Source: Calothrix anomala FACHB-343 (GTDB lineage Bacteria > Cyanobacteriota > Cyanobacteriia > Cyanobacteriales > Nostocaceae). Taken from it: a stretch of DNA of 35,204 nt. The notes beneath the pieces were generated by a model, which made no database searches, was not told the DNA's origin, and saw only the letters and a program-made list of their open reading frames with translations. Made by a program: the position numbers and the translations under genes. Positions 1 through 35,204 of the stretch are shown here, in pieces. Each line of letters starts with the position of its first letter. Position 1 is the first letter of the stretch. Location: assembly GCF_014696435.1 (NCBI RefSeq), contig NZ_JACJQG010000088.1:1-35204 (forward strand), written 5' to 3'.

Positions 1-87
1 CTGCCCGGTTGGCAGACCTTATGGCGAGGCTGGTTGCGATTACAGGATATGTGTTGGGCTGCTGATTTGATTACCCAATCACTTTAA
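1..87 (+). CDS. Transposase C-terminus (partial, insertion-sequence end)
   Basis: The frame is open from base 1 and encodes 28 residues ending at TAA 85-87. The peptide is tryptophan-rich (LPGWQTLWRGWLRLQDMCWA and onward) and resembles, from memory, the C-termini of cyanobacterial DDE transposases; I cannot fix the family, although IS4-type is my guess. The strongest support is that exactly the same 110 bp recur inverted at 35095-35204, also ending a reading frame at the same place. The gene starts outside the window. The transposase call rests on a short peptide plus the repeat pattern. Confidence 0.55.
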   Translation: MPGWQTLWRGWLRLQDMCWAADLITQSL

Positions 88-110
88 AAGATGTTGGTAA
101 TGACAAGCCC
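1..110 (+). repeat. Perfect 110-bp inverted repeat of window ends (IS copy A)
   Basis: Bases 1-110 are the exact reverse complement of 35095-35204. Identity stops at base 111 (CTAAAAGGGG here against TATAAGGGTG in the other copy), which places the insertion-sequence terminus close to ATGACAAGCCC. The copies converge toward the interior of the window. Confidence 0.95.
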
Positions 111-181
111 CTAAAAGGGGCGGTATTTCGCATCAGTAGTCAGTTGTTTTTGCTACTGACTACTAACCACTGACCATTGAC

Positions 182-238
182 AGCGACGGGGCGACTATCC
201 CGGACACTCCTTTAAGGAGTAGGCTTCCCGTCGCTTTT
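182..238. terminator. Nested stem-loop, terminator-like
   Basis: A 9-bp perfect stem (AGCGACGGG at 182-190 with CCCGTCGCT at 227-235) encloses a second hairpin (ACTCCTT at 206-212 with AAGGAGT at 214-220), followed by TTTT. It could be a rho-independent terminator or a structured end of a mobile element. No gene lies between the insertion-sequence end and base 506. Confidence 0.45.
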
Positions 239-412
239 AGTGATGAAAAATTATCTTTCCAGCCAAATTGGCGTGGAAAATTGAGTGAAGTCTGTAAGAA
301 TAAAACTGTATAAAAAATCATTTTTAATTTATCACTCAAGCGCGGTTACTTAAACTTCTTTTAACTTATCGTAAATAAAAGGGTTTAAGACCCCTACGTC
401 TATACGTAGTAT

Positions 413-479
413 CATTTTCCGTCGGGGTGTAAATCCCCGTCTGAAAATGTCTTTAATTTTGAATTTTGAATTTTGAATT
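413..479. repeat. Hairpin plus heptameric STRR
   Basis: CATTTTC (413-419) pairs with GAAAATG (443-449) around an inner CGGGG/CCCCG hairpin. Immediately after, 455-479 holds tandem TTTTGAA heptamers, the short tandemly repeated repetitive class common in heterocystous cyanobacteria. The tract lies just upstream of the RTX gene. Confidence 0.7.
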
Positions 480-506
480 GTTAACATCCTTGAGCAAAAT
501 ACTAAC

Positions 507-1139
507 ATGGCAATTATCAATGGCAATGAGGGGAATAATTTTCTCCTTGGTACCATCCATAACGATCGCATTCATGGCTTCGGCGGTTCAGATGTGCTGA
601 TTGGTGGTTTGGGTCAAGATAGCCTCGATGGTGGCGATGGTAACGATTATCTGTATGGAGGAAAAGGTAAAGATACTCTCATTGGTGGCGCAGGTAAAGA
701 TACTCTCCTTGGTGGACTTGGTGATGATATCCTCATTGGAGTAAATCTTGCTGACGATCAACCAGGTCAGTTAGAGCGGGATACCTTAATTGGTGGTGCA
801 GGCAATGATACCTTCGTTTTAGGAGATCCCTTTAGAGTTTATTATGATGACAGCAAGATTCGGTTTATTGTCGCACCACCTCCTACAGAACCCCCACCAA
901 GCTATGCTTTAATTGCTGATTTTGAGCCTGGTAAAGATGTTATCCATCTCAAAGGAGCTATAAACTATCAGCTACTAGATGTGAAATTACCTAATGGAGT
1001 TTCTGGTCTAGGGATATTCTTTGATGCTGATAGTGTTGAAGATAATGGTGCTGAACAATTAATAGGTATTATTCAAAGCCAGCAATCTTTAGATAACCTA
1101 CAAATTAATCTAGGTCGAGCCATCACAACAATCACTTAA
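507..1139 (+). CDS. Small RTX (hemolysin-type calcium-binding repeat) protein
   Basis: This 210-residue protein carries about six or seven nonapeptide repeats of the GGxGxDxLx type between residues 20 and 105 (for example [31 protein letters not shown]). These fold into a calcium-binding beta-roll. The C-terminal half ([16 protein letters not shown]) resembles the segment that follows the beta-roll in cyanobacterial RTX proteins. There is no N-terminal signal peptide; such proteins usually leave by type I secretion with a C-terminal signal, which is an inference here. There is no catalytic domain, so it may be a surface or matrix protein. The ATG lacks a clear Shine-Dalgarno sequence. It ends just before a strong terminator at 1161-1192. 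Confidence 0.85.
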
Positions 1140-1160
1140 ATGAAAATCGAGAGCCTCGTA

Positions 1161-1192
1161 TCCCCAGCTTTTTTAAGTTGGGGATTTTTTTT
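1161..1192 (+). terminator. Rho-independent terminator after the RTX gene
   Basis: TCCCCAGC (1161-1168) pairs with GTTGGGGA (1177-1184, one G-T pair), and a run of eight T follows. It starts 22 bases after the RTX stop codon. Confidence 0.85.
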
Positions 1193-1355
1193 CAATGGTA
1201 GCGATCGCTCATATTGCTTCTATGATAATGCTCCTTGAGTGAAGCCAAAACCAGATTATGCAATAGCCGTAGCTTAACACACTAAAACTGCTCTACACAT
1301 TGCGTTAGGCTTGCCTTAATTCACTGCAAAAAATTGAAATCTATAAGGTAAGCTT

Positions 1356-1778
1356 GTGTCTGATATTGCGCTACATAAATATCTCCCTCGCCTTCCCGAT
1401 ATCGCCCTGCAAGAGTTTACAGAATGGTGTGTTTTAGAACAGGCAAAAACAGCAGGATTTAACTTTACTCCTGATAATAGTAAGTTACAAAACTTACCAC
1501 CACAAGAATATATTTCCAAGCTGATTGACCAGTTTATGAAAGTCAAACCAGACCCAATTAAAGCGGGTTTGGTAGCTGCGATCGCGGGAAAGGAAGCCGA
1601 CCAACATAATTTATCTGGCGTAGCATCTTTAACTGATTTTGTTTCTATTTATGTCAAATACTTAGTACCTAAAGACGGTACTACCCCTGACCAAGCCAAG
1701 GCTTTATTGTTAGAAGCAGCACAAAAACAATGCGAGCAACTAACTCAAATTGCCAAAAAACATGGTGTAGAGTTTTAG
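1356..1778 (+). CDS. Conserved hypothetical protein upstream of hupW
   Basis: This 140-residue soluble protein starts at GTG, with AAGG about 9 bases upstream. The composition is ordinary, without membrane segments or recognisable catalytic motifs; the fold looks mostly helical. It lies 77 bases upstream of hupW on the same strand. From memory, a gene of this kind also precedes hupW in Anabaena sp. PCC 7120, so a role near hydrogenase maturation is possible, but that is context only. I do not recognise a named family. Confidence 0.8.
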   Translation: MSDIALHKYLPRLPDIALQEFTEWCVLEQAKTAGFNFTPDNSKLQNLPPQEYISKLIDQFMKVKPDPIKAGLVAAIAGKEADQHNLSGVASLTDFVSIYVKYLVPKDGTTPDQAKALLLEAAQKQCEQLTQIAKKHGVEF

Positions 1779-1855
1779 TTTGTAAATAACTAATTTTCAG
1801 ATATAATAAACATTAGGGACACAATCGGTTGTGCCCCTAAAAGCCATCCATAACA

Positions 1856-2377
1856 ATGCTAACTATTATTGGTTGTGGTAATCTCAATCGCAGCGATGAC
1901 GCTGTAGGCGTAATTATTGCCCAACGCCTACAACAATATCTAGCCGAAAATCCTCATCCCAACGTGCGAATTTACGACTGTGGAACAGCCGGGATGGAAG
2001 TGATGTTTCAAGCTAGAGGAAGCAAACAGCTAATTATTATTGATGCTAGTTCGACAGCTTCCGAACCAGGTGCAGTATTTAAGGTTCCAGGAAAAGAATT
2101 AGAAGCTTTACCGGAACCTAGTTATAACTTGCATGATTTTCGTTGGGATAATGCTTTAGCCGCCGGACGGAAAATCTTTCACAATGACTTTCCCGAAGAG
2201 GTGACAGTGTACCTCATCGAAGCAGCAAATCTAGATTTGGGATTAGAATTAAGTCCTGCGGTGAAACATTCTGCTGAACTAGTTTTTGAAGAGGTAGCTG
2301 CAACCATCAGACAGATCGATAATTCAAAATTCAAAATTCAAAATTCAAAATTACAGACACTTTCAGATGAGATTTAA
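1856..2377 (+). CDS. hupW: Hydrogenase maturation protease HupW
   Basis: HupW is the endopeptidase that removes the C-terminal extension of the [NiFe] uptake hydrogenase large subunit after metal insertion. The family hallmarks are visible: an N-terminal GCGNLNRSDDAVG motif (residues 6-18), the IIIDAS strand with Asp63, and NLHDFRW with His93. These match the nickel-probing ligands known in HybD-type (M52) proteases. The protein is 173 residues, longer than needed, because residues 156-166 ([11 protein letters not shown]) are encoded by an STRR repeat tract at 2321-2352 that runs through the natural end and supplies a new C-terminus. Assignment to HupW rather than HoxW rests on similarity recalled from Nostoc HupW and on the nif context. 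No hydrogenase structural genes are present here. Confidence 0.92.
   Translation: MLTIIGCGNLNRSDDAVGVIIAQRLQQYLAENPHPNVRIYDCGTAGMEVMFQARGSKQLIIIDASSTASEPGAVFKVPGKELEALPEPSYNLHDFRWDNALAAGRKIFHNDFPEEVTVYLIEAANLDLGLELSPAVKHSAELVFEEVAATIRQIDNSKFKIQNSKLQTLSDEI
2321..2352. repeat. STRR heptamer tract inside the hupW 3' end
   Basis: Tandem copies of AATTCAA/AATTCAAA are read in frame as the tail of HupW. The same sequence in either orientation is at 455-479, 13191-13224, 26459-26491 and 28756-28789. Confidence 0.85.
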
Positions 2378-2563
2378 GAGCCAACTGAAACTGAGAGTAA
2401 GTGTAGAGATAGGCGTAATAATTTGTAATTCGTAATTCGTAATTACAAATTTGTCTATCTATACTTTGCAACAAGCAGATATGCGTCTGCACAATAAGGC
2501 AAAGCAAGGAATACAATTCTTTTGACTTTTGACTTTTGACTGTTGACTTCCAATCCAGTGGTA

Positions 2564-2938
2564 CTAGCCGGCTAAGTCACGATAAACAGACAATTCATCT
2601 ACCCGCATTTCAAAAGGTATACCTTGGCTTTCGGGAGGACAAACGCGAATTTTAGCGCTGCTGACGATGGGGTTAAGAATAGCCGCCATTGGGACGATTT
2701 TTTGTAAAACGCGCCAGTTGGTGACAGGATCGGGACATTCGATGACTAGTACCATAACAGTGGCTTGGGTAGTCATATACCAACGACAGCTAGATAACAG
2801 GTTTTGAATAGTGCGATCGCAGGCTTCGTAAAAGTATCTGCTAATCGAATATTCTAGTTGCTGACGGAGAATAATATCTGCTGAAGTCAGCTGCATTGGA
2901 TGAGAATCATCTTGTGGAGAGAAAATTTCTTTAGTCAT
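2564..2938 (-). CDS. Conserved hypothetical protein (124 aa)
   Basis: This is a soluble 124-residue protein with alternating strand and helix character and no motif I recognise (internal stretch TTQATVMVLVIECPDPVTNW). It begins 18 bases after the SagB-like gene ends, so the two are probably cotranscribed with the upstream ankyrin gene as a three-gene - strand unit (ankyrin, SagB-like, this gene). A gene of this kind sits near hupW and the nif cluster in related cyanobacteria as far as I recall. The function is unknown. The start is ATG at 2938 with AAGGA upstream. Confidence 0.8.
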   Translation of the reverse strand: MTKEIFSPQDDSHPMQLTSADIILRQQLEYSISRYFYEACDRTIQNLLSSCRWYMTTQATVMVLVIECPDPVTNWRVLQKIVPMAAILNPIVSSAKIRVCPPESQGIPFEMRVDELSVYRDLAG

Positions 2939-2956
2939 TGCTGTTGAGTTCCTTAA

Positions 2957-4243
2957 TTATGTACCAATTGCCATTGCATAGAGTACATCTTTGTTAGTTT
3001 CCAAGAACTCTTGAGTTTCATCATCATAGAAAGCACCAATCCCACTACAATGAATACCCCAAAAATTGCTAACAAGATAAACTCTTTGCCCTAAAAAACC
3101 AGCTATTTGCATAGCTGTTTGGTAATTTATATAGTCGGACACAAAAAATAAAGTTACTGCACTGTCTTTGGCGATCGCTTGATTGATGCACAAGTAACCT
3201 GTTTTTTCCCTAAAATTGCCCGCCTTGATGAGATGCTTTCCCTTGTATAATCCTGGCGTCATCCCCCTGACTTGATGCACAACAGAATAAACTTCTATTT
3301 CTTCAAAATTTTCAGATGGTATTGGCAGAGTAATATGTTGCAATATCCGCCAATAATTTTCTTGAGAAATCGACTGTTGATAAAATCGCCTACTTGAGCG
3401 TCTCATCCAAACAGTCTGAAAGAATTTATCCTTGTCAAAGTTAAACTGGGGATGCACTAATTTTTGTTGGCGACTTTTCTGGAGAGATGTTTTTTGATAG
3501 CCTGATTCTATAAACTCATTGGCTTCAAAATAATCAGTGCCACAGACAAAAGGAACTTGCAACCTTAAATGTCTGATTTTCTTTTCTTGTATCGTCCCCG
3601 AAATCGCACAAGCGCTAACAAACTCTTTATTCTCAAACCCTAAAGCTGCATTGAGAGCGAGTTTATCAAAATCGAAAATTAACTGTATCTCTTTGTCGTG
3701 AATGTAGGCTGAAGCAGCAATTGCACCTAAATGGTGTCCGCTATCAAGCCAACAATATCTCAGGCTCCTGTCTTTATATTTCCAGCTAGACCTATAATAA
3801 ACACAACTAATTAAAAAAATGAATCCATTAATACATTTTCCCGGTATCACATAATTCTCTAGCCCATCATCAATTAATTCATAGATGAGAGTTAGACAAT
3901 TATTCTCAACTTCTAAATGATATATCCCATTGACAATTCCTTCAATACCGCGAATCTGAACATAAACCTCAGTTGGATATAAAGCCCCAGCAGATGGATT
4001 TACACGCAGTTTTTGTATCCCATCCTTATAAATTTTCTCTAGCGTGATAGTACTGCTTAAGTTAATAAATGAGTGATTGGGATTATTGAGATTTAATTTC
4101 ACTCGTCTATAAAACTTTGGGTAAAATTTAAAAGCCGCAGGTTGAGTTGACGCATCAACATAATTTGGATCGAGCTGCACCGATAAGTAAGAATGCTTTG
4201 TTGCTTGATGATAATCTGACTCTGACAGCTTACTTTGAGGCAT
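2957..4243 (-). CDS. SagB-type dehydrogenase / nitroreductase-like oxidoreductase
   Basis: The protein has 428 residues and appears to contain two nitroreductase-fold halves (about residues 70-260 and 275-425). The first half carries LRVNPSAGALYPTEVYVQ (about residues 78-95), the FMN-contacting R/SAG-LYPTE signature of the SagB/ThcOx group; the second begins with RRSSRRFY. SagB-type enzymes use FMN, and some oxidise azolines in peptide natural products, but no precursor peptide or YcaO cyclodehydratase is visible here, so the substrate is unknown. The start overlaps the ankyrin gene end by 14 bases with AAGGA just upstream, indicating translational coupling. Confidence 0.85.
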   Translation of the reverse strand: MPQSKLSESDYHQATKHSYLSVQLDPNYVDASTQPAAFKFYPKFYRRVKLNLNNPNHSFINLSSTITLEKIYKDGIQKLRVNPSAGALYPTEVYVQIRGIEGIVNGIYHLEVENNCLTLIYELIDDGLENYVIPGKCINGFIFLISCVYYRSSWKYKDRSLRYCWLDSGHHLGAIAASAYIHDKEIQLIFDFDKLALNAALGFENKEFVSACAISGTIQEKKIRHLRLQVPFVCGTDYFEANEFIESGYQKTSLQKSRQQKLVHPQFNFDKDKFFQTVWMRRSSRRFYQQSISQENYWRILQHITLPIPSENFEEIEVYSVVHQVRGMTPGLYKGKHLIKAGNFREKTGYLCINQAIAKDSAVTLFFVSDYINYQTAMQIAGFLGQRVYLVSNFWGIHCSGIGAFYDDETQEFLETNKDVLYAMAIGT

Positions 4244-4694
4244 TTTTGAGAATCCTTAAGACTTCTACATTACTCGCAAAATCAATTGCCTTAAAATCGT
4301 CTAAGTTTTTTAAATTTATGTTAGGATGATGATGTAACAACAATTTAACTACTTCTGTCTTGCCTGCTGATGCCCCATACATCAAAACAGTAGCCCCATT
4401 ATCATTTTGGTTATCAATATTGATGTTGGCAGCTAGCAACAAATTAATTAAATCGAAGTAGTTGCCAAAACAAGCAAACCACAAAGCATTATTACCGTCA
4501 TTGTTTCTGGCGTTAACATCTGCACCTAAAGCAATCAATTCTTCAACTACCGCGTAAAGTCCCTCTCTGGTAGCTTTCATCAAAGCTGTATCGCCATTTT
4601 CACCAGCTTGATTTAAGTCATCAGGACTATAACCTTTTTCGATCAACCATTGACTAGTTATTTGACTCAAATTTTGCTGATTTCTTTCACTCAT
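4230..4694 (-). CDS. Ankyrin-repeat protein
   Basis: This 154-residue protein has about four ankyrin repeats: GDTALMKATREGLYAVVEEL, GNNALWFACFGNYFDLINLL, GATVLMYGASAGKTEVVKLL and a shortened last one. The xGxTxLxxA and LLxxGAxxx patterns are clear. Ankyrin repeats bind proteins, and coupling to the SagB-like gene (14-base overlap) suggests the enzyme as partner, which is inference. A GAAGGAA ribosome site precedes the ATG at a good distance. There is no signal peptide. Confidence 0.9.
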   Translation of the reverse strand: MSERNQQNLSQITSQWLIEKGYSPDDLNQAGENGDTALMKATREGLYAVVEELIALGADVNARNNDGNNALWFACFGNYFDLINLLLAANINIDNQNDNGATVLMYGASAGKTEVVKLLLHHHPNINLKNLDDFKAIDFASNVEVLRILKNASK

Positions 4695-5088
4695 AAACTT
4701 TCCTTCTCCCGATTCATCTCCCCACGATTATCTGTCATAGCAATTCAAAAAAAAGGTAATGGTGGGCATTACCCACCACGTTAAAGAAATGCTATGAGAC
4801 CCATTAAACTATGAAGAATGGATGTTTACTGTTAACTGTTAGACCACAACAATTAACAGTAAATACTTCAGAATCACGAACCATTGCTGATTGGTACAAA
4901 GCACCAATTTAGTCAGTATGTAATAGTTGCATTACCCAACCCGGTATCTATCCAAACTATCTCAGTTTTGCAACTTTGATTTAGGAGAGAGAAAGCTAAC
5001 AAGAGTTAGAGAATTAGCAAGGTTATGAGTTATGCGATGAGAAAATTGATGCTTTCAACAATGCAATGCATCTCACCAGACAAATCAA
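4695..5088. other. Intergenic region with inverted repeats
   Basis: There is no gene in these 394 bases. They hold a short hairpin (GTAATG-GTGGG-CATTAC near 4755-4775) and an 11-bp perfect inverted repeat (TTTACTGTTAA at 4825-4835 and TTAACAGTAAA at 4853-4863), possibly terminating or separating the CBS-CP12 and ankyrin transcripts. Confidence 0.6.
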
Positions 5089-5685
5089 TTAACCGACAGT
5101 CACATATTCTCTACCTTCAGAGAATAGCTGTCTGGCTTTTTTCTCTGGTTTAGGCGAGCCATAATAACCAGCTTCAGCTTCTAGTTCGTCTACTAAATCC
5201 CAAGCTTCCTCGGCTCGTTTAGAATCTGCGCCATAGTTAGCAGCAACAGAACGAGCATTTGAGATAGCTTTATGAAGTTCTTTCTGCACAAATTTTAATT
5301 TTGGTTTTTCGACAAAGTCGCCTTTGGTAATAATATCTGTGACAGAAATAATGCCAAGTAATTCACCTTGGATAACGGGCGCACGCCATACACCAGTATT
5401 AGCAAATAACCGCGCTACATATTCTACATCTAGGTCTGGATTAACCACAATGCAGGGTTTGCTCATGACTTCATAGACATGCATTGTTTCTGGATCTTTA
5501 CCATAAGCAACAACCTTACTTACAATATCAGTCTCGGTAACAATGCCGTAAGCATCACCACTGTGACGAGGTTCAACAATCAACGCCCGTAATTCTTTGA
5601 GCCGCATTAATTTGACTGCTTCTGCTACAGTTGCGGAACCGCGAATAGTAGCTACATTTTGAGTCATAATTTGTTTAGCTTTCAT
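5089..5685 (-). CDS. CBS-domain pair fused to a CP12-like domain
   Basis: Residues 1-125 form a tandem CBS (Bateman) module with the usual MTxxVATI start, YGIVTETDIV and LLGIISVTDII strands; such modules bind adenine nucleotides. Residues 135-198 form a CP12-like tail with ARSVAANYGADS and the diagnostic AWDLVDELEAE core. CP12 links GAPDH and phosphoribulokinase in the Calvin cycle. The paired cysteines of classical CP12 are absent, so redox control is unlikely and adenylate sensing is the reasonable inference. CBS-CP12 fusions are known in cyanobacteria. Its place next to nif genes fits a role in heterocyst energy or carbon control. There is a good AAGGAG site before the ATG. Confidence 0.88.
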   Translation of the reverse strand: MKAKQIMTQNVATIRGSATVAEAVKLMRLKELRALIVEPRHSGDAYGIVTETDIVSKVVAYGKDPETMHVYEVMSKPCIVVNPDLDVEYVARLFANTGVWRAPVIQGELLGIISVTDIITKGDFVEKPKLKFVQKELHKAISNARSVAANYGADSKRAEEAWDLVDELEAEAGYYGSPKPEKKARQLFSEGREYVTVG

Positions 5686-6465
5686 GATTCTGGCTCCTTA
5701 AATTTGTTTTGCAAGTTAGGGAATTAATTCTAAACTGCTGCAATTTTTCCCAAACTGCATTTCATCGAGCTAACTTATTCAACATCAAATTAAATAATCA
5801 GAAAATGAATAAGTCACATGAAAAAGTGGTTACGGAAGTAAGACATTCCGTGGAAGAAACATTTGCTATTTCATCACTTAAGTACTCTGGTTATTGGGAG
5901 ACAGAAGATTTACGCATTTTCCCCTCTGACTTCTCTTGAAGATCTCAGATTATCTGCCTCATCTTTGAACTTAACCAGCATTAAGTTGGGAATGTCTGAG
6001 TTAAGTCTGTAATCGCTTTTGCTGAAGTCTGGTTGACTGGCAACAATTTAGCTTACTTATATAGTATCACTCTCATAAGCTGGAATTATGAATGCTTTAT
6101 AAAGATCCCCAGATATTTCATCAATAAAAGGGTTAAAAAAGGCTAAGAAGTATTAGCCTGAACTTTTTATTTTGGAAAATATGATATTTAAGTAAGCTCA
6201 ATTTAAATAGTAGTATATTGATTAACAATTAATAGCTCATTTTTCCATAAAAATAATCATTAAATTCTGTATTTATGCTAAATATAAGCATGAATCTGGA
6301 TTGACTATTAGGTCATCCTATATATAGTTAATTTTTGATTATTGCAATATAATGATGCACCTTAAAGCCATTAATCTTATTAAGAAAAAATTAAAGATTT
6401 GTCTGCTGACTATTTTTATTTGCTAAGGTTATCCTGGATACAAAAATAAAATAAGGTGTCAAAAA
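5686..6465. other. AT-rich intergenic region, divergent promoters
   Basis: This 780-base region lies between the divergent CBS-CP12 (-) and Mop (+) genes. It is strongly AT-rich from about 6060 onward. Only short doubtful frames occur (one at 5804-5939). It should hold promoters for both neighbours; I cannot place -10 elements with confidence. AAGGTG at 6453-6458 is the Mop ribosome site. Confidence 0.5.
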
Positions 6466-6675
6466 ATGGAAATTAGCGCTCGTAATTCTTTAAAAGCTAC
6501 TGTGAAAAAAGTTGTTGCTGGCTCTGTAAATAGTGAAGTAACTTTAGAATTAGCACCGGGAATAGAAGTAGTTGCAATAATTACAAAATCCTCAGCAGAC
6601 AAACTCGGATTGGCAGAAGGTAAGCAAGCTTATGCAGTTATTAAAGCATCCGATGTATTAATTGCTGTGGATTAA
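6466..6675 (+). CDS. mop: Mop-type molybdate-binding protein (molbindin)
   Basis: This 69-residue protein is a single TOBE/Mop domain: it opens with MEISARNSLKATVKKVVAGSVNSEV and ends with a typical GKQAYAVIKASDVLIAVD. Such proteins form oligomers that bind molybdate or tungstate at subunit interfaces and buffer the metal in the cytoplasm. Its length matches stand-alone molbindins. AAGGTG lies 8 bases before the ATG. Location beside the nif operon fits supply of molybdenum for the FeMo-cofactor, which is contextual inference. Confidence 0.92.
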   Translation: MEISARNSLKATVKKVVAGSVNSEVTLELAPGIEVVAIITKSSADKLGLAEGKQAYAVIKASDVLIAVD

Positions 6676-6785
6676 TTTATAGTAAAAATTTTTTTCAGTA
6701 GGGTGTGTTATGCCATAGGCTAACGCACCTTTAATGTTTGATATTACAGCAGTTTTCACCTATTTGAACCACATCTGTCGTAGTA

Positions 6786-6849
6786 GTAGGGGCACGGCAC
6801 CAGTAAAATTATTGTATGTGCCAAAAGATTGTCTATGCCGTGCCCCTAC
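6786..6849. repeat. Inverted repeat of the GTAGGGGC(A) dispersed family
   Basis: GTAGGGGCACGGCA (6786-6799) is the reverse complement of TGCCGTGCCCCTAC (6836-6849). The same GTAGGGGCAtGGCA motif recurs at 25225-25260 and 31655-31690. The gene-free stretch 6676-6993 consists mostly of such repeats. Confidence 0.8.
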
Positions 6850-6884
6850 AGTGTGGTCTATTTACCTGAAAATAGCTGTAAGAT

Positions 6885-6999
6885 GTACGCGCTTCGGGGC
6901 ATGGCAGTGCCAGTGCCCCTACAGTCAACGATTATTTGTACCTCACCAACTGGCTACTGTATGCAGGTGCGTTGCGCTGCGCGACAACACACCCTACAT
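6885..6999. repeat. Dispersed repeats shared with the nifE element
   Basis: 6885-6950 matches 13338-13403 at roughly 85-90 percent by eye. 6966-6999 (GGTGCGTTGCGCTGCGCGAC onward) is repeated at 26409-26442. One unit is here and the other two are inside the nifE insertion. Confidence 0.8.
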
Positions 7000-7233
7000 G
7001 TTTAAACGGACATAAATTTTTCGGGCAATTTCTTTGTCTATTGAGATAATTGTATTATTAACTTCTATTTGAAATATAGGATTTTTGGCTTTTAGAGTAA
7101 TAATATTTCCAGGCGCTAGACCGATTTCTATTAATTCCTGCTCATGGGTAATTTTAAAATCAGCGATTATTCCTTGTTCTCCAGGTTGCATTAATTCTAA
7201 GGAACAACCCTGAACAGTAAAGGGGGTAAACAT
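6994..7233 (-). CDS. FeoA-like SH3-fold protein
   Basis: This 79-residue protein matches the FeoA domain: LMQPGEQGIIADF, then the HEQELIEIGLAPGNIITL core with its conserved IGL-PG turn, and ARKIYVRL at the end. FeoA domains are small SH3-like partners of ferrous iron transporters or regulators. Here it stands alone, without feoB, as the last gene of the fdxH end of the nif cluster, where a homologue is found in Anabaena. A role in iron handling for nitrogenase assembly is inferred. The gene starts 100 bases after the fdxH stop. Confidence 0.88.
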   Translation of the reverse strand: MFTPFTVQGCSLELMQPGEQGIIADFKITHEQELIEIGLAPGNIITLKAKNPIFQIEVNNTIISIDKEIARKIYVRLNM

Positions 7234-7333
7234 GAATTATATCACCTCAATTAAAATAGCTTGCTTGAATCTAAGATAAAGATACTTTTCATCCTTCATC
7301 CTAGATTCAAGCAATAACTACACTTGAAAAACT

Positions 7334-7633
7334 TTATACAAGATATGGTTCTTGGTGGGTTTTAATTGTGCAGTTAGAACGGGGGTAGGTAACACAAAGT
7401 AAAGCAAATCCCTTGGACATTTGCTCGTCATCTAAGAAGATTTGATCGGATTGATCAACTTCACCTTCGACAACCTTACCAACACAGCTAGAGCAAGATC
7501 CAGAGTGACAAGAGAAAGGTAGTTCAATACCGTTTTCTGCTGCTCCTTCGAGGATGGTTGTATCTTCATCAATCTCAATTGTGGTGTCGAGATCTTCTTT
7601 TTTGTTGATTAATCTAACTTGGTAGGTAGCCAT
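7334..7633 (-). CDS. fdxH: Heterocyst [2Fe-2S] ferredoxin
   Basis: FdxH is the plant-type ferredoxin that donates electrons to nitrogenase reductase in heterocysts. The 99 residues carry the cluster ligands Cys42, Cys47, Cys50 (motif CHSGSCSSC) and Cys80 (LLCVTYPRS). The paired lysines at 11-12, characteristic of heterocyst ferredoxins, are present. Recalled Anabaena FdxH is nearly identical. GAGGAG sits upstream of the ATG. It follows hesB by 192 bases, a gap holding a long hairpin at 7742-7794, so it may have separate promoter or processing control. Confidence 0.97.
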
Positions 7634-7741
7634 TTTCCGATTCTCCTCAAACTTTCTACAATTAGGTTTAATTCCCAGATTTGGGGTTCTACTTTTGATG
7701 CAGCTACGCGGAGCGATTTTGTGACAGATTTGACAGGATTA

Positions 7742-7794
7742 CTGCTAGGCGGAATTCAATTTTTTCACCCTGTTTTTTGAATTCCGCAAAGCAG
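7742..7794. promoter_or_regulatory. Long imperfect hairpin between hesB and fdxH
   Basis: GCGGAATTCAA (7749-7759) pairs with TTGAATTCCGC (7777-7787), extended after a small internal loop by CTGC (7742-7745) and GCAG (7791-7794). No T-run follows on the nif strand, so an RNA processing or stabilising element is more likely than a terminator. Confidence 0.5.
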
Positions 7795-7825
7795 TTTTAA
7801 TGTGTTGATTAAATCTGAAACATTA

Positions 7826-8200
7826 TTAGCTGCAAGGTACACCGTTAGGCGAACAATCACCGGCTTTAAAGGACTTACCACAACCACAGGTATCGGTTGC
7901 ATTGGGGTTAGTAAACTTAAAACCGCTATCCATCACCCCATCAATAAAATCGATGACGACGCCTTCTAATAACGGTGCGCTGTTTGCATCAACGTAAAGT
8001 AGTACTTTACCTTGCTGAATTACTAAATCGTCTGGTTGTGGCTTACTAGTAATTTCGATACCATACTCATAGCCACTGCAACCACCATCTTTTACAGAGA
8101 TGCGAACGCCTTTAGTTGCACTATTGGAGTCGGGAGCAGAACCGACTAAGAACGCCCGCAGACGAAATTCAGCTTTTTCTGTCAACGTAACAGTCATCAC
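7826..8200 (-). CDS. hesB: HesB, A-type iron-sulfur carrier
   Basis: This 124-residue member of the IscA/HesB family transfers or stores Fe-S units. The three conserved cysteines are present: Cys41 in DGGCSGYEYG, and Cys105 and Cys107 in TCGCGKSF. It extends past the usual IscA end with a short tail (SPNGVPCS) carrying a further cysteine, as in heterocyst HesB. There are two adjacent ATG codons (8200 and 8197) behind AGGAG. It lies between hesA and fdxH, the classic hesA-hesB-fdxH order. Confidence 0.96.
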   Translation of the reverse strand: MMTVTLTEKAEFRLRAFLVGSAPDSNSATKGVRISVKDGGCSGYEYGIEITSKPQPDDLVIQQGKVLLYVDANSAPLLEGVVIDFIDGVMDSGFKFTNPNATDTCGCGKSFKAGDCSPNGVPCS

Positions 8201-8371
8201 ATCTCCTGATTTGTCGCGATAGTGGTTTTAATTACAGGTGGGGTTTTTTAAGCTGTTAGGCGTGCTAATTGCATATTTTTCCCTGATAATTAGTGATTTG
8301 AATGGGCAGAATCCAAACAACTAATTCAGGTAGGAACGAAGAGATAGGCAATTGTGACGCAAATAAGCTGA

Positions 8372-9172
8372 TTATTTTGTGAAATTACTGGTGGGTTCCA
8401 TTGAACCTGATTGTGCGTATCTCCAGGGGGCGCTATTTCCGCAAACTGGACAAGCGCGATCGCGTTGAGAACGTCGTTTGGCAAATTCCATCCGATTGAG
8501 GTCGATTGTCAACAGTTGTGACAGTAACGGTTGACTAAACCCAGTAATCAACTTGACCGCTTCTAGTGCTGTGAGACAAGCCAGGGTTCCCGAAACAGCC
8601 CCCAGAACTGAAAAGCCACGCCGATCCCAATCAGGTTTTTCTGGGAACAAGCAGGACAAACAAGGAGTCACACCAGGAATAATGGTTGTCAGGTAAGCCT
8701 CCATTCCGTCCATTGCTGCTTCCACCATCGGCTTACGCCAACGCACACAAGCTGCATTCAACAAATTACGTTCGGTAAAATTGTGGGCGCAGTCAAGAGC
8801 CATATCAGCAGACTGTACCAACTCATCTACATTTTCTGGGGTGATGTAATCGTGAATTGCTTCGATTTGGACATCAGGATTAATTCCTTCCAAAGTTTCT
8901 TTCGCTTTGAATACCCTTGGCTGACCGACCCAATCGTGAGTCATGAGAATCTGACGATTCATATCATCGAGCCGCAGGTCACCACCCCGGACTAAGATTA
9001 GTCGCCCAACGCCCGCTACAGCTAGGTAAAGCGCCGCCGTACCGCCTAATCCCCCCACACCTGTAACCAGAACCGTCGCTGACTTCAGGCGCTTCTGAGC
9101 TAATTCGCCAAAATTAGGGAGCATCATTTGGCGACTATAGCGTTCTAATTCGGTAGGCGTCAGGTTTACCAC
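8372..9172 (-). CDS. hesA: HesA, ThiF/MoeB-like adenylyltransferase
   Basis: This 266-residue member of the E1-like family has the Rossmann nucleotide loop GVGGLGG (residues 38-44), the RQILMTHDWVG segment, and two zinc-binding CxxC pairs (Cys171/Cys174 and Cys241/Cys244). MoeB/ThiF relatives adenylate the C-terminus of a sulfur carrier protein. HesA is a nif-cluster protein linked to Mo-cofactor or Fe-S metabolism in heterocysts, with a less defined role. The start is GTG at 9172 with a strong AGGAGG, 10 bases after the nifW stop, so it is coupled to nifW. Confidence 0.95.
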   Translation of the reverse strand: MVNLTPTELERYSRQMMLPNFGELAQKRLKSATVLVTGVGGLGGTAALYLAVAGVGRLILVRGGDLRLDDMNRQILMTHDWVGQPRVFKAKETLEGINPDVQIEAIHDYITPENVDELVQSADMALDCAHNFTERNLLNAACVRWRKPMVEAAMDGMEAYLTTIIPGVTPCLSCLFPEKPDWDRRGFSVLGAVSGTLACLTALEAVKLITGFSQPLLSQLLTIDLNRMEFAKRRSQRDRACPVCGNSAPWRYAQSGSMEPTSNFTK

Positions 9173-9182
9173 TTTTTACCTC

Positions 9183-9500
9183 CTAATCAGAAGTGATTTC
9201 TGTCAGCTTGACTACATTTTTTTGCTTGTCGTTAAACACCTTAAACAGCTTTTGTTCTTGAGGTGTGGATTCGACAAATACGTCAGCAGCTTTTTGCAAA
9301 GCTATGGCGTATTGTGCGAGTTTTTCTTCTGGTGTTAAATCAGGAGAATTCTCATCAATTTCTCTGATGAATTGGGAGAATTTTTTGAGAATATGTAAAC
9401 GGTTAACATTCACAAAATTTTGGTCGTAGGGCAGGTTAAAGAATTGAAAAAATTCCTCTGCATCTACGAGCTTTTTAAAGTCATCAATATTCTGGCTCAT
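9183..9500 (-). CDS. nifW: NifW, nitrogenase stabilising/protective protein
   Basis: The 105-residue protein matches NifW: DDFKKLVDAEEFFQFFNLPYD at the N-terminus, then FSQFIREID and a helical YAIALQKAADVF stretch. NifW protects the MoFe protein from oxygen damage and helps its maturation. Its start overlaps the stop of the DUF683 gene by four bases (ATGA), a sign of translational coupling. Confidence 0.94.
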   Translation of the reverse strand: MSQNIDDFKKLVDAEEFFQFFNLPYDQNFVNVNRLHILKKFSQFIREIDENSPDLTPEEKLAQYAIALQKAADVFVESTPQEQKLFKVFNDKQKNVVKLTEITSD

Positions 9501-9700
9501 TGACCTTTCTCCATTTTTTTAAGCTGTTTCTTAAGTTCATCTAACTCGCGATAGATGGCGTAAGTTTCAGCAGCCACATCCATTAATTTTTCAAAGTCGG
9601 TGGGTAATCCTTCTGCTAAGTCATGCAGATCCATTTTCATTTGACCTGCTTTACTATTGAGCCTTCTGATTTTGCCTTGTAGTTCTTCAGTTGTCGTCAT
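9497..9700 (-). CDS. DUF683 (CCE_0567-type) small nif-cluster protein
   Basis: This 67-residue helical protein (EELQGKIRRLNSKAGQMKMD, then ELDELKKQLKKMEKG) forms a coiled-coil hairpin. The family is conserved between nifX/DUF269 and nifW in diazotrophs, and a Cyanothece member has been described structurally as metal-binding. It couples to nifW by a four-base overlap. The biochemical role is not settled. Confidence 0.93.
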   Translation of the reverse strand: MTTTEELQGKIRRLNSKAGQMKMDLHDLAEGLPTDFEKLMDVAAETYAIYRELDELKKQLKKMEKGQ

Positions 9701-9701
9701 T

Positions 9702-9826
9702 TGTCAAGAGTCCAAAGTCAAGAGTCAAGAGTCCAAAGTCAAGAGTCAAGAGTCCAAAGTCAAAAATTCAAAATTTGATATTATTGACCATCGACTATTG
9801 ACCATTGACCATTGACTATTGACTAA
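9702..9826. repeat. Tandem repeats between the DUF269 and DUF683 genes
   Basis: A 21-base unit (GTCAAGAGTCAAGAGTCCAAA) is tandemly repeated at 9702-9763, followed by heptamers of the TTGACCA/TTGACTA type at 9781-9826. It fills the 126-base gap between two cotranscribed nif genes. Confidence 0.9.
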
Positions 9827-10303
9827 TTAAAGCTTGCCAACTTCGGGGAAGCGTTTTGCTAAATCGATGCCTTTTTCTACTAGCTTGGCTCCTTCTTCGG
9901 CGACTTTTTCTAAGGAGTCAAAGCCAAAGCGGTGAGCATCGCGTAAGGTTCTGGCTACTAACAAAAGGCGACCGGAAAATACCAGTACCCAGCCAAATCC
10001 TTCATGGCTTAAGTCAACTACGACTTGGGAAATTAAACCGGTTTCTTTTTCAATACAAGCGGCTACGGCTCGATAGAATGCCATAATTCTGGCTTTGGTG
10101 AGGGGGTCTACTTCACCATCGAGGGGGATTTCTCGTTTCTTTTGTTTACTAACTACGTAAGGTTTAAGAATTAAATCATCTGCCCAATTCCGATAGGTTC
10201 CATAGGTATCTTGACCACGGATTTGTTGGACGATTGTTTTGAGGAATGGTGAGTTGGATACGGTAGTGCTGGCGGTACCGTTAACGCTATTATCTAAGGT
10301 CAT
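9827..10303 (-). CDS. NifX-associated nitrogen fixation protein (DUF269)
   Basis: This 158-residue DUF269 protein contains the family pattern FLKTIVQQIRGQDTYGTYRN, LTKARIMAFYRAVAACIEKE and the VSHEGFGWVLVFSGRLLL-like core (here VVDLSHEGFGWVLVF). DUF269 genes almost always sit directly after nifX. The start overlaps the nifX stop by four bases. The exact function is unknown, presumably in FeMo-cofactor synthesis. Confidence 0.94.
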   Translation of the reverse strand: MTLDNSVNGTASTTVSNSPFLKTIVQQIRGQDTYGTYRNWADDLILKPYVVSKQKKREIPLDGEVDPLTKARIMAFYRAVAACIEKETGLISQVVVDLSHEGFGWVLVFSGRLLLVARTLRDAHRFGFDSLEKVAEEGAKLVEKGIDLAKRFPEVGKL

Positions 10304-10713
10304 ACTGTTGCTTCATTCTCTAATTCATCGGCAAAGCTTGTGTCTTTCTGCTTTAATGCTTTCCGCAACCAAGGTGGGGGGTTACCTTTGAGGGTTTGCA
10401 CTAATTTAGTTAATACTTCAGCGATTTCTTCTTCTTCCGATCGCGCTTTAATTGGGGTGACACCTTTTTTGATTAAACGAGCAGCAGCGCTACCACCAAT
10501 TGCTAATACATAAACAATTGTGCAATCACCTAGCGCTTCTAGTTTTGGGGTGATTTTATCTTCGTTACCATCTTCTTTGAGGTCGCCATCAAAGGTTAAT
10601 GTCTCAACAAATGTAGATCCTTCTTCTGAGACTTCATAAACCTCAATTTGTCTTGCCCATCCGAAGTGAGCATTAACATGAACTCGGTCACTTGTCGTAA
10701 AGGCAATTTTCAT
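10300..10713 (-). CDS. nifX: NifX, FeMo-cofactor precursor carrier
   Basis: NifX binds cofactor precursors such as NifB-co and the VK cluster on the way to NifEN. The 137 residues belong to the NifX/NafY fold: MKIAFTTSDRVHVNAHFGWA at the N-terminus (the conserved HFG), and VYVLAIGGSAAARLIKKGVTPIK in the middle, followed by a PPPWLRKAL tail. AAGGAC is upstream of the ATG. It follows nifN after a 140-base gap containing a perfect hairpin (10746-10765) and TTGACCA repeats. Confidence 0.95.
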   Translation of the reverse strand: MKIAFTTSDRVHVNAHFGWARQIEVYEVSEEGSTFVETLTFDGDLKEDGNEDKITPKLEALGDCTIVYVLAIGGSAAARLIKKGVTPIKARSEEEEIAEVLTKLVQTLKGNPPPWLRKALKQKDTSFADELENEATV

Positions 10714-10745
10714 TTTATTTGTCCTTTGTCAGTTGTCAGAGACAG

Positions 10746-10850
10746 AGACGCGATGAATCGCGTCTGTACAAGAGTTAAAAGTTCAATGTCGTATATATCA
10801 ACTATTGACCATTGACCATTGACCATTGACTATTGACTATTGACTCTTAA
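10746..10850. repeat. Hairpin and TTGACCA heptamers between nifN and nifX
   Basis: AGACGCGAT (10746-10754) pairs with ATCGCGTCT (10757-10765). The heptamers TTGACCA/TTGACTA recur in tandem from about 10800 to 10845. Confidence 0.85.
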
Positions 10851-10853
10851 CTA

Positions 10854-12173
10854 TTACCAATCTCCGTGGAAGTTTTTTACTCTCTCTTCTTCTGCTTCTA
10901 AAAACAGGTTGCCCATGCCAAATAAAAGCTCCATTGTGCCTCGGTAGCCGACTTTGGTAAACTGACCGTTACCAAGGCGATCGTAAATGGGGATGCCGAG
11001 GCGATATAAAGGAATAGATAGACGTTTAGCGATCGCGCCTACGTTAGAATTGCCAATTAACAAGTCTGAGCCTGTGGCTAGTTCCTCAAAGTCTTCTAAA
11101 TCGCCAATGGTGACGCTTTTGATGGGGAGTTTTTCTAATAAAGGCGATCGCGTTGTTGTCACCGCCCCATGAATTTGCGCTCCCATCGATTGCAGAAAAT
11201 GAACTGTTGACCACAATAAATCTGGTTCTAAAGCTAAGGATACTCGTTTGGCACCAAAATAAAAGTGAGTATCTAACATTGCGTCTTGCAATTGGCGACG
11301 CTGGCGGCGATATTTTTCGGGGACGCTGTTACCGCTAAGAACTGCTAAAGCGTGAAGAAATTCGTCTACAGGTTCTAAGCCTGTGAGTTGTCCAAAGACT
11401 TCATAGGGAATCCCAAATCTGTCTTGGAGAATCCGCGCTGCACCGCGCATACTTTCACCCAAGGCGATGGTGAAGGCGGAACCGCCAACTTCTCGCAGTT
11501 GGGCTAAAGTTGTCCCGCTAGCTGTGATGGCGCTGTAGGAATCTTCTAAATGTCCATCTAAGGAAACGCTTAAGTCTGGGACAACAATGGGAACTAAGCC
11601 AAAGCTAGTTACCATTTCTTTAATTTCTTGGATGTCCCCTGGTGTAAAAGATGAACCCGCCAAGATGGTGACTTGTTCAATTCTCGTAGCACAAGGGCGG
11701 GGGATTTCTCTAACGATGCTTTCTACTGCTACTGCATAGCCATCTTGCAAAGCACCTTTAAAATCGGGTGTGGGTGCAAATATAATCGGTAGCTTATCTA
11801 ATTCTGGATGGCGATCGCGAATTTCTTTGAGGAAACGTTCGATGTCATCGCCGCGAGTTTCTGTTAACCCTGTGCTACATAAACCGATAATTTCTGGCTG
11901 GGATTTTTCTACCAAGGTGAGAATTGCTTGTTCGACGTTTTCCTCACCGCCTAAGATGGTAGTTACTTCGGTCATGGCTGTAGTTGCTAGGGGAATTGCT
12001 TCCCGAAAATGCCGCACTAAGACAACTTTGGCAAAAGCAGTACAACCTTGAGAACCGTGAAATAAGGGAATCATCCCCTTTAATCCCAAAAAAGCTAGAG
12101 ATGCACCCAAAGCTTGACTTTGTTTTAAAGGATTAACTGTAACTGGTTTGTTGGGAGTGGTAACGATCGCCAT
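10854..12173 (-). CDS. nifN: NifN, FeMo-cofactor scaffold beta subunit
   Basis: NifN pairs with NifE as the NifE2N2 scaffold on which the FeMo-cofactor precursor is completed. The 439 residues show the N-terminal FHGSQGCTAF motif with Cys44, the cluster-ligand position of this family, GLCSTGLTETRGDDI, and a C-terminal GRYLxIPLYRLGIPIYDR-like segment (here RLSIPLYRLGIPIYDRLG). The full length is normal. It begins 142 bases after the end of the nifE 3' part, the gap being filled by purine-rich repeats. The ATG at 12173 has no strong Shine-Dalgarno sequence. Confidence 0.97.
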   Translation of the reverse strand: MAIVTTPNKPVTVNPLKQSQALGASLAFLGLKGMIPLFHGSQGCTAFAKVVLVRHFREAIPLATTAMTEVTTILGGEENVEQAILTLVEKSQPEIIGLCSTGLTETRGDDIERFLKEIRDRHPELDKLPIIFAPTPDFKGALQDGYAVAVESIVREIPRPCATRIEQVTILAGSSFTPGDIQEIKEMVTSFGLVPIVVPDLSVSLDGHLEDSYSAITASGTTLAQLREVGGSAFTIALGESMRGAARILQDRFGIPYEVFGQLTGLEPVDEFLHALAVLSGNSVPEKYRRQRRQLQDAMLDTHFYFGAKRVSLALEPDLLWSTVHFLQSMGAQIHGAVTTTRSPLLEKLPIKSVTIGDLEDFEELATGSDLLIGNSNVGAIAKRLSIPLYRLGIPIYDRLGNGQFTKVGYRGTMELLFGMGNLFLEAEEERVKNFHGDW

Positions 12174-12191
12174 TTAATAATACCAAGTTTT

Positions 12192-12265
12192 AGTAGGGGC
12201 ATGGGGCATAGGGCATGGGGCAGGGGGCAGGGGGCAGGAGGCATGGGGCAGGAGGCAGGGGGCAG
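12192..12265. repeat. GGGGCAT/GGGGCAG heptamer tract between nifE and nifN
   Basis: About ten tandem heptamers of GGGGCAT, GGGGCAG and GGAGGCA form one of the recognised STRR classes. A pyrimidine-rich stretch (TGTCCTCCTTGTCCCCCTTG) follows to 12310. Confidence 0.9.
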
Positions 12266-12315
12266 CATTTTCTACTTACTTTGTCCTCCTTGTCCCCCTT
12301 GTCTCCCTTGCCTTT

Positions 12316-13167
12316 TTACCCTTCCAATACTTCAGTCAGCACAGTAGATGTCTCAACCACATCCCAAGGCGCTGGCTTGCGAATTTGTTCCCAAATTGGG
12401 CTGTAGAGCGCTTCATACAATTCCCGTGCCATTTCTACCATGCCTACATAACCTGCATAGGGATGGTGACGTTCTTGGTTAATATCTAGAAAGGGAATCC
12501 GGGCTTTGAGGGCGGTATATTGGTTACGTCCCCCAGCAATTAACATATCGGCGTTGGTATCTTTTACCAGTTGCAGCAATTCTTTGGCATTGCCTTTTTC
12601 TAGCATAATGCCTTCTGTGCCGAGTAATTTTCTAATCTTGGCTTTGTCTTCTTCCGTACTTTTGCGGGTGCTGGTGGCGACTACTTCGATACCCAAGTCT
12701 TTAGCTGCGGAAATAATTGACCAACTTTTGACACCGCCTGTATATAAGACAACGCGCTTGCCTTTGAGACGGGCGCGATAGGGAGCCAGAGCGATATCTA
12801 GGGCAGCTGTTTCTTCAGCAATCAGCTTTTCTGTACGCTCTTGTAAATCGGGATCTCCCAATTTAGCGGCAATATTTCGCAGACAACGGTTCATGTCATC
12901 GATGCCGTAAAAAGACTCTTCAATGTAAGGAATGCCGTAACGTTCCTCCATTTTTCTCGCCATGTTCAGCAATGCACGCGAGCAAATCATCACATTTAGC
13001 TTGGCGCGGTGAGCGTGTGTTATTTCTTGATAACGAGCATCACCTGTGATTTTTGATAAGACGCGGATACCTAATTTTTCCAACAGTGGCGTTACTCCCC
13101 ACATTTCGCCGGCGATGTTGTACTCGCCGATTAAGTTAATATCATAAGGTGTTGTATATTCCGGTTC
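12316..13167 (-). CDS. nifE: nifE, 3' part (NifE C-terminal 283 residues)
   Basis: The frame runs from the GGTTC junction (13163-13167) to the TAG/TAA stop at 12316 without an initiator of its own: [20 protein letters not shown] leads into [20 protein letters not shown]. It contains [20 protein letters not shown], the [16 protein letters not shown] segment and [20 protein letters not shown], all typical of NifE. Upstream of the junction the frame meets TGA at once, so there is no native start. Joined to the 5' part at 28161-28723, it gives a 469-residue NifE, the normal family size. Unless the intervening element is removed, this half cannot be made as part of NifE. Confidence 0.95.
13163..13167. 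other. Recombination core GGTTC, left end of the nifE element
   Basis: GGTTC occurs here and at 28161-28165 at the exact places where NifE coding identity begins and ends. Crossover within this repeat yields GCA GAA CCG GAA TAT in frame on the nif strand. Confidence 0.88.
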
Positions 13168-13493
13168 ACATCAACGCTTGGTGCAACATAAAAATTCAAA
13201 ATTCAAAATTCAAAATTCAAAATTGCTTTGATAGTTGCAATTAGCTTGAGCAGTAATTTATACGAGTTTATCTCTGCGGTGGATGAAAAGCAAGACAGGC
13301 GATCGCATTTCTACAGATACAGCTTCAGGTAAATGAGGTACGCGCTTTGGGGCATGGCAGTGCCAATGCCCCTACAATCAACGATTATCTGTACCTTACC
13401 AACTTGCAATTCGCTGTATGCAAAAAATATCGCCCTGCGGCTGCGCTCAGTCAACGCACCTTGAGCGCAGCCGTATACCCCTATGAATCATTC
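13168..13493. repeat. Left element end: STRR and dispersed repeat, no gene
   Basis: 13191-13224 is an AATTCAA heptamer tract. 13338-13403 is a copy of the 6885-6950 repeat, followed by GC-rich hairpin-like sequence to about 13480. I see no gene here. Confidence 0.75.
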
Positions 13494-16400
13494 TTATTTC
13501 ATAGGACGCCAATTACCAGAAGGAATAAAACTCGCCCAATAATAAGGATGTTGATATTGGGGATTATTGAGTAACTCTAATTGCACCTCGCGCAACGCTT
13601 CATGTCTACCCTTACCCGTTTGTAATTTCTCATAATATTTCACCATTAAATCTTTCGTACCATCATCAGCTACTTGCCATAAACTTAACAGTTGACTTTG
13701 AGAACCTGCAATTACCAAAGCACGCCGCAAGCCGTAAACACCGCCGCCTATTTTTACATCACCAAGCCCAGTTTCACAAGCAGATAATACTACTAATTCT
13801 GTACCCCGTAAATTTAAACCTGCAACTTCTAAAGCTGTCAGTACGCCATCTTCTGTATCATTTTTTTGTTGACGGTTATTAAAACCAGCCAAAGCTAAAC
13901 CAGAACGTAATAAGGGATTTTCTAAATTCAAAGCTGGGGCTGTTTCTAATTGCTGATTAACATTATTGTTTCGGGTTGGTACTGTTTTATCTGGTAAGAA
14001 AAAGCCGTGAGTAGCTAAATGTAAAATTCTGGGTGCGTTTAATTGTTTAATAGCTGCTTCTGTGGCTTGTTTTCCTAATAAAATATTTGTCTGGGGGACA
14101 ATCTTTTGAATTTGTTGTCCTTCGGCTAAAGTTGCTGTCAATCGGCTAACTGTTAAATTAGCAAAGTCAATAGAACGTTGATTTGACGAACTACGGGATT
14201 TAGCTGCAACTGCTGCAACGGTGATATCTTGTTGTTCGTAGTCGATATCTGCCAAGACTACAGGATTTGCGGCGGCTTTGGCTGTAGTTTGCAAGTTGAG
14301 TAAGTCTCGCCCAGTGGTGAGGTAAGAGAAAGCGTAACGTTGGACGAGATATTGATTTTGCTCATCCTTGAGGGCTTCAAAAGGTATTAAGTTTAACTGT
14401 CCATCTGGTGAAAGCAACAGGTGACGCGCATCGCCTAACAGGGGACGAATGGGAGCCATGACTTGCTCATCTAAGGCGCGTGAGGCTTTTTGGAGGCGGG
14501 ATACAGAAGTGTTGCTATCAACTGCTTCGGGTATAATTCCACCCCGTTCTGGGGAATTATTGTTACTTTCTTGACTAGATGCTGGAGCATAAACCAAAAC
14601 TTGACGGAAATTAGCAACAGATTGATCGATAGTTGCAGCATCACCCAAATCAACCCACTTCGGTTCCCCTGCAGCATGTAATACTACTGCTGCATAACGG
14701 GGTTTACCCCATCTTTCGCTGTCTTGTTTCGCTTTGGGATTGTATGGCTGATATTGGATAATTTCTACCATAGCTGCATCTGGGGGAATTTGAGCTTGGA
14801 TGGCGGCTAATTCTACTGGTTGAGTTGCTTGGCGGAATTCGGCGCTTTTAGCACTCACTTGTTCTTCTAGGCGTTCTTTTTCGGCTTCTAGTTGTTTAAT
14901 TTGGGCTTGGTAAACTGCAAACTTCTGTTGCCCCTGGCCGCGATATACTAGAGCAGCTAATTCTTGCTGCACGTTCAACCAATCATCAAACAGCTTTTTG
15001 GTTTGGGGGTTATTTGCTAACTGGGCGCGTAATGTCTGCACTGTGTCAGTCATCGCATCTAGTACCCTTCCTTTACGCCGCAGTACTGTAGTCAGGGCGA
15101 GTTTGGCTAATGTAGGGTTTTTAGTAGATTGTTGCAGCGCTAGAGCAACAACAGCGTCAGTTGTTACACTAAACTGTTGAGCGTAGTTTTGTTTTCTTTG
15201 TTCCGAACCTACAGCATAGATGAGTTGTAAATTTTGTTCTTCAATTGCCAATCCACGAGTGAGAAAATCGGTGCTGCGATTGATATCACCTTGCGCCCAA
15301 TGAAAAACTGCCAAATTATTCAAGCTAGTGGCGACATTGGGATGTTCTTTACCCAGTGTCTTCTCCCGAATCGCCAAGGAACGCAGATAAAGCGGTTCGG
15401 CTTTGGTATAATTTCCCTGTGATTGGTAAAATGCTGCTAAGTTGTTCAAGCTTTGGGCGACATCAGGATGTTCTTTACCCAGAATTTTTTCGCGAATAGC
15501 TAGAGAACGCAGGTACAGGGGTTCGACTTTGGCATAATTTCCCTGTAACCGATAGAATTCTGCTAAATTGTTCAAACTGAGTGCGACATCGGGATGTTCT
15601 TTACCCACGACTTTTTCTAAAATAGTCAGAGAGCGGAGGTATAAGGGTTCGGCTTGGGAATATTTCCCCTGTAATCTGTAAATTAGAGCTAAATTGTTTA
15701 AGCTAAGTGCAACATAGGCATGTTCTTTACCCAGTACTTTCTCGAAAATAGCCAGAGAACGGAGGTATAGCGGTTCGGCTTTAGCATAACTCCCCTGTAA
15801 CCGATAAAGTTCTGCTAAATTGTTGAGGCTAGTTGCTAAATTGGGATGTTCTTTACCCAGTAATTTCTCATACATAGCCAGAGAGCGGAGGTAAAGCGGT
15901 TCGGCTTTGGCATAATTCCCCTGTGACTGGTACAGTAGAGCTAAATTGTTCAAGCTAATGGCAACATTGGGATGTTCTTTACCCAGTAATTTCTCATACA
16001 TAGCCAAAGAACGGATGTACAGTGGTTCGGCTTGGGTATAGCTCCCCTGTTCCCGGTAAAGTTCTGCTAAATTGTTGAGGCTATTAGCTAAATCGGGATG
16101 TTCTTTAACACCTACTTTCTCGTAAATTGCTAGAGAGCGGAGGTAAAGCGGTTCGGCTTTGGTATAATTCCCCTGTGCGCGGTAAAGTTCTGCTAAATTG
16201 TTGAGGCTATTAGCTAAATTGGGGTGTTCGGTACCCAGTACTTTCTCCTGAATTGCGAGGGAACGCAGATAAAGGGATTCGGCTTTGGCATTATTTCCCT
16301 GTGACTGGTAGAGTGCTGCTAAGTTGTTTAAGCCTTGCGCGACTAGTGGATGTTCTTTACCTAAGACTTTCTCTCGAATTGCTAAGGCTTTTTCTGCCAG

Positions 16401-16631
16401 GGGGATGGCTTCACTATATTTGCCTTGACGATACAATTTTACTGCTTGTTGATTTAGTTCTTCAGCTTCGGCTAAGGCTGCGGATTGTTGTGCTGATAGT
16501 GGCGGTTGGGCTTGTCCCTTTGGTTGTGTGGGTATACTTACTAATAGTCCTAATGCTATTGCTGTGCTGATTGAGCATCTCAAGATATTTTGAGTTTTTT
16601 TTGCTACATTAAATAAATTTTGTCCGGACAT
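13494..16631 (-). CDS. TPR-CHAT protein 1 (caspase-like protease domain)
   Basis: The 1,045-residue protein starts with a probable signal or anchor segment (residues 19-36, ISTAIALGLLVSIPT). Nine nearly identical 42-residue kinesin-light-chain-type TPRs occupy residues 67-444, with a divergent tenth to about 486. A coiled coil follows (QIKQLEAEKERLEEQVSAKS), then a C-terminal CHAT domain from about 700. The catalytic dyad is intact: His875 in LHLATHGFF and Cys952 in VVLSACETGLGD. CHAT domains are caspase-family proteases common in multicellular cyanobacteria; TPRs sense partners. The substrate is unknown. It lies inside the nifE element, so it would be lost if the element is excised. Confidence 0.92.
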   Translation of the reverse strand: MSGQNLFNVAKKTQNILRCSISTAIALGLLVSIPTQPKGQAQPPLSAQQSAALAEAEELNQQAVKLYRQGKYSEAIPLAEKALAIREKVLGKEHPLVAQGLNNLAALYQSQGNNAKAESLYLRSLAIQEKVLGTEHPNLANSLNNLAELYRAQGNYTKAEPLYLRSLAIYEKVGVKEHPDLANSLNNLAELYREQGSYTQAEPLYIRSLAMYEKLLGKEHPNVAISLNNLALLYQSQGNYAKAEPLYLRSLAMYEKLLGKEHPNLATSLNNLAELYRLQGSYAKAEPLYLRSLAIFEKVLGKEHAYVALSLNNLALIYRLQGKYSQAEPLYLRSLTILEKVVGKEHPDVALSLNNLAEFYRLQGNYAKVEPLYLRSLAIREKILGKEHPDVAQSLNNLAAFYQSQGNYTKAEPLYLRSLAIREKTLGKEHPNVATSLNNLAVFHWAQGDINRSTDFLTRGLAIEEQNLQLIYAVGSEQRKQNYAQQFSVTTDAVVALALQQSTKNPTLAKLALTTVLRRKGRVLDAMTDTVQTLRAQLANNPQTKKLFDDWLNVQQELAALVYRGQGQQKFAVYQAQIKQLEAEKERLEEQVSAKSAEFRQATQPVELAAIQAQIPPDAAMVEIIQYQPYNPKAKQDSERWGKPRYAAVVLHAAGEPKWVDLGDAATIDQSVANFRQVLVYAPASSQESNNNSPERGGIIPEAVDSNTSVSRLQKASRALDEQVMAPIRPLLGDARHLLLSPDGQLNLIPFEALKDEQNQYLVQRYAFSYLTTGRDLLNLQTTAKAAANPVVLADIDYEQQDITVAAVAAKSRSSSNQRSIDFANLTVSRLTATLAEGQQIQKIVPQTNILLGKQATEAAIKQLNAPRILHLATHGFFLPDKTVPTRNNNVNQQLETAPALNLENPLLRSGLALAGFNNRQQKNDTEDGVLTALEVAGLNLRGTELVVLSACETGLGDVKIGGGVYGLRRALVIAGSQSQLLSLWQVADDGTKDLMVKYYEKLQTGKGRHEALREVQLELLNNPQYQHPYYWASFIPSGNWRPMK
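15300..16433. repeat. Nine tandem 126-bp repeats (TPR array)
   Basis: Each unit encodes 42 residues of the form YxxQGxYxKAEPLYLRSLAI, then EKxLGKEHPxVAxSLNNLAxL. Nucleotide similarity between units is high, so copy number may vary by recombination or be miscounted in short-read assemblies. Confidence 0.9.
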
Positions 16632-16974
16632 AAGAATTTGCTGAATCTGTTACTGCTGAGTTTTTCGGTGTTTCCATTACATATACTTCTGGGAAATGAA
16701 GAGTTATGCAGTTGAAGGACTAAAAATAACGCCCGCAGGCTGTAAGCCTTGGGCTATCGTTACCAATCCCACCTTTGTGGAGTGAGGTTGGGATTACAGG
16801 AGAGCGATCGCAATTACTCAATCAATTGTTCTTAGATAACTTTATTTTACGTATAATTACAGAGTTATTTACCTAAATTTTGTGAAAAAAATGAAATTTA
16901 TGTGATTTTCCCTGAGCCAAAATCCAGTTTGTTTAAGACAAGCTAACACAAGAATATTCATTAGGAGTACATCT
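16632..16974. other. Intergenic region between TPR-CHAT 1 and a + strand gene
   Basis: These 343 bases contain a hairpin repeat near 16765-16797 (AATCCCACCTTTGTGGAGTG then AGGTTGGGATT), HIP1 sites and an AT-rich stretch up to the ribosome site AGGAG at 16964. It presumably holds divergent promoters. Confidence 0.5.
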
Positions 16975-17337
16975 ATGCGTCAGAGACGTTCATCTCGCAT
17001 TCTCAAAAAAGCTCAACTCAGAGTATGGGGACTTCAAACTATTGACGCCAATCTCGATTTTGGTAATTCTCTGAGCTTGGAAAATCTGCGTCAACAAATT
17101 GATGATTTAGGTAATAAGCTGATGACTCATAACACGAATCTGGCGAGGATTCATGGTATGAAAATGGAGATTAAAACACTAGAAAAAAGCTTGAGTGCTT
17201 TGTGTGAAAGGATGCTGCTGGGAGTTGCTGTGAAATATGGTAAAGATAGCGAAGAGTATGCAATGGCTGGTGGTGTGCGCAAGCGCGATCGCGTCCGTAA
17301 ATGTACTATCAATAACCTCGAAGATGTGTCAGAATAA
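16975..17337 (+). CDS. Hypothetical basic, partly coiled-coil protein (120 aa)
   Basis: This 120-residue protein has a basic N-terminus (MRQRRSSRILKKAQLRVWGL), a helical middle (LENLRQQIDDLGNKLMTHNT) and a C-terminal ERMLLGVAVKYGKDSEEYAM-GGVRKRDRVR segment. A convincing AGGAG lies 7 bases before the ATG, so I take it as real. I recall similar unnamed proteins in cyanobacteria but no function. It is oriented opposite to the neighbouring - strand cargo. Confidence 0.75.
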   Translation: MRQRRSSRILKKAQLRVWGLQTIDANLDFGNSLSLENLRQQIDDLGNKLMTHNTNLARIHGMKMEIKTLEKSLSALCERMLLGVAVKYGKDSEEYAMAGGVRKRDRVRKCTINNLEDVSE

Positions 17338-17421
17338 ACATAGTTAGGGCATTGGGCATTGGGCATTGGTGGTTTTCCTCTGCCCGGCAGCTTAATGCTT
17401 AATAAGGTAAAAAGGCTATGA

Positions 17422-17778
17422 TTATCTTGGTAAGCATGGTATTTGCGTTATTTGCGTTATTTGCGGCTGGGATAGTAATGGTTTTAATTGCGGTTTGTTA
17501 AGCTGACAAAGGCTAATATAAGGAATATTTCTGGCGTTTTCTTGTTGACGAATGTGCTGTTGTTGCTCGTTTGTTAGATGTTGGATTCTATTGCAGAAGT
17601 TGTTGTTGCCATTATTGCATCTACGCTGTGCCTCATCCAAAAAATATCCGCTTACGGGTATTTCTCTTTGTTCTTGCGGAAAAACGCCTATATCTGCAAT
17701 TGCCTTCGTTTCTGATACAAGTAAGCAAGAGCTAAAAAATAAAACGGCTGTCATCAGTGTCTTTTTTGTAGCTATCAT
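17422..17778 (-). CDS. Small exported protein with signal peptide
   Basis: I start this gene at ATG 17778 rather than 17835: the upstream extension is dispersed-repeat sequence, while from 17778 the protein opens with a standard signal peptide (MIATKKTLMTAVLFFSSCLL, then VSETKA). The mature part is about 90 residues, rich in Gln and Asn, with three cysteines (RRCNNGNNNFCNRI and a later SLCQ), and ends with QPQITQITQIPCLPR. The function is unknown. It lies 67 bases downstream of the DUF4351 fragment on the same strand. Confidence 0.6.
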   Translation of the reverse strand: MIATKKTLMTAVLFFSSCLLVSETKAIADIGVFPQEQREIPVSGYFLDEAQRRCNNGNNNFCNRIQHLTNEQQQHIRQQENARNIPYISLCQLNKPQLKPLLSQPQITQITQIPCLPR

Positions 17779-17845
17779 CACAATTGTGCCTATTATTTGA
17801 TAGTGTAAAAGATACGTAGTAGCGTGGCACGCCACTACAATTATG

Positions 17846-18097
17846 TTAACCCGTTAGGCTTTGGATAAATTCGTCTAATGAATTGACAGCGATCGCTACA
17901 GCCATTAAATTTTCTAGTTGTTCTACGCTTTGATTCTCCAGATTGGCTTGTACTGACTGGGGAATTTCGCCAAACCGCAGCCGTAATACTTGGATCAACT
18001 GTCGCTGCGCACCTTGTTGTAAACCTTTTTGCTCTCCTTCGGTGAGAATTTCTTGATACCAAGGAGATTCGCGTAAAATAGACATATCCCACCTCAT
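17846..18097 (-). pseudogene. Truncated Rpn/DUF4351-type protein (C-terminal piece)
   Basis: The 83 residues match the C-terminal end of Rpn-family (PD-(D/E)XK, transposase-like) proteins: RESPWYQEILTEGEQKGLQQ, then QLIQVLRLRFGEIPQSVQANL and LENLMAVAIAVNSLDEFIQSL, the DUF4351 pattern. Full proteins are about 250-300 residues with an N-terminal nuclease domain, which is absent here. It may be a remnant or a stand-alone DUF4351 gene. Confidence 0.7.
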
Positions 18098-18173
18098 GAT
18101 TTGTTGACGGTTAACTGTTGACTGTTGACTGTAAAATATATGTAGGGTGGTTTTTAACTCTTATCAAGCTAAT

Positions 18174-19559
18174 TTATAATCCATTACCAATTAAAATAAA
18201 CGGTGCCCAGTAAAAAGGATGATTGAGATTTTCGCTGATTTGTGGTTGTTTGTTGTTAATGGTTGCATATTTCCCGGTAATTAAGGCGATTTGCGCTTGA
18301 CGTAGGGCTTCGGCTTTAGTTGTTTTGCCTTGTGCCATGATAGTATAGAAGGCATTCATCAAGGCTTGAGTACCACCGTCATCTACTGACCATAGGGTGG
18401 CGATCGCAGCTCTAGCACCGGTTTGTTGTATCTGGTAACCAAAACCGAGAATTTCTCTACCGTCGCCTAAGTAATCGCCTAAACCGGTTTCGCAGGCTGA
18501 AAGTACTACTAAATCGACGTTGGGTAAGCGCCAATTTTTAATATCTCTTAAGGTGGCGCGATCGCCGTTTCCAAATAAAATAAATGAGTCTTCTGGTTGT
18601 CCGCTAGTAAATGCAGCGTGAGTAGCTAAATGAACGACAGAATAATCGTTCATTTCTAGCACTATATCTTGATTAAATTGCCGGTCTAAGAGTTTTTTGG
18701 TGTGGGGAACGGTTTGTGCTAGGGTTTCGACTTCCACACCCGCGAAGGGTAAGCCGGAAAATTCAAACTTCTGAGAGCCGACTTCAACAGTATACTTACC
18801 TTCAGTAAAGGCTGCGGCTAACACATTTAACTGTGGCTGAGGTTTGGTGTTGAGGTCGGTTAAACTAACTGCTGTGATATTATTTATACCGAACCCTTGG
18901 ATTAGCCATTGTTGCCCATCATACAAAGCAGCTAAGGGAATATAACGCAGTTGTCCGTCGGGAGCGTAGATGATGGTTTTGGCTTTGGCTTGGGCTAGGT
19001 CGTTTTCTAGGGGCTTAACGAGCCAATTATAGAGCTTTTGGGCGGGAATTTTGGCGTTAGCGGTACGGTTGGGCAATACTGAACGAAACTCCGCAATTAC
19101 CCGGTTAAGCTCTGTTTGTTTAACTGCAACGGTGCGGCGAATTGGGGGTGCGTAGGGGGTGACTAATACCAATTCTAAGCGATCGCTTAAAACGAAGGGA
19201 TAGAGAATAACAGCATCTTGCTGAAGTTTTTTCAGGTTATCTTGCAAAGCGCTGGCGGAAGATTCTAAATTAAAGCTTTGTCCTTGGGTAGTTTGTTGAA
19301 GTTGAACAACCCATTCCCGCACCTTGGGACTTTCGAGGAAGTTGTTAAACTGTTTGGTAACTTCCTGCTGATTTTTCCGCAGTTCGAGGATACGCTGTTT
19401 TTGCGCTGGGGTGCGGTTGTTCACGTTAATGCTTTCGAGTTGCGCGAGTTCTTTACCAAATGCAATGGCTTTATCGATTTCTGCTGTCATTCCCTGACGA
19501 ATTTGCTGTTCTTGGGGAAGTTCGGTGACACCTTGCGCTGTATTATCGCTTCCGCGCAC
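18174..19559 (-). CDS. CHAT protease part of TPR-CHAT 2
   Basis: If translated alone, this part could begin at GTG 19559 (no good ribosome site) or at an ATG further in. The 461 residues start with linker helices, then the CHAT fold: IIYAPDGQLRYIPLAALYDG, the catalytic His in VVHLATHAAF (residue 314) and the catalytic Cys in VVLSACETGLGDY (residue 356), ending with HPFYWAPFILIGNGL. Both catalytic residues are intact, so the protease would be competent if made. No ribosome site supports separate expression; read-through or reinitiation would be needed. Confidence 0.7.
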   Translation of the reverse strand: MRGSDNTAQGVTELPQEQQIRQGMTAEIDKAIAFGKELAQLESINVNNRTPAQKQRILELRKNQQEVTKQFNNFLESPKVREWVVQLQQTTQGQSFNLESSASALQDNLKKLQQDAVILYPFVLSDRLELVLVTPYAPPIRRTVAVKQTELNRVIAEFRSVLPNRTANAKIPAQKLYNWLVKPLENDLAQAKAKTIIYAPDGQLRYIPLAALYDGQQWLIQGFGINNITAVSLTDLNTKPQPQLNVLAAAFTEGKYTVEVGSQKFEFSGLPFAGVEVETLAQTVPHTKKLLDRQFNQDIVLEMNDYSVVHLATHAAFTSGQPEDSFILFGNGDRATLRDIKNWRLPNVDLVVLSACETGLGDYLGDGREILGFGYQIQQTGARAAIATLWSVDDGGTQALMNAFYTIMAQGKTTKAEALRQAQIALITGKYATINNKQPQISENLNHPFYWAPFILIGNGL

Positions 19560-19631
19560 GTTGCGCAGATAATCTTCTAATTCTTGAACTTTGAGTAAAT
19601 CTAGTACCCGTTGCGCTTCTAAAACGCGGTT

Positions 19632-22600
19632 TTATTGGAGGAGAATATCAGCTAAATGGCGATAATCTTTGGCGATGGTTTCGGTGTAAGATTCTTGGTA
19701 TTCTTTGGGAAGTTCTCTGATATTTTGGCGAATGGCTTCTCTGGCATTAACTGACTGTTTAAAGAAGATAATTGCTAATTCTGGTTTATTTTGTTTTTCT
19801 AGTAAGTAACCGATACTATTGAGAACGATTCCCTCACCTTCTTTATTACCGATTTCTTGCGCAATGACTAAACTTTGCTGTAAGAATTTCCTAGCTAAAT
19901 CGTACTTTCCTTGCTCAAAGTAAACCTTACCAATATTATGGAGAATTACCCATTCTGAACGCTGAGAGTCGAATTGTTGATATGTGGTTAAAGCTGGTTG
20001 TAAAAAGTCTAAGGCTAATTGATATTTACCTTGTTTGAAGTAAACCAAGCCAATATTATTAAATGTTGTAGCTTCGAGCAATTTTTTTGCTTTTTCAGCA
20101 TCAACTTTTTTGACAACTGTTAAAGCCTGACGATGGTAATCTAATGCTAAATCATACTTTTCTTGTTTGTAATGGATATTTCCGATAGCATTGAGGGCGT
20201 TAACTTCTCCTCTAAAGTCACCAATAATATCGCCGTTGCTGGCAATTAAAGTAGGTCTTCTCGCAGTTTTTAAAGCATCATTATAGTATTTGACAGCGAG
20301 TTCATACTGTCCTAGTTTTTGGTAAATTCTGCCGATGTTAAACTCAATTCCTACCCAATCTCCTAAGATTTCGTTACGAATTGGTAAGGCTTGGTGATAG
20401 TAATCTAAAGCTAATTTATATTCTCCCAAACTGCTGTAAGCGATTGCCATTTGGTTGAAAGCTCGGAATTTTGTTTCCTGCTGACCGAGTTTTGTAGTAA
20501 TATCTACTACTTGCTGATATTTCTCTATAGCTTGGCGATATTGTCCTTTGCGAGAAAGTTCTCCTCCTTGCTGATAGTAAATATTGCCAATAGCATTGAG
20601 ACTAGCTTTTTCGTTGGATGTATCGCCTATTTCTTTGTAAAGGGATAAAGCTTGCTGATAATATTTTAATGCTTGCTGCTCATTCTTTTGGCGGTTGTAA
20701 ACTTCTCCTAGTTCATAAAAACAGTTAGCGATTTTGGCTTTATCTCCTAGCTGCTGATAAATTGCTAAAGCTGCTTCAAAGGTTTTTATCGCTCTAGAAT
20801 ATTCCTGATTTCTGGATTGTCTCTTACCTTCTTGAAATAAGCGATCGCCTTTAAGTTTATCTGGTGTCTGCGAAAAAAATATGACTCCACCTTCTGATTT
20901 AAAAGTCGTAACCTTACCGGATGCAAACTGAATTTTTACTTCTTGATAATTTACCGCACCACTCAGAGGAGGTTTACTGAGGAGAGTTGCTTGATTATTG
21001 GCGCTTTTCACAATTTCTTGTTTAATCGCCAAAGCTTGTTGAGATGCAGCTAAAGCGGCTGAAGTTTGTCCTAACTTTTCGTAAACTAATCCCATTTGCG
21101 TGAGAATTACCGCTTCCCAAGGACGATTTTTTTGCTGGCGGACAATTGCTAAAGCTTTTTGGTAAGATTGCAAAGCAAATTGATATTTTTCTTGCAGGTA
21201 TTGTCCTTGAGAAGTGTAACTATTTCCCGTCGCAAATAGCGCAACAGCGTCACCTTCTAGCCTATGGATTTGCACCAGTGGTTTTTTGCTTTCATCTCTC
21301 CCAACTTCTGTAATCAGGATGGCTTGTTTACCAGCGATTTCTTCTGTAGTATTGTTAGTAATTTCCTGCTTAAATACAACTGCTTGCTGACGATATGATT
21401 CTGCGGCTTGGGGTTGTCCTAGCTTGTCGTAAATTGTGGCGATACTTTTGAGAATTGCTTCGTGATTTGGCTGAAATTCCGCAATTCTATAGCGGCGAAA
21501 ATATTCCGATTTCCCATACTGACGCCAGAGAAATTCTGCTGAAGAAAGGGAACTTTGATATTGAGAGTCACGCGCGATCGCCAATGATTTCTGATAAGCT
21601 TCTAAAGCAGCAGGGTATTGTCCTAAATTTTCGTAAGCTTTCCCAATCTGCATGAGCAAATGCGGTACTTGGATAGCAAGATGATTAGGACTATTTGACT
21701 GACTTGCGATCGCCAGCAATTCCTGGTAAACCTGTAAAGCAGCTTGATGTTGTCCCAATGCGGCGTAAGTTGCTCCCATGCTGCGTTTAATTCGCTGTTC
21801 CTGCTGATTCTCAGAACCTTGGAAGATTTCTCTGCGCTCAGTTTCTTTATTTTCCATCTCTGCGCGGAGAATTGTTAAAGCTTCCTTGTAGGAATCCAAC
21901 GCATTTTGATATTGTTGGAGTGCTTGGTAGATATCCCCTATATTAGTCAGGGTATCTTCCTCTTCATTTTCCGCAAAACTTTCCCAAGACGCAGTTCCCA
22001 CGACTACCTGGAGTCTTTGTCCCCGTTTCTCCATTGCAGAGATCTCTTCAGGAGTCTTAAAAGTTTCAACTGTAGTAATCGCCTGAGTAATCGGTTCTCC
22101 TGAACCTACCTTAATTAAACCATTACTAATGGCATCTGTGAGTTTAATTCCCTCTGTAGAATCAACATTGACTTTTGTACCGTATGCTACGCGAATAGTA
22201 TCAGGTATTGGCGCTTTTGCTGCTTCTTCCCCCACCTCGCGCCTCATTGCTAGACTTTGCTGGTAATGCTGGAAAGCGACTCGCAACAATCCCTGGATTT
22301 CGTACATTCTCCCCATCTGATTGAGAATTACCCATTCCCAAGGACGATTTTTTTGCTGGCGGACAATTGCCAAGGCTTGCTGATAAGATTCTAAAGCAGC
22401 TTGATATCTTCCTTGGAATGCGTGCGCGTCACCATTTCTATAATGAGTTAAGGCTTCTCCTTCGAGGAAAGTAATTAAAGTTGGTCTTTTGTTGGGTGTA
22501 TGATAAGTAACTAGAATTCCTTGTTTGACAATGTGCGTCGGCCAGAAAAGATGGATACCCATATCTCGCCTAATCGCTAATGCTTGTTCTTGATATTCCT

Positions 22601-23768
22601 GTGCGGTTTGCGGCTCTCCCTTATCAAAGTAGTAAATATAGCCAATACTATTCAGTATCTTTTCTTCCAAAAAGCGATCGCCTATTTGTCGCACTACAGG
22701 TAAAGCTTGTTTAAAATAATCTAGCGCTGCTTCCGGCTGTTTGCGTCCTTCGTTTTTATAAGTAAATCCCATCGCAGTCAGGATTTTCGCTTCCAAAGGA
22801 CGATGCTGAATTTCTCGCGCTATATTTAAAGCTTGTTCGTAGAAATCCAGAGAAATCGGTCGAGCATCCCTTTGTGGATCTACTTTCCAATTGTAATCTT
22901 TCCCCAAATTAAAGATAACAGTTGCTTCCCCAGAGCGATCGCCTACTTCACGCATCTTTGTCAAAGCTTGCTTGTAAAAATCTAAAGCTTCTTCCTTGTT
23001 ACCCAAAGCGCCGTAACTCATACCAATACCGTTGAGACTCCAGGCTTCCCCCGCATCGTTACCCACAAAACGCATAATGGCTAAGGCTTTCTCGTAATAC
23101 TTGAGAACATCGTTATACGGCTTAATTTCTTCTGGTTTCTTAATTTTCTGGTAGTAAAGCTGCAACTGAATATAACTTAAATAAGTATTTCCCAACCCAA
23201 TCAGCGTATTTGCTTCCCCAACTTTATCCCGCACAGTACGCCGAATTAATAAAGCTTCCTGGTAATATTTCAGCGCAGTTTCATACTTGCCTTGAGTTTC
23301 GTAAACTGCGGCGATATTATGCAAAGATACGCCTTCCCCAGGAAGATTACTCAATTCCCGGAAAATTGCTAAAGCTTGTTCGTGCTGCTTCAGCGCCGTT
23401 TGCGTTTCCCCCAGATTGCGGTAAACTTCTCCCAGCTTGTTGAGAGTTTCAGCTTCGGGAATACGTATAATAGAGCGATCGCTAACTTGGCGATAAATTT
23501 CTAATGCTGTTTGCAAAGACTCCAACGCAGCAGCGAATTGACTAGTCTGTAGCTGTTTGCTCCCCACCGTAAAAAACTGATCCGCTTTCGTTTTCGTCGG
23601 GTTAGGGGTTTGAGCTAACACCTGGGTATTTGCAACTACTTGCGCCGTTAAAACTGAATCTTCAGCCAAGCCAAAGCTTACCAATCCGCCATCAAGAAAA
23701 AAAGTAGCCAAGCAAGTAGTCAGCGCAGTCAATCCCACTCTTGGGGTTAGCATCAAGAAATTCCCCAT
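19632..23768 (-). CDS. TPR part of TPR-CHAT 2 (1,378 aa)
   Basis: A probable signal peptide (about residues 8-36, GLTALTTCLATFFLDGGLVS) is followed by roughly 30 tetratricopeptide repeats of the form LGxVYxxLGQxxxALxxYxQAL over almost the whole length, less uniform than those in TPR-CHAT 1. The two halves of the array look partly duplicated (KNRPWEWVILNQMGRMYEIQ against KNRPWEAVILTQMGLVYEKL). It ends at the in-frame TAA after HLADILLQ, just before the linker to the CHAT domain, so if termination is efficient the product is a TPR-only protein that could still bind partners. The ATG is at 23768. Confidence 0.85.
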   Translation of the reverse strand: MGNFLMLTPRVGLTALTTCLATFFLDGGLVSFGLAEDSVLTAQVVANTQVLAQTPNPTKTKADQFFTVGSKQLQTSQFAAALESLQTALEIYRQVSDRSIIRIPEAETLNKLGEVYRNLGETQTALKQHEQALAIFRELSNLPGEGVSLHNIAAVYETQGKYETALKYYQEALLIRRTVRDKVGEANTLIGLGNTYLSYIQLQLYYQKIKKPEEIKPYNDVLKYYEKALAIMRFVGNDAGEAWSLNGIGMSYGALGNKEEALDFYKQALTKMREVGDRSGEATVIFNLGKDYNWKVDPQRDARPISLDFYEQALNIAREIQHRPLEAKILTAMGFTYKNEGRKQPEAALDYFKQALPVVRQIGDRFLEEKILNSIGYIYYFDKGEPQTAQEYQEQALAIRRDMGIHLFWPTHIVKQGILVTYHTPNKRPTLITFLEGEALTHYRNGDAHAFQGRYQAALESYQQALAIVRQQKNRPWEWVILNQMGRMYEIQGLLRVAFQHYQQSLAMRREVGEEAAKAPIPDTIRVAYGTKVNVDSTEGIKLTDAISNGLIKVGSGEPITQAITTVETFKTPEEISAMEKRGQRLQVVVGTASWESFAENEEEDTLTNIGDIYQALQQYQNALDSYKEALTILRAEMENKETERREIFQGSENQQEQRIKRSMGATYAALGQHQAALQVYQELLAIASQSNSPNHLAIQVPHLLMQIGKAYENLGQYPAALEAYQKSLAIARDSQYQSSLSSAEFLWRQYGKSEYFRRYRIAEFQPNHEAILKSIATIYDKLGQPQAAESYRQQAVVFKQEITNNTTEEIAGKQAILITEVGRDESKKPLVQIHRLEGDAVALFATGNSYTSQGQYLQEKYQFALQSYQKALAIVRQQKNRPWEAVILTQMGLVYEKLGQTSAALAASQQALAIKQEIVKSANNQATLLSKPPLSGAVNYQEVKIQFASGKVTTFKSEGGVIFFSQTPDKLKGDRLFQEGKRQSRNQEYSRAIKTFEAALAIYQQLGDKAKIANCFYELGEVYNRQKNEQQALKYYQQALSLYKEIGDTSNEKASLNAIGNIYYQQGGELSRKGQYRQAIEKYQQVVDITTKLGQQETKFRAFNQMAIAYSSLGEYKLALDYYHQALPIRNEILGDWVGIEFNIGRIYQKLGQYELAVKYYNDALKTARRPTLIASNGDIIGDFRGEVNALNAIGNIHYKQEKYDLALDYHRQALTVVKKVDAEKAKKLLEATTFNNIGLVYFKQGKYQLALDFLQPALTTYQQFDSQRSEWVILHNIGKVYFEQGKYDLARKFLQQSLVIAQEIGNKEGEGIVLNSIGYLLEKQNKPELAIIFFKQSVNAREAIRQNIRELPKEYQESYTETIAKDYRHLADILLQ

Positions 23769-23904
23769 TTTTGTTAACCAGACTTATCAGTTTTAACAAT
23801 AAAATATTCATTAATAGCAGCTAGCATTACGAAAAAATACATAATTATTGATACAGGCTCGACAAGATATGTCAGTAGTATTATGATGAGTCTATTAACT
23901 TGAT

Positions 23905-24107
23905 GTTTGGCAAATCGAAGCGGGGGCGAAAACCCTATAGGTTCTGCCAAAATCCCCAGAACCTTGACAAGTGAATAATTTCAGCGTTTCGAGAATTGGA
24001 GCAGATGCAAATTATTTGCAATAAGGTGGGCTGAAATTGATTAAATTTTTCGATCTGCCAAAATGCTTCTCAGGATGCTTGCTGTGGTTAGGTTTCAATA
24101 CCCAGCT
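23905..24107 (+). promoter_or_regulatory. CRISPR leader region
   Basis: This is the AT-rich, gene-free stretch directly upstream of the first repeat. It contains TTTGGCAAATCGAAGCGGGG and GATCTGCCAAAATGC, which resemble conserved pieces of cyanobacterial CRISPR leaders as I recall them. The degenerate repeat at the other end agrees with the leader being on this side. A GGTTCT/AGAACC hairpin lies at 23941-23963. Confidence 0.65.
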
Positions 24108-24952
24108 GTTTCCGCAACCAATTACCCCGCAAGGGGATTGAAACTTGAAGATCTTTGCTTTGGAGAGTAGAGATATAGGTTTCCGCAACCAATTACCCCG
24201 CAAGGGGATTGAAACCAATGGAGTACCAAGGAACTGCACAAATGTCTATATGTTTCCGCAACCAATTACCCCGCAAGGGGATTGAAACAAACTCTTTAAG
24301 ATACCCTCTGACTAAATCAAAAGCAGTTTCCGCAACCAATTACCCCGCAAGGGGATTGAAACATTAACTGCTATGACTCCCTGCTTTAATTCCTGTAGTT
24401 TCCGCAACCAATTACCCCGCAAGGGGATTGAAACCAATCTGGCGAAGATAAAACTAATTGAATCTCTGCGACGTTTCCGCAACCAATTACCCCGCAAGGG
24501 GATTGAAACCAATCTGTCCATGCTGAACGCCCTCAGAAAGTCTGAGTTTCCGCAACCAATTACCCCGCAAGGGGATTGAAACATACGCAAAAACTACCTA
24601 ACAGGTAAGCGTGTTACGTTTCCGCAACCAATTACCCCGCAAGGGGATTGAAACCTCTCACCAAAGAAGCAACTGCCAAACAGCAGGGATTAGGTTTCCG
24701 CAACCAATTACCCCGCAAGGGGATTGAAACCTCCGCCGGATACGGTTATATCTAAATCGTCATCAAGTTTCCGCAACCAATTACCCCGCAAGGGGATTGA
24801 AACGCCTATAATCAAGGTTTAGACACCCCAGAATATTCTAGTTTCCGCAACCAATTACCCCGCAAGGGGATTGAAACAAAATCTATTTCTGAATACATCA
24901 GCCGCCAAGAATTAAGTTTCCGCAACCAATTACCCCGCAAGGGGATTAAAAC
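24108..24952 (+). CRISPR. CRISPR array, 12 repeats of 37 bp, 11 spacers of 34-39 bp
   Basis: Repeats start at 24108, 24179, 24252, 24326, 24398, 24473, 24546, 24618, 24694, 24767, 24841 and 24916. The unit begins GTTTCCGCAACCAATTA, then CCCCGCAAGGGG (4-bp stem with a GCAA GNRA-type loop), and ends ATTGAAAC, the 8-base handle usual for type I and III crRNAs. Eleven copies look identical; the last has ATTAAAAC, marking the trailer end. Spacers are 34, 36, 37, 35, 38, 36, 35, 39, 36, 37 and 38 bp. No cas genes occur in the window. The repeat resembles cyanobacterial type I-D or III repeats; I cannot decide which. Confidence 0.98.
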
Positions 24953-25004
24953 AATACATTGGCTAAACAAGAAATGACTAACGCTCAAGGAAAAGAAAAA
25001 TAAA

Positions 25005-25083
25005 TGTAGGTTGGGTTGAACGGAGTGAAACCCAACAATACCAAAGTTTTCGCGTTGGGTTTCGTTCCTCAACCCAACCTACA
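25005..25083. repeat. 79-bp imperfect inverted repeat (MITE-like)
   Basis: TGTAGGTTGGGTTGA at the left end pairs with TCAACCCAACCTACA at the right end, with a second paired block (GTGAAACCCAAC and GTTGGGTTTCG) inside. It is typical of small dispersed palindromes in cyanobacterial genomes. Confidence 0.8.
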
Positions 25084-25224
25084 GCTACATTGGTAAAAGC
25101 CTTGAAAAATAAGCGGTTTGAGATTTTTATTTGGTGAGAGTGATTAAAGAGGATTAAAAAGAGCGATCGCAATTACGATAAATATTATTTTTGATAGCAT
25201 TTTCCGACATAGTAACATATACCC

Positions 25225-25260
25225 GTAGGGGCATGGCACTGCCATGCCCTCTACAATATA
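25225..25260. repeat. GTAGGGGCATGGCA palindromic repeat, copy inside the nifE element
   Basis: GGGCATGGCA and TGCCATGCCC surround a one-base centre. 31655-31690 is nearly identical over 36 bases, and 6786-6849 is a related longer form. Confidence 0.8.
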
Positions 25261-25495
25261 TTGATATGTCGCTGTTGCGTGTTGTGACAAAGCATGTAAA
25301 TCTATGTTTAGTAATATTACTGAAAATATCAAGGCTTTACTAAAGCGTTACATCAGAAAAATTGGGTAGTAACTGGGTAGTAATTGGGTAGTTTTACCCT
25401 ATATAACCACCGGAGATTGATCCATAATAATTGATATAAATCATCGCTGGCAACCACATTTAAAGCTAGCATTTAGTAAATCTTGCGATAGACCG

Positions 25496-25525
25496 AAACC
25501 CTGAGACAAAACTCAGGGTTTTTTA
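25496..25525 (+). terminator. Rho-independent terminator
   Basis: ACCCTGAG and CTCAGGGT form a stem around ACAAAA, followed by TTTTT. No gene ends immediately upstream on the + strand, so it may close a CRISPR transcript or a lost gene. Confidence 0.75.
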
Positions 25526-25705
25526 AATTTATTTATCAGTCTTAATCCGTAAATTGACTCACAACCTCTGATGCGCGATTAAGCAATGAAAGAGCGATCG
25601 CCTGTTACAGGAAAAATTAACTGAGAATTGCTGTTGTAGAATCTTGATAGTATTTTATATAACAAGTATACCTAACTTTATTTTTAACCAGCAGCCGCAA
25701 GCTTG

Positions 25706-26182
25706 ATGAAATTACTACCCTACGATAGCTTTACGATTGTCGTACCTCAACCACTATCTGTGGTTTTGCAACGGCTAAATGCAAAAGTTGAAGCACCAAA
25801 ACTATATAGATTCTCTAGAGAACACGCGCCTTATCAAGGAACTGTTTCTGAGCAAGGGTTTCAAATTACGCGGATTATTCACTATCGCAACTCGTTTTTA
25901 CCAGTGATTAAAGGACGCTTTCAAATCGAGTCTTCTTATCAAACAGAAGTACATATAAAAATGAGCCTACATCCTTTTGTCATGGCGTTTTTAGGATTTT
26001 GGTTTTTCTTTTGGTATAGTGCAACCATTCCTATCAGTTTAGTAGGTTCTATGCCGAATGGAATGCCAATATTATTTTTAGGAATGCCGATATTAATGTT
26101 GATTATATTTTGGTTTGCCTTTTGGAATGAAGCAAATCGCAGTCGCAATGAATTGACGCAAATTATCCAGGGAGAATTATAG
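25706..26182 (+). CDS. Hypothetical two-helix membrane protein
   Basis: I start at ATG 25706, one codon after the TTG that also opens the frame. The protein has 158 residues: a soluble N-terminal part (about residues 1-90, with YQGTVSEQGFQITRIIHYRN) and two membrane helices (about 92-112, FVMAFLGFWFFFWYSATIPI, and 120-140, MPILFLGMPILMLIIFWFAF), ending in a charged tail. I do not recognise a named family; similar proteins are scattered in cyanobacteria. It lies within the nifE element and is oriented against the recombinase. Confidence 0.75.
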   Translation: MKLLPYDSFTIVVPQPLSVVLQRLNAKVEAPKLYRFSREHAPYQGTVSEQGFQITRIIHYRNSFLPVIKGRFQIESSYQTEVHIKMSLHPFVMAFLGFWFFFWYSATIPISLVGSMPNGMPILFLGMPILMLIIFWFAFWNEANRSRNELTQIIQGEL

Positions 26183-26572
26183 GTTGTCAGTTCTAAGAGT
26201 TAGAAGACTACTGCGCTTCAGTGAATTTATGTAAGAAAATATTAGGAATTACGCACAAAACCTCTCTAACTCTAATTTCTCTGTGAACTCTGTCTTGAAA
26301 AGTTCAGATCGGCGGAAACCGCCGCTCCGACTTTTCGCTGTGTTCTCTGCGGTTCATTTCTTCATGATCTTTACGTAAGTCCTGAATCTATGATTTGTAT
26401 GACGCATTGGTGCGTTGCGCTGCGCGACAACACACCCTACATATACTGAAATCTTCTTTAATTTTGAATTTTGAATTTTGAATTTTGAATTGTTAATATT
26501 CTTAAGTCGTTCGCTATTAACAGAAAAATTCTGCATAACAAATAAGCTAAAAATAGCGCTACAGAATGTTTT
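26183..26572. other. Gene-free region with repeats
   Basis: It contains a perfect CGGCGG-AAA-CCGCCG hairpin (26310-26324), the GGTGCGTTGCGCTGCGCGAC repeat (26409-26442) shared with 6966-6999, and a TTTTGAA heptamer tract (26459-26491). No gene is seen. Confidence 0.7.
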
Positions 26573-26839
26573 ATGACTTCAACACATTCTCAAAAAGTCC
26601 TAAAAATGATTGAGGATAAATTACTGGAAGCTTATGCAAGATACTACGGGGACTTGAATGTTGGAGATATGTCTCCGGAAGAATTCGTTAACACCTACGG
26701 ACGCATTGAAGATAGGGTTAATGGTAATTTAAACTTAGGCGCGATCGCACCTGATGAATCAACCTCTACTTTCTCGACAAACTCAGCTAAAGCGGATCGC
26801 AATTCAGAATCATCCAAAGATTCCCAAAATGTCGCCTGA
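26573..26839 (+). CDS. Possible small protein converging on the recombinase
   Basis: The frame of 88 residues opens with MTSTHSQKVLKMIEDKLLEA, followed by GDMSPEEFVNTYGRIEDRVN, which looks like genuine soluble protein sequence. Its last 145 bases overlap the 3' end of the recombinase gene on the other strand. There is no strong ribosome site. The overlap region is low in complexity (Ser, Asn, Asp), so only the first half is persuasive. Function unknown; an excision accessory role is speculation based on position. Confidence 0.4.
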   Translation: MTSTHSQKVLKMIEDKLLEAYARYYGDLNVGDMSPEEFVNTYGRIEDRVNGNLNLGAIAPDESTSTFSTNSAKADRNSESSKDSQNVA

Positions 26840-28101
26840 GATGCGATCGCAATTTTCCGTTTAGCATTCTCAAAAGCATCCTTATCAACTATTCTTGTGG
26901 GCGTTGATAGGGTGCTAATTGTTACCTCAATTTTGGCGATCGCTTCAATAATATCTGGGTTAGAACTGCGTAACCCCCGCAAAACAGATAATTCGTTGGT
27001 TAAGTTTTCAATTTCTTTGGTGTTGATTATCTCCATTGTGGTTGACTGGCTTTGTAAATAGCCAATTAAATTGGGTGCATTGTCACATAAAGCCGCGATC
27101 GTCTGGGCGATGATTTCCCGCAATCGCGGACATTTGGCATTATCGCAATGATACTTACCAGGTTTGTTGTAGTTAACACAGCGTATATACTCGACTTTCG
27201 TTTTGTGGCGGGAAAAGTTGCGATACATACTTCCGCCACAATGAACGCATTTAATTAAACCTGCGAGTGGATATTCACCACGGGTAGATGTGGCGGAACT
27301 GCGATACTTTTTATTTGCTAATAATTTATTTTGAATTGCGGCTACGGTATCTGCGGTAATTAAAGCTGGGTGGGTGTTGAAGTTAATAATAGGTTCCCGA
27401 TTTACACCTGGCTTTTTTTTGACAAAATAAGCCGTATGTCCTTGTAATGCGGGATTTTTCACCCAATCTCGCAACCCAGCGACGCTAAACACTACCTCAT
27501 ATTCCTGGTAAATATAATTGCAGACATCCTTAAGCGATCGCATCGACAAAGTTAAATCAATAATTATCTTAGCTAGCTCAAAGTAAGTTTTACCTGATTT
27601 CTCGTGAATCTGATAATTCGGCGTTAATCGCTGATTTTCGTCTTTACTATAGCCAAAGGGCGGTACGCAATACTTTAATTGCTGGCGAAAATAATTATTA
27701 CCATGTTTAATCCTCTGAGATAACAGCCGCGATTCAAATTCCGCCAAACCAGACATTTGATTAATACTAAACCAGCCAAAGGGCGAATTTGGGTCAACTG
27801 GTGCATCCAATATCCGCAGATTGACGTTATGCTTAACGAAAATATCAATCGCTTTGTGAATCGCAATTACACTGCGCCCTAAACGATCCACACGAGTGAT
27901 AATAATTTCATCAACTTGATTGTGCTGCGCCAACTTCAGCAACTCGTTATACTGTTTTCTCCCATCATTGCGTCCCGATTCTATATCTATTAAAACTTCC
28001 GTTGCACCCGCCGCTTTTAATCTCGCTATTTGCTGATTTAAGGCGTCAAACTCCTCAGCTTGTTCTTGCGTACTCACGCGGGCGTAACCGTAAACTCTCA
28101 T
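26695..28101 (-). CDS. Large serine recombinase of the nifE element (XisF-like)
   Basis: The 468-residue enzyme has an N-terminal resolvase domain with catalytic Ser10 (MRVYGYARVSTQEQ) and the arginine motif ITRVDRLGRS (Arg70, Arg73), a recombinase domain around residues 160-250, a zinc ribbon (LIKCVHCGGSMYRNF and a later CDNAKC) near 290-340, and a C-terminal coiled coil. This is the layout of XisF, which excises the fdxN element in Anabaena heterocysts. It starts 64 bp from the GGTTC core, so it very probably catalyses excision of this element. Its last residues overlap the small + strand frame at 26573-26839. Confidence 0.93.
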   Translation of the reverse strand: MRVYGYARVSTQEQAEEFDALNQQIARLKAAGATEVLIDIESGRNDGRKQYNELLKLAQHNQVDEIIITRVDRLGRSVIAIHKAIDIFVKHNVNLRILDAPVDPNSPFGWFSINQMSGLAEFESRLLSQRIKHGNNYFRQQLKYCVPPFGYSKDENQRLTPNYQIHEKSGKTYFELAKIIIDLTLSMRSLKDVCNYIYQEYEVVFSVAGLRDWVKNPALQGHTAYFVKKKPGVNREPIINFNTHPALITADTVAAIQNKLLANKKYRSSATSTRGEYPLAGLIKCVHCGGSMYRNFSRHKTKVEYIRCVNYNKPGKYHCDNAKCPRLREIIAQTIAALCDNAPNLIGYLQSQSTTMEIINTKEIENLTNELSVLRGLRSSNPDIIEAIAKIEVTISTLSTPTRIVDKDAFENAKRKIAIASQATFWESLDDSELRSALAEFVEKVEVDSSGAIAPKFKLPLTLSSMRP

Positions 28102-28156
28102 GGGAATTTATCTAAATCAGTCTCCAAATCATATCACAAAGGTGTTGTTGTAAGTG

Positions 28157-28723
28157 CTATGGTTCTGCTGTACCTACTACATATTCCAACAAAGCTTCGC
28201 CACCAAAGCGGTTACCCAGGTTTTTACTGCCAATAAATCCGGGCGCAATCACCGGAATCACAGGAGTTCCTAATTTTTCCGCCGCAGTTTTGCACACAGC
28301 ATCCATATCATCGCCAATTAAAGCTGTGACGCAGGTAGCGTAAACAAAGATAGCTGCTGGATTATAACGTTTATGTATTTCCGCGATCGCTTTATAGAGT
28401 TTCTTCTCGCCACCAAAAATGACATCATTTTCAGTTAAGTCAGTGGTAAACCCCGTTTTGTAAAGCATGGGGCCTGAAGAGAGACTACCACGACTACCCC
28501 AGGAATTACCAGCGCAAGCGATCGGCCCGTGGACTAAATGAGCAGCATCCGTAATGGGTACCAGAGCAATCATCGCCCCATCAAACGCGCAACCGCCTTG
28601 AGCTGCTCCCGGTTGTGCTTGTTGGGTACAAGATTTATTTTTCTTTTCGCTCTGTTTGTGCTGATTATGTTCGCATCCTGACTCACTAAGCAGCTCGTTG
28701 ATTTTACCTTGGGTGATTTTCAT
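28157..28723 (-). CDS. nifE: nifE, 5' part (NifE N-terminal 187 residues)
   Basis: The real ATG lies at 28723. The N-terminal half contains the ligand-type cysteines of NifE: Cys45 (GGCAFDGA), Cys70 ([15 protein letters not shown]) and Cys131 ([12 protein letters not shown]). The unexcised frame ends GTAEP and then TAG (28157-28159), one codon past the junction. Native coding stops at the GGTTC core 28161-28165. A Cys/His-containing stretch ([19 protein letters not shown]) precedes the conserved part. In vegetative cells only a 188-residue fragment can be made from this gene. Confidence 0.96.
28161..28165. other. Recombination core GGTTC, right end of the nifE element
   Basis: This is the partner of the 13163-13167 core. 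On the recombinase-sense strand it reads GAACC, 64 bases upstream of the recombinase ATG. Confidence 0.88.
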
Positions 28724-28960
28724 CTCTCTTCTCTTGCTGGATGGCAGGTTTATACCAATTCAAAATTCAAAATTCAAAATTCAAAATTTAGAAAATGAAG
28801 ATATTGCTGAATTTAGTAGAATTGGTGTGAATTGTTCTCTGAGTGTTGTCCGTTGTCATTCGTCGTTGTACTTTGAATAATTAATGACTAATGACTAATG
28901 ACCAATGACTAATGACTAATGACTAAATGGTAATAGGTAATGGGTATTGATTAATGTCTC
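28724..28960. repeat. Two STRR tracts in the nifE upstream gap
   Basis: 28756-28789 is an AATTCAA heptamer tract. About 28878-28926 is a TGACTAA/TGACCAA heptamer tract. They occupy much of the space between the Mo-nitro_C gene and nifE. Confidence 0.85.
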
Positions 28961-28964
28961 AGGT

Positions 28965-29297
28965 CTAACAAATGTATTGCGTTACATCCTCGCCACATTC
29001 ATCGCTCAGAAAAGATAAAGCCCGCAAACGCAAACTAATTACCTCGTCATACAAAGGATTAAATTTGCACAGTGCTGGAATATGATAAGTATGCCCAAAT
29101 AAATTAATGTCGCGCTCAAACGGGCAACAGCAAGGAATGACGCGACAAATTAAATGAGCAAAATTAGCATTCTTTACTTTAATACCATCTACCAGACGAC
29201 GCAAAGGCTTAAGAATATCAAAAGAACCAGAGCCTTTATAGTTAGGTGGATGGTAATTTGGATGAGGATGAGGGTGATTGTGAGTTATACTTGCCAT
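28965..29297 (-). CDS. Stand-alone Mo-dependent nitrogenase C-terminal domain protein (Mo-nitro_C)
   Basis: I choose ATG 29297, 7 bases after GAGGT, over the TTG two codons upstream. The roughly 110-residue protein has a His/Pro-rich start (SITHNHPHPHPNYHPPNYKG) and then the family signature: LICRVIPCCCPFERDINLFG, HIPALCKFNPLYDEVISLRL and a DECGEDVTQYIC end. The domain was named from nitrogenase-associated sequences, and small proteins of this kind lie between nifK and nifE in Anabaena. Many cysteines and histidines suggest metal binding. Function not established. Confidence 0.9.
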   Translation of the reverse strand: MASITHNHPHPHPNYHPPNYKGSGSFDILKPLRRLVDGIKVKNANFAHLICRVIPCCCPFERDINLFGHTYHIPALCKFNPLYDEVISLRLRALSFLSDECGEDVTQYIC

Positions 29298-29319
29298 AAT
29301 CAATACCTCAGTTACAGGA

Positions 29320-29362
29320 AAAAGTAAAAAGTAAAAGATATTTCTTGTTACTTTTTACTTTT
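29320..29362. terminator. 15-bp perfect hairpin downstream of nifK
   Basis: AAAAGTAAAAAGTAA (29320-29334) pairs with TTACTTTTTACTTTT (29348-29362). It begins 28 bases after the nifK stop on the nif strand, which suggests attenuation or processing between nifK and the downstream nif genes; it also belongs to the heptamer repeat style. Confidence 0.55.
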
Positions 29363-29389
29363 AAAATATGCCGCGAGTGACTGTAATTT

Positions 29390-29650
29390 CTAACGAACTA
29401 AGTCGTAGGAAATATCGGTCTTAGAAGGAATGTTAGTACGTTGATCGATGTCCTCGAAGATTGTATTAACAACCCAGTTGAGGAGGTTAATTACACCTTG
29501 GTAACCGATGGTGCTGTAGCGGTGCAAGTGGTGACGATCCATGATAGGATAGCCGATTCTCACTAAGGGTACCTTGCAATCGCGCCATAGGTACTTACCG
29601 TAGGAGTTACCGATTAACAAATCAACTGGTTCGGTGAACAACAGAGAACT
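29390..29650 (-). CDS. nifK: nifK, 3' end (NifK C-terminal about 87 residues)
   Basis: SLLFTEPVDLLIGNSYGKYL, RDCKVPLVRIGYPIMDRHHL and HRYSTIGYQGVINLLNWVVN, ending KTDISYDLVR, are the C-terminus of the MoFe protein beta subunit. In recalled NifK sequences SLLFTEPVD is preceded by KDLWHFR; here it is preceded by unrelated residues (ILPDSQRIS), and the recombinase gene begins at once on the other strand. Coding identity therefore ends near 29645-29650, the proposed insertion junction. The other 5/6 of nifK lies outside the window. The product can only be complete after excision of the interrupting DNA. Confidence 0.93.
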   Translation of the reverse strand, partial: SSLLFTEPVDLLIGNSYGKYLWRDCKVPLVRIGYPIMDRHHLHRYSTIGYQGVINLLNWVVNTIFEDIDQRTNIPSKTDISYDLVR

Positions 29651-29701
29651 AATGCGCTGACTATCAGGTAAAATTAAACTAACGCTGCAATGGTTGAATA
29701 T

Positions 29702-31252
29702 ATGAACGTTTGGGGTTATGCGCGGGTTTCCACAGATGAACAAGCAGAAGATAAAGGCGCGTTAATTAAGCAGATGCGACGGTTGCGGGATGCTGGCGCA
29801 ACGCAGATATATTATGACGTAGAAAGCCGAACGAGCGATCGCCGCAAAGGACTGTTACAGTTAATTGAAGATATTAATGCATCTGCACCTGGGAAAGTAG
29901 CCAAGCTGTTATTTATTCGCATCGACCGGTTAACATCTTCATCAATGACATTTTATCGGTTGATGGATGCGTTAAAAAAGAAAGGTATACAACCATCCGC
30001 CTTAGATGAACCTTTTGATTTATCAAGTATTGGTGGTGAGTTAACAATTGATGTCAGACTAGCAGCATCAAAGTATGAGGTTAAAATGCTGGCGATGCGA
30101 GTCAAAAAAGAACGCGACACCCGCAAAGAAAATAAAAAACCTCACTGGAATGCTCCATTGGGGTATATTGTGGAGGATGATAAATATAAACGCGATGAAC
30201 GTCCTTGCGTTTGCTTGCTTGCAGGTAAGCGAGAATTGACGCGATCGCAATTAATGCGATTTGTCTTTGATACCTTTTTTACAGTCGGTACAGTCTCCCA
30301 AACCGTAAAAGTTCTTCACGATACTTTCGGCATTCAAGCCAACGCAGTCCCCAAAGCCACAGATAGCAGAATAAATATCCTCACAGAAAATGAGGAAATT
30401 GTACTAGAAAATATCAACAAATCCCGTAGCGGCGCATTAAATTTGCGTTATCCCCACACCGGCTTGAAATGGTCTGTTTCTGGGTTACGCTCGATACTGG
30501 TTAACCCTATCTATGCAGGGGGAACGCTGTACAATATTATGGTTCGCCCCAAAGGACACCGCAAACCCTTCGATGAATGGGAAGTCACCTGGGGAACCCA
30601 CGAAGACGAAGCGATTATTACCCGCGAAGAACACGAACGCATCAAAGCCACAATCCGAGAGAATCGCAATAATCGCTGGGCTACCGAACAAAAACATATT
30701 AACCCATTCGCCAACTTAGTCAAATGCGCTCATTGTGGCGCAGCTTATAGCCGCCAGTGCAAAAAATTAGTAAAACGCCAAGGTTTTATTCGTCATCATT
30801 ATCAATGCAGTTTTTACCGTACAAATGCTTGTCAAAATGGACGTATGATAGCTTCCGATGAATTAGAAAAGCAAGTAATTCATCATCTAGTTCGCGAAGC
30901 AGAAAAATTAGCAGGATTAGTAGAACAAAAAATTGATAATACTGAAGAATCAGCAGAAATTAAAACACTTCGTACTTCTTTAAACACCTTAGACGCATTA
31001 CCATCAAATCCCGCCATTGAAAAAGCCAAAGAAGATATGAGAATGCAAATAGCCACAGCTTTAGCGATGACAAATAACACATCGACACAATATTTAATTG
31101 CTAAAGAACGAATTATTTCTGCCTTCTCTAATGAGAGATATTGGCAACAATTAGAACCAGAAGATAAACAAACTTTACTTAAAGGATGTATCAAAAAAAT
31201 CGTGGTAGATGGCAACCTAGTAACAGGAGTTGAACTACTATATTTACACTAA
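29702..31252 (+). CDS. Large serine recombinase next to nifK
   Basis: I choose ATG 29702 (MNVWGYARVSTDEQ) over 29690 because catalytic Ser10 then sits at the same place as in the nifE recombinase. The protein has 516 residues: resolvase domain with IRIDRLTSSSM, recombinase domain (about 150-300), zinc ribbon (LVKCAHCGAAYSRQC and CSFYRTNACQNG) and a C-terminal coiled coil. It is clearly related to, but diverged from, the 26695-28101 enzyme. It reads away from the nifK fragment and should catalyse removal of the nifK insertion. Its stop overlaps the stop of a 49-residue - strand frame. Confidence 0.92.
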   Translation: MNVWGYARVSTDEQAEDKGALIKQMRRLRDAGATQIYYDVESRTSDRRKGLLQLIEDINASAPGKVAKLLFIRIDRLTSSSMTFYRLMDALKKKGIQPSALDEPFDLSSIGGELTIDVRLAASKYEVKMLAMRVKKERDTRKENKKPHWNAPLGYIVEDDKYKRDERPCVCLLAGKRELTRSQLMRFVFDTFFTVGTVSQTVKVLHDTFGIQANAVPKATDSRINILTENEEIVLENINKSRSGALNLRYPHTGLKWSVSGLRSILVNPIYAGGTLYNIMVRPKGHRKPFDEWEVTWGTHEDEAIITREEHERIKATIRENRNNRWATEQKHINPFANLVKCAHCGAAYSRQCKKLVKRQGFIRHHYQCSFYRTNACQNGRMIASDELEKQVIHHLVREAEKLAGLVEQKIDNTEESAEIKTLRTSLNTLDALPSNPAIEKAKEDMRMQIATALAMTNNTSTQYLIAKERIISAFSNERYWQQLEPEDKQTLLKGCIKKIVVDGNLVTGVELLYLH

Positions 31253-31398
31253 GCAACTTTTTTCGATTTACGCTGCTTAGTAACTTTTTTCTCTGACTTT
31301 ACCTGATGCACCTGAGCGTTTTGACGTTCTAGTTCCCGTTGCTCAAATTCAATCACAGTGCGGGCAACCAATTCAGCAAGTGTTTCATATCGTGTCAT
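31249..31398 (-). CDS. Small 49-residue basic protein, convergent with recombinase
   Basis: The frame starts at ATG 31398 and reads MTRYETLAELVARTVIEFEQ, then RELERQNAQVHQVKSEKKVT and a lysine-rich end (KQRKSKKVA). It stops at 31249-31251, overlapping the recombinase stop by a few bases. An amphipathic helix followed by a basic tail looks like a small DNA-binding or partner protein. No obvious ribosome site. It is shorter than usual gene-calling limits. Role unknown; excision directionality factors are often small and basic, so that is a hypothesis only. Confidence 0.55.
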   Translation of the reverse strand: MTRYETLAELVARTVIEFEQRELERQNAQVHQVKSEKKVTKQRKSKKVA

Positions 31399-31848
31399 TT
31401 ATAGCGGCTCCATCATTACCTTAAACATAGCGAAGAAATCAAAAAAATCTGTTAGCTGTAAGCTTTTTTTATGTATTAAAATTTGCCAGATTAATTAATG
31501 ATAAAAACCGCTATGAATGCAGAGGTATTTATGCTGATTACAGAGAGCGATCGCTAAAAAATTGACGCCAAAATTATCATGTATTAAAGCAATCAAATAT
31601 ATAGGCAATATCCACACACATTCTAAGTAAAAAATATATTAATCCCAATAATGTGTAGGGGCATGGCAATGCCATGCCCTCTAGAATATATAAGTAACTC
31701 GGTGGAAATAAACCAAACTATGTTAAAAAAGGTAAATAGACTTGAAATCCTTACCAATGACCAAGGACAAATGACAGCCTCAGCCAGTTGTCTTTAATTT
31801 TGCCGACCTATTTAGATGTATCGCCAATATTATTTAAATTGGTATCAC
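31399..31848. other. Gene-free region with a dispersed palindrome
   Basis: This AT-rich 450-base stretch contains the GTAGGGGCATGGCA repeat at 31655-31690 (near copy at 25225-25260). I see no gene in it. Confidence 0.65.
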
Positions 31849-32433
31849 TTAAGCCGAACTTCCACTTTCGCCAGTCATCACCGCAGCTGTAATTAAATGT
31901 GCTAACCGTAAAGCTTCGGGAACTTTCCCGCAGTCAGTTAAGCGTTCCAATACCTGAGCTATCACAGCAGGTTCTTCACCGCTAACTTGAAAGAAAAACG
32001 GTGCATAATCGTAAATCGTCCCGGCTTGCTGTAATATTTGATATCGCTTTTGAAACTCCGGTAAATTCTTCATAGCTGCTTCCACCGCAGCTAAATCAGG
32101 TTGACGACGCATCACAGTTACACAGGGTAATTGTAAGCGCAGAGATAATTCTGGAAGATTGACGACATTAAACCCACCAAAGGCAATGCCATCTAACAAT
32201 ACTAGATGTAATTGCGGTAAAAACTTTTTGCCGATTAACAAATTGCAGATAACATCTGTAGCATCAAAACCATCTTGGTGAATTTTACCCCAAACCATAC
32301 CTTCAAATCGCGTTCCCGCACACACTACCCCAGCCAGAGATACATATTCATCAACACCCTTGACAAAAGGTGCATCATCAAAGCCGATAACGCGAATAGT
32401 CCGATTGAGTTTGACTAAAGATTCAAGTTTCAT
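31849..32433 (-). CDS. DUF99 family protein
   Basis: The 194-residue protein matches DUF99: RVIGFDDAPF near the N-terminus, GVVCAGTRFEGMVWGKIHQD, DVICNLLIGKKFLPQLHLVL and LLDGIAFGGFNVV. The fold is related to endonuclease V, but activity is not established for the family. Known mostly from archaea and cyanobacteria. It lies within the DNA interrupting nifK, which is odd for a gene with no evident mobile role. It is preceded by its own AT-rich upstream region; no clear operon partner. Confidence 0.88.
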   Translation of the reverse strand: MKLESLVKLNRTIRVIGFDDAPFVKGVDEYVSLAGVVCAGTRFEGMVWGKIHQDGFDATDVICNLLIGKKFLPQLHLVLLDGIAFGGFNVVNLPELSLRLQLPCVTVMRRQPDLAAVEAAMKNLPEFQKRYQILQQAGTIYDYAPFFFQVSGEEPAVIAQVLERLTDCGKVPEALRLAHLITAAVMTGESGSSA

Positions 32434-32635
32434 GAAGCTGTTATTTGCGGACTGAACTCCTGACTACAAACCTTTAATTAGTTGCAATAGCATAGCCTAG
32501 ATATACCTAAATATAACCTTTGACTGTAGAATTTATCACCTTAGATAGATGAAAACATTAGTTAAGATATAGTGTTTTTTTTGACAAAAAATGGTAATCT
32601 ACAAACTCATTTTGAGTCAAAACTGAGGTAAGTAC

Positions 32636-33076
32636 ATGGAAGCTCTCGCACTTCCTATATTTCTGATTTTGATGGCGTTGACTATTCATCTTCCCCAAAG
32701 AGGCCCAGCTAAAATCAGCAGGACGAGAGGTGGAAGCGTAGTTATTAATGTCACATTCAATCAAAACAAGACATTTCCCATGATTTTGGATACAGGCGCG
32801 GATATGACAATCATTACGCAAAAAATGGCTAGTGCCTTAAAGGTAGAACAAATGGGTGCAATTCCTTTTAGGGTGGCTAATAACCAAGTAGTGCTTTGGC
32901 CTGTAGGGATGGTAAAGTCGGTAGAAGTTGGTGGTGCGTTAGTAGATAATGTTAATGTAGCGATCGCACCTGAAAGGTCAATGGGTCTTTTAGGACAAAG
33001 CTTTTTAGCAAAATGTGATTACACCATCGAAGGCGATGTTTTAAAATGCACTCGCAAATGGACACCAGAAGGTTGA
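32636..33076 (+). CDS. Retropepsin-like aspartic protease, membrane-anchored
   Basis: The 146-residue protein begins with a hydrophobic anchor (ALALPIFLILMALTIHLP), followed by a single retropepsin domain: GSVVINVTFNQ, the catalytic MILDTGADMTIIT with Asp52, and GLLGQSFLAKCDYTIEGD at the end. This matches the bacterial clan AA aspartic proteases that act as homodimers. Its substrate is unknown. AGGTAAGT lies shortly before the ATG. Confidence 0.9.
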   Translation: MEALALPIFLILMALTIHLPQRGPAKISRTRGGSVVINVTFNQNKTFPMILDTGADMTIITQKMASALKVEQMGAIPFRVANNQVVLWPVGMVKSVEVGGALVDNVNVAIAPERSMGLLGQSFLAKCDYTIEGDVLKCTRKWTPEG

Positions 33077-33396
33077 TATTTTCGCAATTAAAAAACTGAG
33101 ATGTAGCCAAAATTTGGTGGATTACATCTGTTATCTGATTTTAGTTAATTAGCATAAGACGTACTCTTCTGTGTCAATTTCATTAATTTCGTCGTTATGC
33201 GAAATATAAAATTAGCAACATATTATGCACAAACAACAAGTCTAGAAATTTAATTTACGAGTAATACTATTTCGATATGAAGATGCATATTATTAGCCTG
33301 CGGAGGCAGGCTTTGTTTATTTAGCCCCAGGCTACTGGTTACTGCGGGCGTTAATGTGCAACCTCATATAAAATTGGTATAATCCAATTTTTATTA
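33077..33396. repeat. Gene-free region with GCCTGCGGAGGCAGGC hairpin
   Basis: The hairpin AGCCTGCGGAGGCAGGCT near 33296-33313 belongs to the same dispersed family as AGCCTGCGAAGGCAGGCT near 35052-35069. No gene seen. Confidence 0.65.
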
Positions 33397-34098
33397 TTAG
33401 TTCTCTTCTAATTCTGCACTCGGCTTATATTTTTTGACGATCACCATCAGACAGATACAACTCACTGCTAAAGCGAATGGGTTTAATGCTCCACTGTCTA
33501 AGATAATGTAAATTCCTAATCCTACCAAAACGAAGGGAACAAGATTATTACCGTAACGGTTGAGAATAGTGCCAATATTGCTTTGGCTAATTAATTTGTA
33601 GCTAGCATAACACCAAACTCCTACCAGCAAAAAGAAAATACTGATAATTATTACTAGTCTAATGAGATTACTGTTAGCGAATAATGGCATATAAATACTA
33701 ACATTATCGCTACCATTGGCAATAGTAATTGCCGCTACACTATAAGTCTGTGGAGAAAGAAAGCTGAGGAATGAATAATTTTTATCTAACTGCAATGCTT
33801 CATTTTCTGCATCTGCATCATCGCTTTCTTGATTGAGCCAATTACTTAAACCAATTGCTATTGGTACTAATCCCAGTAATCCAATCCAGTGCTGAGGTAC
33901 GATTAAACCACCAAGGAAACCAGCCAAGCTAGCAATTACTAAAACAGCAAATCCGAGAAATTGACCAATAATAATATGTCGATAACGAAAATTTTGATTG
34001 ATTTGTGAGAACCAAAGGGACAAAATCACTAAGTCATCAAGATTAGTGGCAGTAAAAGCTGTTATTCCTGTAGGAATGGCTGTAATTAATTCTTCCAT
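33397..34098 (-). CDS. CadD-type cadmium resistance/cation transporter family protein
   Basis: This 233-residue membrane protein has about six helices: ITAFTATNLDDLVILSLWFS at the start (the conserved ATNLDDL motif), a second half-motif ITIANGSDNVSIYMPLFA, and helices around residues 40-80, 140-165 and 185-220. The twofold NxxD pattern is that of the CadD/LysE-superfamily. The family exports cadmium in Gram-positive bacteria; in cyanobacteria the substrate is untested. Also on the DNA interrupting nifK. Confidence 0.85.
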   Translation of the reverse strand: MEELITAIPTGITAFTATNLDDLVILSLWFSQINQNFRYRHIIIGQFLGFAVLVIASLAGFLGGLIVPQHWIGLLGLVPIAIGLSNWLNQESDDADAENEALQLDKNYSFLSFLSPQTYSVAAITIANGSDNVSIYMPLFANSNLIRLVIIISIFFLLVGVWCYASYKLISQSNIGTILNRYGNNLVPFVLVGLGIYIILDSGALNPFALAVSCICLMVIVKKYKPSAELEEN

Positions 34099-34421
34099 TG
34101 CACGGTTGGGGATATTGGATAATTTATTGCTATTCGTTAATCAATATTGTTAGCTGAATGAGCAAAAAAGGCGCATAATTTAGGGGTGATTTAGCTTGGA
34201 CTTTTTTTGTGCGATCGCTCTTCTTACTTAAGTTTCAACTTACCCGGATTTGAAAATAAATGCAAACATTTATTTTTGTTGAATTTATAAATAAAAATGA
34301 TTGATTGCATATTTCATAACTAAATACTAATTTATGAATGTCTAGAATCTGAGGTTGGGCTGCTTAAAGGTTAAAATCTGCAATATAGAATCCAAAATTT
34401 GTATAATTGGAGTTAAAAGTG
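34099..34421. other. Divergent intergenic region
   Basis: A 323-base AT-rich spacer lies between the CadD-type gene (-) and the dioxygenase-like gene (+), with one HIP1 site near 34212. Promoters are expected but I cannot place them. No gene seen. Confidence 0.5.
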
Positions 34422-34778
34422 ATGACAGAAAAAATTGTGAATATTACTAATTTTCATGCTCACGTTTACTTCGATGTTACAAATCGTGAGGTGGCTGCAC
34501 GTGTACGCGAAGGCTTAGGTACAAATTTTGATGTGCAATTAGGACGTTGGCACGAAAAGCCGATAGGGCCCCACCCAAAATCAATGTATCAAGTTTTATT
34601 TTCTCCAGAACAGTTTGGTAAAGTTGTTCCTTGGTTAATGCTCCATCGCGAAGACTTGGATATTTTAGTTCACCCTACAACAGGAAATGATGTAGCGGAT
34701 CATACAAGTCATGCTTTATGGTTAGGAAACAAACTAGAGCTAAATATCAAAATTCTCGAACAGATTCGTAATTCGTAA
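34422..34778 (+). CDS. DOPA 4,5-dioxygenase family protein
   Basis: I start at ATG 34422 (MTEKIVNITNFHAHVYFD) instead of the TTG 15 bases earlier. The 118-residue protein shows the family histidines: HAHVYFD near the N-terminus, RWHEKPIGPHPKSMYQVLF in the middle and HREDLDILVHPTTGNDVADH towards the end. Fungal and bacterial relatives cleave DOPA-type aromatic rings; the cyanobacterial substrate is unknown. This length is usual for the bacterial members. Confidence 0.88.
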   Translation: MTEKIVNITNFHAHVYFDVTNREVAARVREGLGTNFDVQLGRWHEKPIGPHPKSMYQVLFSPEQFGKVVPWLMLHREDLDILVHPTTGNDVADHTSHALWLGNKLELNIKILEQIRNS

Positions 34779-34806
34779 GATGAGGATACAGCAAACCCTA
34801 ATTAAT

Positions 34807-34992
34807 TCATGAACATATCAAAATGATATGCTGAGGACAAAAGACATGATTAACTTTGCCAAAAAAAGCAGTTAAGTATATATTGTCATCAAAGGTAGTT
34901 GCAAAGTTATTATCTGGCTTAACCTGCATTTCATTAAATGACACATAACAGCCCTTGCCAGTATTTTCGGGAGCATCCCAATTTTGACGCAA
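34807..34992 (-). pseudogene. Possible gene remnant next to the insertion sequence
   Basis: The frame reads NWDAPENTGKGCYVSFNEMQ, then VKPDNNFATTFDDNIYLTAF. The composition looks like real protein, but there is no ATG, no ribosome site and no recognised family. A GCAATACCC-TAGAA-GGGTATTGC hairpin (34989-35011) cuts across its start. It may be the tail of a gene broken by repeats or the insertion sequence. Confidence 0.25.
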
Positions 34993-35069
34993 TACCCTAG
35001 AAGGGTATTGCTATACCAACAAAGCCTGCCGAAGCCGGCTAAAAGTTTGATAGCCTGCGAAGGCAGGCT
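34989..35069. repeat. Two hairpin repeats beside the insertion sequence
   Basis: A 9-bp perfect hairpin occurs at 34989-35011 and an AGCCTGCGAAGGCAGGCT hairpin near 35052-35069. The second belongs to the family seen near 33296-33313. Confidence 0.7.
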
Positions 35070-35094
35070 TCGTATTTCTAGCCCCACCCTTATA

Positions 35095-35204
35095 GGGCTT
35101 GTCATTACCAACATCTTTTAAAGTGATTGGGTAATCAAATCAGCAGCCCAACACATATCCTGTAATCGCAACCAGCCTCGCCATAAGGTCTGCCAACCGG
35201 GCAG
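35095..35204 (-). repeat. Perfect 110-bp inverted repeat of window ends (IS copy B)
   Basis: This is the exact reverse complement of bases 1-110, with divergence starting at 35094. Confidence 0.95.
35118..35204 (-). CDS. Transposase C-terminus (partial, second IS copy)
   Basis: It encodes the same 28 residues as bases 1-87, on the - strand, stopping at 35118-35120. The remainder of the gene is outside the window. Confidence 0.55.
   Translation of the reverse strand: MPGWQTLWRGWLRLQDMCWAADLITQSL

Follow-up and report, generated by a model that had tools for sequence, protein, structure and literature searches.

A CRISPR array of 12 repeats of 37 bp and 11 spacers of 34–39 nt, all different, lies at 24108–24952 on the plus strand of the window, which is the entire contig C132 of Calothrix anomala FACHB-343 (35,204 nucleotides), and CRISPR-Cas recurs in interruption elements of other genes in the Nostocales. 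The array is placed between the two halves of nifE, exactly where the sequence-only reading had reported twelve 37-bp repeats with 11 distinct spacers in a nifE insertion. We consider it rather probable that this orphan array is a passenger of the 15.0-kb nifE element, inherited with it, which would serve as a chromosomal memory and leave on a circle in heterocysts, and that such elements form a tolerated harbour for CRISPR-Cas.

The repeat, GTTTCCGCAACCAATTACCCCGCAAGGGGATTGAAAC, is exact in 11 of the 12 copies, the first of which starts at 24108, and the start-to-start spacing is 71–76 bp. The array thus shows direct repeats of constant length, unique spacers of similar size, and a leader at one end with a degenerate repeat at the opposite end, as listed in Table 1. 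When the 9.24-Mb genome was searched with the repeat allowing up to 3 mismatches, 12 matches were obtained in the forward and none in the reverse direction, and a reversed control pattern gave no match in the same genome, which indicates that the array is not a product of chance. Among 388 genomes from the order, the repeat pattern was found in one, the genome analysed here; after the pattern was shortened by two bases, it was found in 4 of 218 genomes of the family, each belonging to the same genus.

Table 1. Features of the nifE region, with positions numbered along the window.
Feature	Position	Strand	Basis or remark
Leader, about 250 bp	23857–24107	+	Similarity extends to the first repeat
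Terminal degenerate repeat	24916–24952	+	Single G to A change
nifE interruption element, about 15.0 kb between cores	13168–28160		Core positions
Attachment core GAACC, end of nifE N-half	28161–28165	-	Adjoining sequence similar in 12 other nifE elements printed
Attachment core GAACC, start of nifE C-half	13163–13167	-	Core comparison
nifE N-terminal half	28157–28723	-	Reads into the element, stop after the core
nifE C-terminal half	12316–13167	-	Begins at the core; ATG-listed ORF 12316–13104
Large serine recombinase, 468 aa, no internal stop	26695–28101	-	Resolvase, Recombinase and zinc-ribbon domains
159-aa protein without Pfam match	25703–26182	+	Present in the NIES-22 element too
Large TPR-repeat protein, 1378 aa	19632–23768	-	Divergent from the array; DNA without match in the NIES-22 element
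CHAT-domain protein	18174–19559	-	Pfam domain
TPR-CHAT protein	13494–16631	-	Pfam domains

The leader, compared only by sequence 5' of the first repeat, is 83% identical to the stretches preceding arrays in N. carneum NIES-2107 (L061) and in G414 (L063), and 76% identical to the stretch preceding the second array of Calothrix brevissima NIES-22 (L062). The repeats of these three arrays are related to that of the window, and their spacers and neighbouring genes are other ones. Because the leader is shared by arrays with other neighbours, the window array is, by its sequence, a member of a leader-repeat family dispersed in the genus and is probably read on the plus strand, and the terminal degenerate repeat suggests the old end of the array. 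L061–L063 are orphan arrays with CCCCGCAAGGGG hairpins, and their repeats, leaders and spacer sizes resemble those of the window array. However, L061 and L063 adjoin an aldehyde dehydrogenase gene and L062 a mechanosensitive channel gene, whereas the window array sits in the nifE element; no nif gene was found among the scanned neighbours of the three arrays, and no effector or adaptation gene among the ten neighbours scanned. Near L062 lie a WYL-domain gene, a type that also appears in PADLOC listings of CRISPR loci, and, at 0.9 kb from the second NIES-22 array, a gene for a group II intron reverse transcriptase with an HNH domain (L062, 11208–12944).

The boundaries of the element are given by the split gene itself. 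The NCBIfam model of nifE (TIGR01283) matches the N-terminal half at profile positions 2–188 and the C-terminal half at 213–459 of 459, and each half alone scores below the whole-protein cut-off. When the flanks are joined at the 5-bp core, a NifE of 469 aa is obtained; over 456 aa it shares 83.6% identity with the uninterrupted NifE of Calothrix NIES-4105. The split nifE, the flanking direct repeats, the restoration of the gene on joining, and the presence of a recombinase inside, about 60 bp from the core, characterize the stretch as an interruption element. From this arrangement, the serine recombinase is the probable excisionase of the element, and the predicted excision circle would be about 15.0 kb long. 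Interruption elements of heterocyst-forming cyanobacteria, including those of nifE, were described by Hilton, Meeks and Zehr (2016, PMC4874684), whose table lists two nifE elements of one variant. As described there, the elements have direct-repeat cores and yield an intact gene on joining, as in the window. Their contents are given there as variable, with a TEFG paralog as a special cargo, whereas the element of the window contains a CRISPR array and those of its relatives contain cas genes as well. The word CRISPR does not occur in the main text of that paper, and no publication linking CRISPR to heterocyst elements was found in the literature searched.

In addition to the genes in Table 1, the element contains small genes without Pfam match. 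A Pfam scan of nine of its ten ORFs of at least 90 aa found no cas gene and no transposase; the tenth ORF falls in the array. The presence of cognate cas genes inside the nifE element was therefore rejected. A CRISPR-associated transposon (CAST) was also ruled out because neither a transposase nor a Cas gene was present in the scanned ORFs and the recombinase is of the serine type. Two CHAT-domain genes and the 1378-aa TPR protein adjoin the array (window 13494–23768); proteases of the TPR-CHAT type partner III-E CRISPR systems, and cyanobacteria commonly carry genes of this kind. In the window, nifK is interrupted as well, by a second element at 29390–31252, where the C-half of nifK (NCBIfam nifK, profile positions 428–516 of 516) adjoins an XisF-type recombinase of 520 aa, and the N-half of nifK sits on contig C57.

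A search with the window recombinase, which is present at no less than 88% identity in 6 of 9 genomes of the genus, gave 19 related loci, of which 17 were nifE-type loci of other genomes (L011–L027). L011, from Calothrix brevissima NIES-22, matches the window at about 96% identity across most of the nif region, and its nifE element, of about 6.3 kb, lies at the same place. What remains of the same array there is three repeats and a truncated fourth, with two complete spacers, neither of which is shared with the window array. That element lacks the leader as well as the TPR and CHAT genes, which were probably lost by deletion. Most simply, the comparison of the two loci suggests that the array predates the split from NIES-22 and was retained here and decayed there. 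The absence of arrays from all related elements, which the sequence-only reading had named, together with a lack of transcription, as pointing to a chance insertion, is contradicted by this finding. Within L011–L027, L011 was the only locus to show an array; the other 16 had none in the part read. The reading covered 135 kb 3' of the recombinase over the 17 loci, with several elements extending further, and additional stretches of some of these loci (L064–L084) also contained no array.

The orientation of the nifE halves varies among these loci. In L021 (Calothrix parasitica NIES-267, 9131–11404), the nifE recombinase lies beside the C-half, in divergent orientation, and not beside the N-half, so that the element seems to be flipped. 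In N. carneum NIES-2107 (G413, 1917140–1933015) and in G414 (6650120–6671347), the block of xisE, nifE N-half, nifK C-half and xisK runs opposite to the nifE C-half, and G359 and G415 are alike in the parts read; in G413 and G414 the block is also inverted relative to the nifK N-half. The nifE halves stand on opposite strands in G396 and G400 too. Seven opposite-strand cases were judged likely mis-assemblies in PMC4874684; the agreement of four genomes of one genus on the inverted block speaks against a mis-assembly. With such an arrangement, the nifK sites would recombine by inversion; this would bring the nifE sites into direct orientation and allow their excision, which would amount to a programmed inversion and a subsequent excision.

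Cas proteins that could use the array are encoded elsewhere in the genome, where Cas6 is found on contigs C79 and C55 and a single Cas1 on C55. The locus at C79:12284–22928 was assigned to type III-D by PADLOC and comprises Cas10, a Csx10-type Cas5, Csm3, CARF-RelE and Csx21, with a Cas6 at C79:25407–26555; its own array is reduced to two partial repeats near C79:23617–23706. The locus on C55 is of type I-D, with a Cas10d 47% and a Csc2 70% identical to the I-D proteins of L193 named by PADLOC, and no xis gene on C55 was among the recombinase matches listed. The last 20 bases of the window repeat, including the hairpin, are the same as in the III-D arrays of NIES-22 and G414 except for one base. 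The 5' half of the repeat and the leader differ from those arrays, and since the leaders resemble each other over only 22–25 bp, the assignment of the window leader as a III-D leader was rejected. The hairpin recurs in the III-D-locus arrays of these relatives, and on this similarity the III-D Cas6 on C79 is the leading candidate for processing transcripts of the window array. Arrays on C104 (16 repeats) and C106 (5 repeats) also carry the 3' half of the window repeat, which led us to reject the view that the window array is the only intact one of its hairpin family in the genome. The III-D locus lies just outside a coxA element, next to coxB, in NIES-22 (L088/L089), in this genome (C79, L085) and in G414 (L095), where the naming of CoxB was made by NCBIfam for NIES-22.

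The targets of the spacers were searched in four ways. The whole array compared with phages gave only two weak matches, with E values of 0.9 and 3; exact 23- or 24-mers from 8 of the 11 spacers had no match in viral_contigs; the comparison with plasmids gave no match assignable to a spacer; and all 11 spacers, with up to 7 substitutions allowed, had none in 2.89 Mb of fetched DNA.

The recurrence of CRISPR-Cas in other elements was surveyed on stretches flanking recombinases. The first survey covered XisF-type recombinases among the matches listed, with 80 stretches from 20 genomes; 868 kb were read 3' of the recombinase and 307 kb 5' of it, and 14 of the stretches have less than 3 kb on the 3' side. 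Matches of the 42–451 group (frames of about 430–450 aa), which by eye were unlike element recombinases, were left out. The 3' side of the recombinase was taken as the inside of the element from the orientations given in PMC4874684, which names one exception. True arrays were found on the 3' side in 3 of the 80 stretches (L151, L162 and L168) and on the 5' side in one (L172), and cas matches on the 3' side in L151 and L145. Repeats in L016, L018, L068, L132, L137, L202 and L151:1–346 were rejected as arrays since they are tandem-like (unique spacer words 0.00–0.26), and two 3-copy clusters in L198 did not enter the count as separate arrays. The array of L168 lies in the nifD element of G414, where the N-half of nifD would fall in the 2-kb gap between L179 and L168. 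That of L162 lies beside a gene fragment assigned to flavorubredoxin by NCBIfam and to the metallo-beta-lactamase fold by Pfam, which, with the gene list of Hilton, Meeks and Zehr, we take to be flv3B.

Six further recombinases were added (on C79, C120 and C107 of this genome, at 700 kb in NIES-22, at 1979 kb in N. carneum and at 110 kb in G414); CRISPR-Cas was present on the 3' side in two of them, a proportion that reflects a biased choice, as four of the six were picked for a nearby Cas6. A second sample was drawn by the recombinase alone. Recombinases of the nifK type (at least 73% identity) occurred in 39 of the 218 family genomes and provided 20 new 3' sides of 326 kb in total, one of which is just 2 kb long. 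Arrays together with cas genes were found in five of these 20 (G442, G441, G380, G445 and G353), all from genus g28. The interpretation given in the sequence-only reading is partly supported, with CRISPR arrays or cas genes in nifK, nifH, nifD, coxA and flv3B-like elements of other Nostocales.

In genus g28, arrays, effector genes and Cas1 are present in all six nifK elements, namely those five and that of NIES-4105 (G443, L151); the seventh genome of the genus, G444, was not among the 68 genomes with a recombinase match at E 1e-60. In each of the six, the N-half of nifK is found on the far side of the cas genes and is oriented as an excisable element would require, with spans of about 28–65 kb, as judged by coordinates and by L203 of NIES-4105, in which the nifK N-half stands next to nifD. 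The element of G442 was assigned to type I-D by PADLOC (Cas3d, Cas10d, Csc2, Csc1, Cas6, Cas4 and Cas1), that of G353 to I-D with a different Cas10d, and that of NIES-4105 to I-B (Cas8b, Cas7b and Cas5b with Cas3, Cas6, Cas4 and Cas1); those of G441, G380 and G445 are I-D by similarity only. Some sets are incomplete: a frame shift splits Cas1 of G353, and no Cas6 was matched in G353 or G445. As judged from these gene sets, the location is conserved and the effector varies. In G434, type III cas genes without an array lie between xisK and the nifK N-half, and its Cas10 is short (468 aa vs 772). The subtype of the G442 nifK element, I-D, also occurs in Anabaena sp. 90, but there it is carried by plasmid B, and PMC3542288 treats the excision elements as a separate subject, whereas here nif or cox elements enclose it.

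The nifH gene of N. carneum NIES-2107 is broken after about residue 47. Its halves, judged by two reading frames, are about 35 kb apart and enclose an I-D operon together with two arrays, of 43 and 8 repeats. In NIES-22, coxA is split, and joining at TCTCT gives a CoxA of 557 aa over 39.8 kb; an I-D operon and a 21-repeat array lie between the halves. The only Cas1 found in the genome sits in the element in N. carneum (nifH), NIES-22 (coxA) and G380.

These findings can be considered in relation to a mobile integrative element that spreads CRISPR between strains as a defence cargo and uses the conserved nif core as an integration site, an explanation that we hold to be improbable. Large serine recombinases can integrate as well as excise, and the leader-repeat family of the window stands at different places across species, so that such arrays move within genomes. 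The occupation of the nifK elements of one genus by different effector modules (I-B and I-D) is also what a mobile cargo would leave, but an exchange of effectors can proceed by recombination inside a resident element. Horizontal spread of the window array, as the sequence-only reading had proposed, is unsupported: among the genomes searched, the exact-repeat array is common only to this genome and its closest relative, where it occupies the orthologous site, as expected under vertical descent.

The strength of the recurrence depends on the unit of counting. For Cas1, the background was taken from 21 genomes (about 192 Mb in total), in which 62 matches, including fragments, were found; since these genomes include those with hits, it is raised if anything. 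The 1.19 Mb of 3' sides surveyed yielded six Cas1 genes vs 0.38 expected, all from one genus and thus one lineage. With the nifH and coxA cases the count is eight in three lineages, and three lineages vs 0.45 expected gives p = 0.011, where two of the three were chosen non-blindly; the enrichment of Cas1 in the elements is only suggestive. For arrays, the background is about 1.4 per Mb in two Nostoc genomes, from Table 2 of PMC5987646. At this density 1.7 are expected in 1.19 Mb, and the eight stretches with arrays in the surveys represent three lineages (p = 0.24), so that the enrichment of arrays is not significant after lineage collapse. The six array lineages obtained with nifE, coxA and nifH included, vs 2.0 expected, give p = 0.017, where nifE is the starting case and the two others were chosen.

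If many orphan arrays are present in the Nostocales and one of them fell in a dispensable stretch, the association with excision is meaningless. At about 1.4 arrays per Mb, a 15-kb element has a probability of about 2% of holding one. The comparison after lineage collapse agrees with such a chance origin, and so does the difference between the two sides of the recombinase, with 8 array loci in 1.19 Mb on the 3' side and 1 in 307 kb on the 5' side (one-sided p = 0.42). However, the excess of Cas1, although confined to one genus in the surveys and extended to three lineages only by the nifH and coxA cases, and the location of the only Cas1 found inside an element in three genomes are not what chance predicts, and we regard this explanation as unlikely, if deserving of weight.

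A further explanation is that removal is itself the function, and that CRISPR is taken out to silence immunity in heterocysts, for example to avoid a cost or self-damage. The cargo in every g28 nifK element for which a recombinase match was obtained and the enclosure of the only Cas1 found in N. carneum, NIES-22 and G380 are in line with it. However, most surveyed stretches lack CRISPR (arrays in 3 of 80 and 5 of 20), this genome retains other arrays on other contigs, and the excised circles may stay expressed; we therefore give this explanation little credence.

In the reading that we prefer, the window array is an orphan, with leader, repeats and spacers and without cas genes, that rides in the serine-recombinase element of nifE, and Cas proteins encoded elsewhere in the genome would produce its crRNAs in trans. 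In vegetative cells, the array would act as an ordinary chromosomal immune memory. When a heterocyst forms, the recombinase would restore nifE and free the array as part of a circle without descendants. The elements would persist by descent because excision repairs the gene, and their contents would be tolerated; heterocyst elements could thus be a harbour in which CRISPR-Cas genes are kept in the reproducing lineage while the nitrogen-fixing cell is unharmed. Heterocysts do not divide, and excised circles can persist in them for a time. The sequence-only reading had described the immune memory as deleted in terminal cells if the element is excised there, a term that is perhaps too strong on account of this persistence, and immunity there may fade rather than vanish.

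More broadly, and only tentatively, the excised elements may permanently house CRISPR-Cas in heterocyst-forming cyanobacteria, and in some of these species the only spacer-acquisition module would leave the chromosome of the terminal cell, giving an immunity that differs between germ line and soma. Although programmed loss of DNA in heterocysts is a long-known phenomenon, there is no agreement on the benefit of what such elements contain, which PMC4874684 calls a mystery. If CRISPR-Cas is a recurrent cargo, the elements gain a plausible advantage, the defence of the reproducing cells, and bacterial immunity would become cell-type specific through DNA deletion.
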